A DNA stretch of 64,000 nucleotides, taken from assembly GCF_009498295.1 (NCBI RefSeq), contig NZ_CP040813.1, positions 1,495,001 to 1,559,000 on the forward strand. Direction: 5' to 3'. This stretch comes from Oceanihabitans sp. IOP_32 (GTDB taxonomy: Bacteria; Bacteroidota; Bacteroidia; Flavobacteriales; Flavobacteriaceae). The notes under the pieces were generated by a model, which saw only the letters and a list, made by a program, of their open reading frames with translations, searched no databases and was not told the DNA's origin. This document shows, in pieces, positions 1 to 64,000 of the stretch (the stretch's first letter is position 1; the number at the start of each line of letters is the position of its first letter). The translations under genes and the position numbers were made by a program.

Positions 1-241
1 TAGGACTTGCTGGCGAGGCAAAATGCAAGATATAATCTAAGTCGCCATCAATTTTAATAAACTCGGTAACATCGTGCTCTATAAACTCGAAATTGGCATG
101 ATTCTCTAAATGTTTAAGGTTCTTTTTATCGCCAGTAATAAAGTTATCCATCCCGATAACGCGATAGCCTTCGGCAATAAAGCGATCGCATAAATGCGAG
201 CCTAAAAATCCCGCAGCACCTGTTATTAAAACCGTTTTCAT
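1..241 (-). CDS. UDP-glucuronate decarboxylase-like SDR, N-terminal part (cut by window edge)
   Basis: Translating the reverse strand from the ATG at 241 gives about 80 residues of an extended short-chain dehydrogenase. The glycine-rich NAD(P) loop TGAAGFLGSH lies near residue 8, and an acidic residue ends the second beta strand (GMDNF). The segment HFASPASP near residue 73 is typical of the UDP-glucuronic acid decarboxylase (UDP-xylose synthase) subfamily. That enzyme converts UDP-glucuronate to UDP-xylose or the 4-keto intermediate, which fits the UDP-glucose dehydrogenase immediately upstream on the same strand. The catalytic YxxxK lies beyond the window, so a related epimerase is possible. 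A 207-bp gap holding a repeated leader element separates it from ugd. Confidence 0.8.
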   Translation of the reverse strand, partial: MKTVLITGAAGFLGSHLCDRFIAEGYRVIGMDNFITGDKKNLKHLENHANFEFIEHDVTEFIKIDGDLDYILHFASPASP

Positions 242-335
242 GTGTTCAAGTTTATTGTTTTTTATCGGTCACATGTAACATCCATATAATCATTTCCAGA
301 GGTATCACGTTTTAGTTATGGCTGTTTCATGTGTT
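240..335 (-). repeat. Hairpin-forming leader element, copy 1
   Basis: The 5' flank of the decarboxylase gene is similar, by eye at about three quarters of positions, to the 5' flank of rmlA at 14778-14870 in the same orientation. Shared blocks on the plus strand include CATGTGTT at the start codon, TTTATTGTTTTT, TATCGGTCACA, ACATCCAT, ATCATTTCC and TTTAGTTATGG. Arms 270-286 and 317-333 are complementary at about 15 of 17 positions, so the transcript could fold into a long stem. Its function is unknown. It could be an untranslated leader, an intergenic repeat, or a recombination scar. Confidence 0.7.
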
Positions 336-448
336 TATCTGTCTTGTTTTGTTATCGGCAAACGTTGCAAGTTACCAATTTATACGGCAAACAAGTCGAT
401 GATGCCCTTGGGGAATTTTACTTGTAATAGGCTCGATTCGTACTTCTT

Positions 449-1849
449 TTAATATCCGCTTCCAATTTTATAATAGGTAAACCCGATCTTTTCCATAAGT
501 TTTTTATCTAAAACCCCTCTACCGTCGAATAAAAAGGCTGGTTTTTGCATGTTTTCGTAAATACGTGTCCAATCGTAGGTTTTAAATTCGTCCCACTCGG
601 TTAAAATAGCAATAGCATGGGCGTTTTTACAAGCCTCATAAGGATTGTTATGCACACTTAAAGCAGCTCTATTCGCTTCGGAAGTTCGGGTATTTAAATG
701 ATCGATATCCATGTACATTCTTTCGGAGGTCACTTTAGGATCGAACACCGCAATTTTTGCTTGCTCGCTTAACAAATTATCGGCCACATGAATGGCTGGC
801 GACATGCGGGTATCGTTCGTATCTTTTTTAAAGGCCCAACCTAAAAAGGCTATTTTCTTTCCCGAAACAGTATTGTACAGGGTAGTGACAATATGATCTG
901 AAAATCGATTTTTTTGATGGTCGTTCATAATAATAACCTGCTCCCAATAATTGGCTACCTCGTATAAATTATAACTTCTAGCAATATACACCAGATTTAA
1001 AATATCTTTCTGAAAGCAAGAACCGCCAAAGCCCACAGAGGCATTTAAAAATTTGGGGCCTATTCGAGAATCCATTCCAATAGCTTTAGACACCTCTGTA
1101 ATATCGGCACCTGTTTTTTCACAGATTTCCGACATGGCATTTATAGACGAAACCCGTTGGGCTAAAAAGGCATTGGCCGTTAGTTTTGATAGTTCTGATG
1201 ACCACAGATTGGTGGTTAAAATTTGTGCTTTAGGAATCCAATGGGTATAAATATCGACTAGGGCATTTACTGCGGATTCTCCAGTTGCAGTCGAGGTATC
1301 GCCACCAATTAATACCCGATCTGGATTTAATAAATCTTGAACAGCGGTACCCTCGGCCAAAAATTCTGGATTAGATAAAATTTGAAAATTAACACCATTA
1401 CCCACATGGTCTAAAATGTTTTTTATGGCCGATGCGGTGCGTACAGGTAGGGTAGATTTCTCGACCACTATTTTATCTTGTTTCGCAACTCTGGCGATTT
1501 GTCTGGCACATAGCTCGATGTATTTTAAATCGGCTGCCATGCCTTTCCCTTTACCGTAGGTTTTAGTAGGTGTATTTACCGAAATAAAAATCATCTCGGC
1601 CTCGTCTATAGCCTTGTCAATATCGGTAGAAAAGAACAGGTTCTTACCTCGGGTTGCTTTAACAATATCTGCTAAGCCAGGCTCGAATATAGGGAGCTCG
1701 TCGAAATTTTCGCTGTTCCAAGCGGCTATTCTATCGGCATTAATATCGACAACCGTAATTTTTATATGTGGGCACTTACTGGCGATTACCGCCATGGTGG
1801 GACCGCCTACGTAACCTGCGCCTATGCAACAGATGGTTTTAATTTTCAT
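449..1849 (-). CDS. ugd: UDP-glucose 6-dehydrogenase
   Basis: 466 residues. It oxidises UDP-glucose to UDP-glucuronate with two NAD+. The Rossmann loop [12 protein letters not shown] sits at the N-terminus, ISVNTPT and EKSTLPV follow, and the catalytic-cysteine motif [11 protein letters not shown] lies in the middle. The C-terminal UDP-binding domain carries [14 protein letters not shown]. The length and the GGPT loop resemble the longer animal-type UGDH subgroup that is common in Bacteroidota. It lies upstream of the UDP-glucuronate decarboxylase on the same strand, so the pair can supply GlcA and a xylose-type sugar. Its codons look more GC-rich than the O-antigen genes just upstream, and match rmlB and wzz better. 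Confidence 0.95.
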
Positions 1850-1872
1850 TTGATGAAATTATAATTTTAAGC

Positions 1873-3153
1873 TTAAAAGTTGTTTTCTAAATTATTTTCT
1901 TTTTTAAATACAAATATTGAAAACATAATCAAAAAGAATGAAAAAGAAATAATTCCCCATTGCCTATTTAGCATTGACTCCGTAACAAAACCAATCGAAA
2001 ACACATTAGTTATTAATATCATATATATATTATTAATTGCATACTTGTAAGAATAATAAAAAATTAAAAGCAATATAAATAAGCCTACAACACCAACATA
2101 TAGAAGAGTATCTAAATATTGATTATGTGCATTAAATTTATTGTAGAATCCTAAATAAAACTTATCCTTTTTAAACTGTTCTAATAATTTATTTTTACCG
2201 TCACCAACACCATAGCCAAACATTGGACTATTACTAATACATTTCGTAGCACTAATCCATTTATTTAATCGTATTGAAGTGCCTCCAAATTGGTCCTTAT
2301 AAAAATTCTCTTTGATTATAATGGATTCCTTTAGCCTAGTCCTTGTTACAGGATTTATGATACTTACGATTAATATTAAAGAAACTAAAGATGTTAAAAG
2401 TAGAATTTTTTTGTACGACCTGAGCTTCAAAAAAAAAATAATGAATATAAAATAATTTATAGCAAAGATTAATATTTGCCACCTTGAAGCTGTAAGTAAA
2501 ACTAGAAGGCCCAGGATTAGTAGAAAAAAATAATAAAATTTTATCTTCTTAATCTTTTTAAGATAAAATATAAAAATCAACCCTAAATTAGTAAACAAAC
2601 CTAGATAAATGGGCTGTATGTTTAAGGGTGATGTGAATTTATCATAAACAAAATACCAGTAATTTATATAATGATACTTTCCATTTTCTATCTCTCCTCC
2701 TCTTAACTTGTCAAATATATACCCCAAGGTATAACCTTCATGTATATTCTTGTAAATTGCAACAAAAATAAGGTAAAAAAAAATTAAACATAGATAGTAT
2801 ATATATGCTTTTACTATAAATTCTAAATTGATTTCTTCTTTGGAAATAAACAGTGGAATTACTGGTATTAATAAAAAAGATATAGAGCGTCCAATAACAC
2901 CAATTCCATTTGCCACATCCTGAGAATAAAACAATGACAATAGTAATACGAAAAAATATAAAACAAAAAAGAAAGAAACTTTATTAAAATTATTCTTGTT
3001 AATATTTTGTTTATGAATAAAGTGCCGGATAATAACAAAACTAAAAAGAACTCCCAATAAAATAGGATTTAATATTGGAGGAGGTATAACAAATGTTATT
3101 AATATTAAAGTTAAAAGAATATTTACAATACCAATATTTTTTATTTTAACCAT
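1873..3153 (-). CDS. O-antigen ligase/polymerase family membrane protein
   Basis: 426 residues, very hydrophobic, with about ten or more predicted membrane segments. A large loop carries a conserved arginine context (TASRWQ) and the segment FNAHNQYLDTLLYVGVVGL. The HNQYL-type motif is characteristic of the Wzy_C/WaaL superfamily, which polymerises or ligates lipid-linked O-antigen or capsule repeats in the inner membrane. A second superfamily member lies at 4230-5423, so one may be the polymerase and the other the ligase. Sequence alone cannot tell which. The ATG overlaps the stop of the upstream glycosyltransferase by 8 bp, so the two are co-transcribed. Strongly AT-rich. Confidence 0.8.
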   Translation of the reverse strand: MVKIKNIGIVNILLTLILITFVIPPPILNPILLGVLFSFVIIRHFIHKQNINKNNFNKVSFFFVLYFFVLLLSLFYSQDVANGIGVIGRSISFLLIPVIPLFISKEEINLEFIVKAYIYYLCLIFFYLIFVAIYKNIHEGYTLGYIFDKLRGGEIENGKYHYINYWYFVYDKFTSPLNIQPIYLGLFTNLGLIFIFYLKKIKKIKFYYFFLLILGLLVLLTASRWQILIFAINYFIFIIFFLKLRSYKKILLLTSLVSLILIVSIINPVTRTRLKESIIIKENFYKDQFGGTSIRLNKWISATKCISNSPMFGYGVGDGKNKLLEQFKKDKFYLGFYNKFNAHNQYLDTLLYVGVVGLFILLLIFYYSYKYAINNIYMILITNVFSIGFVTESMLNRQWGIISFSFFLIMFSIFVFKKENNLENNF

Positions 3154-4264
3154 TATTTCCTTTTAATTTTGAAAACAAATAATTCTCATATTGAGAATTT
3201 ATTAAGTTCCAATTGAAGTTTAACTTTATTTCTTTAATATTATTATTTTTAAAAGCTTCTTTATTTTTTTCAAAAAAAGAATTATCATCTATTATATTAC
3301 TGATATTTTTAGGCTCTTTAAAATATAATGCATTTAATTTCAAAATGCTTTTATTGAAAATATTATCATTTGCTACTATCAATGCTCCTGATGCCATTGC
3401 TTCAAGTAAGGATGGGTTGGTACCACCTACAGAATGCCCATGAAAATAAAACTTTGAATAATATCTTAAATTATTTAAATGATTCATATTGTAGACTCCC
3501 CCCACAAACTTAATGTTTTCTTGATTTTGATATTTATTTTTCAGATGAGAACCGAATTTACTTGTATCATGCTTACCTATAACCAGAATAATTTCTTTTT
3601 GTTTAGCCAAACTAACTCCATCCAAAATGGTTTCAATATTGTTTTCTGGCTCTAACCTAGCAATTAACATATTATACTTATACGGTTCAACATTATACTG
3701 TTCAACAACTGACTTATCTGGCATGTTAAAAACATCAGCTCCATATGCAATATACTTTGATTCTTTATTATATACTTTTTTTATATAATTTTGGATACCT
3801 ATAGAATCAGACACAAGATAATCACTATTCTTTACAGCTAGGCTTTCCGCTATCTTTAAAAATTTTCTAACTGGTTTTTTATACTTAGATCTTTTCCATT
3901 CCAAGCCATCCATATTAGTTATTATTATTGAATTCTTTGGTAGTAATTTACTCCATATCGAACTACTAGTATAACCTAATTGAAGTATAATATCAAAATG
4001 TTCTTTCCTACAATGGCGGATACAATTTAAATCATAAATAAACTGACCTGCCGTTCCAATTTTATCCTCAGGGTCATTTTTATGAATAATTTTCACACCA
4101 TTCCACTCTTTTAATTGATAAGGATGTGTGTGCGAATTAAAAACACTTATATCATGACCTTTATTAGCCATATAGAGTGAAAAATATTCAGCAAATTGTT
4201 CAAACCCACCATGGTTGTTTGGTATTCCTCTAGTTCCTAAGATTGCTAGCTTCATTTTTTTCAT
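3146..4264 (-). CDS. DUF1972-type glycosyltransferase (rhamnosyltransferase-like, GT4 fold)
   Basis: 372 residues. The N-terminus LAILGTRGIPNNHGGFEQ is the hallmark of DUF1972 glycosyltransferases, which are often annotated as rhamnosyltransferases. The C-terminal half has the GT-B features ARLEPENN and GGTNPSLLEAMASG, the E-x7-E-like nucleotide-sugar site. Given the rml genes in this locus, dTDP-rhamnose is a plausible donor, but this is inference. The start at 4264 overlaps the upstream wzy-like gene by 35 bp. An in-frame ATG three codons later (4255) gives a slightly shorter protein and cannot be excluded. Confidence 0.85.
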   Translation of the reverse strand: MKKMKLAILGTRGIPNNHGGFEQFAEYFSLYMANKGHDISVFNSHTHPYQLKEWNGVKIIHKNDPEDKIGTAGQFIYDLNCIRHCRKEHFDIILQLGYTSSSIWSKLLPKNSIIITNMDGLEWKRSKYKKPVRKFLKIAESLAVKNSDYLVSDSIGIQNYIKKVYNKESKYIAYGADVFNMPDKSVVEQYNVEPYKYNMLIARLEPENNIETILDGVSLAKQKEIILVIGKHDTSKFGSHLKNKYQNQENIKFVGGVYNMNHLNNLRYYSKFYFHGHSVGGTNPSLLEAMASGALIVANDNIFNKSILKLNALYFKEPKNISNIIDDNSFFEKNKEAFKNNNIKEIKLNFNWNLINSQYENYLFSKLKGNNG

Positions 4265-5423
4265 ATATCATTGAGTAAAATAAGTATAATAAAAGAATTG
4301 TAAAATAATAATAAAAACCATTAAAAAATGCAGATAACCAAAAACTAGAAAATGTTAGAGATATAAAAACACTATTTTTTATAATATCTTTATGTTTCCT
4401 ATAAATTTTTACAAACAAACTTAGGTAGAATATTAATGGTAAAATACCGTATGAATAAAAAATGCTTAAAAAATCGTTATGAAACCAAATAGCATAAGAG
4501 ACGTTTTTTATATTAGCCTCTACTGAAGTGTTAAAACCCCTACCAAAAATAAAATCAATTAAGCTAAATGTTTTTATTTCGGTCCACCAAGAAGACCATA
4601 TTATAACTCTAGATAACCTTTCATAATTAGAGATTACAGTTTTAACAATTGTTAGATACTGGTATATGATAGTATCACTAAATAAAAATAAAATCTCATC
4701 AATGTAAACAATTAATAATACTGCTAAAGATACTAGAACTAACAAATACTTCAAATATTTAGCTTTAAAAAAATACAAGAACAAGCCTAATAACATTACT
4801 ACAACAGGTGTTCTAGAGCCTGTTAAAAATATTATAACTATTAGTGGGAGTATTATTATAAAATAAGTGAGTTTATTTGCCCCAAAAGACCTAAATCTGT
4901 CAATTAAGTATAATACAATAAATGTAAAAAAATATGATGCTATATGAGCTTTTCTAAAAAATCCTTGTCTATACGATCTATTATACTCAATATCATCCGT
5001 TTTAACTCCCAAAGTATTACCCCAAAGATTCTGATCAAAGCCAACAAACGTTGCCAAAAATAAAATAATTGAAGTAATTATGAAAAAAGTAATTATTTTT
5101 TTATTAGGTTTAAAATAATTTATATCTGAAAACAGATAAAATGAACCAAAAAAAGACATTATAAATAAATAATCAGATAATGATTCTTTATAAAAACCAC
5201 TCCTAATTGTGTTAAATATAAAGGATGAAGAAAAAGCTAAAACTATGATTAAAAAAGACTGATATTTCTTTAAAGAAAAAAACCCAGGTATAATTAATAG
5301 AAAAAAAAATAACATTAGAGATAACACAAATAGTGGAATATCATAAAAATAATTAAGTACACTATCTAATGCGAAAACTAAAATATAAAGCAAAAAGATT
5401 ATTGATCTTTTATCTAAAATCAT
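4230..5423 (-). CDS. Wzy-like O-antigen/capsule polymerase, integral membrane
   Basis: 397 residues with about ten hydrophobic segments. Conserved features are TGSRTPVVVMLLG and, in the periplasmic loop, IWFHNDFLSIFYSYG, which matches the HN-x-x-L region of the O-antigen polymerase/ligase superfamily. It probably polymerises undecaprenyl-linked repeat units. The start overlaps the stop of the upstream GT2 gene by 14 bp, and the 3' end overlaps the next glycosyltransferase, indicating tight translational coupling. Assignment as polymerase rather than ligase is inferred from its place among the repeat-unit genes. Confidence 0.75.
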   Translation of the reverse strand: MILDKRSIIFLLYILVFALDSVLNYFYDIPLFVLSLMLFFFLLIIPGFFSLKKYQSFLIIVLAFSSSFIFNTIRSGFYKESLSDYLFIMSFFGSFYLFSDINYFKPNKKIITFFIITSIILFLATFVGFDQNLWGNTLGVKTDDIEYNRSYRQGFFRKAHIASYFFTFIVLYLIDRFRSFGANKLTYFIIILPLIVIIFLTGSRTPVVVMLLGLFLYFFKAKYLKYLLVLVSLAVLLIVYIDEILFLFSDTIIYQYLTIVKTVISNYERLSRVIIWSSWWTEIKTFSLIDFIFGRGFNTSVEANIKNVSYAIWFHNDFLSIFYSYGILPLIFYLSLFVKIYRKHKDIIKNSVFISLTFSSFWLSAFFNGFYYYFTILLLYLFYSMIYEKNEASNLRN

Positions 5424-6282
5424 TTAAAAATTTTTTAATTACCTTGTCTGGTCTAAAAAGACCTGAAATACCTAAAAATAATACTCTTTTAAAATTATTT
5501 TTTTCAAAGTAATATTTTCTATAATATTTCAAACTTAAATAGTTTATAACAACTAAAAAAAAACTAGTTTTAGTTTTAAATATCTTATCTCTTAAAGCGT
5601 ATGTTTTCTTTATCGTACTAAACGGCAAAGCATTAGAAACACTATTTTGATGAATTCTGACAAAGGTGAGCTTATCTGGAAAACTTTGCGCTTTTACACC
5701 ATCTTTAATCATTCTAGAAAAAATATCATAGTCTTCAGCTGGAACATTACTTTGACAGTATAAATACTTTTTAAAAAATAAACTTTTACCCATAACTGTT
5801 CCGTGCAGTAACCCATGTTCACCTTTAATATATCTTTTATATATTGATTCATATTTTTGTGGAAAATTTGAAGACCCAACTACGCTTTCAAGTTTTTCAT
5901 TAAAATAAGTTACATTACTCCCAGTAATATCAATATCACTATTTTTCTCTAAAAAAGTGTATTGTTTTGCTATTCTTGTTTTTTCCAGTATGTCATCTGG
6001 ATCAACTCTTAAAATATACTTACCCGTAGTTTCTTTAATTCCAACATTAAGGGCATTTGCAAAACCTACATTACTTTTTAATGCTATAACTTTTAGATAT
6101 GGTAAATTATACCTTGAGAGTATCTTTAATGATTCATCGGTTGAACCATCATCAATGATTATTAATTCTTTTGGTAATGCACTTGAGTTTATAACACTAG
6201 ATATAAATTCATCTAAATATTTCCCATTATTATAATTAGCGCATACTATGGATACGTCACAAATTTCCTTTTTACTACACAT
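5410..6282 (-). CDS. Family 2 glycosyltransferase
   Basis: 290 residues with a GT-A fold. VSIVCANYNNGKYLDEF and IIDDGSTDESL form the nucleotide-binding part. LRVDPDD is the DXD-type metal site, here RVDPDD. GLLHGTVM and a PAEDYDIFSRM segment are the acceptor-side and general-base regions seen in capsule GT2 enzymes. It should transfer one sugar to the growing lipid-linked repeat on the cytoplasmic face. Donor and linkage cannot be read from sequence. It overlaps the sialyltransferase-like gene by 8 bp upstream and wzy by 14 bp downstream. Confidence 0.9.
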   Translation of the reverse strand: MCSKKEICDVSIVCANYNNGKYLDEFISSVINSSALPKELIIIDDGSTDESLKILSRYNLPYLKVIALKSNVGFANALNVGIKETTGKYILRVDPDDILEKTRIAKQYTFLEKNSDIDITGSNVTYFNEKLESVVGSSNFPQKYESIYKRYIKGEHGLLHGTVMGKSLFFKKYLYCQSNVPAEDYDIFSRMIKDGVKAQSFPDKLTFVRIHQNSVSNALPFSTIKKTYALRDKIFKTKTSFFLVVINYLSLKYYRKYYFEKNNFKRVLFLGISGLFRPDKVIKKFLNDFR

Positions 6283-7291
6283 AACTCATATATTCTTTTT
6301 TTTGCTCCATATCCATTATATGATTAATATAAGTGTCTATTTCAGGTATACCTGAGGTTAATTTAATACCCGATAAAACATGATGATCAAATCTTTTAGC
6401 ATAGTACAAAAGTGATGTGTGCATACCAATAACTGTTAAGTTTTTTGACTTTAAAAACTCAAACTCTAAAATACAGCTGTCCTTAAGACAAGTTATACTA
6501 TCAAAACCAAAATTATTAATGACAAAACTTAAAGTCTTCTTTCTAATTAATTCATTCTGCTCAGGATGAAATTTAATAAATAATTGATTATCATATGTTT
6601 TTAAAAGCTTTAATGTTTCTTTTATTATCATCAAATACTCTTCTTCACTAATCTTTGTTCGTTCTTTAAATGAGTCTAAAACAAAAACAACATTACCATT
6701 TTCAATAGTATTGTTATAATTAGTAACAATTTGACTATTTATTTTTAACACTTTCTTTTCTTCAATAAAAGGGAAACAGTCTTTATTTATACAAATTGCA
6801 TACTTAAACTTATCTTTAGGATAAGGTTGATAGTGTTTGTTTTTTAATAAAAATCGTTTTGAAATCAGTTTAGATAAAAATTGACTACACTTAATTTTTG
6901 TTGATTTATATAATTCTTTGTCTAATTTATATGCTGTAATTCCTTCTTCAACTAAAACTAAGCTCTCACACAAATCATGTGTTCCTATAATTTGAAACAA
7001 CGAATGATTGAATTGAGGAAGATAAGCGCAAAACGGTTTATTATCTGTTAATAATTTAATGCCATTATCTAAATGCTCAATTTTTTCTTTTAACTTAAAA
7101 ACCTTATTTAACCTAGATTCCGTTTCAAGATAATTATAAAATTCTGTCATGTCATATGAATCCTCATTGCTTTTTAATTTATAACCTCTAGAAGTAATAT
7201 ACCTAATCTTATTCTTAGATAAATTATATTCTAAAATAAATAGCTGAGCTATTACGAATGTAATATGACTATGGATATAAAAAACATGCAT
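6275..7291 (-). CDS. Putative sialyltransferase-like glycosyltransferase (polyST/GT52-like)
   Basis: 338 residues. It has the two short motifs that define bacterial sialyltransferases of the GT38/GT52/GT80 type: D/E-D/E-G (VLVEEGITAY, EEG at about 115-117) and HP (FIKFHPEQ, HP at about 242-243). A later hydroxyl-rich motif follows (MHTSLLYYA, about 290-298). In characterised enzymes EEG and HP contribute the base and the CMP-phosphate contact. The locus encodes a CMP-sugar-acid synthetase-like protein, so this gene is the natural candidate to use its product. Overall similarity to known families is not measurable here, so donor and linkage are open. It begins 2 bp after the flippase reading frame ends. 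Confidence 0.6.
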   Translation of the reverse strand: MHVFYIHSHITFVIAQLFILEYNLSKNKIRYITSRGYKLKSNEDSYDMTEFYNYLETESRLNKVFKLKEKIEHLDNGIKLLTDNKPFCAYLPQFNHSLFQIIGTHDLCESLVLVEEGITAYKLDKELYKSTKIKCSQFLSKLISKRFLLKNKHYQPYPKDKFKYAICINKDCFPFIEEKKVLKINSQIVTNYNNTIENGNVVFVLDSFKERTKISEEEYLMIIKETLKLLKTYDNQLFIKFHPEQNELIRKKTLSFVINNFGFDSITCLKDSCILEFEFLKSKNLTVIGMHTSLLYYAKRFDHHVLSGIKLTSGIPEIDTYINHIMDMEQKKEYMSYV

Positions 7292-7293
7292 AT

Positions 7294-8722
7294 TTAAATA
7301 TTTATTAAAATCTTTTTGATGTTGAGTATCTTAAACTTGATGTTTAATAGAATTAAGGTGACCAAATAATAGATTACGGAAAATATTACTACAAACCACT
7401 TTAATTCAAAATACTTATTTAAAATATAAAACGGTGTGTAAACAATTATTGATACTAAAACAATTATCAAGTAGTTTGTTATAGGAAAAAAGTTTATGAT
7501 ATTTAAATTTAGTCTTCTTTTTATAAAAAAAAAAGAGACAGAAATAGTACTTAAACTTGATATAACAGTAGCCCAAGAAGCCCCTTTAACCCCATAAATA
7601 GGTATTAATATAATATTTAAACCTAACCCAATAACTGCACTCAATAATATTACAAAATTTGATTTCTTCTCAAGACCAATACTTCCCATAAAAACTGAAA
7701 AAGCCATAACACTTAGAGAGTATCTTAATATGTATATTTTAAACACCTCTCCGGAAACTTGAAAATCATCTCCATATAAAAACTTAATTAAAGGAACTGC
7801 TTCAAAAAAACTATAAACTAAAATAGGGATTAAAAAAAAGGAGCTTTTAAGAATTGCTTTTTTTACCTCTATAGCCAATTCCCTTATTTTATCGTTAAAA
7901 TATAACTCAGTAAAAACAGGAATTAAGCTAATAAATAAAGAGCTAGTAATTATGTTAACGAAAGGGAGGTTAATAGCTCCATTTTGGTAGTAAACAAAAT
8001 CTGTTGGGTTTAAAATTATTGCTATTAAATACTTATCAATGTATAAACTAAACGCACCTAGTATTACACCTATAGAAATAGTTGATATATAAATAAATTC
8101 CTCTTTATTAAATGCCTTTAAACTAAAATTTAATTCTTTCCTATTTATTATAAAAGTATTAATTATTAATCTAAAAAGTTCAATACAAAAAAGTTGAACA
8201 AGAACTATTTCTACTTTAAAATTGTTTAATAAATAATCATAGAAAACAAGCTAATAAAGCTATAAAAGTAAAAGTATATAGTAATAGATATTTATTTAGT
8301 TTATTTTTTAAGTAATGATAATTAGGGAAAATTGTATTAACCAACTTAATAAAATAATAGAGTAGAATGATATATATATAGTTTATGAATGCTTCATTTT
8401 GAAAGCTTACCCCAATAACTGATTTGAATAAAAATATTAGAGAACAAAGAAATAAAGCAACTAAAATCATGATAAAAGAAAACTTCCCAAACAAAGATTG
8501 TTTTTGTTTCAAATCATCATATTTACCATGAAAAAAATTTAACGAAAGCGGTAAACCCGATACAAGCGTTACCAAAATTGAAGATACAAACACTATTTGC
8601 AGCAATTCACCTAATTCATTTTTATCAACAATAAAACGGGATAAAAAAACAGAAATTAATAGAACTTCGAAAGTTCTCATCATGTTTGAGATAGAAAAAA
8701 GAATTTTATTGTTTATACGCAT
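7294..8722 (-). pseudogene. Wzx-type polysaccharide flippase split by a single frameshift
   Basis: Two consecutive open frames join into one MATE-fold polysaccharide flippase of about 475 residues. The first, 8722 to 8237, encodes 161 residues (start RINNKILFSIS) and stops at a TGA. The second is open from 8250 to 7294 in another frame and continues with VFYDYLLNNFKVEIVL and later GAINLPFVNI and FLYGDDFQVSG. The total of 1429 bp is one base more than a multiple of three, so one extra base between 8250 and 8240, beside a run of four T (8243-8246), explains the break. It is the only flippase candidate seen in the locus. Either the strain is affected, a sequencing error is present, or slippage restores the frame. 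Confidence 0.75.
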
Positions 8723-8773
8723 TATTTAATACTGAGTTTGAGATGCATGTAATTTAAATAATAACCAAAAAAC

Positions 8774-9325
8774 TTAATCTAACATAGAGAAAACAATATC
8801 TTCTATATTTATAGAGACAAAATTCGGATCATAACTTCCATTAATCGGTTGTGTAGTAATTAGTTTATCTTTTTCATTGTAAATAATATACTTATTTGGT
8901 TTAAATAATTGCTCGAATTTACCATCATTAAAATAAAACTCTTTATTGTTGTATGTAATCTTAAGATTATTTAGAGTTATGGGTTCTTGTGAGTAATTAA
9001 CTCCAAAATCTAATCGTAAACCATTAGGTATTATTCCTTCTGGAATCGAAAAAACAAGCTTTTGGCTGTTTTCAGATCCTTTAACAATAACTTCTAAAAC
9101 TCTTTTTGAAGAATATTCTTTACTATTAAAATCTTTATAAAACAAGTGAAATTTATCATCTTTCTTTACAACTGCATCTAGTATAACTTCAAAATATTGA
9201 TTCCCTTCAATTTCATTGTTAACTACTATAGTGTCGTCTTCTGTTTCTAATATTTGTGTTTTTTTCTTTTCAGATTTACAGGCAAAAAAAGCAACAAAAC
9301 CGATAAGTAAAACAAGTTGTTTCAT
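8774..9325 (-). CDS. Hypothetical lipoprotein
   Basis: 183 residues, family not recognised. The N-terminus is a lipoprotein signal: KQLVLLIGFVAFF followed by the lipobox Cys in FFACKSEKKK. The body is beta-rich (alternating hydrophobic pattern, with LRLDFGVNY and ITYNNKEFYF) and may be a carbohydrate-binding or sandwich-like domain, but this is a guess. It lies between the flippase and the HAD phosphatase on the same strand, so it may serve surface-glycan assembly. The 223 bp upstream (9326-9548) contain no gene and could hold a promoter. Confidence 0.65.
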   Translation of the reverse strand: MKQLVLLIGFVAFFACKSEKKKTQILETEDDTIVVNNEIEGNQYFEVILDAVVKKDDKFHLFYKDFNSKEYSSKRVLEVIVKGSENSQKLVFSIPEGIIPNGLRLDFGVNYSQEPITLNNLKITYNNKEFYFNDGKFEQLFKPNKYIIYNEKDKLITTQPINGSYDPNFVSINIEDIVFSMLD

Positions 9326-9548
9326 AAATTTATATTTTATTTAATGCAAAAATACAATAGTTAAGTGTTATTCCGTCTTTAATTTTTATTTATATGATTT
9401 AGCTGAAAATAGTTGTTGTAAACTTTAAAAAATGTTTGTTTAATATCATTTTTTTATAATTCCTATAAAAGCATATCTTAATTATTTTATGGTAGCTTTA
9501 AAAAGAAAAACAAAAAACCATTAATAAGTATATATTACATGTAAAAGA

Positions 9549-10181
9549 TTATAAGCTCTTAATTGTTTGAAAGCATTCTATATAGCCTTGATTTAATTTT
9601 GTTAACGCCATATTATTATACCCATAAAAAACTATATTATTTACATATGCTGCCTCATAGTCGTTTATGGAATCTCCTATTAAGCAAGTACTGTTTTTAT
9701 CATAGGCATGTTGTTCTAATAAGGTTTTAACCAATTGGTTTTTTGTCGTAGGCGACCCATGGATAGAAATAAAATATTTATCGATACCTAGTTCTTTACA
9801 TAAAAACCTAAGTTCTTCTTGATCTGAACCTGATACAATATGAAAACTATACTTTTGATAATTCTCTTTAATAAAAGTTACAGCATCGGTTATTAAATTA
9901 TCAGGGCTTGTTAATTCTTTTTTCATTAAAACAGAAAATGCTTCAGCATATTGTAGAACCCTTTCTTCTGTAATGGTTTTCCCTAAAATATTTTCATAGA
10001 AATACCTAATTTTTACATATCTTGAAAGTCCTCCGTTAGCTGCATGATAGTCTAAAAGTTTAGAAACTTGTTCTTCTTTAAAATCTTTAAAAATCTCTTT
10101 AAACCCCCAATCTCTTACAGCCATAGAGTCAAGAATTACACCATCGAAATCCCACAGTATTGTTTTTGTTTCTTGCTTCAT
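9549..10181 (-). CDS. HAD-family phosphatase
   Basis: 210 residues from the ATG at 10181. An upstream extension is open but lies inside the preceding gene. The ATG overlaps that gene's TGA as ATGA, which decides the start. Motif I is WDFDGVILDS (nucleophile Asp11, acid Asp13), motif II is the serine in HIVSGS, and motif IV is LIGDSINDYEAA. The cap insertion after motif I marks a phosphoglycolate-phosphatase-like (HAD_2) member. Its coupling to a CMP-sugar-acid cytidylyltransferase suggests that it removes a phosphate from a ulosonic-acid phosphate before CMP activation, as NeuNAc-9-P or KDO-8-P phosphatases do. The substrate is inferred. Confidence 0.85.
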   Translation of the reverse strand: MKQETKTILWDFDGVILDSMAVRDWGFKEIFKDFKEEQVSKLLDYHAANGGLSRYVKIRYFYENILGKTITEERVLQYAEAFSVLMKKELTSPDNLITDAVTFIKENYQKYSFHIVSGSDQEELRFLCKELGIDKYFISIHGSPTTKNQLVKTLLEQHAYDKNSTCLIGDSINDYEAAYVNNIVFYGYNNMALTKLNQGYIECFQTIKSL

Positions 10182-10849
10182 TTTTGTTTTATTTGTTTGT
10201 ATATCATTTCTGCTAATTGAAAATCTTCTGGCCAATCAACATCTACAGACTCATAACCTTCAGTTACATATAAATAAGGTTTAACACCTATTCTGTCTTG
10301 ATATTTTAAATAATTTTCTCTTGAATTAATAAAAAAGCCACTATTTATCTCAAAAAGTTCCGGTAATGTTTGGGTGCGAGGCCATTTTTCAATGGTTCTG
10401 TCATAATTAATTGGTTTTTCTTTATCCCACAAAAAGGTTTGTATTTTGTTAACAGTCATTAAACTATCAAAACCATCATTATTAAAATACTGTTCCATTG
10501 CCTTTTCAAATGTAGAAATGGATATAAATGGAGACGTGACATGTGTCCATAAAATATGGTCATCTTTTATAACTCTAGGTATATAATTAATAACCTCGTC
10601 TGTACTTGTCTCTGATGTTGCCAAGTGTTCAGGACGCACATCAATTACAATCTTATCGTTATTAAATGATTTAGCAACGTTAATTACCTCTTGGTCATTA
10701 GTAGATACCATTATGGTATTAATACCTGAGACTTGTAAAAGCGTATTTAGCTTTACTTTTAGCAAGCCTCCTTTTACCCCTGCAAAATCTTTTGTATTTT
10801 TTTTGGGTATACGTTGACTCCCCAATCTACATGGAAGAAATATTGTCAT
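10178..10849 (-). CDS. CMP-sugar-acid (acylneuraminate-type) cytidylyltransferase
   Basis: 223 residues. The N-terminus FLPCRLGSQRIPKKN is the P-x-R-x-G-S-x-R-x-P-x-K-N signature of NeuA/KdsB-type enzymes, which transfer CMP from CTP to a 2-keto-3-deoxy sugar acid. VSTNDQEVI and LWTHVTSPF follow as in the NeuA group, with YESVDVDWPEDF near the end. The product would be a CMP-ulosonic acid donor. The aldolase gene ends 8 bp upstream and the HAD phosphatase overlaps by 4 bp, so the three genes form one translation unit. NeuB and NeuC are absent from the window, so the actual substrate is unknown. Confidence 0.85.
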   Translation of the reverse strand: MTIFLPCRLGSQRIPKKNTKDFAGVKGGLLKVKLNTLLQVSGINTIMVSTNDQEVINVAKSFNNDKIVIDVRPEHLATSETSTDEVINYIPRVIKDDHILWTHVTSPFISISTFEKAMEQYFNNDGFDSLMTVNKIQTFLWDKEKPINYDRTIEKWPRTQTLPELFEINSGFFINSRENYLKYQDRIGVKPYLYVTEGYESVDVDWPEDFQLAEMIYKQIKQK

Positions 10850-10857
10850 TTTAAAAA

Positions 10858-12408
10858 TTATAAAAAACTATAAATAGATGAAACCTCTATATTTTTATAT
10901 TTTGTTGGCGTAAAACTCATTACAGAAACTCCAGAAATATTAACAGCATCGTCAATTACCTCTTGATTTTCATGAGCAATAACAAACTGATTTTGATTAA
11001 TGTTTACATCATAACCATCAAAACCAACTAAATAAATATCTTTAGCTCCTAAGTCTATAGCCGCTTGTATAGCTAAAGCCATTGGTGAATCTGAGGTAGC
11101 ACTTGTAAATGTAATGGCCTCTAATTCTTTCGCTAATTTTTCAATAGCATTAGGTATTGTGGTGCCCATTGGCCTTGGGAATGGTGGGTAGATACAAACT
11201 TGGTCTATTTTCGAGAAATCGCCTATTTGTTTTAATAACTTATCACTTTCAAAACCTACTAAACCGTAGTATTGATCACATTTTATATCTAAATATTCTA
11301 AGACATTACGTGTTCCTGCATGAACTAAACACGCATCAGATTTTTCGTTTTCGAAAAACTTTTGGATACCAATTTTATGTGATCTTGCAGATGGACCTCC
11401 TCCAAGGATTATTGCTTTTTTATATTTCTCGGATTTTTTTAATACTGGTAATTTCAAATTATCCTTAACATCTTCTTTCTGGTTGTTAAGTGCATTTAAA
11501 ATACTTCCTAGCGGGTAGCGATTCATCCCTATCCATTCCATTACTTGTTTTTGTGGTAATGACTTTGCTCCTGAAAACATATATGGTAAACTTGTACCCC
11601 AATGATAAAACTTACGAAGCTCTTCAAAGTCACTAACTACCTTACTTAGTGCTCCGTATTTGACAGGTAAATTATTCGTATTTTCTAAATAGGTAAGTAA
11701 TAATTCTGTTTTTAAATTCCCTGCGCCTCTTCCCATACCAGTCACTGTAGCATCAACAATATCACACCCAGCATCTATAGCTGTTATTGTGTTAATTAAT
11801 GCCATTTGTAAATTATCATGGCCGTGAAATCCTATAGATACATTTATCTTAGATTTAATTAAAGCTACTGTTTCTTTAACATCTTCTGGCATAACCCCTC
11901 CATAGGAATCTACCATATAAAAATAGTCAATAACACCATCAACCCCTGTAAGATAATTTAAGAATGAAGAATCTTCTTTCCACTTAGACATGTACATAAC
12001 ATTAAAAGCCACTTTAAATCCAGCTAGTTTTACAGCTCTTGCCAACTCAATGGCTCTCTTCATATTTTGAGGATCAATAGCTATACGAACCATTGCAACA
12101 TAACCTTTACAAGGAGCTAATAATCCTTCCTCTATATGGGATGCACGTATGTCCTTTTCATTTAAAATGATAGTTAAATGCTTTGATGGCATTAAAGTCT
12201 TGAGTCTTTTTAATACATATTCTGGACAGTAAAAATATTGACCTAAATAGCCTTTCATGGGTATACTTCTATATCCAACTTCTACATAATCAATAGGTAG
12301 TGACTCCATCGCTTCTGCATAGCTTTCTATAAGTGAGTCATCAAAATCCCAGTTAGTATAGTATCCTCCGTCTCGTAATGTGCAATCTAAAAGGTTAATC
12401 TTATTCAA
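10858..12408 (-). CDS. HMGL-type pyruvate aldolase fused to a DUF115/Maf-like domain
   Basis: 516 residues. Residues 1-270 form an HMGL/DmpG-like TIM barrel: LLDCTLRDGGY (metal Asp and catalytic Arg), GFHGHDN (HxH metal ligands at 195-197) and GMGRGAGN (224-231), all as in 4-hydroxy-2-oxovalerate aldolase. That family makes or breaks a C-C bond with pyruvate. Residues from about 330 form a second domain with ILGGGPSA and SPMALAIQAAIDLGAK...LVGFDGYD, resembling DUF115, the domain of Maf flagellin nonulosonate transferases. The reaction is probably condensation of pyruvate with an aldehyde sugar to give a ulosonic acid. This is inferred from the neighbouring CMP-transferase and phosphatase, not shown. 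Confidence 0.75.
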   Translation of the reverse strand: MNKINLLDCTLRDGGYYTNWDFDDSLIESYAEAMESLPIDYVEVGYRSIPMKGYLGQYFYCPEYVLKRLKTLMPSKHLTIILNEKDIRASHIEEGLLAPCKGYVAMVRIAIDPQNMKRAIELARAVKLAGFKVAFNVMYMSKWKEDSSFLNYLTGVDGVIDYFYMVDSYGGVMPEDVKETVALIKSKINVSIGFHGHDNLQMALINTITAIDAGCDIVDATVTGMGRGAGNLKTELLLTYLENTNNLPVKYGALSKVVSDFEELRKFYHWGTSLPYMFSGAKSLPQKQVMEWIGMNRYPLGSILNALNNQKEDVKDNLKLPVLKKSEKYKKAIILGGGPSARSHKIGIQKFFENEKSDACLVHAGTRNVLEYLDIKCDQYYGLVGFESDKLLKQIGDFSKIDQVCIYPPFPRPMGTTIPNAIEKLAKELEAITFTSATSDSPMALAIQAAIDLGAKDIYLVGFDGYDVNINQNQFVIAHENQEVIDDAVNISGVSVMSFTPTKYKNIEVSSIYSFL

Positions 12409-12518
12409 TGGTAAATTCTTTTAAAAGGTTAATACTAATATCACCCAATTTAATTCTAAATATGGGAAAAATACTAAAGCTTCAATAGTTATATAATACA
12501 ATATGTATAATACTATCT

Positions 12519-13370
12519 TTATAATCGTAAGGTTTTATTTAAACTCTCAAACCAATGAGGAATTTCTAAAATTAGATTGTTTTTAATTTTAGATTTATCT
12601 AAAACACTAAAAACAGGTCGCTTAGCAGGTGTTGGATAGGCTTCTGTTTTAATTGCATTCACTTTAACAGCATTATTATGAATGTCAAAAATTGCTACTG
12701 CAAAATCATACCAATTCGCAACCCCTTCATTGCTGTAATGAAATAATCCGAAATTCTTATTATCAGAATTAATTATCTGTAATATAACTTCTGCTAAATC
12801 ACCTGCATAAGTCGGTGTCCCTATTTGATCAGAAACCACCGAAATTTCATCTCTAGTTTCGGCCAACCGCAACATGGTTTTCATAAAATTGTTACCATAC
12901 TCAGAATATAACCAGGATGTACGAATAATAAAGCACTCTTTTAACAAATTTTGAACTTCAATTTCTCCTTGTAATTTAGAAGCTCCATAAACACTAATAG
13001 GGTTGGGTTCATCGGTTTCAAGATAGGGTGTGCTTTTCTTTCCATCAAACACAAAATCGGTTGAGATATGTATTAAAACAGTGCCATGTTCTTTACAGGC
13101 AATAGCCAAATTTTTTGGACCTTCTGCATTTACTTTAAAAGCTAATTCCTCTTCTTCTTCAGCCTTATCCACTGCTGTATAAGCCGCGCAATTAACACAA
13201 TAATGTATTGGTTCTTGCTCCTTAAAAAACTGGTTCACAGACTGCTCATCACAGATATCTAATTCTTTATGATCGGTAAAAACAAAACTTAAATGACTAT
13301 TTTTTTTTTGTATATCTTTTATACAATGCCCTAATTGTCCGTTAGCACCTGTTACCAAAACCTTTATCAT
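12519..13370 (-). CDS. rmlD: dTDP-4-dehydrorhamnose reductase
   Basis: 283 residues, last step of dTDP-L-rhamnose synthesis (NADPH-dependent reduction of the 4-keto group). It has the loop VTGANGQLGHCI at the N-terminus, the CAAYTAVDKAE segment, the ISTDFVFDG motif, and Y-x3-K as in VYGASKLQGE. The start ATG overlaps the rmlC stop by 4 bp. A 110-bp gap without a gene separates its stop from the aldolase gene downstream. Confidence 0.96.
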   Translation of the reverse strand: MIKVLVTGANGQLGHCIKDIQKKNSHLSFVFTDHKELDICDEQSVNQFFKEQEPIHYCVNCAAYTAVDKAEEEEELAFKVNAEGPKNLAIACKEHGTVLIHISTDFVFDGKKSTPYLETDEPNPISVYGASKLQGEIEVQNLLKECFIIRTSWLYSEYGNNFMKTMLRLAETRDEISVVSDQIGTPTYAGDLAEVILQIINSDNKNFGLFHYSNEGVANWYDFAVAIFDIHNNAVKVNAIKTEAYPTPAKRPVFSVLDKSKIKNNLILEIPHWFESLNKTLRL

Positions 13371-13912
13371 AGTATAGCGTTTTCAAATTTGGGTAGTACT
13401 AAATCTTTTTCTGAGACAATAAAATCTTCCTCATTTAACTGCCAATCTATATCTAGATACTTATCATTAAAAATGATACCTGCTTCTGCTTCCTTATTAT
13501 AAAAATTATCGCATTTATATGAAAAAAGAGCTGTATCACTTAAAACAACAAAACCGTGTGCAAAGCCTCTTGGTACAAACAATTGCTTTTTATTTTGTTC
13601 TGATAATTCTACCGCTACATGTTGTCCAAATGTTTGAGATTCTTTTCTAAGATCTACGGCTACGTCTAAAACCCTACCATTTAAAACACGAACTAATTTA
13701 GCTTGAGCGTGCGCTCCTGTTTGATAATGCAACCCTCTTAAAACACCCTTTGATGAAAAAGACTCATTATCTTGAACAAAATTAACATTAGCCCCTAACA
13801 ATTTATTAAACACTTTTTGATTATAGCTTTCAAAAAAATATCCACGTTCATCAGCATAAACAGTTGGTTCTAATATATAACAATCTTGTAGTTTTGTTTC
13901 TTTTACAATCAT
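13367..13912 (-). CDS. rmlC: dTDP-4-dehydrorhamnose 3,5-epimerase
   Basis: 181 residues, a cupin-fold epimerase acting on dTDP-4-keto-6-deoxyglucose. Visible signatures are FFESYNQ, FVQDNESFSSKGVLRGLHYQ (catalytic His in LRGLHYQ), KLVRVLNGRVLDVAVDLR and VPRGFAHGFVVLS. The length is normal for the family. It starts directly after the rmlA stop (no gap) and overlaps rmlD by 4 bp. Confidence 0.97.
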   Translation of the reverse strand: MIVKETKLQDCYILEPTVYADERGYFFESYNQKVFNKLLGANVNFVQDNESFSSKGVLRGLHYQTGAHAQAKLVRVLNGRVLDVAVDLRKESQTFGQHVAVELSEQNKKQLFVPRGFAHGFVVLSDTALFSYKCDNFYNKEAEAGIIFNDKYLDIDWQLNEEDFIVSEKDLVLPKFENAIL

Positions 13913-14779
13913 TTAGTCTTGATTTATTAGGCTTAGTAAATGTTTTCCATAACCACTTTTAAGCAATGGTTTAGCAAGATTCCTTAGCTCTTCTTTTGAT
14001 ATAAAACCACTTCTGTAAGCGGCCTCTTCAATAGCCCCAATTTTCAATCCTTGCCGCTCTTCAATAACTTCAACAAATTGGGATGCCTGCATCAAAGAAT
14101 TAAAAGTTCCTGTATCTAACCAAGCTGTTCCTTTATCTAAAATACTAACTCTTAATCTACCTCGTTTTAAATATTCTTTATTAACATCGGTTATCTCTAA
14201 TTCACCTCTATGACTTGGTTTTATATTTTTCGCTATTTTAACCACTTCATTATCATAAAAATAAATACCTGGAACGGCATAGTTTGATTTTGGTTTTTCT
14301 GGTTTTTCTTCAATAGAAAGTACATTTCCATCTTTATCAAAATTAACAACTCCATAACGTTCCGGATCATTGACATGATAAGCATAAACAATACCCCCTT
14401 GAGGGTCATTATTAGCCTTTAACAACTCAGCCAAACCAGTTCCATAAAATATATTATCACCTAAAATTAAGGCTACTTTATCGTCTCCAATAAAATCTTC
14501 ACCAATAATGAAAGCCTCTGCTAAACCATTTGGAGCATCTTGTACAGCATATTCAAACCTACAACCCAAATGATTACCATCTCCTAATAATTGTTTAAAA
14601 AGTGGTAAATGCTCTGGCGTAGATATAATAAGTATCTCACTAATACCAGCATGCATTAAAGTGGATAGCGGATAATATATCATGGGTTTATCATAAATAG
14701 GCATCAGCTGCTTACTTAAAACTTTTGTCAATGGATGGAGTCTAGTCCCAGAGCCACCTGCTAAAATAATACCTTTCAT
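13913..14779 (-). CDS. rmlA: Glucose-1-phosphate thymidylyltransferase
   Basis: 288 residues. It makes dTDP-glucose from dTTP and glucose-1-phosphate, the first committed step toward dTDP-L-rhamnose. It has the N-terminal nucleotidyltransferase signature [16 protein letters not shown], then [27 protein letters not shown] and [16 protein letters not shown]. The start codon follows the second copy of the leader element shared with the decarboxylase gene at the window start. Codon use is more AT-rich than in rmlB upstream, so the boundary of the variable block probably falls between them. Confidence 0.97.
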
Positions 14780-14870
14780 GTGTTTTTTTTTATTGTTTTT
14801 CTATCGGTCACAAGCGACATCCATTTCATCATTTCCTTGAGTATTAATTTAGTTATGGATGTTTGATAAG
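14778..14870 (-). repeat. Hairpin-forming leader element, copy 2
   Basis: It fills the whole gap between the rmlB stop and the rmlA start. It aligns with 240-335 in the same orientation, with matching blocks at the start codon, TATCGGTCACA, ACATCCAT, ATCATTTCC and TTTAGTTATGG. ACATCCAT and ATGGATGT can pair in this copy too, but the stem is shorter than in copy 1. The two copies lie 14.5 kb apart as direct repeats around the variable sugar genes. Confidence 0.7.
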
Positions 14871-15923
14871 CTATTTATACTGCTTTTTATAATAATCTTG
14901 ATAGGCCCCAGTGGTGACATTATTAAGCCAGTCCTTATTATTTAAGTACCAATCGATGGTCTTGTCTAAACCTTCTTCGAAAGTTACCGTAGGCGTCCAT
15001 CCCAGCTCTTTTTTTATTTTTGAGGCATCGATAGCATATCTTAAATCGTGTCCCGGACGGTCTTTAACGTAGGTGATTAATTGTGCCGATGTGCCTTCTT
15101 TATTACCTAATTTATCGTCCATTTGTTTACAAAGCAAGCTAACTAAATCGATGTTTTTCCATTCGTTAAAACCACCAATATTATAGGTTTCTCCTAAAAC
15201 ACCTTTATGAAAAACCACATCTATGGCTTTGGCATGATCTTCTACAAACAACCAATCTCGAGTATAATTACCATCGCCATAAACGGGTAACTCTTTTTTA
15301 TTTAAAATATTATTTATAAACAAGGGGATTAGTTTTTCTGGAAATTGATAAGCCCCATAATTATTAGAACAGTTTGAAATAATATACGGCAAGCCATAGG
15401 TTTCGCCGTAGGCTCTAACAAAATGATCGGCACTCGCTTTCGATGCAGAGTAGGGTGAATTGGGATCGTAAGCTGTGGTTTCGGTAAATAAGCCCGTTTC
15501 TCCTAAAGTTCCGTAAACTTCGTCTGTACTAATGTGGTAAAATAATTTATTTTCAAAATTAGAATGATAACAAGCCTTAAAAGCATTAAGCAATACCATG
15601 GTCCCTATAACATTGGTTTTTACAAAGGCTAGGGGATCTTCTATAGAGCGATCGACATGCGACTCGGCCGCGAGATGAATTACCTTATCAAATTTATGGG
15701 TTTGGAAGAGTTCGTTTATAAAGTCCTCGTTGGTAATATCGCCTTTTATAAAGGTATAATTGGGTTGGTCTTGAACATCGATAAGGTTCTCCAAATTACC
15801 CGCATAAGTCAAGGCATCCAAATTATAAATATGATACTCTGGATAGGTATTAACAAATAACCTCACTACATGAGAACCGATAAATCCAGCCCCACCCGTT
15901 ATTAAAACATTTTGTTTATTCAT
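14871..15923 (-). CDS. rmlB: dTDP-glucose 4,6-dehydratase
   Basis: 350 residues, an extended SDR that converts dTDP-glucose to dTDP-4-keto-6-deoxyglucose. The NAD loop is ITGGAGFIGSHVVR. HLAAESHVDRSI, HISTDEVYG and the catalytic YSASKASAD follow, with the substrate segment YGAYQFPEKLIP. It begins 15 bp after the Wzz-like gene ends. It has the TCG-rich codon style of ugd and wzz, unlike rmlA, rmlC and rmlD. Confidence 0.97.
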   Translation of the reverse strand: MNKQNVLITGGAGFIGSHVVRLFVNTYPEYHIYNLDALTYAGNLENLIDVQDQPNYTFIKGDITNEDFINELFQTHKFDKVIHLAAESHVDRSIEDPLAFVKTNVIGTMVLLNAFKACYHSNFENKLFYHISTDEVYGTLGETGLFTETTAYDPNSPYSASKASADHFVRAYGETYGLPYIISNCSNNYGAYQFPEKLIPLFINNILNKKELPVYGDGNYTRDWLFVEDHAKAIDVVFHKGVLGETYNIGGFNEWKNIDLVSLLCKQMDDKLGNKEGTSAQLITYVKDRPGHDLRYAIDASKIKKELGWTPTVTFEEGLDKTIDWYLNNKDWLNNVTTGAYQDYYKKQYK

Positions 15924-15938
15924 TATATTTTTAATTTA

Positions 15939-17015
15939 CTACACTTTATCCTTATAACGGTCTAAAAACTTAATAAACTCTATGCCTAACAACACGATAA
16001 AGCTAAGTGTTAACAGTGCTAATGCATAAAATATTTTTGCGCTCACAAGATAACCGAAAAAGTTTTTTCTATCATCTACAGAGCCGCTATCTTGTGCACT
16101 AGAAGTTATTTCGATAATTTGTGCTTTATCGGCGATTTCACGCTCAATTTCTACCAATTGCTCGCGTAGTTCTAAGTCTTTGTTATACAATTCAAAATCT
16201 TTAGTCGAACTAAATTTTTCTTCATTATCGATAACCGTTATTTTGCCTTGAAAATTATTATCGAATTCGGCCGATTTTAAGATGGCTTTTTGGTAAACCG
16301 ATAATAAAGTATCGGACTTTACTAGAGATTTAGAAATGGCTAAAGCTTGGTTTTGCAGCGCCTGCAAGTCTTTTTCTTGCTCTCGCTTTAAATAAGGGTT
16401 GGTATTTATGTTCTCAATAATTTTACTAAAAAGCGCATTAAAACTGTTTCGTTGCTTGGCTTTAATGGCTATTTGCTGGTATTTGTGATTGTACGTTTTA
16501 TACTGCCTAGAAAAGGTTTCAAAATCTATATTTTTAACCAAAGCCGTATCGATTGTTTTAAGATAGGCATCGTACTCTACCAATTTCTCGTTTTCGCTGG
16601 TTACAGATTTCATTTCGAAATCGATAATTGCGGCAAGTTCCTCTTGATTGATACCCAAAACAGCTTCTAGAGTATTTAAATCTTTTTGCTTTACCAAGTC
16701 GTTGTAGTAATTAATCGCACTGTTTAAATTCTCACCTGTATCGTAATTTTGTTTTACTGTGATATACGATTTATAAACAGGATCGGAGGTTTGATCTAAT
16801 ACAACCCCTAAAATAATTCCAATAACAGCAGCAATTGCAAGTTTTACGAGGTGCTTTTTAATGAAAAAAACCAGCCATACAAAAGCTAGAAATATACTTT
16901 TAAATATACTCCCTATAAACTTAAAAAAACGATTAAATCCGTTTCCTATAAGTTTAAATAGTTGTCCTAAATCGACCTCGTCAGACTGGGTTGGTTGTGG
17001 CAAATCTTTACTCAT
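15939..17015 (-). CDS. Wzz-like chain-length determinant / polysaccharide co-polymerase
   Basis: 358 residues. A cytoplasmic N-terminal stretch is followed by hydrophobic segments at about 35-55 and 60-78 (LAIAAVIGIILGVVLD). A mostly helical periplasmic region of about 230 residues follows, then a C-terminal membrane segment (IFYALALLTLSFIVLLGIEF). This two-ended membrane layout with a helical middle is that of Wzz/PCP proteins, which set glycan chain length in the inner membrane. The usual proline-rich motif beside the last segment is not obvious. It starts 16 bp after the upstream gene ends and precedes rmlB by 15 bp. Confidence 0.75.
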   Translation of the reverse strand: MSKDLPQPTQSDEVDLGQLFKLIGNGFNRFFKFIGSIFKSIFLAFVWLVFFIKKHLVKLAIAAVIGIILGVVLDQTSDPVYKSYITVKQNYDTGENLNSAINYYNDLVKQKDLNTLEAVLGINQEELAAIIDFEMKSVTSENEKLVEYDAYLKTIDTALVKNIDFETFSRQYKTYNHKYQQIAIKAKQRNSFNALFSKIIENINTNPYLKREQEKDLQALQNQALAISKSLVKSDTLLSVYQKAILKSAEFDNNFQGKITVIDNEEKFSSTKDFELYNKDLELREQLVEIEREIADKAQIIEITSSAQDSGSVDDRKNFFGYLVSAKIFYALALLTLSFIVLLGIEFIKFLDRYKDKV

Positions 17016-17031
17016 AATTATTAGTATGCTG

Positions 17032-18711
17032 TTAGTTAAAAAGTTGTTCTAATATTTTTCTAGTAATTAAATAGGTGGGTTTTACACCCGAGGTGCCCAA
17101 ACCGCCAGAGGCTAAGGTGCTACCCGTTTCTAATGGGTTATCGCTGGCATAATAAGCATAACGCACTTTTACATTGGGACTAATACTGTTTCTAACTTTT
17201 GAAGCCGCTTGAATGGCTTTTTGATAATGCGCCCCTTCCATTTCTAAACCAATAACCTGCCAAGTGGAATTGTGAAAGAATTTTAAAATGTCTTTGTTTT
17301 GCAACGAAGTACCCAGAACGGTTACCATAGACCCTTCGTAAACGTTGACATTTTCACCTTTAAAATCTTCCTTTTTTAATTCGTTTGTAAACGGATAATT
17401 ATCTGCTGTCCCTTCAAAAATATGGGCTTTTGGTATCATAATATCGCCTTTTCCGCCCTCTAAAATACCAGCCTTACCCATTATTGATACGGATTCTACA
17501 TTTAAGTGGATCTTTTCGCCGTTTACTTTATAGGGTTTTAAAAGCTCGTCGATGGTCTCGTAAGCCTGCTCGCCAAAGGCATAATCCATAACAAATACAA
17601 CCGGTTTTTTCGATTTTAGAAGTGCATCGTCTGCTTTTATATCGAGTGTTGAAGTTTCCATTTTTGCTGTATCAAAAATTTGCACATCGATATTAGTGCC
17701 CGAGGTGTCTTTAATATAAATCATCCCATTGAGCAAGGCTTCTTTGGTGACTTTGTTTCGGAGTGCTTCATTCTCTTTTTGGCTTAATGCTTCGTAAACT
17801 TCAAAAATACTTTTTTTAGACTTTAAAGCCTTTGGTGCAAAAAGCGTATTCATTACGCTATGCATATTAGCACTAATAATATGTATGGGACGTTTTAATA
17901 AATCCTTTTTATACAGGGTGTTTTTAATGGTATTCGCCCAAACTTCACCGTGCAAATGATGCCCTAAACGCTCTCTTAGCACCGGACTAAAGGTTATAGT
18001 GCGTTTGTCTTTACCTATTTGCTCTTCTATAGCCAATTTGCCTAACCAATATAAAATGTGTAGTAAACGCTCTGGCTGCTTAGTGGTCGAAAATTTAGAA
18101 TATACCTCTGTTAACTCTTTAAAGGTACGCCCCGTAATATTTGCTAAATGCGTAATCGCAATTTCGCGCTCTTGTTGTGTAAATTTTTTGGTTGATAAGA
18201 CTGCTTTCTCTAATTTTTTCCAATCTCGATTTGTAGCCCCACACTCGTCAATAAGTACTCGATTACTAATTTTATGCGATTCGATAAAAAGAAAGGTGAG
18301 GTGGGTTAAAATATCGTAAATTTCAGAGCGGCCTCTGGTGATTTCAATATTCATTTGATCGCTGTCTATACGATAGCAATTGCGGCGTCTTTTTGGAGGA
18401 ATTATTGGTTGAAAGTGAGAATCGGCATAGCCTTCATCACTTGTTAGATTAATAAATGTGCACTCTTCAATACCAATAGGTAGCCTGTCTATAACATACA
18501 ATAGGCCGTATAATTCTATTTTTTCTTCAGCTATAGAACCGTATATTTCTGGACGCAACACCAAAAGAGACTCCCTTAAAGTCTCGCCCGATACACCCAT
18601 AGGCTTGTAAAACCCACGGTTAAATAAATGGCGCATGGTAATGTACATACGCTCTATAGCGTTAGAGCTTTCTTGAGCTCTTGTTCTTGCATGGTGCTTA
18701 TTTATACCCAT
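17032..18711 (-). CDS. Uncharacterised conserved protein, DUF6909-like
   Basis: 559 residues from the ATG at 18711 (MGINKHHARTRAQ). An in-frame ATG 13 codons earlier is less likely because a -7 promoter motif lies inside that extension. I believe this is the family annotated as DUF6909 in Flavobacteria; function unknown. The C-terminal 200 residues contain GLEMEGAHYQKAI and YYASDNPLETGS. The EMEG motif and its setting recall the nucleoside phosphorylase/MTAN superfamily, where the Glu contacts ribose. The N-terminal half is helical and lacks recognisable motifs. It is the first gene of the polysaccharide transcription unit, 16 bp before wzz, which hints at a regulatory or metabolic link. Confidence 0.7.
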   Translation of the reverse strand: MGINKHHARTRAQESSNAIERMYITMRHLFNRGFYKPMGVSGETLRESLLVLRPEIYGSIAEEKIELYGLLYVIDRLPIGIEECTFINLTSDEGYADSHFQPIIPPKRRRNCYRIDSDQMNIEITRGRSEIYDILTHLTFLFIESHKISNRVLIDECGATNRDWKKLEKAVLSTKKFTQQEREIAITHLANITGRTFKELTEVYSKFSTTKQPERLLHILYWLGKLAIEEQIGKDKRTITFSPVLRERLGHHLHGEVWANTIKNTLYKKDLLKRPIHIISANMHSVMNTLFAPKALKSKKSIFEVYEALSQKENEALRNKVTKEALLNGMIYIKDTSGTNIDVQIFDTAKMETSTLDIKADDALLKSKKPVVFVMDYAFGEQAYETIDELLKPYKVNGEKIHLNVESVSIMGKAGILEGGKGDIMIPKAHIFEGTADNYPFTNELKKEDFKGENVNVYEGSMVTVLGTSLQNKDILKFFHNSTWQVIGLEMEGAHYQKAIQAASKVRNSISPNVKVRYAYYASDNPLETGSTLASGGLGTSGVKPTYLITRKILEQLFN

Positions 18712-18727
18712 ATATTTGTAAATTATT

Positions 18728-18736
18728 GCAAATATA
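18728..18736 (-). promoter_or_regulatory. Bacteroidota -7 promoter element for the polysaccharide locus
   Basis: The reverse strand reads TATATTTGC, a match to TAnnTTTG. It ends 16 nt before the ATG at 18711. No convincing -33 TTG was found at the expected distance. It supports the shorter start of the downstream gene. Confidence 0.5.
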
Positions 18737-18751
18737 GTATTATTTGCCATA

Positions 18752-19049
18752 GTTATACCTTGAAATTATGAAGGCTATTGTTTTTAGCTTAGGTAAGAAA
18801 TATTTATTATTCTGTGTATTAAGGTTTAATTTTCTGTTTGTCCGTTTTTCGCAATACGACGAAAGAATCTACGTTCATCTGCGAAATCAGCGAGAAAACA
18901 AATATTAGATACGGGAGAATTATCCCGCAGATTCCACAGATTTACGCGGATTAAAAATAAATATTTATTTTCGTGTCGGCACAAAGATGTCATCATAAGT
19001 TACTAATTTACAGGTTTATGACATATAGCGGACAATCCATTATTTTTTA
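18752..19049. other. Intergenic, degenerate dispersed repeats
   Basis: No gene. Around 18860-18955 there are pieces of the type GTTCATCTGCGAAATC and CAGATTCCACAGATTTACGC, which I recall as common intergenic repeat fragments in diverse bacteria. The rest is featureless up to the repeat array. Confidence 0.5.
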
Positions 19050-21079
19050 AAAGATTCTTCAGGCGTGCGACCTTCTGAATGACAATGGTGGTGTTTTTGG
19101 GAGGTTTTTTAATAATGAAAACCGTGGAATCTTATGATTGTTCTCGTGGTTTTAATGGAAAGATTGCTTCGTCGTACCTCCTCGCAATGACGGATTTTTG
19201 CGGTGTTATGTCATTCAAAGCAGCCTGTCATTCAGAGCAGCCTGTCATTCAGAGCATAGCGAAGAATCTCACGGTTTTTCTTGTCCTTTCAATCAAAAGA
19301 TTGCTTCGTCGTACCTCCTCGCAATGACGGATTTTTGCGGTGTTATGTCATTCAAAGCAGCCTGGCATTCAGAGCACAGCGAAGAATCTCATGATTTTTA
19401 CTTGTCGTTTTCATTGAAGAGATTGCTTCGTCGTACCTCCTCGCAATGACGGATTTTTGCGGTGTTATGTCATTCAAAGCAGCCTGTCATTCAGAGCATT
19501 CAGAATATATTCGGAGTCGAAGAATCTCACGGTTTCACTTGCCCTTTTAATCAAAAGATTGCTTCGTCATGTTTCCTCGCAATGACGGGTTATTGATGTG
19601 TAGTTGTTTATAACGAATCCTGTCAATTAGAGCATTCCGAATATATTCGGAGTCGAAGAATCTCTTTCTCTATAAAATTAGCATAACCCATTATAAAAGA
19701 TTCTTCAGTCGTTCCTCCTTCTGAATGACAGACGTGGATTATTCAAAGCAGCCTGTCATTCAGAGCGCAGCGAAGAATCTCATGATTTTTACTTGTCGTT
19801 TTCATTGAAGAGATTGCTTTGTCATGCTTCCTCGCAATGACGGGTTTTTAAGGTGTGCTGTTATTCGAAGGAGTTTGTTATACAGAGCGTAGCCTGTCAT
19901 TCAGAGCACAGCGAAGAATCTTACGATTTTACTTGTCGTTTTCATTGAAGAGATTGCTTCGTCGTACCTCCTCGCAATGACGGGTTATTGATGTGTGTAG
20001 TTGTTTATAACGAATCCTGTCAATCAGAGCAGCCTGTCAATCAGAGCACAGCGAAGAATCTCATGATTTTTACTTGTCGTTTTCATTGAAGAGATTGCTT
20101 CGTCGTACCTCCTCGCAATGACGGGTTATTGATGTGTATAGTTGTTTATAACGAATCCTGTCAATCAGAGCAAAGTGAAGAATCTCTTTCTCTATAAGCT
20201 TAGCATAACCCATTATAAAAGATTCTTCAGTCGTGCCTCCTTCTGAATGACAAGCGTGGATTATTCAGGGCAGCCTGTCATTCAGAGCGCAGCGAAGAAT
20301 CTTACGATTTTACTTGCCCTTTTATTTGAAAGATTGCTTCGTCATGCTTCCTCGCAATGACGGGTTTTTACGGTATTATGTCATTCAAAGCAGCCTGTCA
20401 TTCAGAGCGCAGCGAAGAATCTCATGATTTTACTTGCTGTTTTCATTGAAGAGATTGCTTCGTCGTACCTCCTCGCAATGACGGGTTATTGATGTGTGTT
20501 GTTATTAATAGCATCGTTTCAATCAAAACGCAGCCTGTCTTTTAAAGCGAGTCTGTCATTCAGAGCATTCCGAATATATTCGGAGTCGAAGAATCTCTTT
20601 CTCTATAAAATTAGCATAACCCATTATAAAGATTCTTTAGTCGTGCCTCCTTCTGAATGACAGACGTCGATTATTCAAAGTGAATCCTGTCATTCAGAGC
20701 ACAGCGAAGAATCTCATGATTTTTACTTGTCGTTTTCATTGAAGAGATGGCGCCGTCATGATTCCTCGCAATGACGGATTTTTGCGGTGTTATGTCATTC
20801 AAAGCAGCCTGTCATTCAGAGCATAGCGAAGAATCTCATGATTTTTACTTGTCGTTTTCATTGAAGAGATTGCTTCGTCATGCTTCCTCGCAATGACGGA
20901 TTTTTGCGGTGTTATGTCATTCAAAGCAGCCTGTCATTCAGAGCGCAGCGAAGAATCTCATGATTTTTACTTGTCGTTTTCATTGAAGAGATTGCTTCGT
21001 CATGCTTCCTCGCAATGACGGGTTTTTAAATGTGCTGTCATGCTGAGCGCAGCCAGTTATGCAGAGCGTCGCGCAGCGT
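19050..21079. repeat. REP-like repeat array 1 (2 kb mosaic)
   Basis: Non-coding mosaic of three modules. Module B (AGATTGCTTCGTCGTACC then CTCGCAATGACGG) occurs 12 times. Module A (CTGTCATTCAGAGC, then CAGCGAAGAATCT) alternates with it. Module A' is A inverted (AAGATTCTTCAGTCGTGCC then TTCTGAATGACA). Some A copies carry an inserted palindrome ATTCCGAATATATTCGG. A and B share the frame AGATT...AATGAC, so they belong to one palindromic family. Spacing is mostly 120-140 bp. There is no transposase nearby. The open frames within it are spurious. Confidence 0.9.
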
Positions 21080-21080
21080 G

Positions 21081-22571
21081 TTAGGCTAATTTTAAACAAT
21101 CGACAATCTTTCTGTCGTTGGATAAACGGGGAATTTTATTTTGTCCGCCCAATTTTCCAACAGACTTCATATACTCTTGAAAACCATCCTTTTTAACTTT
21201 AGTAATTTTTAGGGGCTGTAATACCTTACCCGCTATTAAATCGAAATAATAACTGTTTTGTTGTTGTAAGGCTTGGTCTATTTTTTGCGCCAAAGCGGAG
21301 AGGTCTTCTGGTGCATTCTCGAATTCTATAAACCATTCGTGATAGGGTAAGCCATCAGCAGGGGTTATTTGTGGCGCCACTGTAAATTCTGAAACCCGTA
21401 TGCTAGTATGATGTGTGGCCTCTTGCATAGCTTGTTCGACCTCTTTGCCTATGACATGTTCGCCAAAGGCCGAAATAAAATGTTTAATTCTACCTGAAAC
21501 GATTACACGGTAAGGTTTTGTGGAAGTAAATTGAACGGTATCGCCAATATTATAGGCCCAAAGTCCGGCATTGGTTGAGATAATCATTACATAATTCACC
21601 CCAATTTCGACATCGGCTATGGTAATACGTTTTGGGTTTTCGCTAAAAAATTCGTCTGCTTTTATAAACTCGTAAAAAATACCCGAATCTAATTGGAGTA
21701 ACATCCCTTTTTCGTTCTGCTTATCTTGATAGGCAAAAAATCCTTCGCTAGCAGGATACAACTCGATACTATCGACTTTTCTACCAATAAGATTCTCGAA
21801 TTTAGCACGGTAAGGCTCATAATTAACGCCTCCAAATATAAAGAGGTTGAAATTTTTAAAAATATCGCCCACCTGTTTCCCCGTTTTCTGCTGAAGTTTT
21901 TCAAAATACATTTGAACCCAAGACGGAATTCCCGAAATAACCGTCATATCTTCTGCTAAGGTTTCTTCAACTATGGCATCGACTTTGGTTTCCCAATCTT
22001 CGATACAGTTGGTTTCTAGTGAAGGTAATCTGTTTTTTTGAAGATATTTAGGGACATAATGTGCTACAATTCCAGAGAGACGCCCCAATTGAATGCCGTT
22101 TTTTTCTTCTAAAACAGGACTGCCTTGTAAAAAAATCATTTTACCATCTACAAATTTGGCATTACCCGTGTCGTGAATATATAGTAAAATGGCATTTCTG
22201 GCCGCTTCAATATGTGTTGGCATACTGTCTTTAGTAATAGGGATGTATTTGGAACCCGAAGTCGTACCAGAGGTTTTAGCAAAATACAGCGGTTTCCCTT
22301 TCCAAAGAATATCTTCATTACCCGCAACAACTTGGTCGACATAAGGTTTTAGCGCTTCGTAATCTCTTACAGGTACTCGTTTTACAAAATCGGCATGACT
22401 TTTTATATTTTTAAAGTCGTGGTCTTTACCAAACTGGGTTTGGCTCGCCTGATGTATTAAGCTACTAAAAACTTTATTTTGAGTTTCGATGGGATTATTT
22501 GCCCATTTTTGAACGCGTTTATAAATATATTTTGCAAAAGGTTTTGCTAAAACTGATTTTATTGATGTCAT
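21081..22571 (-). CDS. GH3-family (acyl-acid-amido-synthetase-like) protein
   Basis: 496 residues, full length for bacterial GH3 homologues. It is an ANL-type adenylating fold: the P-loop-like AKTSGTTSGSKYIPIT lies near residue 107, ELYPASEGFFAYQ in the centre, and YNIGDTVQFTS then VSGRIKHFISAFGEH near the hinge. Plant relatives conjugate amino acids to hormones; the substrate of Bacteroidota members is unknown. The ATG directly follows the stop codon of the M23 peptidase gene, so the two are an operon. The stop codon sits at the very edge of the repeat array. Confidence 0.88.
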   Translation of the reverse strand: MTSIKSVLAKPFAKYIYKRVQKWANNPIETQNKVFSSLIHQASQTQFGKDHDFKNIKSHADFVKRVPVRDYEALKPYVDQVVAGNEDILWKGKPLYFAKTSGTTSGSKYIPITKDSMPTHIEAARNAILLYIHDTGNAKFVDGKMIFLQGSPVLEEKNGIQLGRLSGIVAHYVPKYLQKNRLPSLETNCIEDWETKVDAIVEETLAEDMTVISGIPSWVQMYFEKLQQKTGKQVGDIFKNFNLFIFGGVNYEPYRAKFENLIGRKVDSIELYPASEGFFAYQDKQNEKGMLLQLDSGIFYEFIKADEFFSENPKRITIADVEIGVNYVMIISTNAGLWAYNIGDTVQFTSTKPYRVIVSGRIKHFISAFGEHVIGKEVEQAMQEATHHTSIRVSEFTVAPQITPADGLPYHEWFIEFENAPEDLSALAQKIDQALQQQNSYYFDLIAGKVLQPLKITKVKKDGFQEYMKSVGKLGGQNKIPRLSNDRKIVDCLKLA

Positions 22572-23441
22572 TTAATTAAAATCTATAAAGTTTGAAGGGT
22601 CTATGGAATAGCCATCGTTCCAGAGTTCGAAATGTAAATGTGGGCCTGTAGAAAATTCGCCAGAATCGCCTGCCGTAGCAACAACTTCGCCTGCTTTTAC
22701 CAAATCGCCTTGGGTTTTAACTAAGGAACTGTTATGCTTGTACACCGAAATTAAACCATAACTGTGTTCTATAATAATAACATGACCTGTAGTTGGCGAC
22801 CATTCTGCAAAAATTACAATACCATCGGCAGTGGCTTTAACTGGAGCATCTTGTACTACAGCAATGTCTACCGCATAATGCTTTTTTTCAAGGCTATAAG
22901 GTTCACTAATTGTGCCGTTTACAGGTGGAAACAACACAAAATTAGCGCCTGCTGTTGCCGATTCAAATAAATTATATTTATCTTCTTTAGACACTTTTTC
23001 GCGTAACAAGGAGTCTTCTAAGCTAGGATTGAAATCGACTTCGCTGGCCTCAACCTTAATGGATTCGATGATAGAATCTTTATTAAATTCTACCGCACTA
23101 ACATCGCCTTGTAAAACCTTTTTAATGGAAGAAAAATACAATTCGTTCATAGAAATGACCCGTTGCAAAGAGTCGGTTTTATAATTAAGTGCCATCGCTC
23201 TCTTTTTTAATGCTGTAGAGGAATACCCAGGAATGTATTCCCGCAGTGGCGTGTAGGCAATTAAACCATAAGTACCCGTAAATAAAACAATTAAAAACAA
23301 TGTTGCCGTTACAAAAACATTGAGTCGTGTTAATTTAAAGGATAAACGCTCTTCGAAAGTATTCTCGGTTAAAATGACCAACCGATACTTATCGAGCAGC
23401 TTGCGCTTAATTTTTTTATGTGGTTTATTATCGTGTTTCAT
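22572..23441 (-). CDS. M23 family metallopeptidase, membrane-anchored
   Basis: 289 residues. A basic cytoplasmic start (KPHKKIKRKLLDKYR) precedes one membrane segment at about 38-60. A linker follows, then a C-terminal M23 domain with zinc ligands in HYAVDIAV (HxxxD) and the final HLHFELW (HxH), both intact. It should cleave peptidoglycan cross-links on the periplasmic side. A -7 element lies 7 nt upstream of the start, and tatA is transcribed divergently. Confidence 0.92.
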   Translation of the reverse strand: MKHDNKPHKKIKRKLLDKYRLVILTENTFEERLSFKLTRLNVFVTATLFLIVLFTGTYGLIAYTPLREYIPGYSSTALKKRAMALNYKTDSLQRVISMNELYFSSIKKVLQGDVSAVEFNKDSIIESIKVEASEVDFNPSLEDSLLREKVSKEDKYNLFESATAGANFVLFPPVNGTISEPYSLEKKHYAVDIAVVQDAPVKATADGIVIFAEWSPTTGHVIIIEHSYGLISVYKHNSSLVKTQGDLVKAGEVVATAGDSGEFSTGPHLHFELWNDGYSIDPSNFIDFN

Positions 23442-23448
23442 TATAAAA

Positions 23449-23456
23449 CAAAAGTA
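23449..23456 (-). promoter_or_regulatory. -7 element of the M23/GH3 operon
   Basis: The reverse strand reads TACTTTTG, fitting TAnnTTTG, just upstream of the ATG at 23441. This implies a very short or absent leader. Confidence 0.4.
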
Positions 23457-23531
23457 TATAAAATTATTACAAGTGGCGATTGCCCTAATGCTAAAGTTAT
23501 GCTTAAAACGATTATATTACAGTTTAATTAT

Positions 23532-23540
23532 TAACTTTGC
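23532..23540 (+). promoter_or_regulatory. -7 element of tatA
   Basis: TAACTTTGC matches TAnnTTTG, 18 nt before the tatA ATG. No clear -33 motif. Confidence 0.5.
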
Positions 23541-23558
23541 TTTACAAAATTATAAATT

Positions 23559-23750
23559 ATGATTCTAGCAAATATATTTTTAGCCATTGGTCCTTGGCAA
23601 ATCGCACTCATTGTAGTGATTGTTTTATTGTTATTTGGAGGTAAAAAAATACCTGAATTAATGCGCGGACTTGGAAGTGGCATTAAAGAGTTTAAAGATG
23701 CTAGTAAAGAAGAGGAGGAGGACAATAAAAAAGAATCTAAAAAAGACTAG
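23559..23750 (+). CDS. tatA: Sec-independent translocase protein TatA
   Basis: 63 residues. One N-terminal membrane helix ([12 protein letters not shown]) is followed by the hallmark [20 protein letters not shown] amphipathic helix and a charged, Glu/Lys-rich tail. TatA oligomers form the passage for folded proteins with twin-arginine signals. It stands alone here; tatC is not in the window. Confidence 0.95.
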
Positions 23751-24124
23751 TTGTCTTTGGTTTAAATTTTAATGAGGTTAGTCTGTTTAGATTGTGCTTT
23801 TTCAATCGAAAAACAGCTTAAACATAAAGTAAAAACTACTTACTTTATACACTCATTGAGATTTTAAATAGAATAGACGAGCTTAATAAAACAACACTTT
23901 TTTGTAATGTAATTTTATTTTGGTCTTGTGTATTAGGCTTGGTATGCTCCGGTTTTTTATCTGCCAAAGCTGCACCTCAGGCCACTTAATAAGGCTATGA
24001 AAACGGCGTGTTATTTTAAGCTAAGTTTAAAATCTACATGGTATTTTAAGTCGTAAAACTAAGCTTCATTTTTTTTAGCTTTAGACTTCACATACCCACA
24101 TCGTCTGTGCTATTATCTTATAAA
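23751..24124. other. Intergenic, no gene seen
   Basis: 374 bp between the convergent tatA and the DUF4837 gene. All frames are short. No clear terminator, RNA or element was recognised. Confidence 0.6.
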
Positions 24125-25102
24125 CTAATTGATGTTTACAGATTTAATTATGGCCTCCAATTCGAACATGTGATTTCTTTTCTCGACAGATGGTGCAAAA
24201 GCAAAGCCTTCGAGAACCACCCAACGCTTATTAATTTTATCTTCGATAACATAATTAATATAAGGACCTCCCATAAAAGCGCCCTCAACTTGCCATAGTC
24301 CTCTGGTTTCGAATGCCATTTTATTGTCTATTATAGTTTCTATTTGAAAAGAGGTATAGGCATTTTCGGTGATCATAAAAGACCCATCAACGGGACCCGA
24401 AATATATTGTTTTCCTATTGAATCTCGAATTTTTATGACTTGATTTATAACATCGTCATTTTTAGTTATAGCGCTTTGTGGCAACTCGTATATTAAAATA
24501 TTTGTTGTGCCTGTAGAGATGTCTTTACGAAGCCAAAAAAAGTCGTCGGTTTGCTTGGCGATACGGTAAGCCGTTTGAAACTTGATACTTAACCCTAATG
24601 TTTCTTCTATGCTTTTAGTTCGATTTAAGGATTTACCAATGCGGCGCATCTGTTCTCTTAACTCTTCTTTTTTAAATTCTTCTAATATTTTTTCAGTATG
24701 TTCTTTTAATAAACCTATAATTTCGGTTTTGGTTTTACCCGCAACCACAATTACTTTTTGGGGTTTGGCATACACATTTTCAGAAACTTTAAACTCCGCT
24801 TGTTTGCCCGTTTCGATTTTTAAAATGGACCGGTTTCTGGTTACAAAATCTGAAAACACCTGGGTGGGTATTTGATTAATGCTAAACATAGGCTCGTCTA
24901 CCGGAAAACCATATATTGGTGTGCTTAAAACCCCTCTAATAGCTTCGCCCACACTGCCTTTCCATAAGTCGTTGCTAGTTACCACCAAAATATTATTTAC
25001 ATTTCCAGAGGAATCGAAAAGTATTCTTTCGTTTGCCGATTTTTTATCGCCACAAGACAGTATCACTAGAGCGGTTAATGTTATTAGAATAAAATGACGC
25101 AT
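24125..25102 (-). CDS. DUF4837 family lipoprotein
   Basis: 325 residues. The lipoprotein signal has a lipobox in VILSCGDKKS. The mature part matches what I know of DUF4837 in Bacteroidota: NILVVTSNDLWKGSVGEAIR near the start, a central helical hinge (EELREQMRRIGKSLNRTK), a repeat of the fold, and RGLWQVEGAFMGGPYINY near the end. Function unknown, probably periplasmic or outer-membrane anchored. It lies 26 bp downstream of the LysM transglycosylase on the same strand, which hints at a cell-envelope role. Confidence 0.85.
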   Translation of the reverse strand: MRHFILITLTALVILSCGDKKSANERILFDSSGNVNNILVVTSNDLWKGSVGEAIRGVLSTPIYGFPVDEPMFSINQIPTQVFSDFVTRNRSILKIETGKQAEFKVSENVYAKPQKVIVVAGKTKTEIIGLLKEHTEKILEEFKKEELREQMRRIGKSLNRTKSIEETLGLSIKFQTAYRIAKQTDDFFWLRKDISTGTTNILIYELPQSAITKNDDVINQVIKIRDSIGKQYISGPVDGSFMITENAYTSFQIETIIDNKMAFETRGLWQVEGAFMGGPYINYVIEDKINKRWVVLEGFAFAPSVEKRNHMFELEAIIKSVNIN

Positions 25103-25128
25103 AATTTAAATTTTAATTTATATGAAAT

Positions 25129-26679
25129 TTAGCCTCTACCGATTTTAAGTTTCATACCTACTTTTAATTTATTACCACTAATACCGTTCCAATCTTTAAT
25201 ATCTTGGACAGAAACTCCCGAAAATTTTTGTGCAATACTCCAAAGCGAGTCACCTTGTTTTACAGTATATGTGGTAACCTTACCAGAAATAGGTTTTGGT
25301 TTTGTTGTTTTGCTTGTTGATGTTGAACCAGATACGTGTGGTTTGCGCGGGTAAATGGTTAAGCGTTGCCCAATTTTTAGGTTGTTGCTTCTTAAACCAT
25401 TCCATTTTTTTATTTGGCTAACGCGCACGCCATATTTTCTAGCAATTTTACCCAAATAATCACCAGATTTTACACGGTAACGCAGGCTGGCATTGGCCGT
25501 GAAAAATTGAGGTAGGGGTTTTTCTCGCTTGGCCAATTCTGCTTTAGCCATGGCGTAAATTTTATCTTCATGAGTTACAAAATTACCAACCACATTACGG
25601 GGCAAGCGCAAAACGTAATCCTTTTTTTCGATATAAGGTATAATATCTAATTTATATGAAGGGTTTAAAAACTGAAGCGTTTCTATAGGGGTGCCCGTAA
25701 CTTCGGCAACTTGGTCGAGGGTAATTAGATGTTTCACCTTAATGGTATCGGTTTCAAATAGGGCAAATTCTGGTTTTATTTTCTCGAAACCATGGGCTTC
25801 GGCGTATTCAAAAATATACATATTGGCCAAAAACGCTGGTAAATAGCCTGCAGTTTCCCGCGGTAAATTATGCCGAATATTCCAGTAGTTTTGGTAGCCG
25901 CCAGAACGTCTTATCGCTTTTGTAACGTTGCCAGGGCCCGAGTTGTAAGCTGCCAAGGCTAAATCCCAATCACCAAAAATTTTATACAATCGCGCTAAGT
26001 ACTTAGCAGCCGCTTTAGTCGATTTTATAGGATCGCTGCGCTCGTCTACATAACTGCTCACATCCAACCCGTACTCTTTACCAGTACCAAACATAAACTG
26101 CCACAAACCAGTAGCGCCAACTCTAGATTTTGCTCTAGGTTTTAAAGCCGATTCTACAATGGCCAGATATTTTATTTCTAGAGGAATGTTGTGGTTGTCT
26201 AATTCACGCTCAAACATGGGAAAATAAAATGCACTTAAGGTCATTAATTTTTGTAAATGCTTTCTGCGATTTTTTAAATAAGATTTTATAACACTCTCTA
26301 AAGCTGGATTATACGCGACATTAAATGGGGTTCTGGCATCCAGTTCTTTTAAGCGTTTTTTAAGCGTATCGGTAGGTAATTCTGGATAATCTATAGGTTG
26401 GTAGCTAAGTTCTCTTACCGATTTATAGATGGTATCGTATAGGTTGTTATTGTATAATTCCTCAAGCCACTTTTCGTCTAACTTTTTTGCAAACTCTAAG
26501 TCTTCAAAGTTTTTATTAGAAGTGCTATCTACTTTCACAGCTATGGTTCTTGTTTTTAAATTATTCCCATCGATTATAGAATCTCTAATGGGATTTTGAG
26601 CTGAAATAGAATCTTGTGTTTGCGAAACACAAACACTAAAATTTAAAAATAAGCACACTGTAAAAATTCGAAAAGCCAT
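25129..26679 (-). CDS. LysM-containing lytic transglycosylase (MltD-like)
   Basis: 516 residues from the ATG at 26679, where MAFRIFTVCLFLNFSVCVSQ is a signal peptide. The frame is open 39 codons further upstream, but that part is basic and lacks a signal. An SLT domain follows: LAIVESALKPRAKS carries the catalytic Glu, then GATGLWQFM, and AYNSGPGNVTKAIRR completes the family 1D signature. Two LysM modules at the C-terminus (RVKSGDYLGKIARKYGV and TVKQGDSLWSIAQKF) bind peptidoglycan. It cleaves glycan strands to 1,6-anhydro ends. First gene of an operon with DUF4837. Confidence 0.93.
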   Translation of the reverse strand: MAFRIFTVCLFLNFSVCVSQTQDSISAQNPIRDSIIDGNNLKTRTIAVKVDSTSNKNFEDLEFAKKLDEKWLEELYNNNLYDTIYKSVRELSYQPIDYPELPTDTLKKRLKELDARTPFNVAYNPALESVIKSYLKNRRKHLQKLMTLSAFYFPMFERELDNHNIPLEIKYLAIVESALKPRAKSRVGATGLWQFMFGTGKEYGLDVSSYVDERSDPIKSTKAAAKYLARLYKIFGDWDLALAAYNSGPGNVTKAIRRSGGYQNYWNIRHNLPRETAGYLPAFLANMYIFEYAEAHGFEKIKPEFALFETDTIKVKHLITLDQVAEVTGTPIETLQFLNPSYKLDIIPYIEKKDYVLRLPRNVVGNFVTHEDKIYAMAKAELAKREKPLPQFFTANASLRYRVKSGDYLGKIARKYGVRVSQIKKWNGLRSNNLKIGQRLTIYPRKPHVSGSTSTSKTTKPKPISGKVTTYTVKQGDSLWSIAQKFSGVSVQDIKDWNGISGNKLKVGMKLKIGRG

Positions 26680-27170
26680 AACGTTTATTCTGTTAATATT
26701 AATCTTATACCGAGCATAAAATACGCCAAAGTAAAGATGTAACGGTAACTGGGCGAAATTCGTATTTTTTAGGGGAAATATAAAATTTTTGTTCAAAATA
26801 CTTTTCTGGCTATGTCATATATCATCTTAAAAAATAAAGTCATACCATTATATAGCAAAATATTTACTTTTTTTTTTTAGATTGCTATCAAGGTATTATA
26901 AATTGCCATCCTATTAAGGACATCGGTATTTTATTTTAAAAACCAATACTTGTTTTTAGCGTACTGCTATTGGCTTCTCGCCGATTATGGAGACCTGTCT
27001 GCCGGCAGGCAAGTAAGGCAGATTTTTTTTAATAATAAGGCCAAAACGCATACACACTTCTCTTTCGCGATAAGAAGTATGTGGTACTTATGTCTTAAAA
27101 AATTCATCTGAATATAAAATCCGCTTCGTCTAAAAACAAGCTCTAAACGCATAGCGAATACTAATTTTAT
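26680..27170. other. Divergent intergenic region with a GC-rich palindrome
   Basis: About 490 bp between the divergent transglycosylase and rnpA. The only marked feature is CTGTCTGCCGGCAGGCAAG at about 26996-27013, a near-palindrome of a type I recall as a dispersed repeat in Bacteroidota. No gene supported. Confidence 0.5.
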
Positions 27171-27178
27171 TACCTTTG
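27171..27178 (+). promoter_or_regulatory. -7 element of rnpA
   Basis: TACCTTTG matches TAnnTTTG, 19 nt before the rnpA start codon. It supports the TTG start because transcripts would begin only a few bases before it. Confidence 0.5.
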
Positions 27179-27197
27179 AATTTAAAACGACCAACTG

Positions 27198-27572
27198 TTG
27201 AAATTTAGCTACTCAAAAAAAGAAAAACTCAAAAGTAAAAAACTCATAAACCAATTGTTTGCCGAAGGGCAATCGGTTTCGGCATTTCCGCTGCGTTTAG
27301 TTTACCTACCAACACATTTTAACGATGCTATTATCGCTAAAACTGGAGTGTCTGTAAGTAAACGACATTTTAAAACAGCTGTAGATAGAAACCGTATAAA
27401 ACGATTATTAAGAGAGGCTTACAGGTTAAATAAAAACGATTTTTTTAACAATTTGGATACACCATATGCTTTTATGATTTTGTACATTGGCAAAGAGAAA
27501 CCTACGTACACTCAAGTAGAAACCAAAATGAAAGTCCTATTTAAAAAATTTTTAAACAACGTTTCAGAGTAA
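27198..27572 (+). CDS. rnpA: Ribonuclease P protein component
   Basis: 124 residues, starting at TTG (KFSYSKKEKLKSKK). No upstream ATG is available, and the promoter lies just before. The signature KTAVDRNRIKRLLREAYR, preceded by GVSVSKRHF, is diagnostic. The protein assists the RNase P RNA in maturing tRNA 5' ends. Unlike in many bacteria, rpmH and yidC are not adjacent. The gene is followed after 16 bp by an S41 peptidase, an arrangement I recall from Flavobacteria. Confidence 0.95.
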   Translation: MKFSYSKKEKLKSKKLINQLFAEGQSVSAFPLRLVYLPTHFNDAIIAKTGVSVSKRHFKTAVDRNRIKRLLREAYRLNKNDFFNNLDTPYAFMILYIGKEKPTYTQVETKMKVLFKKFLNNVSE

Positions 27573-27588
27573 TATAAATAGCTTTAAA

Positions 27589-29223
27589 ATGAAAAATCTT
27601 CTAAAGAAAAACATACTAATTCCTGTTTTAGCCCTAAGTATGGTGCTAACAGGTTCTGCTTTTAAAAACGATTTCTTTGAAATTGCCAAACAAATGGAAA
27701 TATTTACCACCTTGTTTAAAGAAATTAATATGAATTATGTAGATGAAACCAATCCGGCAGACTTAATGGATACCGCCATTAAAAGTATGCTTGCCGATTT
27801 GGATCCCTATACTAATTTTTTAAACGAACAAGATGTTGAAGCCGCCAGAATTAATAATACGGGAGATTATATAGGCATTGGTGCAAAGGTGAGAACCTTT
27901 AAAGATAAACTGGTAATTGTAGAACCCTATAAAGATTATCCTGCCGATAAAGCGGGGTTAAAAGCTGGAGACGAGATTATTAAAGTGGGTAATACTGCTA
28001 TAAAAGGTTTTGAAGGTCTTGCTGGCGATTTATTAAAAGGTACTCCCGGTAGCCAGGTGGAGGTTACTTACCTGCGCCAAAATCAAACCAAAACAGCCAC
28101 CATAGATAGAGCAGAGGTTGAAATAAATGCCGTGCCTCATTTTTCTATGATTAATTCTAATACAGGATATATTGTATTGTCCAGGTTTAACAACAAAGCA
28201 GCTGCACAAACCAATTATGCACTTAGAGATTTAAAGGCACAGGGTGCGCAGCGTCTTATTTTAGATTTACGAGGCAACCCAGGTGGCCTATTAAACGAAT
28301 CTATAAAAATTGTAAATTTATTTGTACCAAAAAATCAATTAGTTGTTACCACAAAATCACAAATAAAAAAATACAACCGCACCTATTACACACAAAATGA
28401 ACCTATTGATACCGAAATTCCTCTGGTCGTACTCATTGATGGAGCAAGTGCCTCGGCAAGCGAAATTGTTGCGGGTGCCTTACAAGATTTAGACCGAGCC
28501 GTTATTGTAGGTTCTAGAAGTTTTGGAAAAGGTTTAGTACAACGCCCTAAACAACTTACCTATGGTACTCAAATTAAAATAACCATTTCTAGATATTATA
28601 CACCTTCAGGACGCTGTATTCAATCTTTAGATTACAGAAATAGAAACGAAAAAGGCGAGGCCATTAAAGTAAAACAAGAAAACTATAACGCCTTTAAAAC
28701 TAAAAACGGACGTAAAGTTTTTGATGGTGGTGGCGTACTCCCAGATGTAAATTTAGGGGCAACAAAAAACTCGCCTATTATTCAAGCCATAAATCAAGAA
28801 AATTTATTATTCGATTTTGCTACGCAATATTATTACAACAACGACCTAAGTGATATTAGTAATTTTAAATTATCAGATGCTGATTTTGATCACTTTAAAT
28901 CCTATCTAAAGACGAATAATTTCACCTTTGAAACCCAAACTGAAAAAGCATTTTTAAAGGCTTTTGAAGCCGCCGAAAAAGAGGATTTAACAGAATCTAT
29001 TACAGCCGATTATAACGCCTTAATATCGAGCTTAATCAAATCAAAAACCAAAGCTATAGACGATAATAAAGTTTATTTACTAACTCTTTTAACCGAAGAG
29101 ATTGTAAAACGCTACGTGTACAGAGAGGGTTTATACGACTATTATAAAATTAACGATCCTAAAGTTAAAAAAGCGACCGAAATATTAAATAGTCCTTTAA
29201 CTTATACAGGGTATTTGAGATAA
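27589..29223 (+). CDS. S41 family C-terminal processing peptidase
   Basis: 544 residues. A signal-anchor segment at 8-25 precedes a helical cap (DPYTNFLNEQD). The PDZ domain spans about 85-170 (IGIGAKVR, YPADKAGLKAGDEIIKVG). The S41 core has LDLRGNPGGLL, the nucleophile Ser in GASASASEIVAG and the Lys in GSRSFGKGLVQ. It degrades or trims periplasmic proteins from the C-terminus. The extra 150-residue helical C-terminal part is usual for Bacteroidota members. Second gene of the rnpA operon. Confidence 0.95.
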   Translation: MKNLLKKNILIPVLALSMVLTGSAFKNDFFEIAKQMEIFTTLFKEINMNYVDETNPADLMDTAIKSMLADLDPYTNFLNEQDVEAARINNTGDYIGIGAKVRTFKDKLVIVEPYKDYPADKAGLKAGDEIIKVGNTAIKGFEGLAGDLLKGTPGSQVEVTYLRQNQTKTATIDRAEVEINAVPHFSMINSNTGYIVLSRFNNKAAAQTNYALRDLKAQGAQRLILDLRGNPGGLLNESIKIVNLFVPKNQLVVTTKSQIKKYNRTYYTQNEPIDTEIPLVVLIDGASASASEIVAGALQDLDRAVIVGSRSFGKGLVQRPKQLTYGTQIKITISRYYTPSGRCIQSLDYRNRNEKGEAIKVKQENYNAFKTKNGRKVFDGGGVLPDVNLGATKNSPIIQAINQENLLFDFATQYYYNNDLSDISNFKLSDADFDHFKSYLKTNNFTFETQTEKAFLKAFEAAEKEDLTESITADYNALISSLIKSKTKAIDDNKVYLLTLLTEEIVKRYVYREGLYDYYKINDPKVKKATEILNSPLTYTGYLR

Positions 29224-29535
29224 ATAGAAATGGTATTTATAGTTTTTTAAAAAGAACTTGTAATCGATTTTACACCTCCTATTTATCGCCATAAACGATC
29301 CAATCAAAACCATGTTTTTTATAGGATAAACCTTAGAATTTGTAACGCTAGCTGTACATCATTTAAAATCTAGTATTAGCTCATCCTTTTTAACTGGTAA
29401 ACGCTACTCTTTAAACACATAGCTAATTTTGTGTATTGGAGATTTTGGTATATTTAACCAAGCCTTTAGCTCAATATTCTACAGCTTTTTAAGGCTGAAA
29501 CTGAAGCATTATACCAAATTAACAATTTTTAAACT
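29224..29535. other. Intergenic, possible small inverted-repeat remnant
   Basis: 312 bp without a gene. TTGGTATA at about 29446 and TATACCAA at about 29513 are inverted and resemble the outermost bases of the 211-bp element described at 34012. The interior does not match, so this is only a possible remnant. Confidence 0.35.
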
Positions 29536-30075
29536 ATGCTAAACACAGAAAACACGGGACTAATTTTAGTAGATGTGCAAGGGAAACTGGCTAGAACGGT
29601 ATTTGAAAGCGAATCCCTTATCGCTAATATTGAAAAACTAATTAAAGGCTGTAAAATATTAGGAATACCGATTGTTTGGTTAGAACAATATCCTGAAGGC
29701 TTAGGACATACGGTACCAGAAATATCAAAACTTTTAAAAAATCAAAAACCCATTGAAAAACGTTTTTTTAACGCCTTAGATGAAAAACAAATTGAACACG
29801 AGATTGTAAAACTAAACAAACCTAACTGGTTAATATGTGGCATAGAAGCCCATGTATGTGTTTATCAAACCGCAATGGGTTTATTAGCTAAAAAGTTAAA
29901 TGTGGAGCTTGTGGCCGACTGCATAGCGTCCAGAAAAAAATACGATCGAGAAATCGCCATAAAAAAAATGCGAGATCAGGGCGCACACCTTAGTAGTCTT
30001 GAAATATGTTTATTCGAACTTACAAAAGATTCTAAAACAGAAGTCTTTAAAAAAATACTGCCCTTAATTAAATAG
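29536..30075 (+). CDS. Isochorismatase-family cysteine hydrolase
   Basis: 179 residues. The triad of the family is visible: Asp13 in LILVDVQGK, Lys in the IEKRFFNAL segment, and the nucleophile Cys in CGIEAHVCVYQTA. The cis-peptide region GIEAHVCV is intact. Such enzymes hydrolyse small amides or enol ethers, and the substrate here is unknown. Single gene; the AraC regulator starts 253 bp downstream. Confidence 0.9.
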   Translation: MLNTENTGLILVDVQGKLARTVFESESLIANIEKLIKGCKILGIPIVWLEQYPEGLGHTVPEISKLLKNQKPIEKRFFNALDEKQIEHEIVKLNKPNWLICGIEAHVCVYQTAMGLLAKKLNVELVADCIASRKKYDREIAIKKMRDQGAHLSSLEICLFELTKDSKTEVFKKILPLIK

Positions 30076-30328
30076 CATGATTTTGTAATCTTTTAGCATA
30101 CCATAAATGGTTTGTAAAATACAAATCTAATGCATGGCATAAATTTTAATCTTGTATCGCGCAAGTCTAACAGATTTGTTTGGGATTTTTGTGTTTTTTT
30201 ATAAAACCCTAATGAACTAGAACATATTTAGGTATCTTTGAGAAGCCCATTTTTATGGTTTTATTTGTCATAAATTTAAAATGGCCATGGTGTCTTATAT
30301 GTAATTTCCTTTAACGATTTATGTAAAA

Positions 30329-31204
30329 ATGAACAGCGTAAAAACTTATCATAAAGCACATTCTGAAACCGAAAACATGAGTTTTGGTATCTCTAAAATG
30401 GAGGCTGTTTACGCAAAGCGTCAGGGTAGAGTTGACGAACCCCACAGACATCATTATTACACCGTTTTAATAATAAAAAAGGCTAAAGGTCTGCATAAAA
30501 TAGACTTTAACGCTTATAATTTGGCCAACCATCAAATTATATTTGTGGGACCTGGACAAGTACACCAAGTTATTGAAACCGAACCATCGTTTGGGTATGC
30601 CATGACCTTTTCTAATCAGTTTTTATCCGAAAACGCGGTACCCTTATCCTTTATTAATAGTTTAAGTCTTTTTCAAAATTACGACCAAAGTCCGCCATTA
30701 CAGCCCAACAAAACGCAATTTGAAACCATTGAAAACTTTGCCGAAAACATTTTTAAACTATTTAAAAGTGATGATAAAATGAAATACTTATCTATTGGCG
30801 CTTTTTTAAAACTCTTACTTATAGAATGCAATAAAATTTGTGCTGTAAACCCCATAGAATCTGATGTTGATACAACGGGTAACAACCTTATTAGAACCTT
30901 TAAAGCTGCCGTAGAAAAACATTACCATAAAGAACATTCTACTACATTTTATGCCCATAAGCTTTTTATTACCCCAGACCATTTAAACCGTACTTTTAAA
31001 GCTAAAATTGGAAAAACCGCCAAAGAATATATTCAAGCAAGAATAATTACCGAAGCTAAAAGGTTGCTTTATTTTACAGATTTAACAAATAAAGAAATCG
31101 CTTACCAACTTGGCTTTAATGAGCCAGGAAATTTTAGTGCATTTTTTAAAAAACACACCAAATTATCTCCTTCAAAATTCAAGAAAGAAGAACTGAGTTC
31201 ATAG
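30329..31204 (+). CDS. AraC-family transcriptional regulator
   Basis: 291 residues. The N-terminal cupin-like sensing domain has EPHRHHYYTVLII and IIFVGPGQVHQV. The C-terminal 100 residues form the two helix-turn-helix motifs: HKLFITPDHLNRTFKAKIGKTA, then NKEIAYQLGFNEPGNFSAFFK with the classical AraC signature. The ligand is unknown. Its most likely targets are the pirin/GNAT/YceI/nitroreductase operon 460 bp downstream and itself. This is inferred from position only. Confidence 0.92.
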   Translation: MNSVKTYHKAHSETENMSFGISKMEAVYAKRQGRVDEPHRHHYYTVLIIKKAKGLHKIDFNAYNLANHQIIFVGPGQVHQVIETEPSFGYAMTFSNQFLSENAVPLSFINSLSLFQNYDQSPPLQPNKTQFETIENFAENIFKLFKSDDKMKYLSIGAFLKLLLIECNKICAVNPIESDVDTTGNNLIRTFKAAVEKHYHKEHSTTFYAHKLFITPDHLNRTFKAKIGKTAKEYIQARIITEAKRLLYFTDLTNKEIAYQLGFNEPGNFSAFFKKHTKLSPSKFKKEELSS

Positions 31205-31235
31205 TTTTTAGTGAAAACATATTTAAAACCACTAG

Positions 31236-31448
31236 TGTCCGATTAAAAATATTATAATGCTGTCAATCCTTTTAAAATTAAGAACTTTGCACGTTTTTTT
31301 AAAATGTCACCTTGCTTATTTTAAATAATTATTAAGATTTAAAGGAACTATTTTGTTAATTTAAAGTACTTCTGTTTATCAGTTAGTTAGAATCAAGTCT
31401 TGGTTCTTATGTCTATTAGCGAAGCGGTCTTATGTCTTTTGTCGGACA
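31236..31448 (+). mobile_element. Small TIR element, family 2, copy 1 (MITE-like)
   Basis: 213 bp with ends TGTCCGATTAAAA and (inverted) TGTCCGACAAAA. A related sequence in the same orientation occurs at 60088-60294. Shared interior blocks include CTTTGCAC, ACCTTGCTTATTT, TTCTGTTTATCA and AGCGAAGCGGTCTTA. There is no coding capacity. It could be a MITE or a decayed insertion-sequence end. Confidence 0.6.
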
Positions 31449-31666
31449 TTAATGATTTAAAACTAGGTTTTATCGGGTATTAAACCTCTTTCTTTTTAGT
31501 CCAATCGGATTTTTATAAGTTTTCCCCTTTTTTTCATATTCCACAGCCTTTAAAACGGTTGCATCTTTGCACTATCCTTTTAAAGCGGTATTGAGTTTAA
31601 AAAATTTAAACAAGCTATTGATCATTTCAAGGATTACACTGATAACACAATAAAAATATAAAGACT

Positions 31667-32380
31667 ATGAAAACAGTAATTCACAAAGCAGAAACTAGGG
31701 GCCATGCCGATCACGGTTGGTTAGATTCACATCACACCTTTAGTTTTGCCAATTATAGAAACAGAGAACGTATGAATTTTGGTGTCCTTCGTGTATTAAA
31801 TGACGACGTTGTAGTGCCAGGAATGGGCTTTGGCACCCATCCGCATGACAATATGGAAATTATATCCATTCCCTTAGAAGGCGATTTAGAACATAAAGAC
31901 AGCATGGGTAATGTGGCGGTTATAAAAGAAGGTGATGTTCAAGTTATGAGTGCTGGTACTGGTATTACCCATTCTGAAAAAAATAAAAACACCCACAAAG
32001 AGGTTAAATTTCTTCAAATATGGGTATTCCCAAACAAAAACAATGTGAGCCCACGTTACGATCAAATTTCATTACAAGACATCGCTAAATCCAATGAATT
32101 TTATCAAATTCTTTCACCTAATCCTGAAGATCAAGGGGTTTGGATTCATCAAGAGGCCTGGTTTCATTTAGGGAAATTTGAACAAGGAAACACCGACGAA
32201 TATACCATCAAAAAAGAAGGAAACGGGGTTTACGCTTTTATTCTTGAAGGTGAAGTAGAAATTAATAACGAAAAACTATCTAAAAGAGATGGCATGGGTA
32301 TTTGGGATACAAACAGCATCACTGTGAAAGCCACAGAAGACGCACGTGTGCTTTTAATGGAAGTCCCAATGGCATTATAA
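31667..32380 (+). CDS. Pirin family protein (YhhW-like)
   Basis: 237 residues of a bicupin. The N-terminal metal site is in GFGTHPHDNMEIISIPLEG (two His and a Glu), followed by SAGTGITHSEKN. HSFSF-like DSHHTFSFANY opens the domain. Relatives have quercetin 2,3-dioxygenase activity in vitro. The physiological role is unknown, possibly oxidative stress. First gene of a four-gene plus-strand operon (gaps 31, 22 and 6 bp). Confidence 0.92.
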   Translation: MKTVIHKAETRGHADHGWLDSHHTFSFANYRNRERMNFGVLRVLNDDVVVPGMGFGTHPHDNMEIISIPLEGDLEHKDSMGNVAVIKEGDVQVMSAGTGITHSEKNKNTHKEVKFLQIWVFPNKNNVSPRYDQISLQDIAKSNEFYQILSPNPEDQGVWIHQEAWFHLGKFEQGNTDEYTIKKEGNGVYAFILEGEVEINNEKLSKRDGMGIWDTNSITVKATEDARVLLMEVPMAL

Positions 32381-32411
32381 AGCAATTTTAACACATAAAC
32401 ATTTAAAAAAA

Positions 32412-32693
32412 ATGGACATAAGCATAAAAGAACAAAACAATAAGGGCTTTGCAGTAGCCACAGAGGGGAATACAACAGCTGGTACCATGACCTATTCCAT
32501 ATCAAACAACGGCTTTATCATCATAGATCATACCGAAGTAGACCCTGCATTTAAAGGAAAAGGCGTTGGTAAACAATTACTTTACAACATAGTAGATATG
32601 GCCAGAGCAAAACAGATTAAAATACTGCCGCTATGTCCATTTGCTAGTGCCATGTTTAAGAAATTAACAGATATTCAAGACGTACTAAAATAA
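32412..32693 (+). CDS. Small GNAT-like N-acetyltransferase (YjdJ/GTL type)
   Basis: 93 residues. It fits the short GNAT subfamily related to human GTLF3B and bacterial YjdJ: IIDHTEVDPAFKGKGVGKQL supplies the acetyl-CoA pyrophosphate loop (G-x-G-x-G-like KGKGVGK), and IKILPLCPFASAMFKK closes the domain. Substrate unknown. It lies between the pirin and YceI genes in one operon. Confidence 0.88.
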   Translation: MDISIKEQNNKGFAVATEGNTTAGTMTYSISNNGFIIIDHTEVDPAFKGKGVGKQLLYNIVDMARAKQIKILPLCPFASAMFKKLTDIQDVLK

Positions 32694-32715
32694 TAACCAA
32701 TTAAAATTTAAAAAA

Positions 32716-33234
32716 ATGAGCCATAACACAAACTGGAACGTAGACAATAGCCATTCTGAAATTGCATTTAAAGTAAAACACATGATGATTTCGACCGTAA
32801 CTGGTCACTTTGAAGATTTTCAAGCCACAGCCAAAACAAATGGCGACGATTTTAATGATGCTATTTTTGAATTTAGCGCCAAAACCGCATCTATAAACAC
32901 CAAAAATAAAGACCGTGATGCCCATTTAAAATCTGATGATTTTTTCAATTCTGAACAATATCCCGAGATGAGCTTTACTTCAAAATCATTTGATGGCGAA
33001 AAACTTATTGGCGACTTAACCATAAGAGATATCACAAAAGAGGTGACATTAGAAGCCGATTTTAACGGAATAGCCGTAGATCCTTACAACCAAACCAAAG
33101 CTGGTTTTGAAATAACAGGAGAAATAAACCGAAAAGACTTTAATTTAACTTGGAGTGCCGTTACAGAAGCGGGAAGCATTGTGGTTTCAGATAAAGTAAA
33201 ACTAGTAATTGATATACAATTTACAAAACAATAA
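32716..33234 (+). CDS. YceI family protein
   Basis: 172 residues, a lipocalin-like YceI beta barrel that binds isoprenoid-type lipids. WNVDNSHSEIAFKVKHMM at the start, HLKSDDFFNSEQYPEMSFTS and LIGDLTIRDITKEVTL are typical. No signal peptide is visible, so it is predicted cytoplasmic, unlike E. coli YceI. Third gene of the pirin operon. Confidence 0.93.
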   Translation: MSHNTNWNVDNSHSEIAFKVKHMMISTVTGHFEDFQATAKTNGDDFNDAIFEFSAKTASINTKNKDRDAHLKSDDFFNSEQYPEMSFTSKSFDGEKLIGDLTIRDITKEVTLEADFNGIAVDPYNQTKAGFEITGEINRKDFNLTWSAVTEAGSIVVSDKVKLVIDIQFTKQ

Positions 33235-33240
33235 AATCCT

Positions 33241-33869
33241 ATGCCTTTAACAACACACCTGAAATGGCGTTACGCCACCAAAAAATTTGATGCTACAATA
33301 AAGTATCTCAAGAGCATATTGACTATATACAAGAAGCCGTGCAACTCTCGGCATCATCGTATGGATTACAGCCTTTTAAAGTTTTAGACATTAAAGACCC
33401 TAAACTAAGAGCAGAACTAAAACCATTATCTTGGAATCAATCTCAAATTACTGAGGCCTCTCATCTGTTTTTATTCTGCAGCTCTACAAAGGTAAGCGAT
33501 AAAGATGTTGATCATTTAATCACCCTCAATTCTGAAATTAATAACATACCCCTTGAGAACCTATCGGGTTACGGTGATTTTATAAAAGGTAAGATGGCAG
33601 AAAAATCTGAAGATGAGATGCTTCACTGGACAGCCAAACAAAGCTATATCGCTTTAGCAAATGCCTTAAATGCTTGTGCAGAGCTTGGAATCGACGCCAC
33701 ACCTATGGAAGGTTTTGATGCCGAAGCCTACAATAAAACTCTAAAATTAAAAGAAAAAGGATTAAACGCTTCGGTTGTGCTTGCTATTGGCTATAGACAT
33801 GATGACGATGCTGCGCAACACGCAAAAAAAGTTAGAAAACCTATAAATTCTCTCTTTGAAACGCTTTAA
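33241..33869 (+). pseudogene. NAD(P)H-dependent nitroreductase, broken by a one-base frameshift
   Basis: The natural start is the ATG at 33241 (LKWRYATKKFDAT, typical of NfsB-like enzymes), 6 bp after yceI. That frame ends at a TAG at 33387. The family sequence continues in another frame, open from 33291: VSQEHIDYIQEAVQLSASSYG, then LELGIDATPMEGFD-like and VVLAIGYRHDDDAA to the stop at 33869. One missing base near 33295-33303, in ACAATAAAG, accounts for the break. The restored protein is 209 residues, full length. An internal start at 33339 would lack the N-terminal FMN-binding arginine segment. Confidence 0.8.
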
Positions 33870-33890
33870 GAGACATGTTTTTTTAATATT

Positions 33891-33923
33891 AAACGGTTTG
33901 AGTGCCTACTCAAACCGTTTTTT
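33891..33923 (+). terminator. Rho-independent terminator of the pirin operon
   Basis: The stem AAACGGTTTGAG pairs with CTCAAACCGTTT across a short loop and is followed by a T run, 20 bp after the nitroreductase stop. Confidence 0.85.
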
Positions 33924-34011
33924 AGTTTAAATGAATAATTTATTAACCCAAAAGGTTTTTCTGCTTAGAATGGCATACTTTTCGCCACCATAGGCTTAGT
34001 ATAACATCTTA

Positions 34012-34222
34012 TACCAATTTAGTTATGTCATGCCGCATATAATTCGTTTACTCACATCTTTCTATTTTTTAAATAGGAGTTCGTGATGTGCTTCGCAGTT
34101 CTTTTTCGCCCATATTTCGGTATAAAATAAAACCATAGCTACGGCTATGCTTTGATTTTCTATCTCATCTGAACAAAAAATAATTCAAATTAATAATAAG
34201 ACATTTCAAAACTAAATTGGTA
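34012..34222 (+). mobile_element. 211-bp TIR element, family 1, copy 1 (MITE-like)
   Basis: It begins TACCAATTTAGTTATG and ends with the inverted complement (CAAAACTAAATTGGTA). The whole element matches the reverse complement of 60441-60651, which is also exactly 211 bp. Shared interior: TTCGTTTACTCACA, GATGTGCTTCGCAG, TTCTTTTTCG and CATCTGAACAAAAA. TA at both ends would fit TA-target insertion. No coding capacity. Confidence 0.75.
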
Positions 34223-34240
34223 TTAATAATTAACGACAAC

Positions 34241-34816
34241 ATGAATACAAAAATTTTAACCCTTGGTCTTGTAGCCACCCTATTTTTAAATGCTTGTAAA
34301 GACACTGCAAAACAAGATCAGGTAGATAAACTAACCGAAACAACCACAGCAAGCCAAGAAAATATTACCACAACTACCTCGACCAATAAAGACGGAAAAA
34401 CATTAGAATTGGCGTTTAACCATAACAAGGGAACCGTAATTATAAAATTTGATGGCGATACCAGCGAATTGCAAAGCCAAAAACCAGCATCTGGATTTTG
34501 GTATAAAAATGAGCAATACGAATTACGAGGAAAAGGCAACGATATAGAATTAAAAAAAGAGGGAGAGCTCATATTTTCACATCAAGATGATATAGTAAAC
34601 ACAAGCCTAAAAAATGCCAAAGGTCAAACTCTAGATATGACGTTTAATAACAGCACAAATACCGTAAAACTGTACTTAAACGGTGGCGAGCAAATAGAAT
34701 TAGCAGGTGAAAAGGCTGCCTCTGGCATTTGGTACAAAAACGAGCAGTATGAGTTACGAGGCAAAGGCCTAAATTTAGAATTAAAAAAAGACGGAAAAAT
34801 AGTTTTTGAGAATTAA
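34241..34816 (+). CDS. Lipoprotein with two MliC-like lysozyme-inhibitor repeats
   Basis: 191 residues from the ATG at 34241 (MNTKILTLGLVATLFLNAC, a lipoprotein signal). An eight-codon upstream extension lacks sense. After a Thr-rich linker there are two copies of an about 65-residue domain: ELAFNHNKGTVIIKFDG...ASGFWYKNEQYELRGKG, and DMTFNNSTNTVKLYLNG...ASGIWYKNEQYELRGKG. The SG-x-x-Y...ELRGKG pattern resembles MliC/PliC, which inhibits c-type lysozyme at the cell surface. The tandem layout is unusual. It is close to a MITE end, which supplies its immediate upstream DNA. Confidence 0.8.
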   Translation: MNTKILTLGLVATLFLNACKDTAKQDQVDKLTETTTASQENITTTTSTNKDGKTLELAFNHNKGTVIIKFDGDTSELQSQKPASGFWYKNEQYELRGKGNDIELKKEGELIFSHQDDIVNTSLKNAKGQTLDMTFNNSTNTVKLYLNGGEQIELAGEKAASGIWYKNEQYELRGKGLNLELKKDGKIVFEN

Positions 34817-34844
34817 AAAAGCATCTGATAAACGATACCAGTTT

Positions 34845-34922
34845 AAAAATCTCAAGTCATACCAATTTAATTTTGAAATGTTGTTTGGTTAATTTGGTAT
34901 TAATCTTACGCTTGAGATTTTT
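34845..34922. terminator. Convergent terminator with a 40-bp insertion in its loop
   Basis: Arms AAAAATCTCAAG (34845-34856) and CTTGAGATTTTT (34911-34922) are perfectly complementary and serve both converging genes. The loop is 54 bp because a short TIR-TIR derivative of the 211-bp element sits in it. The right arm touches the stop codon of the CPBP gene. Confidence 0.75.
34860..34899. mobile_element. 40-bp deletion derivative of the family 1 element
   Basis: TACCAATTTAATTTTGAAAT is joined to GGTTAATTTGGTA, that is, the two ends of the 211-bp element with almost no interior. Confidence 0.65.
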
Positions 34923-35779
34923 TATTCAATATCGTATTCCTTTTGCAGCAACTCAATAAACGCCTCTTTGCCTAAACCTTTTTTTGACTTAAAATCTAGG
35001 TTAACCAATACATCATACACATAATATTTTTTATTGCCGTAAATGGAATCTAAAACGTGCTGAATGGAATACTGCCGGATATTTAAAGCGTGAATTTTAC
35101 CATTTAAAGTATCTATTTTAAAACTTTGCTCCTGTTCTGGTTTAAAAAACGCTTTTTCTTCTATTACTATTGAATAGTTTGGAGTATTATCTGAATATGG
35201 TTTTGCTAGATATGAATATGTCATAGGAATTAATATTATAAAAATTAAATTCCAAATAAAATGATAAAAGACAGCCCATTTAAAATTTAATCGCACTCTA
35301 ATAAATGTTATAACAAATCCACCTGCTAATTGCGATAAAATAATAAATGGTGACAAAATAAAAAATATAGCATTGCTATTTATATAATTTGATAAGTGAA
35401 TAAAACCAAAAATAATAGCAAATAAATAAACTAGAAAAGGAAATATTTTATCCCACTTTTCTCTGCTTATTATTTTTTTTTGAATCCCCTGAAATCTTAA
35501 AATTTTTCTAAAAATTAATTCTTCTAAAAACGGAATTAAAATAACTAAAGCAAATATTGAATTTAGCAAAGTCATGGAGTAATTGATCTGTTTATCTTTT
35601 AAACTAAGAATAGAATCAATTATAGAAAATACTGGAATTACAATTATAAAAGTAAACACCAACTCGAAAAAGAGTAAGACTAATAGAAATTTAATTTTGT
35701 AATTAAAAGAACATTGTATTTGAACATCGTTAGGTTTTTTTAAAAACTTAAAAAAGTCATTAATAATATCTTTTATCAT
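34922..35779 (-). CDS. CPBP family intramembrane metalloprotease
   Basis: 285 residues with about six membrane segments. The CPBP/Abi motifs are present: LEELIFRKIL (EE-x3-R) near residue 86, FGFIHLSN (F-x3-H) and a later polar FYHFIWNLIF (H-x3-N). Relatives are type II CAAX proteases or bacteriocin self-immunity proteins; the substrate is unknown. The C-terminal 80 residues after the membrane part are soluble. It follows the ElaA-like gene with a 5-bp gap. Confidence 0.9.
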   Translation of the reverse strand: MIKDIINDFFKFLKKPNDVQIQCSFNYKIKFLLVLLFFELVFTFIIVIPVFSIIDSILSLKDKQINYSMTLLNSIFALVILIPFLEELIFRKILRFQGIQKKIISREKWDKIFPFLVYLFAIIFGFIHLSNYINSNAIFFILSPFIILSQLAGGFVITFIRVRLNFKWAVFYHFIWNLIFIILIPMTYSYLAKPYSDNTPNYSIVIEEKAFFKPEQEQSFKIDTLNGKIHALNIRQYSIQHVLDSIYGNKKYYVYDVLVNLDFKSKKGLGKEAFIELLQKEYDIE

Positions 35780-35784
35780 AATTG

Positions 35785-36231
35785 TTACATCACAGCTAAC
35801 ATGCCTATGTGCGGAATATTATCCTCAAGATATTCGTCACCAATAGCTTTAAACCCTAAATTATTATAAAAATCCTTCAAATAAACTTGGGCAGAAATTT
35901 TAATGGTTGTTTCGTTAAAATGATTTTTTATAGCTTCAATTGAGGCCTTCATTATACCATAACCATATTGATGATTACGTTCATTTTTAGCAACCACCAC
36001 ACGACCAATACTGGCTTCTTCAAAATAATCGTTAGGTTTAAAAATGCGGGTATAAGCCACTATTTTATCATTTTTAAAACCAAGAATATGTAAGGCATTT
36101 TGGTCTTTACCATCTATATCTTGATATACACAATCTTGTTCTACAACAAAAACTTCGCTGCGTAAACGCAGAATATCATACAGTTCTTGAGTGGATAATT
36201 CTTTAAATGGTTTTACTTGTATTTTGAGCAT
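35785..36231 (-). CDS. ElaA-like GNAT acetyltransferase
   Basis: 148 residues. RLRSEVFVVEQDCVYQDIDG is the ElaA subfamily signature. IGRVVVAKNERNHQYGYGIM supplies the acetyl-CoA loop. Substrate unknown. It heads a two-gene unit with the CPBP protease and lies beside repeat array 2. Confidence 0.92.
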   Translation of the reverse strand: MLKIQVKPFKELSTQELYDILRLRSEVFVVEQDCVYQDIDGKDQNALHILGFKNDKIVAYTRIFKPNDYFEEASIGRVVVAKNERNHQYGYGIMKASIEAIKNHFNETTIKISAQVYLKDFYNNLGFKAIGDEYLEDNIPHIGMLAVM

Positions 36232-36345
36232 ATTATAGCGTGTTTGTCAAGGTGAGGCAATCTTTAGGTGTCATAAACTTTTTATTTAATTCACTTTATT
36301 TAAAACTAATATTCATCTTTTAATCAAATGTAAGTATTAATTCTA

Positions 36346-38392
36346 AAAGATTCTTCAGTCGTACCTCCTTCTGAATGACAGACGTGGATTATTCAGAGCG
36401 AAGCCTTTCATTCAGAGCATAGCGAATATATTCGGAGTCGAAGAATCTCACGGTTTTAATTGCCCTTTCAATCAAAAGATGGCGTAGTCATGCTTCCTCG
36501 CAATGACGGGTTATTGATGTGTGCAGTTGTTTATAACGAAGCCTGTCATTCAGAGCACAGCGAAGAATCTTACGATTTTATCTGTCCTTTTAATCAAAAG
36601 ATTGCTTCGTCATGCTTCCTCGCAATGACGGATTATTGATGAGTGCAGTTGTTTATAACGAAGCCTGTCATTCAGAGCACAGCGAAGAATCTTACGATTT
36701 TATCTGTCCTTTTAATCAAAAGATTGCTTCGTCATGCTTCCTCGCAATGACGGATTATTAATGTGTGCAGTTGTTTATAACGAAGCCTGTCATTCAGAGC
36801 ATAGCGAAGAATCTCTTTCTCTATAAACTTAGTATAACCCATTATAAAGATTCTTCAGTCGTTCCTCCTTCTGAATGACAGACGTGGATTATTCAGAGCG
36901 AAGCCTGTCATTCAGAGCACAGCGAAGAATCTTACGATTTTATCTGTCCTTTTAATCAAAAGATGGCGTAGTCATTCTTCCTCGCAATGACGGATTATTG
37001 ATGTGTGTAGTTGTTTATAATGAAACCTGTCATTCAGAGCATTCCGAATATATTCGGAGTCGAAGAATCTCACGGTTTTAATTGTTGTTTTAATGGAAAG
37101 ATGGCGTAGTCGTGCTTCCTCGCAATGACGGGTTGTTGATGTGTGTAGTTGTTTATAATGAATCCTGTCATTCAGAGCGCAGCGAAGAATCTTACGATTT
37201 TATCTGTCCTTTTAATCAAAAGATTGCTTCGTCATGCTTCCTCGCAATGACGGATTATTGATGTGTGTTGTTATTAATAGCAACGTTTCAATCAAAACGC
37301 AGCCTGTCTTTTAAAGCGAGTCTGTCATTCAGAGCGCAGCGAAGAATCTCATCGTTTTAATTGTTGTTCTAATGGAAAGATGGAGTAGTCATGCTTCTTC
37401 GCAATGACGGGTTATTGATGTGTGCAGTTGTTTATAATGAAGCCTGTCATTCAGAGCACAGCGAAGAATCTCACAGTTTTACTTGCCCTTTCAATCAAAA
37501 GATGGCGTAGTCATGCTTCCTCGCAATGACGGGTTGTTGATGTGTGTAGTTGTTTATAATGAATCCTGTCATTCAGAGCATTCCGAATATATTCGGAGTC
37601 GAAGAATCTTACGATTTTATCTGTCCTTTTAATCAAAAGATTGCTTCGTCATGCTTCCTCGCAATGACGGATTATTGATGTGTGTAGTTGTTTATAACGA
37701 AGCCTGTCATTCAGAGCGCAGCGAAGAATCTCTTTCTCTATAAACTTAGTATAACCCATTATAAAGATTCTTCAGTCGTGCCTCCTTCTGAATGACAGAC
37801 GTGGAATATTCAGAGCGAAGCCCGTCATTCAGAGCGCAGCGAAGAATCTTACGATTTTATCTGTCCTTTTAATCAAAAGATTGCTTCGTCATGCTTCCTC
37901 GCAATGACGGGTTATTGATGTGTGCAGTTGTTTATAATGAATCCTGTCATTCAGAGCGCAGCGAAGAATCTCTTTCTCTATAAACTTAGTATAACCCATT
38001 ATAAAGATTCTTCAGTCGTGCCTCCTTCTGAATGACAGACGTGGATTATTCAGAGCGAAGCCCGTCATTCAGAGCGCAGCGAAGAATCTCACGGTTTTAT
38101 CTGTCCTTTTAATCAAAAGATTGCTTCGTCATGCTTCCTCGCAATGACGGGTTATTGATGTGTGCAGTTGTTTATAATGAATCCTGTCATTCAGAGCGCA
38201 GCGAAGAATCTCTTTCTCTATAAACTTAGTATAACCCATTATAAAGATTCTTCAGTCGTGCCTCCTTCTGAATGACAGACGTGGAATATTCAGAGCGAAG
38301 CCCGTCATTCAGAGCACAGCGAAGAATCTCATCGTTTTAATTGCCCTTTCAATCAAAAGATGGCGTAGTCATGCTTCCTCGCAATGACGACG
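36346..38392. repeat. REP-like repeat array 2 (2 kb mosaic)
   Basis: Same modules as array 1: the CTCGCAATGACGG module occurs 12 times, alternating with CTGTCATTCAGAGC modules and their inversions. Consensus details differ: GTCATGCTTCC instead of GTCGTACCTCC in most copies, and AGATGGCGTAGTC variants. The local period is 122 bp (36601 to 36723) in the first part. No protein-coding or transposase sequence is present. Confidence 0.9.
37731..38392. repeat. 240-bp higher-order tandem repeat inside array 2
   Basis: The anchor TCTTTCTCTATAAACTTAG recurs at 37731, 37971 and 38211, exactly 240 bp apart, with near-identical interiors. This shows recent tandem duplication of a two-module block. Confidence 0.85.
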
Positions 38393-38398
38393 GTTAAT

Positions 38399-39316
38399 TT
38401 AATCTTGAACAATCACTTCTTTTGTATCTTTCTTATCAAATTCTGGCTGGATATTTACGTGATTAATACCGTATTTTTTCCATAATAAATCCTCAATTTC
38501 ATGTAAAATACTATCGAATTGCGATAAACTAATATCTTCATTAAAATCGATATGTGCTTCAAAATGAATTTCATCTTCATTTAATTGCCAAATATGCACA
38601 TGATGCACATTTTTTATACTTTCAAAAGTAGTTATATCGGCTACAATTTTATTAATTGGTGTAGATGTTGGTGTAAACAACATTAAAACCTTAGTAGAGT
38701 CCTTTAATAAATCGAAACCCATCCAAACTAAATACAGCGCTATGGCGAAGGTAAGTGCGCTATCTACCCAATACATTTGATGGTATTTCATTAATAAACC
38801 ACCAATTAAAACGGCCACACTTGCCATCATATCGGTTAATAAATGGACATAAGCACTTTTCATATTCATATTGGTTTTGGCCTCTTTTTTTAATAAAAGT
38901 ACACTAAAACCATTTCCTAAAATAGCTATGGCAGATAACCAAATAACTAAATTCGATTCGATAGCTTGTGGATTCTGAAATCGCTCTACAGCTTCAATAA
39001 TTAATAAAACGGCCACAACAATTAAAGTGGCAGCATTTACAAAGGCCGCCAATATTTCGGCTCGTTTATATCCGAATGTTTTATTTAAAGAGGCTTTTCG
39101 TTTGGTTAATCGATCGGCTACATAACTAATAACTAAGGAGATTACATCGCTAAAATTATGCAAAGCATCGCTTAAAAGTGCCAAGCTTCCAGAAATTAAA
39201 CCCCCTACTACCTGTGCTAGAGTAATAAGAATATTTAAAACAATCGTGACTAAAAGTTTGCGACCTTTTAAATTAGGATGTGAATGTGAATGCGTATGAT
39301 TATGGCTATGTGCCAT
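38399..39316 (-). CDS. Cation diffusion facilitator family metal exporter
   Basis: 305 residues, CzcD/ZitB type. A His-rich N-terminus (HSHNHTHSHSH) precedes six membrane segments. The transport site is DALHNFSDV in helix 2 and HLLTDMMASV in helix 5. A C-terminal cytoplasmic ferredoxin-like domain has VHHVHIWQLNEDEIHFEAHI. It exports zinc or a related divalent metal by proton antiport. The stop is only a few bases from repeat array 2. Confidence 0.94.
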   Translation of the reverse strand: MAHSHNHTHSHSHPNLKGRKLLVTIVLNILITLAQVVGGLISGSLALLSDALHNFSDVISLVISYVADRLTKRKASLNKTFGYKRAEILAAFVNAATLIVVAVLLIIEAVERFQNPQAIESNLVIWLSAIAILGNGFSVLLLKKEAKTNMNMKSAYVHLLTDMMASVAVLIGGLLMKYHQMYWVDSALTFAIALYLVWMGFDLLKDSTKVLMLFTPTSTPINKIVADITTFESIKNVHHVHIWQLNEDEIHFEAHIDFNEDISLSQFDSILHEIEDLLWKKYGINHVNIQPEFDKKDTKEVIVQD

Positions 39317-39370
39317 GTGTTAAAGATGTAAGATGAAACAGGCTAAAAAACCAATAGTAGCCGCAATAAA

Positions 39371-39805
39371 CTAAGAGCACATTGGTATTTTATTAACTCG
39401 ATTTTGATGTCTACCGCCTTCAAAGTCGGTGTTTAAAAAAGTATCTACCATTTCAACAGCTTGTTGTACCGAGGTAAATCGTGCAGGTATACATAATACA
39501 TTGGCATTGTTGTGTTGTCTAATCAAGCTTACAATTTCCTTATTCCAACATAAACCAGCACGAATTTGTTGATATTTATTAGCGGTCATGGCCACACCAT
39601 TAGCGCTTCCGCAAAGTAAAATTCCAAAGTCTACTTTTTTATCTACAACATCTTGAGCTACCGGGTGTACAAAATCTGGATAATCTACACTATCGTCAGT
39701 ATTGGTACCATAATTGGTTATTGCATAACCTTTAGATTCTAGATGTTTAATAATAGCAAATTTATAATCGGTACCAGCGTGGTCGTTTCCTATGGCAATT
39801 TTCAT
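39371..39805 (-). CDS. rpiB: Ribose-5-phosphate isomerase B
   Basis: 144 residues from the ATG at 39805 (MKIAIGNDHAGTDYK). A longer in-frame start at 39874 is rejected because the -7 promoter motif lies inside it. LLCGSANGVAMTANKYQQIRAG carries the catalytic Cys of the B-type enzyme and RHNNANVLC-like HNNANVLCIPAR the conserved tail. It interconverts ribose-5-P and ribulose-5-P. Divergent to rnr. Confidence 0.95.
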   Translation of the reverse strand: MKIAIGNDHAGTDYKFAIIKHLESKGYAITNYGTNTDDSVDYPDFVHPVAQDVVDKKVDFGILLCGSANGVAMTANKYQQIRAGLCWNKEIVSLIRQHNNANVLCIPARFTSVQQAVEMVDTFLNTDFEGGRHQNRVNKIPMCS

Positions 39806-39833
39806 TTTTTTAAAGGTATTAAAAGTTATGGCA

Positions 39834-39841
39834 CAAAGGTA
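39834..39841 (-). promoter_or_regulatory. -7 element of rpiB
   Basis: The reverse strand reads TACCTTTG, fitting TAnnTTTG, 28 nt before the ATG at 39805. Confidence 0.5.
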
Positions 39842-39847
39842 GTAATT

Positions 39848-40277
39848 ATTAACAATGTCGATTAGTATATTCATAACTTGTTAATAACTGTTAATTACTT
39901 TTAATAAGAAAACCATGGAATATCCATTTATTTTTTCAATCAAAAACCCATCTCTAAAAACCAAATTTTTAAGTCACTTTCTTTTTTTAAAATATGACAA
40001 GAATTAACAGTCGATATAAACATCAATTCTTAAAAACTTATTAATAAAAGACTGTTAATTTAGGTTGTTAACAATTGTTAATAGCGTTTACAAACGCTCT
40101 ATTTAACAAGATCTTAAAACAAAATAACCTGTTAATAACGCCTTAACAGACCTTTTTAACTATAGCATCAAAATAAAAGTAAAAAAAGTTATACCGCTAT
40201 TAACATACTATAATAAGCATCATTTATTTTTTTAAATTTTAAAAGAAAAATTATTGTATTATATATAATGTGGATAA
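39848..40277. other. AT-rich iteron-like region with a DnaA-box match; candidate replication origin
   Basis: TGTTAAT or its complement occurs at 39848, 39879, 39889, 40003, 40053, 40076 and 40130, with TGTTAAC at 40066. A perfect DnaA-box-type TGTGGATAA lies at 40269-40277. A palindrome AGCGTTTACAAACGCT lies at 40083-40098, and CTGTTAA/TTAACAG face each other at 40129-40149. No gene is present in the 480 bp between the rpiB and rnr promoters. Origin function is only a hypothesis; the repeats may instead be operator sites. Confidence 0.4.
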
Positions 40278-40325
40278 GTTTGATTTTTGAAAGTTATGAA
40301 TTAATGGCATTAAATATTAAAATTG

Positions 40326-40333
40326 TAGCTTTG
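40326..40333 (+). promoter_or_regulatory. -7 element of rnr
   Basis: TAGCTTTG matches TAnnTTTG, about 90 nt before the rnr ATG. Confidence 0.45.
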
Positions 40334-40424
40334 TAAAAATAAATAGCCGTCTTCTCCTAAAATCGAGCTATTAAATAATAAAATTTCCAATATCTTTAGG
40401 GAATTATAATGATTACAAAATTAC

Positions 40425-42665
40425 ATGACAAGACAGAGAAAAGGTAAATCCAAGAAAAAGGGCATTTCCAACCTTTCAAATACAATTTTAAGTATTTTAA
40501 AAAAAGATAGAAACCAAGCATTTAATTATAAACAAATCGCTGCTAAAATTGGTGTTAACGATGCTAGTAGCAGAAATCAAATCATAAAGAAATTACGTGA
40601 TTTACAAGGTAAACAAGAAATAGAAGAGGTAGAACGCGGTAAATTTAAAGCCGTAGTTAATACAGATTATTACACCGGTATTCTCGACTTAGCAGCAAAG
40701 GGTAATGGGTATATTATTAGTGACGATTTTGAAGATGATGTGTTTATTGCTTCAAACCATATTAATAAAGCTTTAAACGGAGACGAAGTGGAGTTTTATG
40801 TGTATAAACGCCGTAAACAAGGCAAATTAGAAGGCGAAATCACCAATATTATTGCGCGTGCTAAAAGCGAGTATGTGGGAGTGATTCAAATTCAAGATAA
40901 AAAGAATTTTGCCTTTGTAGTGGTCGATAATAATAAAATGTACACCGATATTTTTGTACCTATAAATAAAATATACCAAGCAAAAGATGGCGATAAAGTT
41001 CTAGTTAAAATTGAAGATTGGCCAGAAAAAGCGAGTTCTCCTCATGGTAAAGTGCTTCAAGTACTGGGCAAACCTGGCGACCATGATACCGAAATCCATG
41101 CCATTCTTGCCGAGTATGGTTTACCATACGATTTTCCAGAAGCGGTTGAAGCCTATGCCAATCAAATAGATACTACAATAACAGCCGATGAAATTGCAAA
41201 ACGTCGGGATATGCGGGAGGATTTAACCTTTACCATCGATCCTAAAGACGCTAAAGATTTTGATGATGCCTTATCTTTTAAAGTTTTAGATAATGGCTTA
41301 TACGAGATAGGAATACATATTGCCGATGTGTCACATTATGTGCAAGAAGGTACCGTTCTAGACGATGAAGCTTTCGAGCGTGCCACCTCGGTATATTTGG
41401 TAGATCGGGTGGTACCTATGTTGCCAGAGGTGCTCTCTAATAATGCTTGTTCTTTACGTCCAAATGAAGAAAAATATACCTTTTCTGCGGTGTTTCAAAT
41501 AAATGATAAAGCTGAAATAAAAAACGAATGGTTTGGCAGAACAGTAACCTATTCTGATGCGCGATTTGCCTACGAAGAAGCCCAGGCCATTATAGAACAA
41601 AATAGCTCGAACTCTGTTGAAACCAATCAAATTGAAAATTTAGATACTTTTATTCCAGAAGCGGTGTCCATTACTGGGAAAAGCTATAATACCGCTCCAG
41701 AAATTGCTCACGCAATTGTGAAAATGGATAAATTGGCCAAAATTATGCGTAAAAAACGTATGCGTTCTGGTGCGATTTCATTCGATAAGGTTGAAGTAAA
41801 ATTCAATTTAGATGCCAATAATAAACCAACGGGAGTGTTTTTTAAAACCAGTAAAGATGCCAACAAACTCATCGAAGAATTTATGTTGTTGGCCAACCGT
41901 AAGGTTTCAGAATTTATAGGAAAACAAAACCCTAAGAAAACCTTTATTTATCGTGTTCACGACGAACCAGACGAAACCAAACTCGCGGCCTTAAACAATG
42001 TGGTAAGTAGGTTTGGTTATAAATTAAATTTTAAAGATCGCAAAAATGTAGCGGCCTCCCTTAATAATTTACTTAAAGACGTGAATGGTAAGAAAGAACA
42101 GAATTTAGTAGATACCTTAACGATTAGAACCATGAGTAAGGCCGAATACACTACAAAAAATATTGGTCATTACGGTTTAGCATTCGATTATTACAGTCAT
42201 TTTACATCGCCCATTAGGCGGTATCCCGATGTGATGGCGCACCGGTTGTTACAACATTATTTAGAAGGCGGAAAATCGGTAAATCAAGATGTTTACGAAG
42301 ATAAGTGTAACCATTCTAGTAATATGGAAAATTTATCAACTCGAGCAGAACGCGACTCTATTAAATACATGCAAATTAAATTTATGGAAGACCATAAAGA
42401 AGAAGCATTTTTAGGCGTTATTTCTGGAGTAACCGATTGGGGAATTTACGTTGAAATTATTTCTAACAAATGTGAAGGTATGGTTAGTGTTCGCGATATG
42501 AAAGACGATCACTATGTTTTTGATCAAGATCAATTTGCTATGGTGGGTAAGAGTTCTAAAAAAGTGTACCAGTTGGGTGACGAGGTGGTTGTAAAAGTTA
42601 AAAATACCGATTTGGTTAGAAAACACTTAGATTTTAATCTTATTGGAAAACCTGAAGCCCAATAA
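40425..42665 (+). CDS. rnr: Ribonuclease R
   Basis: 746 residues, usual length. A basic N-terminus and winged-helix (NYKQIAAKIGVNDASSR) lead to two cold-shock-like domains (YYTGILDLAAKGNGYI). The RNB catalytic domain has the metal-binding aspartates in IDPKDAKDFDDALSF (271-285), and HFTSPIRRYPDVMAH near its end. The C-terminal S1 domain contains FLGVISGVTDWGIYVEI. It is a 3'-5' exoribonuclease for structured RNA and decay intermediates. Confidence 0.97.
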   Translation: MTRQRKGKSKKKGISNLSNTILSILKKDRNQAFNYKQIAAKIGVNDASSRNQIIKKLRDLQGKQEIEEVERGKFKAVVNTDYYTGILDLAAKGNGYIISDDFEDDVFIASNHINKALNGDEVEFYVYKRRKQGKLEGEITNIIARAKSEYVGVIQIQDKKNFAFVVVDNNKMYTDIFVPINKIYQAKDGDKVLVKIEDWPEKASSPHGKVLQVLGKPGDHDTEIHAILAEYGLPYDFPEAVEAYANQIDTTITADEIAKRRDMREDLTFTIDPKDAKDFDDALSFKVLDNGLYEIGIHIADVSHYVQEGTVLDDEAFERATSVYLVDRVVPMLPEVLSNNACSLRPNEEKYTFSAVFQINDKAEIKNEWFGRTVTYSDARFAYEEAQAIIEQNSSNSVETNQIENLDTFIPEAVSITGKSYNTAPEIAHAIVKMDKLAKIMRKKRMRSGAISFDKVEVKFNLDANNKPTGVFFKTSKDANKLIEEFMLLANRKVSEFIGKQNPKKTFIYRVHDEPDETKLAALNNVVSRFGYKLNFKDRKNVAASLNNLLKDVNGKKEQNLVDTLTIRTMSKAEYTTKNIGHYGLAFDYYSHFTSPIRRYPDVMAHRLLQHYLEGGKSVNQDVYEDKCNHSSNMENLSTRAERDSIKYMQIKFMEDHKEEAFLGVISGVTDWGIYVEIISNKCEGMVSVRDMKDDHYVFDQDQFAMVGKSSKKVYQLGDEVVVKVKNTDLVRKHLDFNLIGKPEAQ

Positions 42666-42737
42666 AATTTTTAGAAATACCAACAACGGAATACTTTTTG
42701 ATATTTAGCTTAAATCAACAAATAAAAAATTAATTCA

Positions 42738-43412
42738 ATGAAACATGTAGTCATATTTTTAAGTCTTTTTATGTTTTCAACTGTAATCGCTCAAGAGCCT
42801 ATTGAAAAATCGATAGGGGAATTTACAGAGTTAAAAGTTTATGATTTAATAGAGGTAGAACTCGTAAAATCAAATGACAATAAAGTTATTATTTCTGGAG
42901 AAAAAACAAATAGTGTTGTGGTGAGTAACCGAAACGGTAAACTAAAAATTAAAATGAAACTCAAGGAGATTTTTGATGGTAATAACACAAAGGTCACCTT
43001 GTATTATACTGCGCTTGATGTTATTGATGCAAACGAAGGGGCTAAAGTGCATTCTAAAGATGATATCAAGCAATTCGAAATAGATTTAAAAGCTCAAGAG
43101 GGCGCGACTATTAATGTGCCATTACAGGTTAATTACACCAATGTAAAGTCGGTTACAGGAGGTATAATTACCACTTCTGGTAAGTCTAAAAATCAAAAGG
43201 TGCGCTTATTAACTGGAGGTGTGTATAAGGGCGAAGCTTTAAATACAGAACATACCGATGTGTCTATAAATGCTGCTGGTGAAGCTCATGTTACGGCTTC
43301 AGAATTAGTTGATGTTAAAGTAAGGGCTGGGGGCGACGTATACATTTATGGCAGACCAAAGCATATTAACGAAACGACAGTTTTAGGAGGACGCGTTACC
43401 CGAATAAAATAA
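42738..43412 (+). CDS. Head-GIN domain protein (DUF2807)
   Basis: 224 residues. A signal peptide (HVVIFLSLFMFSTVIAQ) precedes a right-handed beta-helix of the DUF2807 type: FTELKVYDLIEVELVKSN, then repeated strand turns such as EGAKVHSKDD, EGATINVP and AGEAHVTASE. Typical ending GGRVTRIK. Function unknown, exported. A terminator follows 20 bp after the stop. Confidence 0.9.
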   Translation: MKHVVIFLSLFMFSTVIAQEPIEKSIGEFTELKVYDLIEVELVKSNDNKVIISGEKTNSVVVSNRNGKLKIKMKLKEIFDGNNTKVTLYYTALDVIDANEGAKVHSKDDIKQFEIDLKAQEGATINVPLQVNYTNVKSVTGGIITTSGKSKNQKVRLLTGGVYKGEALNTEHTDVSINAAGEAHVTASELVDVKVRAGGDVYIYGRPKHINETTVLGGRVTRIK

Positions 43413-43432
43413 TGTTACACCATACAAGCTCT

Positions 43433-43457
43433 AAACCCACGATTTACCGTGGGTTTT
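43433..43457 (+). terminator. Terminator after the DUF2807 gene
   Basis: AAACCCACG and CGTGGGTTTT pair across a short loop. Confidence 0.8.
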
Positions 43458-43530
43458 CTGTTAAATTATATCCTAAGCTTTGTAAAAACAATAAAATATT
43501 TCATTACTTTGTCTTAAGTGAATTATATTT

Positions 43531-44217
43531 ATGTTTGATAATGTATTAGCAGCGATCCCATTTGGTATTATTTTAGCCTTTACCATAGGGCCTGTTTTTT
43601 TTGTTCTGTTAGAAACAAGTGCTACAAAAGGCTTTAAAAGTGCCTTAATTTTTGATTGTGGTGTTATACTTGCCGATATATTATTTATTCTTGTTGGCTT
43701 TTACAGTACCAGCAAGTTATTAGATAAAGTAAAAGACGATCCTAGTTTTTTAATTTTTGGAGGAGTTCTTTTAGTGGCCTACGGATTTATTTCTTTTCTT
43801 AAAACTTCAAAATCTTACCGTTCTATTGTTAATGAATACCACAGAGTCGAGATAAAAAAAGGCTACGGTAAACTGTTTTTAAAAGGCTTTTTACTTAATT
43901 TTATTAATATTGGCGTGTTAATAGGTTGGGTGGCTTTTATTGTTTTAGCAAACTCTTTAACCGAAACTAAAGAAGGTGTCGTGGTTTTTCTAGCCACTAT
44001 TTTAATTGTCTATTTTTTGGTAGATTTAGCTAAAATAGCGTTGGCTAAGAAATTAAAAAATCGCCTTACACCAAGACTTATTTTTAAGACTAAAAAGATT
44101 GTAGCTCTTGTTATTCTGGGATTTGGAGTATTGCTTTTGGTTCAGGCTTTTTTTCCAAATGAAAAAGAACTGCTAAAAGAAAAATTTGAGCAAATTAATC
44201 CGATGAAAACAGAATAA
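43531..44217 (+). CDS. LysE family transporter
   Basis: 228 residues, about six membrane segments. LAFTIGPVFFVLLETSATKGF is the LysE/RhtB signature (GP in helix 1), followed by a polar loop (KTSKSYRSIVNEYHR) and LLNFINIGVLIGWVAF. It probably exports amino acids or similar small solutes. The C-terminus is charged and cytoplasmic. Single gene; the 228 bp downstream hold nothing recognisable. Confidence 0.9.
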   Translation: MFDNVLAAIPFGIILAFTIGPVFFVLLETSATKGFKSALIFDCGVILADILFILVGFYSTSKLLDKVKDDPSFLIFGGVLLVAYGFISFLKTSKSYRSIVNEYHRVEIKKGYGKLFLKGFLLNFINIGVLIGWVAFIVLANSLTETKEGVVVFLATILIVYFLVDLAKIALAKKLKNRLTPRLIFKTKKIVALVILGFGVLLLVQAFFPNEKELLKEKFEQINPMKTE

Positions 44218-44445
44218 ATTTTGACTTAAGAATTTATGAATACGGCTTGAAAGGAATTTTATTTTATTTTTACTGTGGTACTTTGTTTTAAACCGCTTTT
44301 ATTCTTTATCATTTATAGATATACGCTGAAATATAAATTGTTAGATTCTAGTAATAACGCCAACTTACTTTGTTAAACATACAGTTTAATAAGCGATACA
44401 ATCATTTTCAATCTATTTTTCATATTCATGTTAAGATTAGTTTTT

Positions 44446-45363
44446 TCAGGGTAATTCATAATTTTTAAAGAATTCCCACATTATTGAACTTGCGTTAAAA
44501 TGGTTTGTTATTTCATTATTTGTTAAGGCTTTTCCTCCGGGCCAAGTATGTCCACCATCTTGACTTACATAGAGTTCAATTCTAACATTATTATCACAAT
44601 CTGAATATCTGAAAAAATCATAAGTATTTGTATTACTAAAAATAGTTTTTTTTATTAGACTGCAATTGTAATTATTGGCAATTATGCGCATTGTGGAGTC
44701 TACCGAAGGGAAGTTGTTGTTAATATTTGGTGCATTTGATAGACCTCCATTGTAAGGTGCAGTTAGATCTTGATAAGAATGAAAATGTATAATTGGAACT
44801 TTTCTTGAAGGGTTAAATGGAAAATCTTGTAATACCCCAGCAACAGCAGACACGGCTGCAAATTTGTTTGGAAAACGATTTGCCAACTTATATGCCATTT
44901 GGCCACCGTTAGAAAATCCTGTTGCATAAACCTTTTTACTATTTATTGATAATTCTATCTTTAATTTTTCGAGTAATGAATTTATAAATCCAATGTCGTC
45001 AGTTTCGAGTAATGTGGCCGAAGGGCAGCAATCTCCTGCATTCCAAGTTCGAAATCCTAAAGTTTTTAAACCTTTGGGATAAACAACAATAAAGTTTTCT
45101 GAATCAGAAAGTTGGGATAACTGAGACTGTCCTTCTATTCCTTTATAACCTAGTAATCCCCCTCCATGCATTGCAAAAATTAATGGATAAGAAATTGAAG
45201 TATTGTAACTTGCAGGTAAATGAACAAAATAAGTTCGCTCTAATCCCTCATGAACAATGGAGTCGTAATACTCCAAATCAATCTTGGTATTAATGGGATT
45301 GTCATCTTGTTTATTACATGCGAATAAAGTTATAAAGGCTAAAATGTATCGTATGTTTATCAT
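44446..45363 (-). CDS. Alpha/beta-hydrolase lipoprotein (PHB depolymerase/LpqC-like esterase)
   Basis: 305 residues. Lipobox in LITFLFAC-like AFITLFACNKQ. LIFAMHGGG supplies the oxyanion loop, ATGFSNGGQMAY the nucleophile elbow (G-x-S-x-G), and DGGHTWPGG the catalytic His, as in polyhydroxybutyrate-depolymerase-type and feruloyl-esterase-type (LpqC) enzymes. Probably a secreted or surface-anchored esterase. Single gene on the minus strand. Confidence 0.88.
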   Translation of the reverse strand: MINIRYILAFITLFACNKQDDNPINTKIDLEYYDSIVHEGLERTYFVHLPASYNTSISYPLIFAMHGGGLLGYKGIEGQSQLSQLSDSENFIVVYPKGLKTLGFRTWNAGDCCPSATLLETDDIGFINSLLEKLKIELSINSKKVYATGFSNGGQMAYKLANRFPNKFAAVSAVAGVLQDFPFNPSRKVPIIHFHSYQDLTAPYNGGLSNAPNINNNFPSVDSTMRIIANNYNCSLIKKTIFSNTNTYDFFRYSDCDNNVRIELYVSQDGGHTWPGGKALTNNEITNHFNASSIMWEFFKNYELP

Positions 45364-46203
45364 TTTTTTATAGCTGTTTCCAGTTTAACTATGCTTAGTG
45401 CGGAAGTAAGGAAATTTTTCGTTTCTGTCTGAGCAAGAAGCTAAAACTTATTGTTTTTCTTTTTTATTTCAAATCTAAATTCATGAGATTTAGCAACATC
45501 ATAAATATAAACAAACCATTCTGTACAAACCTAAAAGACCGAATGAGGTTAAGGTTGTTTAGGCTATCGTTTTTTTGCACACAATCTTACTACTCATAAA
45601 AATTTTTTAATACTCAAAATCATTACAATGATAAACCAGCAATTATAAAAATATATTTATAAAGGCCTGGAGGACTTTATTAAATAGGCTATAACTAGCA
45701 ATTAAAATTATCGATCTGTATTCATCTTAGCTTCTCATAAACAACTTTTACAATTTTATATATCATATTACTTTTTGTAACCTTTTAAATTATTTATCAT
45801 TTCTTCGTTCTTAAGCATTAGAATGACTTTTAAATCTATTAAAAGTTTAATACAAACTGCGGTAATTCTTCCTAGGTTGTCCGTTGCAAGTATGTTACAA
45901 AGTGTATCGCTGCCGACGTGCTGAGTTGGTGTATATTTAAAAATCGTGTTATCATCCGTTTTGAGATCTAATGTAGAACTCTTCAGTTATACAAAATAAG
46001 CAATTTTTTCTAATTGTCTTCCGTTCATTTCAGTCAAAAGAAACGTGGGTGGTCCTTGATATTTATTCTAGTTCGAATAATTGATTTTATTATTTTTATC
46101 ACATTGATGTAGAAAATATATAAACAAGATTGAAATCAAAATCCCTCGAAATAATTCTATACATAATGTTTAAAATTATGTAGCCTTTATTCAGGACGAG
46201 TCA
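45364..46203. other. Long intergenic region, no gene seen
   Basis: About 840 bp between the esterase promoter side and the tRNA-derived array. No frame has a recognisable product. It may be what remains of a lost element next to the tRNA gene, but nothing in the sequence identifies one. Confidence 0.5.
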
Positions 46204-46614
46204 TGTAGAAGGTTTTGCTTGGCTTTACTATAATTTTTTATAAAAATTAATCATATAAAAAACCTGCAAATAAATCTTAAAGGTTTTATCGAGGCGTCTA
46301 TCAGACTTGAACTGCTGTAGAAGGTTTTGCTTGGTTTTACTATAATTTTTTATAAAAATTAATCATAAAAAAAACCTCCAAGTAAACTTGAAGGTTCTGT
46401 GAGGCGTCGAGCGGATTCGAACCGCTGTAGAAGGTTTTGCTTGGCTTTACTATAATTTTTTATAAAAATTAATCACAAAAAAACCTCCAAGTAAACTTGA
46501 AGGTTCTGTGAGGCGTCGAGCGGATTCGAACCGCTGTAGAAGGTTTTGCTTGGCTTTACTATAATTTTTTATAAAAATTAATCACAAAAAAACCTCCAAG
46601 TAAACTTGAAGGTT
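46204..46614 (-). repeat. Tandem array of tRNA-Cys 3' halves, each with a terminator
   Basis: Copies of the 39-nt segment from the anticodon GCA to the discriminator base lie at 46511-46549 and 46402-46440 (identical to the tRNA), at 46292-46330 (diverged), and truncated at 46204-46218. The period is 109-112 bp. Each unit also repeats the downstream terminator hairpin (AACCTCCAAGT / ACTTGAAGGTT) and an AT-rich spacer. The homology to the tRNA stops exactly after TTTTGC, that is, at the anticodon. Confidence 0.9.
46585..46614 (-). terminator. Terminator of tRNA-Cys
   Basis: On the minus strand AACCTTCAAGT pairs with ACTTGGAGGTT, followed by seven T, 6 bp after the tRNA 3' end. Confidence 0.85.
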
Positions 46615-46619
46615 CTGTG

Positions 46620-46690
46620 AGGCGTCGAGCGGATTCGAACCGCTGTAGAAGGTTTTGCAGACCTCTGCCTAGCCACTCGGCCACGACGCC
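46620..46690 (-). tRNA. tRNA-Cys (anticodon GCA)
   Basis: Reverse strand. The acceptor stem GGCGTCG pairs with CGACGCC. The D-arm is in GCCGAGTGGCTAGGC. The anticodon loop CTGCAAA gives GCA. The T-arm GCGGTTCGAATCCGC is complete. The discriminator is U as expected for Cys, and CCA is not encoded. It lies 45 bp downstream of folB on the same strand. The stretch from the anticodon to the 3' end is repeated downstream. Confidence 0.95.
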
Positions 46691-46734
46691 ATTAATGATA
46701 CTGCAAATGTAAGGAAAAATATTATTCTTCCTAA

Positions 46735-47103
46735 TTAAAAGATACTTTTTCGTTTTTCTTTCATTTCAATAGTCACATATTCCACATCACCCCCAATTGG
46801 TGGATTAATTTTACTTACCGAAATATATGCTTTTTTAACCAATTTATCTTCCTTAAAAATACGGTTTAAAATACGTTTAGCTACGGTTTCAAGTAATTGC
46901 GATGGTTTAGCCATTTCTTCTTTTACAATGCGATTTAAAAACACGTAATCTACCGTATCATTTAGTTTATCGGTCCTCGACGATTTTTGTAAATCTGCTT
47001 TAACCTTTAAATCTACACGATAATCGCTGCCTATTTTAGTTTCTTCTTGTAAGCAACCATGGTACGCATATACACGAATATTTTCTACTTTTATAATTCC
47101 CAT
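46735..47103 (-). CDS. folB: Dihydroneopterin aldolase
   Basis: 122 residues, normal length. VENIRVYAYHGCLQEETKIG carries the YGxHG-like N-terminal signature (here YAYHG). LLETVAKRIL contains the catalytic-site Glu region. ISVSKINPPIGGDVEYVTI is the conserved C-terminal strand with the active-site Lys. Folate pathway: cleaves 7,8-dihydroneopterin. Divergent to glnS, with tRNA-Cys just downstream. Confidence 0.93.
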   Translation of the reverse strand: MGIIKVENIRVYAYHGCLQEETKIGSDYRVDLKVKADLQKSSRTDKLNDTVDYVFLNRIVKEEMAKPSQLLETVAKRILNRIFKEDKLVKKAYISVSKINPPIGGDVEYVTIEMKEKRKSIF

Positions 47104-47203
47104 TTGGTATCTATTTAAGTCGGTAAAATTACCTAATTTTACACAATATTTTGTTTAATAGTATTAGTTTTTAAAATCTAATATATTCTAGTTTATTAGT
47201 TTT

Positions 47204-49213
47204 ATGTCTGAAGAAAAAAAATCGCTCAATTTTATAGAGCAAATCATAGAAGAAGATTTAGCCAAGGGCATGCCTAAAAGCGATTTACGCTTTCGTTTTC
47301 CGCCAGAGCCTAATGGTTATTTACACATTGGTCATACAAAGGCCATTGGTATTAGTTTTGGTTTAGGCGAAAAATATAATGCGCCTGTAAATTTACGTTT
47401 CGACGATACCAATCCAGCTAAAGAAGAACAAGAATATGTCGATGCTATAAAACACGACATTTCTTGGTTGGGCTACACTTGGGCGAACGAACTGTATTCT
47501 TCAGATTATTTCCAGCAGCTATACGATTGGGCTGTTTTACTCATTAAAGACGGTAAAGCTTATGTCGATTCTCAATCGTCTGAAGCTATGGCCGAACAAA
47601 AAGGCACACCAACACAACCTGGTGTCGATGGACCGTATAGAAATCGAACAGTCGCAGAGAATTTAGATCTTTTTGAACGTATGAAAGCGGGCGAATTTGA
47701 CGAAGGTACCCATATTTTACGGGCTAAAATTGATATGCAGCATCCTAATATGCTTATGCGTGACCCCATTATGTACCGTATTTTAAACAAGGCTCACCAC
47801 AGAACGGGTAACGACTGGTGTATTTACCCCATGTACGATTGGACTCATGGCGAAAGCGATTATATTGAACAAATTTCACATTCGCTATGCTCGTTAGAGT
47901 TTAAACCCCACCGTGAGCTATACGACTGGTTTAAACATGAGGTTTATAAATACAGTAAGGATCAATATCCTAATTTGCCAAAACAACGTGAGTTTGCACG
48001 TTTAAATTTAAGCTATACCATTATGAGTAAGCGTAAATTATTACAATTGGTAGACGAGGGAATTGTAAACGATTGGGACGACCCACGTATGCCTACCATT
48101 TCGGGCTTACGTCGTCGCGGATATACACCAAATGCCATCAAGAAGTTTATTGAAACGGTTGGGGTAGCCAAACGAGATAATGTTATTGATGTATCTCTTT
48201 TAGAGTTTTGTATTCGTGAAGATTTAAACAAAACGGCACCAAGAGTTATGGCGGTTTTAAACCCGGTAAAACTGGTAATTACTAATTATCCTGAGACTAA
48301 AGAAGAATGGTTAGAAGCCGAAAATAACCCTGAAGACGAGGCTGCGGGGTATAGACAAGTGCCCTTTTCTCGTGAGTTATATATAGAACAAGAAGATTTT
48401 AAAGAAGTAGCTAACGACAAATTTTTTAGGTTAAAGTTAGGGGGTGAGGTTCGTCTTAAAAACGCTTATATTATAAAGGCAGATAAGGTACTAAAAGATG
48501 CTGCCGGCAATATTACTGAAATACAGTGTACTTACAGTGAAGATACCACCAAAAAAGTGAAGGGCACCTTACACTGGGTATCTATAAAACACGCGGTAAA
48601 AGCCGAGGTTAGAGAGTACGATAGGTTGTTTATGCACGAAGCTCCAGACAGCCAAGCTGATAAAAATTTTATGGATTTTGTAAACCCAAATTCCTTAAAA
48701 ATAATTGAGTCCTATGTTGAACCCAGTTTAAAAACGGCTAAGGTAGGAGAGCGGTTTCAATTTCAGCGTTTAGGTTATTTTAATGTGGATAACGACGCTA
48801 CTACCGAGCATTTGGTATTTAATAAAACGGTGGGTTTACGTGATTCTTGGGCAAAACAGAAACCTAAGAAGAATACGAACACCAATGTGCCAAAACCGCA
48901 ACAACAAAATCAGCGTAAAGCGATTAGTGTGATTCAGCAACTCGGAAAAAAATACACTAACTTATCGGAAGAGAAGCAGCTAAAAATGAAGTCTGAAATT
49001 CAAGTCTTAGCTGATCAAGTCCCGTATGAAGACTTAGAACCTTTATTTGGAACAGCAGTTAAAAAGGCTGGAACACGTATAGCTGTAATGATAACTCTAG
49101 GAGTTTTACTTAAAAAGGGATTGGCACGTAACGAAGCCATAAACGAATTTATTTCTAAAGCTTTAGAGGATAAAAATCTGGTTTTAGTTGCCGAGGCTCA
49201 AGAGCTTCAATAA
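47204..49213 (+). CDS. glnS: Glutamine-tRNA ligase with C-terminal extension
   Basis: 669 residues. FPPEPNGYLHIGHTKAI is the HIGH motif and YTIMSKRKLL the KMSKS equivalent of GlnRS. LRFDDTNPAKEEQEYVDAI and the beta-barrel anticodon-binding domain follow. The core ends around residue 555 (KTVGLRDSWAKQ). A further 110 residues, an Asn/Gln/Lys-rich linker plus a helical domain (GKKYTNLSEEKQLKMKSE), are not part of E. coli GlnRS. They resemble the YqeY/GatB-tail kind of appendage known in some GlnRS, though I cannot confirm this. Confidence 0.95.
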   Translation: MSEEKKSLNFIEQIIEEDLAKGMPKSDLRFRFPPEPNGYLHIGHTKAIGISFGLGEKYNAPVNLRFDDTNPAKEEQEYVDAIKHDISWLGYTWANELYSSDYFQQLYDWAVLLIKDGKAYVDSQSSEAMAEQKGTPTQPGVDGPYRNRTVAENLDLFERMKAGEFDEGTHILRAKIDMQHPNMLMRDPIMYRILNKAHHRTGNDWCIYPMYDWTHGESDYIEQISHSLCSLEFKPHRELYDWFKHEVYKYSKDQYPNLPKQREFARLNLSYTIMSKRKLLQLVDEGIVNDWDDPRMPTISGLRRRGYTPNAIKKFIETVGVAKRDNVIDVSLLEFCIREDLNKTAPRVMAVLNPVKLVITNYPETKEEWLEAENNPEDEAAGYRQVPFSRELYIEQEDFKEVANDKFFRLKLGGEVRLKNAYIIKADKVLKDAAGNITEIQCTYSEDTTKKVKGTLHWVSIKHAVKAEVREYDRLFMHEAPDSQADKNFMDFVNPNSLKIIESYVEPSLKTAKVGERFQFQRLGYFNVDNDATTEHLVFNKTVGLRDSWAKQKPKKNTNTNVPKPQQQNQRKAISVIQQLGKKYTNLSEEKQLKMKSEIQVLADQVPYEDLEPLFGTAVKKAGTRIAVMITLGVLLKKGLARNEAINEFISKALEDKNLVLVAEAQELQ

Positions 49214-49296
49214 TGAGATAGGTTTAGCTTTTTAGGTGAGTTCAGATACGACAAAGTTTTGAATAACATGTTTTAAGTATATAAACCAAAAAACAA

Positions 49297-49328
49297 AACC
49301 CTCTACAAATAAATTTAGAGGGTTTTTG
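49297..49328. terminator. Convergent terminator, glnS / SPFH gene
   Basis: AAACCCTCTA pairs with TAGAGGGTTT, with A and T runs on both sides, so it can serve both strands. Confidence 0.85.
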
Positions 49329-49340
49329 TGTTTATGGGAA

Positions 49341-50276
49341 TTAATTGTCGTCTTGTTTCTCGTTTTTTGATTTTGCTTTTTTCATCGCCTCACCAATCTG
49401 GTTACTGGCAGTAAAACTAGCTACCATATCGTTTAACATTTGGCTACCCGCTTGTGGGGAGTTGGGTAATAAAATTAAATTACTGTTGGTTTCACTACCA
49501 ATGGCTTGTAAGGTATCGTAATGTTGGGTGACAACTATAAGTGCAGAGGCCTCTTGCGAGTTTATACCCACACGATTTAAAACATCAACAGATTCTTCTA
49601 AACCACGTGCAATTTCACGACGTTGGTCGGCAATACCTTGACCTTGTAAACGCTTACTTTCAGCTTCGGCTTTCGCTTTTTCAACAATTAAAATACGAGC
49701 GGCATCACCTTCATATTGTGCCGCTGTTTTTTCTCTATCGGCAGCGTTAATTCTGTTCATGGCTGCCTTTACTTGGGCATCTGGATCGATATCGGTAACT
49801 AGCGTTTTTATGATATCGTAGCCGTATTCCATCATGGCATCATTTAATTCAGATTTTACAGCAATGGCGATACCGTCTTTCTTTAAAAACACATCATCTA
49901 AAATCATTTTTGGTACTTCGGCACGCACCACATCAAACACATAACTGGTTATTTGATCGTGCGGATAATCCAGTTTATAAAAGGCGTCTTCAACTTTGTT
50001 TCGTATAACCTTAAATTGAACCGATACTTTTAGTTTTACAAATACATCGTCTTTAGTTTTAGTTTCTACAATAACATCAAGCTGTTGTATCTTTAAACTT
50101 AGTCTACCAGCAACCTTATCTACTAAAGGTATTTTTAGCTGCAAACCCGACTGGCGGATGCTATTAAATCGTCCAAATCGCTCTATAATAGCAGCTGTTT
50201 GTTGTTTTACGATAAAAAAGGAGGAGATTAAAATAATTAATCCGAAGACTAATAATGGAATAAAATAGAAGTTCAT
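49341..50276 (-). CDS. SPFH/band-7 domain membrane protein
   Basis: 311 residues. One N-terminal membrane anchor (FIPLLVFGLIILISSFFIV), then the band-7 domain (AAIIERFGRFNSI, GLQLKIPLVDKVAGRLSLKI). A long Ala/Glu/Lys helix around 175-225 is typical of stomatin/QmcA-like proteins. ALIVVTQHYDTLQAIG is shared with the bacterial stomatin-like group. It probably forms membrane microdomain rings. No NfeD partner is adjacent. Last residues are very charged. Confidence 0.93.
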   Translation of the reverse strand: MNFYFIPLLVFGLIILISSFFIVKQQTAAIIERFGRFNSIRQSGLQLKIPLVDKVAGRLSLKIQQLDVIVETKTKDDVFVKLKVSVQFKVIRNKVEDAFYKLDYPHDQITSYVFDVVRAEVPKMILDDVFLKKDGIAIAVKSELNDAMMEYGYDIIKTLVTDIDPDAQVKAAMNRINAADREKTAAQYEGDAARILIVEKAKAEAESKRLQGQGIADQRREIARGLEESVDVLNRVGINSQEASALIVVTQHYDTLQAIGSETNSNLILLPNSPQAGSQMLNDMVASFTASNQIGEAMKKAKSKNEKQDDN

Positions 50277-50715
50277 AATAAATATTTAAATTGTTTTTTG
50301 AGTTGATAAGATACAATAAATTGATTAAAATTTCATCCTTTTTAGGCAAACTACAGTGTTATTTTAATAAATAAAAACACCTTAAATTATCGGTGTCGGT
50401 TTTCACAAGAAAAAGATTTTTTTTAGAATCATTTTAAGTCATTTCTAATTTGATTACGACTGTTATAACCAAACAAATAATTATTAAAATGGCTTACAAA
50501 TACTAAAAAGAGCTGGGAGAATATGAGTTTTTATACCGTATTTGTAGAATTTTAAATTATAAGGCATAAAATTGTCTTTTTTTTGCGCTAGCCGTAAAAT
50601 ATTTCTTTATTTCGCATGCTATACCGTTTTGATAATCACGCTATTTATTGCATTTTTGTTTTCGGTACAATTAATACATAGCAAATTGCTAATCATCTCA
50701 TAAAATAGTACACTA
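50277..50715. other. Divergent intergenic region, no gene seen
   Basis: About 440 bp of AT-rich DNA between the SPFH gene and asnA. It must hold promoters for both, but no strong -7 match was identified. Confidence 0.5.
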
Positions 50716-51759
50716 ATGGATTATAAATTACAAATTCCAACAGGATATTATCCGCAATTAAATATACAGGAAACCGAGCAAGCCATTAAATTGATTAAAG
50801 ATTTTTTTGAGCTTAGTTTGTCTTCAGAATTAAGATTAAGACGTATTACTGCGCCTTTATTTGTAAAAAAAGGTTCTGGTATTAATGATGACTTAAGTGG
50901 TGTAGAACGCCCAGTAACTTTCCCTATAAAGTCGATGAATGACGACCAGGCTGAAATAGTACATTCGCTTGCAAAATGGAAAAGATTGGCGTTAGCAGAA
51001 TTAAATATTGAACCGGGTTATGGCGTGTATACCGATATGAATGCCATACGTCCAGACGAGGTTTTTACCAATATACACTCTATTTATGTCGATCAGTGGG
51101 ACTGGGAACGCGTGATGACGAACGACGAAAGAACGGTTGATTTCCTTAAATATATTGTAGGCAAAATATATAGTGTTTTAAGACGTGTGGAATATGTGGT
51201 TTATGAGAATTACCCACAATTAAAGCCGGTACTTCCAACAAAAATTAAATTTATACATACTCAAGACTTGGCAGAAGCGTATCCAGATCTTAGCCCAGAT
51301 GAAAGGGAAGCGGTAGTGACTAAAAAGTACGGTGCTGTATTTTTAATTGGTATTGGGGCACAGCTTCCTGAGGGTCAAAAACACGATGGTAGGGCTCCAG
51401 ATTACGACGATTGGAGTACTGAAGCACCTAACGGTCAAAAAGGTTTAAATGGCGATATCTTGCTTTGGAATCCTATTCTTGAACGTTCGTTTGAAATTTC
51501 GTCTATGGGTATTCGTGTAGATAAAGCCGCTTTAAATGCGCAATTAGCGATAGAGGGTCAAGAATACCGAAAAGAATTAATGTGGCACAAAATGTTGCTT
51601 AATGATGAATTGCCATTATCGATTGGCGGTGGAATAGGGCAATCGCGTTTATGTATGTTTTTCTTGAAAAAAGCACACATTGGTGAGATTCAAGCGAGTA
51701 TTTGGCCAGACGAAATGATCGCTAAATGTAAAGAGGCGAATATTCCCATTCTAAAATAG
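50716..51759 (+). CDS. asnA: Aspartate-ammonia ligase
   Basis: 347 residues, usual length. It makes asparagine from aspartate, ammonia and ATP. Class-II-synthetase-like fold: RLRRITAPLFVKKGSGINDDL near the start, YTDMNAIRPDE, SIYVDQWDWERVM, and the C-terminal GGGIGQSRLCMFFLKKAHIG. Single gene followed by a terminator. Confidence 0.96.
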   Translation: MDYKLQIPTGYYPQLNIQETEQAIKLIKDFFELSLSSELRLRRITAPLFVKKGSGINDDLSGVERPVTFPIKSMNDDQAEIVHSLAKWKRLALAELNIEPGYGVYTDMNAIRPDEVFTNIHSIYVDQWDWERVMTNDERTVDFLKYIVGKIYSVLRRVEYVVYENYPQLKPVLPTKIKFIHTQDLAEAYPDLSPDEREAVVTKKYGAVFLIGIGAQLPEGQKHDGRAPDYDDWSTEAPNGQKGLNGDILLWNPILERSFEISSMGIRVDKAALNAQLAIEGQEYRKELMWHKMLLNDELPLSIGGGIGQSRLCMFFLKKAHIGEIQASIWPDEMIAKCKEANIPILK

Positions 51760-51785
51760 TGATTAACACTTTTTAATAGATTTTG

Positions 51786-51820
51786 AAATGGCTACCGATT
51801 AAGTTGGGTAGCCATTTTTA
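51786..51820 (+). terminator. Terminator of asnA
   Basis: AAATGGCTACC pairs with GGTAGCCATTTTTA around a short loop, about 30 bp after the asnA stop. Confidence 0.85.
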
Positions 51821-51875
51821 TTACCAGTCTCTTTTGTAATTTTGGAAATTTGTTTTGTAAGAGCTTTAGCGTATT

Positions 51876-52319
51876 TTATTCGTTTCTGTTTTTTTCTACT
51901 ACTATAGTTTTTGTGAGTTTATCGTACAAATTTTGATTATTATTATCCCATAATATCCAGATTACTGGTATAAGAAAGTACGCCAAAACATATTTTAAAC
52001 ATTCTCTAATTGCTCCTTTTTTAGCTCTGTTGTAATCTTCTCCTGTCTCTGTCGAAATTACTTTAAGGTTAAAAATTTTATGACCTAAAGTTCCAATAAA
52101 TATTGGGAAAAAAATTGCTCCAACAATTAATCCAATTATAGCTGAATATCCGATTTCAATTAATTCAAATTCGCTATTCCAGTATTCTGATATGGATATT
52201 CCTAAAATGGAGTATATTATAAGAGTGGCCAGAATAAATAGTACACTTTCAATAATGGAGGCTATAAATCTTTTTCCTTTCGAAGCCAATTTGTATCCGT
52301 GATTTTGTGTTTCCTTCAT
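51876..52319 (-). CDS. RDD family membrane protein
   Basis: 147 residues with three hydrophobic segments. It begins with the RDD-like motif ASKGKRFIASIIES (Arg and a polar pair in helix 1). GTLGHKIFNLKVIS follows the second helix, as in most RDD proteins. Function unknown, possibly transport related. Single gene; 290 bp upstream carry nothing recognised apart from the gltX terminator. Confidence 0.82.
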   Translation of the reverse strand: MKETQNHGYKLASKGKRFIASIIESVLFILATLIIYSILGISISEYWNSEFELIEIGYSAIIGLIVGAIFFPIFIGTLGHKIFNLKVISTETGEDYNRAKKGAIRECLKYVLAYFLIPVIWILWDNNNQNLYDKLTKTIVVEKNRNE

Positions 52320-52555
52320 GTTTTTATCATTTTCTTGTCGAATATTCTATGTAGGGTTGTCTAAAGTTATTTTTAGCTGTTTATTCTTAATTTTTCAGAT
52401 TATGACTCAGAATAATTTTATTACTCTTGTTTGCTGTTCATCTTAACTTTTGAATTGGTGTGATCGGAATTTTTATATAATAAGGTTTATTTTAACAGGT
52501 TTGATTATGGACGAATCTATATTATAGTTCTGAGATGGACAATTTTAATGGAAAG

Positions 52556-52593
52556 AAAAAAGCCTCACCATAATTTTACGATGAGGCTTTTCT
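52556..52593 (-). terminator. Terminator of gltX
   Basis: AGCCTCACC and a near-complementary GATGAGGCT flank a 10-bp loop. On the minus strand a T run follows, 20 bp past the gltX stop. Confidence 0.8.
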
Positions 52594-52612
52594 ATGTAAG
52601 ATGTAACGAAAA

Positions 52613-54124
52613 TTACAATGTTTCCGTCATGCTCTCAATACGTTTAAGGGTTTCGGCTTTGCCAATCATATACATGATATCAAAAACTTCTGGGCCGTGT
52701 AATGCTCCAACCAGTGCTAAACGCAATGGCATCATAACTTTACCGAAGCCAATCTCGTTACTGGTTATCCAGTCTTTTATGGTAGTTTGAAGGTTCTCGA
52801 CTGTAAAATCTTCAATGTTATTTATAAGGCTAACTAGTTCGGTCATTAAGGCTTTAGTCCCTTCTTTAAAGGCTTTTTTTGATGCTTTTTCGTCGTAAGA
52901 CTGTGGGGCAACAAAAAAGAAGTGGCTCAAGTCCCAAAAATCTGAAACAAAGGTAGCTCGCTCTTTTATTAAACCCACAACCATGGCGATATAATTGATA
53001 TCGATGTCTGCCAATTCGATATGCTTATCTTTAAATAATTCCGCCAGTTGCTCATCATGTTGTTCTTGCATGTACTGATGATTAAACCATTTCGTTTTAT
53101 CGGGATCGAAACGAGCTCCGCCTTTATTCACGCGTTTTAAATCGAATGCCTGTATAAGTGCTTCCATTGAAAATAGTTCTTGTTCTGTGCCTGGGTTCCA
53201 TCCTAAAAAGGCCAAAAAATTTACCATGGCTTCAGGAAAATAACCGTCTTCTTTATAACCTCTCGACGTTTCGTTAGTTTTTGGGTCGGTCCATTCTAAT
53301 GGAAACACAGGGAAACCTAGTTTATCGCCATCACGCTTGCTTAATTTACCTTTTCCTGTTGGTTTTAGTATTAATGGTAAATGGGCAAATTCTGGAGTCT
53401 CCCAACCAAAAGCGTTATACAATTGGTAGTGCAGAGCCAAACTTGGTAACCATTCTTCACCGCGAATTACATGGGTAATTTCCATTAAATGATCGTCTAC
53501 AATATTGGCTAGGTGATAGGTGGGCATACCATCACTTTTAAACAAGACTTTATCGTCTAAAATATTGGTATCAATAGTGATAGCCCCTCTTATAATATCG
53601 TTTAAATGAAGCGTTTCATCTTGCGGCGATTTAAACCGGATAACGTATGCTTCACCAGCTTCTAATTTAGCCTGTGTTTCTTCCGCAGAAAGCGATAGCG
53701 AATTGTTTAATTTTAAGCGATTATGCCAATTGTAAATAAAGGTTTTACCCTTAGCCTCATGATCTTTTCTATGAAAATCTAATGATTCGGCAGTATCGAA
53801 AGCGTAGTAGGCATTTCCCGAAGCAATCAATTCATCGGCATATTTTTTGTATAAATCTTTGCGTTCGCTTTGTCTGTAAGGACCAAATTTTTCGTTTTTA
53901 TTCGGGCCTTCATCATATGGCATCCCGCACCAATTTAAGGCATCTATGATGTATTGTTCTGCCCCTTCAACAAAACGGTTTTGATCGGTATCTTCTATTC
54001 TTAAAATAAAAGTACCGTTGTGTTTTTTAGCGAATAAATAGTTAAAAAGTGCGGTACGAACGCCGCCAATATGTAAAGGTCCTGTAGGACTTGGTGCAAA
54101 GCGCACACGAACGTTGTTTGTCAT
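52613..54124 (-). CDS. gltX: Glutamate-tRNA ligase
   Basis: 503 residues. RFAPSPTGPLHIGGVRTALF is the HIGH region, LRIEDTDQNR follows, and GKLSKRDGDKLGFPVF carries the KMSKS equivalent. The C-terminal helical anticodon-binding domain is complete. A well-matched -7 promoter lies 17 nt before the ATG. Divergent to the DUF4175 gene. Confidence 0.97.
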   Translation of the reverse strand: MTNNVRVRFAPSPTGPLHIGGVRTALFNYLFAKKHNGTFILRIEDTDQNRFVEGAEQYIIDALNWCGMPYDEGPNKNEKFGPYRQSERKDLYKKYADELIASGNAYYAFDTAESLDFHRKDHEAKGKTFIYNWHNRLKLNNSLSLSAEETQAKLEAGEAYVIRFKSPQDETLHLNDIIRGAITIDTNILDDKVLFKSDGMPTYHLANIVDDHLMEITHVIRGEEWLPSLALHYQLYNAFGWETPEFAHLPLILKPTGKGKLSKRDGDKLGFPVFPLEWTDPKTNETSRGYKEDGYFPEAMVNFLAFLGWNPGTEQELFSMEALIQAFDLKRVNKGGARFDPDKTKWFNHQYMQEQHDEQLAELFKDKHIELADIDINYIAMVVGLIKERATFVSDFWDLSHFFFVAPQSYDEKASKKAFKEGTKALMTELVSLINNIEDFTVENLQTTIKDWITSNEIGFGKVMMPLRLALVGALHGPEVFDIMYMIGKAETLKRIESMTETL

Positions 54125-54140
54125 GTTTTGTAATTTTGTG

Positions 54141-54149
54141 GCAAAGATA
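54141..54149 (-). promoter_or_regulatory. -7 element of gltX
   Basis: The reverse strand reads TATCTTTGC, a full TAnnTTTGC match. Confidence 0.6.
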
Positions 54150-54225
54150 CAATTAACACTTAATTTTAAACCTTATAAAAATAAAATTGTAATTTAGGAG
54201 GTTAGTAATCTTTAAGAGCTTTTTT

Positions 54226-57200
54226 TTGAATCATTATAATCATATACAAACCAAGTTAGAGCAGTTTATTAGCAGGTATCATGTTAATGCATTAATTCGT
54301 GGTACTATACTATTTGTGGCTATAGGATTACTGTATTTTTTGTTTACCCTCTTTATCGAATATGTGTTATGGTTGGAGCCTTTAGCACGCACCATATTAT
54401 TTTGGCTATTTGTTAGCGTGGAGTTGTTTTTGTTTATCAAATTTATGGTAAGACCCTTAACTAAACTGTTTAAACTTCAAAAGGGTATAGATTATAGTGA
54501 AGCGGCGAAAATTATTGGTGCTCATTTTCCTGAGGTTAACGATAAACTTTTAAATATTGTTCAACTAAAACAGGAAGGCGAACCATCGGAATTATTACTA
54601 GCCAGTATCGAACAAAAGGCTATAGAATTAAAACCTATTCCCTTTAAACTTGCAGTTAATTTTCGGGAGAGTTTTAGGTACTTAAAATACGCTGCTTTTC
54701 CAGTACTTATTATTTTGGTGACTTTTTTGTCTGGAAATTCTTATGTATTTAGTGATAGCTACAAACGGGTGGTCGACTATAAAACGGCCTATGAGCCTCC
54801 GGCACCCTTTCAATTTTTTGTGGTGAATACCAATTTGAATGCTATTGAAAATACAGATTTTAAATTGCAGATTAAAACACAGGGCAACCTTATTCCAGAA
54901 AGTGCCAAAATTGTTTATAATAACGAAACCTATATTTTGCAACAAAAGGAAATGGGTGCTTTCGAATATGTGTTTTCTCAGCCTACTGAAGATATGGAAT
55001 TCGTGTTGACGGCAAACGGGGTCACCTCAAAAAAATATACTTTAAAGGTTATAGAAGTACCGTCTATTTTAGATTTTGATATGACTTTAGACTTTCCGAA
55101 GCATACAAAAAAAAGGTTGGAAACCATTAATAGTTCTGGCAATGCTGTTATCCCGGAGGGCACGGTTATTTCTTGGCAGGTTAAAACAAAAACAACCGAT
55201 AAAGTACAACTGTTTTCCAAAGATACTTTAGATTTTTATGCCGATAAAGCCAACCGATTTACCTTATCGAAACCCGTTTATTCCGACTTTGATTACACCC
55301 TAAGCACAAGTAATGCTAGCTTAAATAATTACGAGAATTTGGGCTTCTCCATTAAGGTGGTCAAGGACGAATATCCAGAACTTGAGCTCATGATGAAAGT
55401 AGATAGTTTAGATTTACAAACCCTGTATTTCCACGGTCAGATTAGTGACGATTACGGATTTTCGAAGTTGCAATTAGTGTATTATCCAACGAATGAAGTG
55501 TCTAGAAAGGGACTTGTGAATATGCCGTTTTCTAATTCCAATATAGACCATTTTATAACAGCTTTTCCTAATAATCTCGACATTGAAGCTGGGGTGGAGT
55601 ATCAGTTGTATTTTCAAGTTTTTGACAATGATGCTATTAATAATTTTAAGTCGACTAAGAGTCGGATTTTCACCTATAGAAAGCGTACCAACACCGAAGA
55701 GGAACAGCGACTATTAAAAGAGCAAAACCAAACTATAACAGAATTTAATTCCTCTCTTGACAAGTTACAAGAACAGGATAAGCAGCTCGAAGAGTTATCT
55801 AAAACTCAAAAGGAAAAGTCGACTTTAAATTTTAACGATAGAAAGAAATTGGAATCATTTTTAAAGCGTCAAGAACAGCAAGATGAGATGATGAAAAACT
55901 TCAATAAGAAACTTAAAGATAATTTAGAGAATTTTCAAAAAGATAATTTAAAAGATGATGTTTTTAAGGAAGATTTAAAAAAGCGTTTAAAAGAAAATGA
56001 AGCACAATTACAAGAAGATGAAAAACTTTTGGAGGAGTTAAAGCGTTTACAAAAACGAATTAACAAAGAAGAGTTAAGTTTAAAATTAGATCAATTAGCC
56101 AAGCAAAATAAAAACAAGAAGCGAAGTTTGGAACAATTGGTAGAATTAACAAAGCGCTTTTATGTGGAAAAGAAGTTGGAGAAACTTAAGGACGATTTGC
56201 TTGAGCTTGCTAACGATCAAGAAAAACTTTCCAACCGGCCTAATGAAGACAATACAAAGGAAAAACAAGACGCATTAAGTGCGCAATTCGAACGGTTTAA
56301 GGAGGCTATGGAGCGGCTAGAAAAAGATACTGAGTTGTTGTCTAAGCCTATAGATATTCCGAGGGATAAGTTGGATGAAAGAGAAGTTGACGACGAACAA
56401 AATAAGGCGAGTGAGGCTTTAGACAAGTTTGAAAAAGGAAAAAGCTCAGATAAAGACAAGAGCCGAGCTTATAATAGGTTTAATGATGAAAAAGAGAAGG
56501 CTAAAAAGAGCCAAAAAAAAGCAGCTCAAAAAATGAAAGAAATGAGTGATAAAATGCAGACCTCTATGGCTGGTGGAAGTGCGAACGAGATGCAGGAGGA
56601 TGCCGAAATGTTACGACAGATTTTAGATAATTTATTGGTGTTCTCTTTCGCCCAAGAAGACTTAATGGAAAATTTTAGAGCTATTGAAGTTAACAATAAT
56701 AATTATGCCACACTGTTAAGGCATCAAAAAAGTTTAAAAACACATTTTGAGCATGTCGACGATAGTTTGTTTGCCTTGTCTTTACGCCAACCAAAATTAT
56801 CGGAAACGGTGAATAAAGAAATCTCGGAGGTGTATTATAATATCGATAAGGCTTTAGATGTCTTCGCCGAAAACCAAATGTTTCAGGGTATTTCTAGTCA
56901 ACAATTTACCATAACTGCGGCTAATAACTTGGCCGACTTTTTAAGTGAGGTTTTAGATAATATGCAAGAAAGCTTGAGCATGTCGGCTGGACAAGGTGGC
57001 GACGGAGATATGCAATTACCTGATATTATTATGAGTCAGGAAGCCCTTAATAAAATGATGGAGGAAGGCATGAAAAAAGGTAAAAAGGGTAAAGAAGGTC
57101 AAGGTGAAAAAAACGGAGCGCAGGGTAAAGAAGATAAGCCGGGTCAATCTGGTAACGATGTGAAACAAAACGGAGGATTTGGTAACGGCTTTAGCGAGGA

Positions 57201-57615
57201 TTTAAATGGCGAATTGTTTGAAATTTACCGTCAACAACAGGAGTTAAGAAAGGCTTTAGAAACACAGTTATTAAAGGATGGGCAGGGCAGTAAAGGGCGC
57301 AGTAATGGCTTGTTAAAGCAGATGGAAGAGGTAGAATTAGATTTATTAAATAAGGGCTTTACTAATGAAACCCTTCAAAAAATGATGGCCTTAAAACATC
57401 AGTTGTTAAAAATGAAAAATGCCAGCTTTCAACAAGGAGAAGATAATAAGCGGGAGTCGCAAACGAATGTAAATCAGTTCGAGAATACGAGTAATAATTC
57501 TATACCATCTGCTAAACAATATTTTAATACGACTGAAATATTAAACAGACAAAGCTTACCTTTGCACGAAATTTACAAAAAACGTGTAAAGGCATATTTT
57601 AAAACTAAGCAATGA
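54226..57615 (+). CDS. DUF4175 family large membrane-anchored coiled-coil protein
   Basis: 1129 residues. The start is TTG at 54226. No ATG or GTG is available between the previous in-frame stop (54190) and this codon, and AGGAG lies about 26 nt upstream, farther than usual. Three membrane segments (about 25-45, 50-72 and 150-170) precede a beta-rich periplasmic part to about 480. Then come 400 residues of Lys/Glu/Gln-rich coiled coil, and a C-terminal low-complexity Gly/Lys/Asn stretch. This is the DUF4175 layout of Bacteroidota; function unknown. It overlaps ybeY by 4 bp, so it is coupled to rRNA and tRNA maturation genes. Confidence 0.9.
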   Translation: MNHYNHIQTKLEQFISRYHVNALIRGTILFVAIGLLYFLFTLFIEYVLWLEPLARTILFWLFVSVELFLFIKFMVRPLTKLFKLQKGIDYSEAAKIIGAHFPEVNDKLLNIVQLKQEGEPSELLLASIEQKAIELKPIPFKLAVNFRESFRYLKYAAFPVLIILVTFLSGNSYVFSDSYKRVVDYKTAYEPPAPFQFFVVNTNLNAIENTDFKLQIKTQGNLIPESAKIVYNNETYILQQKEMGAFEYVFSQPTEDMEFVLTANGVTSKKYTLKVIEVPSILDFDMTLDFPKHTKKRLETINSSGNAVIPEGTVISWQVKTKTTDKVQLFSKDTLDFYADKANRFTLSKPVYSDFDYTLSTSNASLNNYENLGFSIKVVKDEYPELELMMKVDSLDLQTLYFHGQISDDYGFSKLQLVYYPTNEVSRKGLVNMPFSNSNIDHFITAFPNNLDIEAGVEYQLYFQVFDNDAINNFKSTKSRIFTYRKRTNTEEEQRLLKEQNQTITEFNSSLDKLQEQDKQLEELSKTQKEKSTLNFNDRKKLESFLKRQEQQDEMMKNFNKKLKDNLENFQKDNLKDDVFKEDLKKRLKENEAQLQEDEKLLEELKRLQKRINKEELSLKLDQLAKQNKNKKRSLEQLVELTKRFYVEKKLEKLKDDLLELANDQEKLSNRPNEDNTKEKQDALSAQFERFKEAMERLEKDTELLSKPIDIPRDKLDEREVDDEQNKASEALDKFEKGKSSDKDKSRAYNRFNDEKEKAKKSQKKAAQKMKEMSDKMQTSMAGGSANEMQEDAEMLRQILDNLLVFSFAQEDLMENFRAIEVNNNNYATLLRHQKSLKTHFEHVDDSLFALSLRQPKLSETVNKEISEVYYNIDKALDVFAENQMFQGISSQQFTITAANNLADFLSEVLDNMQESLSMSAGQGGDGDMQLPDIIMSQEALNKMMEEGMKKGKKGKEGQGEKNGAQGKEDKPGQSGNDVKQNGGFGNGFSEDLNGELFEIYRQQQELRKALETQLLKDGQGSKGRSNGLLKQMEEVELDLLNKGFTNETLQKMMALKHQLLKMKNASFQQGEDNKRESQTNVNQFENTSNNSIPSAKQYFNTTEILNRQSLPLHEIYKKRVKAYFKTKQ

Positions 57616-58025
57616 TTAATTTTAATTACGAGACTAATTTTTCACTAGAAAATGAAGATGCTATAAAGGCTTGGATATCGAAAACCATCAGGGCTGAAAA
57701 CCGTGTTGAAGGTGAAATTAATTATGTGTTTTGTGACGATGATTATCTACATAAATTAAATGTAGAGTTTCTGGATCACGACACCTTAACAGATATAATT
57801 AGTTTTGATTATTCGGTTGGGAACACGATTAATGGCGATGTATTTATATCGGTAGAACGTGTAAGGGATAATGCTAAAGATTTTAAAACTAGTTTTCAAG
57901 ACGAACTTAACCGTGTGATTATTCACGGTATTTTGCATTATTGTGGTTATAAAGACAAGAGTGCAGAAGAAGAAAAATTAATGCGAGGTAAAGAGGATGA
58001 TTATCTAGCGAAGATGGGAGTTTGA
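57612..58025 (+). CDS. ybeY: Endoribonuclease YbeY (16S rRNA maturation)
   Basis: 137 residues. HDTLTDIISFDY and NGDVFISVERV precede the metal motif HGILHYCGYKD. His105 and His109 are in place. The usual third ligand of H-x3-H-x5-H is Asp115 here; I recall this variant as common in Bacteroidota. Coupled by ATGA to the DUF4175 gene and followed by a parS-like site and mnmG. Confidence 0.93.
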   Translation: MINFNYETNFSLENEDAIKAWISKTIRAENRVEGEINYVFCDDDYLHKLNVEFLDHDTLTDIISFDYSVGNTINGDVFISVERVRDNAKDFKTSFQDELNRVIIHGILHYCGYKDKSAEEEKLMRGKEDDYLAKMGV

Positions 58026-58058
58026 TTTTATGATCTTTTTTAGCGTTGTTAAAAAAAA

Positions 58059-58074
58059 TGTTCCACGTGGAACA
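58059..58074. promoter_or_regulatory. parS-type centromere site 1
   Basis: TGTTCCACGTGGAACA, a perfect 16-bp palindrome identical in type to chromosomal ParB binding sites. It lies in the 69-bp gap between ybeY and mnmG. Confidence 0.75.
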
Positions 58075-58094
58075 TGTTAATTTAAATTGAATTT

Positions 58095-59966
58095 ATGTTT
58101 AACGAAGTTTATGATGTTGTTGTTGTAGGTGGTGGTCACGCGGGGAGTGAGGCTGCGGCTGCGGCTGCAAATATGGGAAGCAAAACTTTGCTTATAACCA
58201 TGAATCTCCAAAACATTGCACAAATGTCTTGTAATCCTGCCATGGGTGGTATTGCAAAAGGGCAAATTGTGCGTGAAATTGATGCTTTAGGTGGGTATAG
58301 TGGTATTGTATCCGACACCTCTGCTATTCAATTTAAAATGCTTAATAAATCTAAAGGTCCAGCAATGTGGAGTCCGAGGGTTCAAAGTGACAGAATGCGC
58401 TTTGCTGAAGACTGGCGCTTGTTATTAGAAGGCACAGTAAATTTAGATTTTTATCAAGATATGGTTTCTGGTTTGTTGGTAGAAAACCATAAAGTGGTTG
58501 GTGTAAAAACCAGTTTAGGAATAGAGGTTAAGTCTAAATCGGTTGTGCTTACCAATGGGACTTTTTTAAATGGTTTAATACATATTGGCGATAAAAATTT
58601 TGGAGGGGGTAGAGCTGGCGAAAAAGCTGCTACGGGAATTACAGAGCAGCTTGTGCAATTGGGGTTCGAATCTGGAAGAATGAAAACTGGAACACCCCCA
58701 AGAGTGGATGGGCGATCCTTAGATTTTTCTAAAATGATTGAACAGCCTGGAGATGCGAACCCAGAAAAATTTTCTTATTTAGATATTACGCAGCCTTTAA
58801 AAAAACAGCGCTCTTGTTATATGACCTATACAAGTGAGCTGGTTCATGATTTACTTCGTGAGGGTTTTGATAGATCGCCTATGTTTAACGGTAGAATTCA
58901 AAGTATTGGTCCGCGTTATTGTCCGTCTATTGAAGATAAAATAAACCGTTTTGCCGATAAGGATAGACATCAATTATTTATAGAGCCTGAAGGTTGGAAT
59001 ACTTGTGAGGTGTACGTAAATGGTTTTTCGACATCGCTTCCAGAGGATGTGCAATTTAAAGCATTACGTTCGGTGGTAGGTTTTGAAAACGTGAAATTTT
59101 TTAGACCAGGTTATGCGATCGAGTACGATTATTTTCCACCAACACAATTACAACATACCTTAGAGACCAAGTTAATTGATGGCTTGTATTTTGCTGGGCA
59201 AATTAATGGTACTACGGGTTATGAAGAGGCCGCTGCTCAAGGTGTAATGGCTGGTGTGAATGCCAGTTTAAAAATAAACCAAAAGGAGCCCTTTATTTTA
59301 AAACGTAACGAGGCGTATATTGGGGTTTTAATTGATGATTTAATTACTAAGGGAACCGAAGAGCCGTATAGAATGTTTACCTCGCGAGCGGAGTATAGAA
59401 CCTTATTGCGTCAAGATAATGCCGATTTGCGATTAACACCAAAGAGTTTTGAAATTGGTTTGGCTAAGGAGGAGCGTTTAAAACGAATGACCGAAAAGCA
59501 TGAAGCGGCCGCAAAATTTGTTTCCTTTTTTAAGAATTTAAGTGTTAAGCCGGAGAACATCAATCCTATTTTAGAATCTAAAAAGTCGTCGCCTGTTAAA
59601 CAATCAGGAAAGCTTTTTAAAATTTTTGCGAGACCAAACATTGAGATGGACGATGTGCGAAAATTAGAGCCCGTTGAAGCTTATATTCAGGACCATAATT
59701 TGGATCGAGAGATTATTGAGCAAACCGAAATTCAGGTTAAATATTCGGGGTATATTTCTAAAGAAAAGAATAATGCTGATAAATTGTCGCGTTTGGAATA
59801 TGTTAAAATTCCAAAAGGCTTCGATTACTCTCAGATTAAATCTATGAGTTTTGAAGCTCGTGAAAAACTAGAAAAAATACAACCTACAACGGTGTCTCAG
59901 GCTTCTAGAATTAGTGGAGTATCGCCTAACGATATTTCGGTATTGTTGGTTTATATGGGGCGGTAA
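58095..59966 (+). CDS. mnmG: tRNA uridine-5-carboxymethylaminomethyl modification enzyme MnmG
   Basis: 623 residues, full length. FAD loop VVVGGGHAGSEAAAAAANMG at the start. MSCNPAMGGIAKGQIVREIDALGG and GRMKTGTPPRVDGRS are family signatures. FAGQINGTTGYEEAAAQG binds FAD, and the C-terminal helical domain (EKIQPTTVSQASRISGVSP) contacts MnmE. It forms cmnm5U34 in tRNA with MnmE, which is not in this window. parS-type sites lie on both sides. Confidence 0.97.
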   Translation: MFNEVYDVVVVGGGHAGSEAAAAAANMGSKTLLITMNLQNIAQMSCNPAMGGIAKGQIVREIDALGGYSGIVSDTSAIQFKMLNKSKGPAMWSPRVQSDRMRFAEDWRLLLEGTVNLDFYQDMVSGLLVENHKVVGVKTSLGIEVKSKSVVLTNGTFLNGLIHIGDKNFGGGRAGEKAATGITEQLVQLGFESGRMKTGTPPRVDGRSLDFSKMIEQPGDANPEKFSYLDITQPLKKQRSCYMTYTSELVHDLLREGFDRSPMFNGRIQSIGPRYCPSIEDKINRFADKDRHQLFIEPEGWNTCEVYVNGFSTSLPEDVQFKALRSVVGFENVKFFRPGYAIEYDYFPPTQLQHTLETKLIDGLYFAGQINGTTGYEEAAAQGVMAGVNASLKINQKEPFILKRNEAYIGVLIDDLITKGTEEPYRMFTSRAEYRTLLRQDNADLRLTPKSFEIGLAKEERLKRMTEKHEAAAKFVSFFKNLSVKPENINPILESKKSSPVKQSGKLFKIFARPNIEMDDVRKLEPVEAYIQDHNLDREIIEQTEIQVKYSGYISKEKNNADKLSRLEYVKIPKGFDYSQIKSMSFEAREKLEKIQPTTVSQASRISGVSPNDISVLLVYMGR

Positions 59967-60000
59967 TTTTTAAATGAATAGAGTGTTATCGTTTTAAATT

Positions 60001-60034
60001 AATTCTAAGGTGTTCCACGTGGAACACCTTAGAA
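60001..60034. promoter_or_regulatory. parS-type site 2 inside a 34-bp perfect palindrome
   Basis: TGTTCCACGTGGAACA at 60010-60025, extended by 9 more complementary bases on each side (left arm begins ATTCTAAGG). It lies 35 bp after the mnmG stop. As RNA it would form a strong hairpin, so it may also end mnmG transcripts. Confidence 0.75.
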
Positions 60035-60087
60035 TATTATTGATTTTTCAAATTATTATATTTGAAAACATATAATAAATACGGTAA

Positions 60088-60294
60088 TGACCGATTAAAA
60101 ATGTGGTGATCCTGTAAATTTTTTATAAAGAAGGGCTTTGCACATTTTTAAATGTTACCTTGCTTATTTGAAAAAATTATTAAAATTTAAAGTAGATTTT
60201 TCTCAATTAAAGTGCTTCTGTTTATCATTTACTTAAAATAAAATCTTTGTTTTTGATTCTTAAAGCGAAGCGGTCTTAGGTCTTTTGTTAGACT
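60088..60294 (+). mobile_element. Small TIR element, family 2, copy 2 (MITE-like)
   Basis: Same orientation and similar length as 31236-31448. The left end is TGACCGATTAAAA; the right end (TTTTGTTAGACT) is decayed. Shared blocks: GCTTTGCAC, ACCTTGCTTATTT, CTTCTGTTTATCA and AGCGAAGCGGTCTTAGG. Confidence 0.6.
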
Positions 60295-60440
60295 TTGGTC
60301 ATTTAAGTTTGTTGGTTTATTAAATTTTAAGGTCGATTTAAAAAGCAGGGTTTTACTTGAGAAAGGGAAGGGTGGTGTGTGAAAATTGATCGGTTTGAAA
60401 TATTTTTTAGCCAGGAATTAATTTCTAGCTAAATTTTAAA

Positions 60441-60651
60441 TACCAATTTAATTTTGAAATGTCGTATGGTTACTTTGAATTATTTTTTGTTCAGATGAAA
60501 TATAAAATCAAAGTATAGCAAAGTTATGCTTTTATGTTATTCCAAAATATGGACGAAAAAGAACTGCGAAGCACATCATGAACACCTATTTATAAAATAG
60601 AAAGGTGTGAGTAAACGAATGCTATGAGACATGATATGGTTAATTTGGTAA
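60441..60651 (-). mobile_element. 211-bp TIR element, family 1, copy 2 (MITE-like)
   Basis: Exactly 211 bp. Its reverse complement aligns along its whole length with 34012-34222. Ends are TACCAATTTAATTTTGAAAT and the inverted TACCAAATTAACCAT. Non-coding. Confidence 0.75.
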
Positions 60652-60714
60652 AAGTGTTAGAACCAAAGATGAAACATATGTAATTTTAAAAGAAACAAAA
60701 GTAATTTAGTATTC

Positions 60715-61575
60715 GTGATAAATAAAGACTCAAATCAAACGCATTTAAAAGTTAAAGATTACGCCGTTTCGGGAGAAGTATTTGAATTGTGTAAAAATTC
60801 TGAATTTGGTTTTTTAGAAACGTCTCCACAACCAGCTTCAGAAAAATTGCCAGAATATTACATTAGTGAAGATTATATTTCGCACACAGATTCAAAACGC
60901 AATGTATTCGAAAGCGTTTATCATATGGTGAGATGGTTGTCTTTAAAAAAGAAACTTAACCTTATTAATAGATGGACCTCAAAAGAAAAAAACTTGTTGG
61001 ATGTTGGGTGTGGAACTGGAGATTTTTTACAAACAGCCAAACAAAATAATTGGGTGGTTTCTGGAATAGAACCCAATGAACAGGCTAGAAAAATCGCGAA
61101 TAAAAAAACAAACCATGCTGTTTTTAAAACCGAAGCCTTAGCTAAATTTGAACCTTCGAGTTTTGATGTGATTACGCTTTGGCATGTTTTAGAACATTTA
61201 CCCGATTTAGAAAATCATATTACTGCTTTTAAACAATTACTAAAACCTAGCGGCACTTTAATTATTGCTTTGCCAAATTATAAAAGTTACGATGCCAAAT
61301 ATTATAAACAGTTTTGGGCGGCTTACGATGTGCCAAGACATTTATGGCATTTCGATAAATTATCGTTTTCTAAACTTATTTCAAAATACGACTTAAAAAT
61401 TGTTAATCATAAACCCATGTGGTTTGATGCCTTTTATGTGAGCTTATTATCAGAAAAATACAAATCGGGAAAAATGAATATAATTACAGGTATTTGGATA
61501 GGTTTGGTTTCAAATTTGAAATCATTAAGCTCAAAAGAGCCCTCTTCCTTAATTTATGTGATTAAAAAGAATTAA
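60715..61575 (+). CDS. Class I SAM-dependent methyltransferase
   Basis: 286 residues from a GTG at 60715; no better ATG lies upstream in frame. Residues 10-60 form an N-terminal part (DYAVSGEVFEL, LPEYYISEDYISHTDSKRN). Then the Rossmann fold follows: NLLDVGCGTGDFLQTAKQ (SAM motif I), SGIEPNEQARKIA, FDVITLWHVLEHLPD and GTLIIALPNYKS. DVPRHLWHF is a typical post-motif in the UbiE/bacterial methyltransferase_23 group. The substrate is unknown. Located between mnmG and the OmpH gene. Confidence 0.88.
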   Translation: MINKDSNQTHLKVKDYAVSGEVFELCKNSEFGFLETSPQPASEKLPEYYISEDYISHTDSKRNVFESVYHMVRWLSLKKKLNLINRWTSKEKNLLDVGCGTGDFLQTAKQNNWVVSGIEPNEQARKIANKKTNHAVFKTEALAKFEPSSFDVITLWHVLEHLPDLENHITAFKQLLKPSGTLIIALPNYKSYDAKYYKQFWAAYDVPRHLWHFDKLSFSKLISKYDLKIVNHKPMWFDAFYVSLLSEKYKSGKMNIITGIWIGLVSNLKSLSSKEPSSLIYVIKKN

Positions 61576-61771
61576 AACGAATTTTTAAGCACGTATTTAG
61601 GGTTTTTGTATAAACAACATATAAATGGGTTAAGAATTCTTTTTCGTGCTTTAAACGCTTTATAAACGCTTTGTTTTTAATAGTTTATTGTTATTCTTTA
61701 GTTTTTCGTTATAAGATTACCTTATAGTTAAAATTCAAATTATTTCCGCTTTAAAATATCGCATACTTTCT

Positions 61772-61779
61772 TACATTTG
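61772..61779 (+). promoter_or_regulatory. -7 element of the OmpH-like gene
   Basis: TACATTTG matches TAnnTTTG, 32 nt before the ATG at 61812. Confidence 0.5.
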
Positions 61780-61811
61780 TGAGATAATTAAAACCAGATA
61801 AACCCGAACCA

Positions 61812-62357
61812 ATGAAAAATATATTTTTAGCAGTATGCGCTCTTATTGTTTTGTCTTCATGCGAAAAGCAAGCAAAAATAGGTTACGTTAATAATGGCAC
61901 TGTAATTAACGAATTTCAAGAGAAAAAAGACCTTGAAAAGCGATTTCAAGAAAAAGAAGAAGCCTTTAAGAAAAGAGCCGATAGTATCGGGCAGGCTTTT
62001 CAAGCAGAAGTTCAAAAAACCCAAGCACTTGCTCAAAGATCTTCACAAAAGAAAGCTCAAGAACTAATGGGTGGCTTACAACAAAAACAGCAGCAGTTAC
62101 AGCAACAAATGCAATTCGAGCAGCAAATGTTAACCCAATCTTTCCAAACAGAAATTGATTCTGTTATTATTAAGGTAAAAGATTTTGTAAAAGATTACGG
62201 AAAGAAAAACGGTTATACTTACATTTTAGGAACTACCGATGCGGCATCTACCATAATGTATGGTCCAGAGGAGAATGATTTAACACAGATTATTTTAGAG
62301 GCTTTAAATGGTACTGAAAAGGATTCTGCTAAAACCGCCGAAGACGTAAAAGAATAG
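61812..62357 (+). CDS. OmpH/Skp-like periplasmic chaperone lipoprotein
   Basis: 181 residues. Lipoprotein signal with lipobox in VLSSCEKQ. KIGYVNNGTVINEFQEKKDLEKRF opens the OmpH domain as in Skp (GYVN, then a long coiled coil rich in Gln, Lys and Glu up to about 120). NGYTYILGTTDAASTIMYG closes the trimerisation body. Skp-like proteins hold unfolded outer-membrane proteins. The lipid anchor differs from soluble E. coli Skp. Followed by a strong terminator. Confidence 0.9.
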   Translation: MKNIFLAVCALIVLSSCEKQAKIGYVNNGTVINEFQEKKDLEKRFQEKEEAFKKRADSIGQAFQAEVQKTQALAQRSSQKKAQELMGGLQQKQQQLQQQMQFEQQMLTQSFQTEIDSVIIKVKDFVKDYGKKNGYTYILGTTDAASTIMYGPEENDLTQIILEALNGTEKDSAKTAEDVKE

Positions 62358-62392
62358 ACTATCGCTAAATAGACTATAGCGGTGAAACAGCC

Positions 62393-62432
62393 AAAAAAAC
62401 GCTCTTAGAAACAGTTCTAAGAGCGTTTTTTT
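62393..62432. terminator. Terminator after the OmpH-like gene
   Basis: AAACGCTCTTAGAA and TTCTAAGAGCGTTT are perfectly complementary with A and T runs outside, so it may serve both converging genes. Confidence 0.9.
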
Positions 62433-62496
62433 GTTTTATATTATTATTTGGTGCTTGAGGTCTTATATTTTTTTTATGTAGACTAGTACAGATAGA

Positions 62497-63651
62497 TTAT
62501 TCTGCTTTTTTATGCAGTAGTCGTGTTAATTTAATAGAAAGATCGGTTAAAATGATTTTAGAATTCCCGTTGCGCTCAATGTGGTAAATAGCATCTTGTA
62601 GTTCGTTACTAATATCTAAGATATTATTACCATGCACAAAAGGCGCAAAGTTTTCTAGTTTAAAGTTTTCGGTTTTGGGTGCTATAAAAACCAAATCGTT
62701 TGCTTTGTAATTTAGCAGTAAGGCTTGGCGGAAAAAGTCTAGACAGAAATGTAAAAATTGTTTTTGTGTTTCGCGGCCTGTTTTTGCAATATCCTCACTC
62801 CAAGTCATTAAATCGTGAATAGCGGCTTTGTTACCTTTAGCTTTAAAAGCACTTCTAATCCAGAAAATAAACCAGGTTTCAAATTGAATATCTTCAGAAT
62901 CCTGATACACTAAATCGCAAGCTTTATTATAGTTTCCGTTAGCTTGGTGGGCAATTTTTGTGGCCGTAGTTAGTTCTAAATTATAATTTTTAATCAAGGC
63001 ATTTTTAATTACATCTTCCGCTAGAGGCGGAAAATGTAACACTTGGCAACGCGATTTAATCGTACTTATAATTTGTCCTTCATCCTCAGCAATTAATATA
63101 AATATCGTTTTATTAGGAGGCTCTTCAATAAGCTTTAGTAGCTTGTTAGCACAGGCGGTATTCATTTTTTCTGCCATCCAAATAAGCATCACTTTGTAGC
63201 CACCTTCATAGGCTTTTAAAGTAAGCGATTTTACGATGTCGTGGGCTTCTTCAACCCCAATTTGCCCTTGTTTATTGTCTACACCAAGCAGTTTATACCA
63301 ATCAAATAAATTTCCGTAAGGTTGCTCTTTTAATAATTGGCGCCATTCTTCCAAATAAAAACTAGAAACGGGTTTGCTCTTTACCTTATCGCTAGTTGTC
63401 ACCGGAAAAGCAAAATGTAAATCGGGATGCGAAAAATTTTTAAAGTTTTGGTTGCAAGCCGCGTTACCCGTATTGTTTTCACCACCAGAATTAGCGCATA
63501 AAATATACTGAGCATAAGCAAGCGCCATAGGTAAGGTGCCAGAACCCTCTTTACCCACAAATAATTGCGCATGCGGTATTCTTCCATTATCCGCACTCTG
63601 GGTTAAATGTTTTTTAATGTGATCTTGGCCTAAAATGTCTTCAAAAAGCAT
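62497..63651 (-). CDS. holB: DNA polymerase III subunit delta' family protein
   Basis: 384 residues. FEDILGQDHIKKHLTQSA starts the AAA+ clamp-loader fold. HAQLFVGKEGSGTLPMALAYA is a degenerate Walker A (no GKT/S), as expected for delta'. IGVEEAHDIVKSLTLKAYEGGYKVMLIWMAEKMN and ANKLLKLIEEPPNKTIFILIAE (LLKxLEEPP signature) follow. SRCQVLHFPPL is sensor 1. It stabilises the clamp loader. A TAGGTTTG -7-like motif lies 5 nt before the ATG, suggesting a nearly leaderless mRNA. Confidence 0.93.
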   Translation of the reverse strand: MLFEDILGQDHIKKHLTQSADNGRIPHAQLFVGKEGSGTLPMALAYAQYILCANSGGENNTGNAACNQNFKNFSHPDLHFAFPVTTSDKVKSKPVSSFYLEEWRQLLKEQPYGNLFDWYKLLGVDNKQGQIGVEEAHDIVKSLTLKAYEGGYKVMLIWMAEKMNTACANKLLKLIEEPPNKTIFILIAEDEGQIISTIKSRCQVLHFPPLAEDVIKNALIKNYNLELTTATKIAHQANGNYNKACDLVYQDSEDIQFETWFIFWIRSAFKAKGNKAAIHDLMTWSEDIAKTGRETQKQFLHFCLDFFRQALLLNYKANDLVFIAPKTENFKLENFAPFVHGNNILDISNELQDAIYHIERNGNSKIILTDLSIKLTRLLHKKAE

Positions 63652-64000
63652 ATCACAAACCTACATAAATTTTGTTAGATGTAAAACACTTAAGATGCTC
63701 TAATGCGGTTTACCATTTTGGTTTAATCCCAGCCTTTCGGTAAACGTGATACCTAGGAGTCGTTTGAAGTTGTTTATGGCTGTTTTAGAATTTATGAGTG
63801 TATTATTGTAAAGATTGCTGCAGAGTTGATTGGTCTGTATTTTACATGAGAAAAAAGCATAATATAAAATCAAATTTTAATCATGTAAAACCACTAGAAC
63901 CCGAGCAAAATGTTTTACGAATGTCGTGTTTTTCCTTACCAATGTCATTTTTAACCCGTTTTTAATTGGTTATATTTGTCCATCAATTTGATGTAATCCA
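63652..64000. other. Terminal intergenic stretch, no supported gene
   Basis: About 350 bp at the window edge. The only plus-strand frame of note is a 39-codon ORF at 63846-63965 without recognisable features. Confidence 0.5.

Follow-up and report, generated by a model that had tools for sequence, protein, structure and literature searches.

Gene organization of the module

The window, that is, the whole stretch of 64,000 nucleotides of the Oceanihabitans sp. IOP_32 genome analyzed here, carries a surface-glycan gene cluster that includes an aldolase, a cytidylyltransferase, and a HAD phosphatase gene (Table 1). The aldolase and cytidylyltransferase genes are separated by 8 bp (10857-10850), and the cytidylyltransferase and HAD genes are joined by an ATGA overlap. 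A first-pass annotation, made from the sequence alone, had described these three genes as tightly coupled, and its coordinates, gap, and overlap held when the sequence was re-checked. Its gene identities held as well in HMMER searches, which matched the aldolase to PF00682 (HMGL-like; E 3e-24, residues 4-245), the cytidylyltransferase to PF02348 (E 1e-16, 61.5 bits vs. a cut-off of 22.6), and the phosphatase to PF13419 (HAD_2; E 2e-14). Two features had been missed, namely, a further domain of the aldolase, spanning about residues 330-516, and a PF07388 gene in the cluster that is polysialyltransferase-like.

Table 1. Features of the window discussed in the text
Feature	Coordinates	Strand	Description
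Aldolase gene	12408-10858	(-)	TTG start, 516 aa, two domains
Aldolase, N-terminal part	residues 4-312		HMGL/4-hydroxy-2-oxovalerate-aldolase-like TIM barrel plus helical tail
Cytidylyltransferase gene	10849-10178	(-)	NeuA/PseF-like CMP-ulosonate cytidylyltransferase, 223 aa, aldolase-linked clade, PF02348
HAD phosphatase gene (HAD_2)	ATG 10181 to 9549	(-)	210 aa, PF13419
Polysialyltransferase-like glycosyltransferase	6275..7291	(-)	Candidate CMP-sugar user; PF07388, E 5e-11, 43.0 bits vs. cut-off 23.3
RmlD, RmlC, RmlA, RmlB-like genes	12519..15923	(-)	dTDP-L-rhamnose genes; ORFs of the same glycan cluster
Wzx-type flippase gene	7294..8722	(-)	Split by one frameshift near 8240-8250
Remaining surface-polysaccharide genes	449..6282	(-)	UDP-sugar dehydrogenase, two Wzy-like membrane proteins, two glycosyltransferases

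The two flippase halves align to residues 13-173 and 175-486 of a single 489-aa relative in another locus (L012). Glycosyltransferase families were matched for 3146-4264 and 5410-6282; the UDP-sugar dehydrogenase and Wzy-like genes were named by reading their sequences. Likewise, the Rml names rest on the translations and not on a family search.

The aldolase barrel

The motifs DCTLRDGG, HGHDN, and GMGRGAGN, quoted in the first-pass annotation, were all confirmed in the aldolase. Among 60 aligned relatives, the first and last are invariant or nearly so, and both His residues and the Asn of HGHDN are invariant, with the Asp variable. R12, D13, H195, and H197 are invariant in the same alignment and align with oxovalerate aldolases of known structure, in which Arg, Asp, His, and His form the metal/enolate set. 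Tyr16, also invariant in the family, aligns with the His that follows LRDG in DmpG-type aldolases. Because that His is the catalytic base of DmpG-type enzymes, the aldehyde half-reaction must differ in this family or may not occur. The nearest structure to the barrel is PDB 3dxi (phmmer E 7e-110; Z 44.4 over 299 residues, 53% identity), followed by oxovalerate aldolases with Z about 31. No paper on 3dxi was found in the open-licence literature searched. Phage proteins matched the aldolase only partially (41-45% coverage, 25.6-26.7% identity) and are not the fusion.

Conservation of the trio

We compared 69 loci, consisting of the window and 68 loci picked by aldolase similarity alone. A PF02348-type relative lies within 2.5 kb downstream of the aldolase on the same strand in 65 of the 69 loci (40 NeuA-type and 25 KdsB-type), and a HAD of the window's family lies within 3.5 kb downstream in 53. 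The trio arrangement is thus not due to chance. It recurs in several phyla, which were assigned only from the names of sequence records; two Leisingera plasmids carry the same trio, with an aldolase identity of 25-27%. Beyond the trio, the commonest neighbor clusters resemble genes for nucleotide sugars, rhamnose, and glycosyltransferases, most of them tentatively named; relatives of the window's RmlD, RmlC, RmlA, and RmlB-like genes form clusters 8, 7, 5, and 3. No dedicated aldehyde-making gene was seen among these commonest clusters.

The sequence kinship to DmpG-type aldolases could suggest that the aldolase serves an unrelated catabolic reaction. Its score with the 4-hydroxy-2-oxovalerate aldolase model TIGR03217 reflects that kinship but, at 90.9 bits, is far under the equivalog cut-off of 286, and both the downstream cytidylyltransferase and the surface-glycan context speak against catabolism. 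No acetaldehyde dehydrogenase was seen among the window ORFs inspected by eye (positions 1-30000). A catabolic oxovalerate aldolase was accordingly rejected on score and context, and we regard this alternative as practically excluded.

The HAD phosphatase has an intact set of DxD, Ser, Lys, and GDxxxD motifs, which characterize HAD phosphatases; D11, D13, S117, K147, D170, and D174 are kept in at least 52 of 53 relatives. The protein does not reach the cut-off of the KdsC model TIGR01670 (16.7 vs. 106.95 bits). Among the 16 loci without a HAD within 3.5 kb downstream, one (L048) is cut by a contig end, five (L010, L060, L061, L065, and L070) have a HAD relative in another part of the locus, and ten show none, two of which carry a PfkB-type kinase. 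In Streptomyces (L070) and Mesorhizobium, single-domain aldolases are accompanied by a neighboring HAD but no cytidylyltransferase; the combination of aldolase and HAD can therefore have another role.

In six of the 69 loci, an HpcH/HpaI pyruvate-type aldolase intervenes between the aldolase and the cytidylyltransferase, and the HMGL domain could therefore do something else. By clustering, the HpcH-type gene occurs in seven loci, with the copy in L049 six genes away; the Pfam check covered L026 alone.

Absence of NeuB and placement of Kdo genes

NeuB is the usual marker for sialic-acid-like sugars. The first-pass annotation had noted that none was visible in the window, which held, and that a NeuB elsewhere in the genome feeding this cytidylyltransferase would refute its proposal. 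No NeuB (PF03102) was found in the whole 3.48-Mb genome (one contig, 100% complete), so that this ground for refutation does not apply; the same search was positive in nine of 14 control genomes. The genome's KdsB-type gene and both PF00793 (KdsA-type) proteins lie away from the module, and on these grounds ordinary Kdo activation was rejected as the role of the module in this genome.

The NeuB search was extended to 49 genomes from the 68 non-window loci (L059 and 18 others were left out). Fourteen had no NeuB, and 35 had both NeuB and the module. In all 15 related genomes counted for both, PF02348 genes beyond the module and canonical KdsB equal the above-cut-off NeuB genes in number (12 and 12), and each such pair lies within 4 kb. 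With this pairing, no NeuB is left over for the cytidylyltransferase of the module. Among loci that also hold NeuB, an extra cytidylyltransferase-like ORF was present in nine of nine. Feeding by a distant NeuB was rejected from the genome search and these counts.

Two lineages of cytidylyltransferases

The window cytidylyltransferase falls in the NeuA branch of a tree of 107 sampled proteins and does not meet the equivalog cut-off of the PseF model TIGR03584 (E 3e-21, 76 vs. 205.7 bits). In this tree, from which ORFs shorter than 190 aa (including the L050 fragment) were omitted and in which over-long ORFs were shortened, aldolase-linked NeuA types form their own clade (40/40, SH-aLRT 87), as do aldolase-linked KdsB types (25/26, SH-aLRT 99). 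The latter also takes in L062, in which the cytidylyltransferase is inverted beside the aldolase. Both clades are separate from 16 canonical KdsB proteins and from NeuB-linked genes. On the aldolase tree, NeuA-like and KdsB-like partners were swapped 16 times by parsimony, with at least nine swaps forced by starred branches, which indicates that both types serve one aldolase family. Known substrates of KdsB and NeuA/PseF are 3-deoxy-2-ulosonic acids.

Compared with the 16 canonical proteins, the linked KdsB types (L028 left out) show H181Q, G183C, and R170K in 25 of 25 and H78C in 23 of 25. Five of the six nearly fixed changes sit in the C-terminal domain, to which Kdo binding was assigned (PMC3149649). 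The linked NeuA clade has a Gln-to-His change at a likely sugar contact, which we take to correspond to Gln104 of N. meningitidis. This comparison drew on 12 of the 13 NeuB-linked rows, supplemented with four second NeuA genes found in loci that hold NeuB, and omitted the long-branch module rows L026, L058, and L066. As an inference from sequence alone, these fixed changes argue against ordinary Neu5Ac or Kdo as the substrate.

Two rival explanations bear on these data. One is that the product of the module is CMP-Kdo or a simple isomer of Kdo, formed alongside the KdsA route but from pyruvate instead of PEP, and destined for capsule or O-antigen and not for lipid A. It is supported by the KdsB-like enzyme in the slot in 25 loci and by reports that Maf and Lst enzymes accept CMP-Kdo (PMC11339370; PMC8092323). 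However, the linked KdsB types are altered mostly in the Kdo-binding domain, and canonical KdsB is additionally present in 15 of the 16 genomes with a linked KdsB type. We consider this rival unlikely. The other is a salvage and activation cassette, in which the ulosonic acid is scavenged sialic acid or is supplied by a housekeeping lyase, while the role of the HMGL protein is a different one, for instance to degrade or remodel the sugar. Strains that scavenge, carrying NeuA and a sialyltransferase in the absence of NeuB, are known, and the intervening HpcH aldolases and the replaced DmpG base are compatible with salvage. However, salvage needs no phosphatase, the aldolase is the constant member of the module and the cytidylyltransferase the swapped one, and the fixed cytidylyltransferase changes speak against ordinary Neu5Ac or Kdo. 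This explanation is the less credible of the two, and very improbable.

The fused domain and candidate transferases

The C-terminal domain of the aldolase was modeled with a pLDDT of 93.5. The best structural match of the predicted model is Maf 5mu5 (Z 15.7, 197 of 212 residues aligned), followed by MptE (a diphosphokinase, Z 12.1), SteA (Z 11.8), and CstII (Z 10.4). The domain is thus predicted to have the fold of Maf/GT42 CMP-sugar transferases, although fold alone shows no function. The PF01973 score of the protein is below the curated cut-off (25.6 vs. 34.6 bits), and neither profile nor single-sequence searches of the domain gave a significant match among PDB sequences. In a profile search, D464 and Y466 aligned with the Cst-I GxDxY stretch, but without significance (E 0.22). 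In weak profile comparisons, the domain matched MptE-like neighboring transferases with 82.9% probability over 46 columns, GT29-like proteins with 36%, cluster 38 with 20%, and polysialyltransferases with 0.1%.

Separate transferase candidates were found in 37 of the 69 loci, with two more from the PF07388 tally; about 30 loci have no candidate of the families sought. Cluster 38 (six loci) counts as a GT42/Maf-like candidate solely by weak profile comparison, with no Pfam match, and 31 loci have candidates without it. The PF07388 gene of the window is the sole match in its genome. Among 20 PF07388 places in 50 module genomes, ten are in module loci without NeuB, eight are within 10 kb of NeuB, and two are near neither. 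GT29-like genes occur in six of the 50 genomes, always inside the module locus, and four of these loci also have NeuB. A GT52 gene was identified after the module by Pfam in L069 and by clustering in L059; GT52 (PF07922) was rejected as a general partner, being found in only one of the 50 genomes, beside NeuB. In a 295-genome sample, in which at most five aldolase candidates were scored per genome, 12 below-cut-off PF07388 matches were obtained, two within 10 kb of NeuB and none beside the module. These matches, together with the aldolase-HAD pairs lacking a cytidylyltransferase, slightly weaken our main reading.

It is possible that the aldolase is a synthase-transferase fusion whose C-terminal domain transfers the operon's own CMP-ulosonic acid. 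In favor of this are the confidently modeled fold with its Maf and CstII matches, the D464/Y466 alignment, and the retention of full-length aldolase in 67 of 69 loci, with exceptions only in L048, a fragment at a contig end, and L070, which has a single domain; three single-domain relatives that were inspected (L070, Mesorhizobium, and Priestia) have no cytidylyltransferase in the sequence stretch examined. Against it, MptE and SteA also match, so that the fold does not fix the activity; many loci have the separate candidates described above; and the domain has no invariant His among 60 aligned sequences, whereas GT42 enzymes use a catalytic His.

Proposed pathway and its significance

The trio likely uses a pyruvate aldolase, independently of NeuB and KdsA, to make a CMP-activated 3-deoxy-2-ulosonic acid that is destined for surface glycan. 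In the proposed route, the HMGL-type barrel would form a pyruvate enolate on a divalent metal (Arg12, Asp13, His195, and His197), and the enolate would add to a sugar aldehyde to give a 4-hydroxy-2-oxo acid, that is, a 3-deoxy-2-ulosonic acid. The HAD enzyme would then take off a phosphate, and central metabolism would therefore probably supply the aldehyde in the form of a phosphorylated aldose. Next, the cytidylyltransferase would join the free sugar acid to CMP, and a sialyltransferase-family enzyme, in the window the PF07388 protein, would place the ulosonic acid into surface glycan. The Maf/GT42-fold domain may either transfer or bind the CMP-sugar. Each reaction, the order of the steps, and the product are inferred only; the product is unlikely to be Kdo or any of the ordinary sialic, legionaminic, or pseudaminic acids.

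The central proposal of the first-pass annotation, a NeuB-independent CMP-ulosonic acid route based on a pyruvate-type aldolase, was thus supported by the genomic tests, with its chemistry still inferred. The distinct CMP-synthetase clades and the frequent sialyltransferase-family neighbors add to this support. A bolder reading is that the module is a third route to CMP-3-deoxy-2-ulosonic acids besides NeuB and KdsA, in which a fused aldolase condenses and perhaps transfers an undescribed surface ulosonic acid, served by two re-tooled CMP-synthetase lineages and crossing phyla within capsule and O-antigen clusters; we lean slightly against it as a whole.

A phosphonate pathway, with an HMGL-like synthase and a cytidylyltransferase, was also considered; HMGL and NeuA were not matched in the consulted passages of PMC6697681.

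CMP-ulosonic acids such as Kdo and sialic, legionaminic, and pseudaminic acids provide key surface sugars. If our main reading is correct, NeuB-based surveys miss producers such as the window genome and the 14 other NeuB-free module genomes, and sialyltransferase-like genes in genomes without NeuB are accounted for. It would also give a function to the structural-genomics orphan 3dxi and make a pyruvate-dependent aldolase with its own CMP-synthetases available for glycan synthesis.

Comparison with known systems

The module was not found described in the open-licence literature searched. Pseudaminic acid and Kdo-type sugars occur among marine glycan structures (PMC3210612), and nothing in that review could be attributed to the module.

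The window aldolase belongs to the same family as 3dxi, which is labeled "putative aldolase" and is a structure only, covering just the N-terminal domain of the Bacteroides vulgatus protein BVU_2661. With the DmpG/BphI/AmnG aldolases (TIGR03217; PDB 1nvm, 4jn6, and 8ih7), it shares the TIM barrel and the Arg, Asp, His, His set; unlike them, it has Tyr16 for the base His, a fused second domain, and a surface-glycan gene context. That second domain shares its predicted fold with the Maf flagellin glycosyltransferase and GT42 sialyltransferases (PF01973, CstII), but it is fused to an aldolase and falls below the PF01973 cut-off, and any transferase activity is hypothetical.

NeuB-type nonulosonic acid pathways have in common with the module the CMP activation by a PF02348 enzyme and nearby PF07388, GT29, GT52, or MptE/Maf-like genes. 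The module differs in that it has no NeuB but an HMGL-type aldolase together with a HAD_2 phosphatase, and in that its cytidylyltransferase belongs to a separate clade. The Kdo pathway (KdsA, KdsC, and KdsB) resembles the module in its logic (condensation, dephosphorylation, and CMP transfer), and its KdsB has relatives in the module loci noted above. In the module, however, the aldolase would replace KdsA, the HAD is not KdsC-like, and the linked KdsB types have altered residues and group in a clade of their own.

Genomic Setting of the Trio

The trio is embedded in a cluster for surface polysaccharide: rhamnose-type genes precede it, and genes for a flippase, polymerase-like proteins and glycosyltransferases follow; several of these names are assigned from sequence alone. 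The first-pass annotation had proposed a NeuB-independent CMP-ulosonic acid cassette here. Its coordinates and motifs were both correct, and it overlooked the second domain of the aldolase (residues ~330-516) and the PF07388 match of the polysialyltransferase-family gene.

Features of the window and, where a locus number is given, of other module loci
Feature	Position	Strand	Details
Whole trio	12408-9549	minus	
Aldolase	first gene of trio	minus	516 aa, two domains, TTG start
Cytidylyltransferase	8 bp downstream of aldolase gene	minus	223 aa, PF02348
HAD phosphatase	start within ATGA overlap after cytidylyltransferase	minus	210 aa
Polysialyltransferase-family gene	7291-6275	minus	PF07388, 43 bits vs cut-off 23.3
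Wzx-like flippase gene	7294-8722	minus	split by one frameshift near 8240-8250
Small protein	8774-9325	minus	183 aa, no known function
PfkB-family sugar kinase	L047, 12219-13265		assigned by Pfam
PfkB-family sugar kinase	L067, 9414-10580		assigned by clustering
BNR-repeat sialidase-like protein	L029, 12357-13520		assigned by Pfam

The pieces of the split flippase align to residues 13-173 and 175-486 of a single 489-aa relative, and the split may reflect either a true mutation or a sequencing error. Relatives of the small protein (cluster 52) immediately precede the aldolase in loci L009, L012 and L019.

The window genome is a single contig of 3,475,698 bases and 100% complete. A search for NeuB (PF03102) gave zero matches across this genome, with the control search positive in 9 of 14 genomes, and hence no NeuB can feed the trio cytidylyltransferase. 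The earlier statement that no NeuB-type synthase was visible therefore held and now extends from the window to the complete genome. The genome-wide neuB and kdsA check that had been proposed also returned two PF00793 proteins, both away from the module, which we take to be KdsA and a DAHP synthase, judging by length. The genome encodes two PF02348 proteins, namely the trio enzyme and one grouping among canonical KdsB, and one PF07388 protein, that of the window.

Conservation and Spread of the Module

The neighborhood comparison suggested in the same annotation was made on 68 loci obtained from named genomes by an aldolase-only search, plus the window. In 65 of the 69 loci the aldolase gene is followed, on its own strand and no more than 2.5 kb downstream, by a cytidylyltransferase relative (40 NeuA-type, 25 KdsB-type). 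A same-family HAD gene is found at most 3.5 kb downstream in 53 of the 69, and a further five have one in another part of the locus. Among the four exceptions, L062 has the KdsB type but inverted, L048 is truncated by a contig end, L065 stops 1.5 kb past the aldolase, and the L070 aldolase, from Streptomyces, has one domain only. Single-domain relatives in Mesorhizobium (L161, on a plasmid) and Priestia had no cytidylyltransferase within the stretch examined. Both L070 and L161 have a HAD gene nearby and no cytidylyltransferase in the stretch seen, and we read this aldolase-phosphatase pair as serving another use.

Hosts, with phyla read from record titles, are mostly Bacteroidota, together with Balneolota, Campylobacterota, Bacillota and Alphaproteobacteria. 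The gene order aldolase, KdsB-annotated gene, HAD recurs on two Leisingera plasmids, despite an aldolase identity of just 25-27%. The full two-domain aldolase was found in only 3 of 295 genomes sampled evenly from the class, which indicates that the module is rare and scattered. The aldolase of L067, on a contig labelled Christensenellaceae, groups with Bacteroidales aldolases, and either recent transfer or a mis-binned contig is possible.

Two Cytidylyltransferase Lineages

A tree built from 107 PF02348 proteins (a quick search, with some long branches) placed all 40 NeuA types linked to a module aldolase in one clade (SH-aLRT 87, not starred), and 25 of 26 linked KdsB types in another (SH-aLRT 99), which takes in L062; the KdsB types number 26 since L021 has both kinds. 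Both clades are separate from the 16 canonical KdsB enzymes of the Kdo pathway and from NeuB-linked genes. On a tree of 67 full-length aldolases, partner type changed 16 times by parsimony, at least nine on starred branches, which is only somewhat fewer than the shuffled-label mean of 20.6 (10 and 14 of 500 shuffles were as low). These repeated changes indicate that one aldolase family works with either kind of cytidylyltransferase.

We compared 25 linked with 16 canonical KdsB enzymes, numbered by the KdsB ORF of the window genome. Among many shared positions, P13, R15, K24, Q101, D103, D234 and D238 are kept. The linked enzymes switch H181 to Q, G183 to C and R170 to K (25/25 each), A158 to L (24/25), and L132 to G and H78 to C (23/25 each). 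Five of these six positions lie within the C-terminal domain, where KdsB binds Kdo (PMC3149649), a placement at the level of the domain only. In the NeuA branch, the residue before TSP is Gln in 14 of 16 NeuB-linked enzymes and His in 32 of 37 linked enzymes, including the window (H103). Gln104 of N. meningitidis controls the Km for Neu5Ac (PMC2901514), and H103 may occupy the same position, the two being equated by motif reading without structural alignment. Taken together, the changes in both types suggest, by inference, an activated sugar other than Kdo or an ordinary sialic acid.

Relation to NeuB and Candidate Transferases

Across 49 module genomes, 35 had a NeuB-family match (34 above cut-off) and 14 had none. 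A search of 15 module genomes of the KdsB type for both families gave 12 NeuB genes above cut-off and an additional 12 PF02348 genes; the two members of every pair lie on one contig no more than 4 kb apart, the module cytidylyltransferase being additional, and canonical KdsB is also present in all but G037. In these genomes NeuB, where present, has its own cytidylyltransferase partner. NeuB lies inside 9 of the 69 loci, all nine with a further cytidylyltransferase-like ORF (in L050, only a 100-aa fragment).

Candidate transferases were found in 37 of the 69 loci by the main counts (31 without the weak cluster 38), to which L033 and L052 add above-cut-off PF07388 candidates. PF07388 matched at 20 places across 50 module genomes, 19 of them scoring above cut-off. 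Ten of the 20 lie in a NeuB-free module locus, 8 within 10 kb of NeuB and 2 near neither. Four of the NeuB-near places (L033, L049, L050, L052) are also inside the module locus by coordinates. The 295-genome sample, not selected by module, gave nine above-cut-off places: three beside the module (one in the window genome, two in G285, whose sole NeuB-family match is partial, 38.9 bits), four within ~7 kb of NeuB and two on contigs different from that of the genome's NeuB. Twelve below-cut-off places were off this pattern: two were no more than 10 kb from NeuB and a third was 12 kb away, and the remainder were on other contigs or in genomes without NeuB. GT29-like genes were found in 6 of the 50 genomes, always in the module locus, with NeuB also in four of those six loci; MptE-like and GT52 genes were also found. 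BNR-repeat sialidase-like proteins (cluster 33) occur in or near the module in L029 and five other loci.

Proposed Pathway

NeuA, PseF and KdsB are known to act on 3-deoxy-2-ulosonic acids, and such an acid is thus the simplest product common to both module kinds, a likely reading in which product and reactions are inferred. The 4-hydroxy-2-oxo acids made by oxovalerate aldolases, relatives of the barrel, follow the same chemical pattern. The most likely sequence, again inferred in reactions and order, would begin with condensation of pyruvate and a phosphorylated aldose, after which the product would lose its phosphate, be coupled to CMP and be passed to glycan. No precursor-making gene travelling with the module was seen among the neighbor clusters, which suggests an aldehyde from central metabolism, and the presence of HAD suggests that it is phosphorylated. 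This sequence does not account for 10 loci without a same-family HAD or for six with an HpcH/HpaI-type aldolase beside the module. In these six (L006, L026, L027, L036, L054, L056; Pfam for L026, clustering alone for the others), the pyruvate-type aldolase gene lies between aldolase and cytidylyltransferase, as a second aldolase of the same operon. Two HAD-less loci, L047 and L067, have a PfkB-family sugar kinase after the cytidylyltransferase.

Comparison of the Aldolase with Known Enzymes

No paper on the module or on BVU_2661, a putative Bacteroides vulgatus aldolase, was found among openly licensed PMC papers, and such work may be in print elsewhere. The full-length aldolase model (mean pLDDT 93.8) matched the N-terminal domain of BVU_2661 (PDB 3dxi) best, with Z 44.4 and 53% identity over the barrel, followed by oxovalerate aldolases (Z ~31 over ~310 residues), with homocitrate and isopropylmalate synthases ranking lower. 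R12, D13, H195 and H197 are invariant across 60 aldolase sequences. Oxovalerate aldolases have His after LRDG, whereas the module aldolase has Tyr16 there.

The second domain, modelled alone (pLDDT 93.5), may serve in transfer, binding or regulation, none of which is singled out by the predicted fold. This model most resembles Maf (5mu5; Z 15.7, rmsd 3.6, 197 aligned), and also MptE (Z 12.1), SteA (Z 11.8) and CstII (Z 10.4). Maf enzymes transfer nonulosonic acids, some taking CMP-Kdo, and their central domain is Cst-II-like (PMC11339370).
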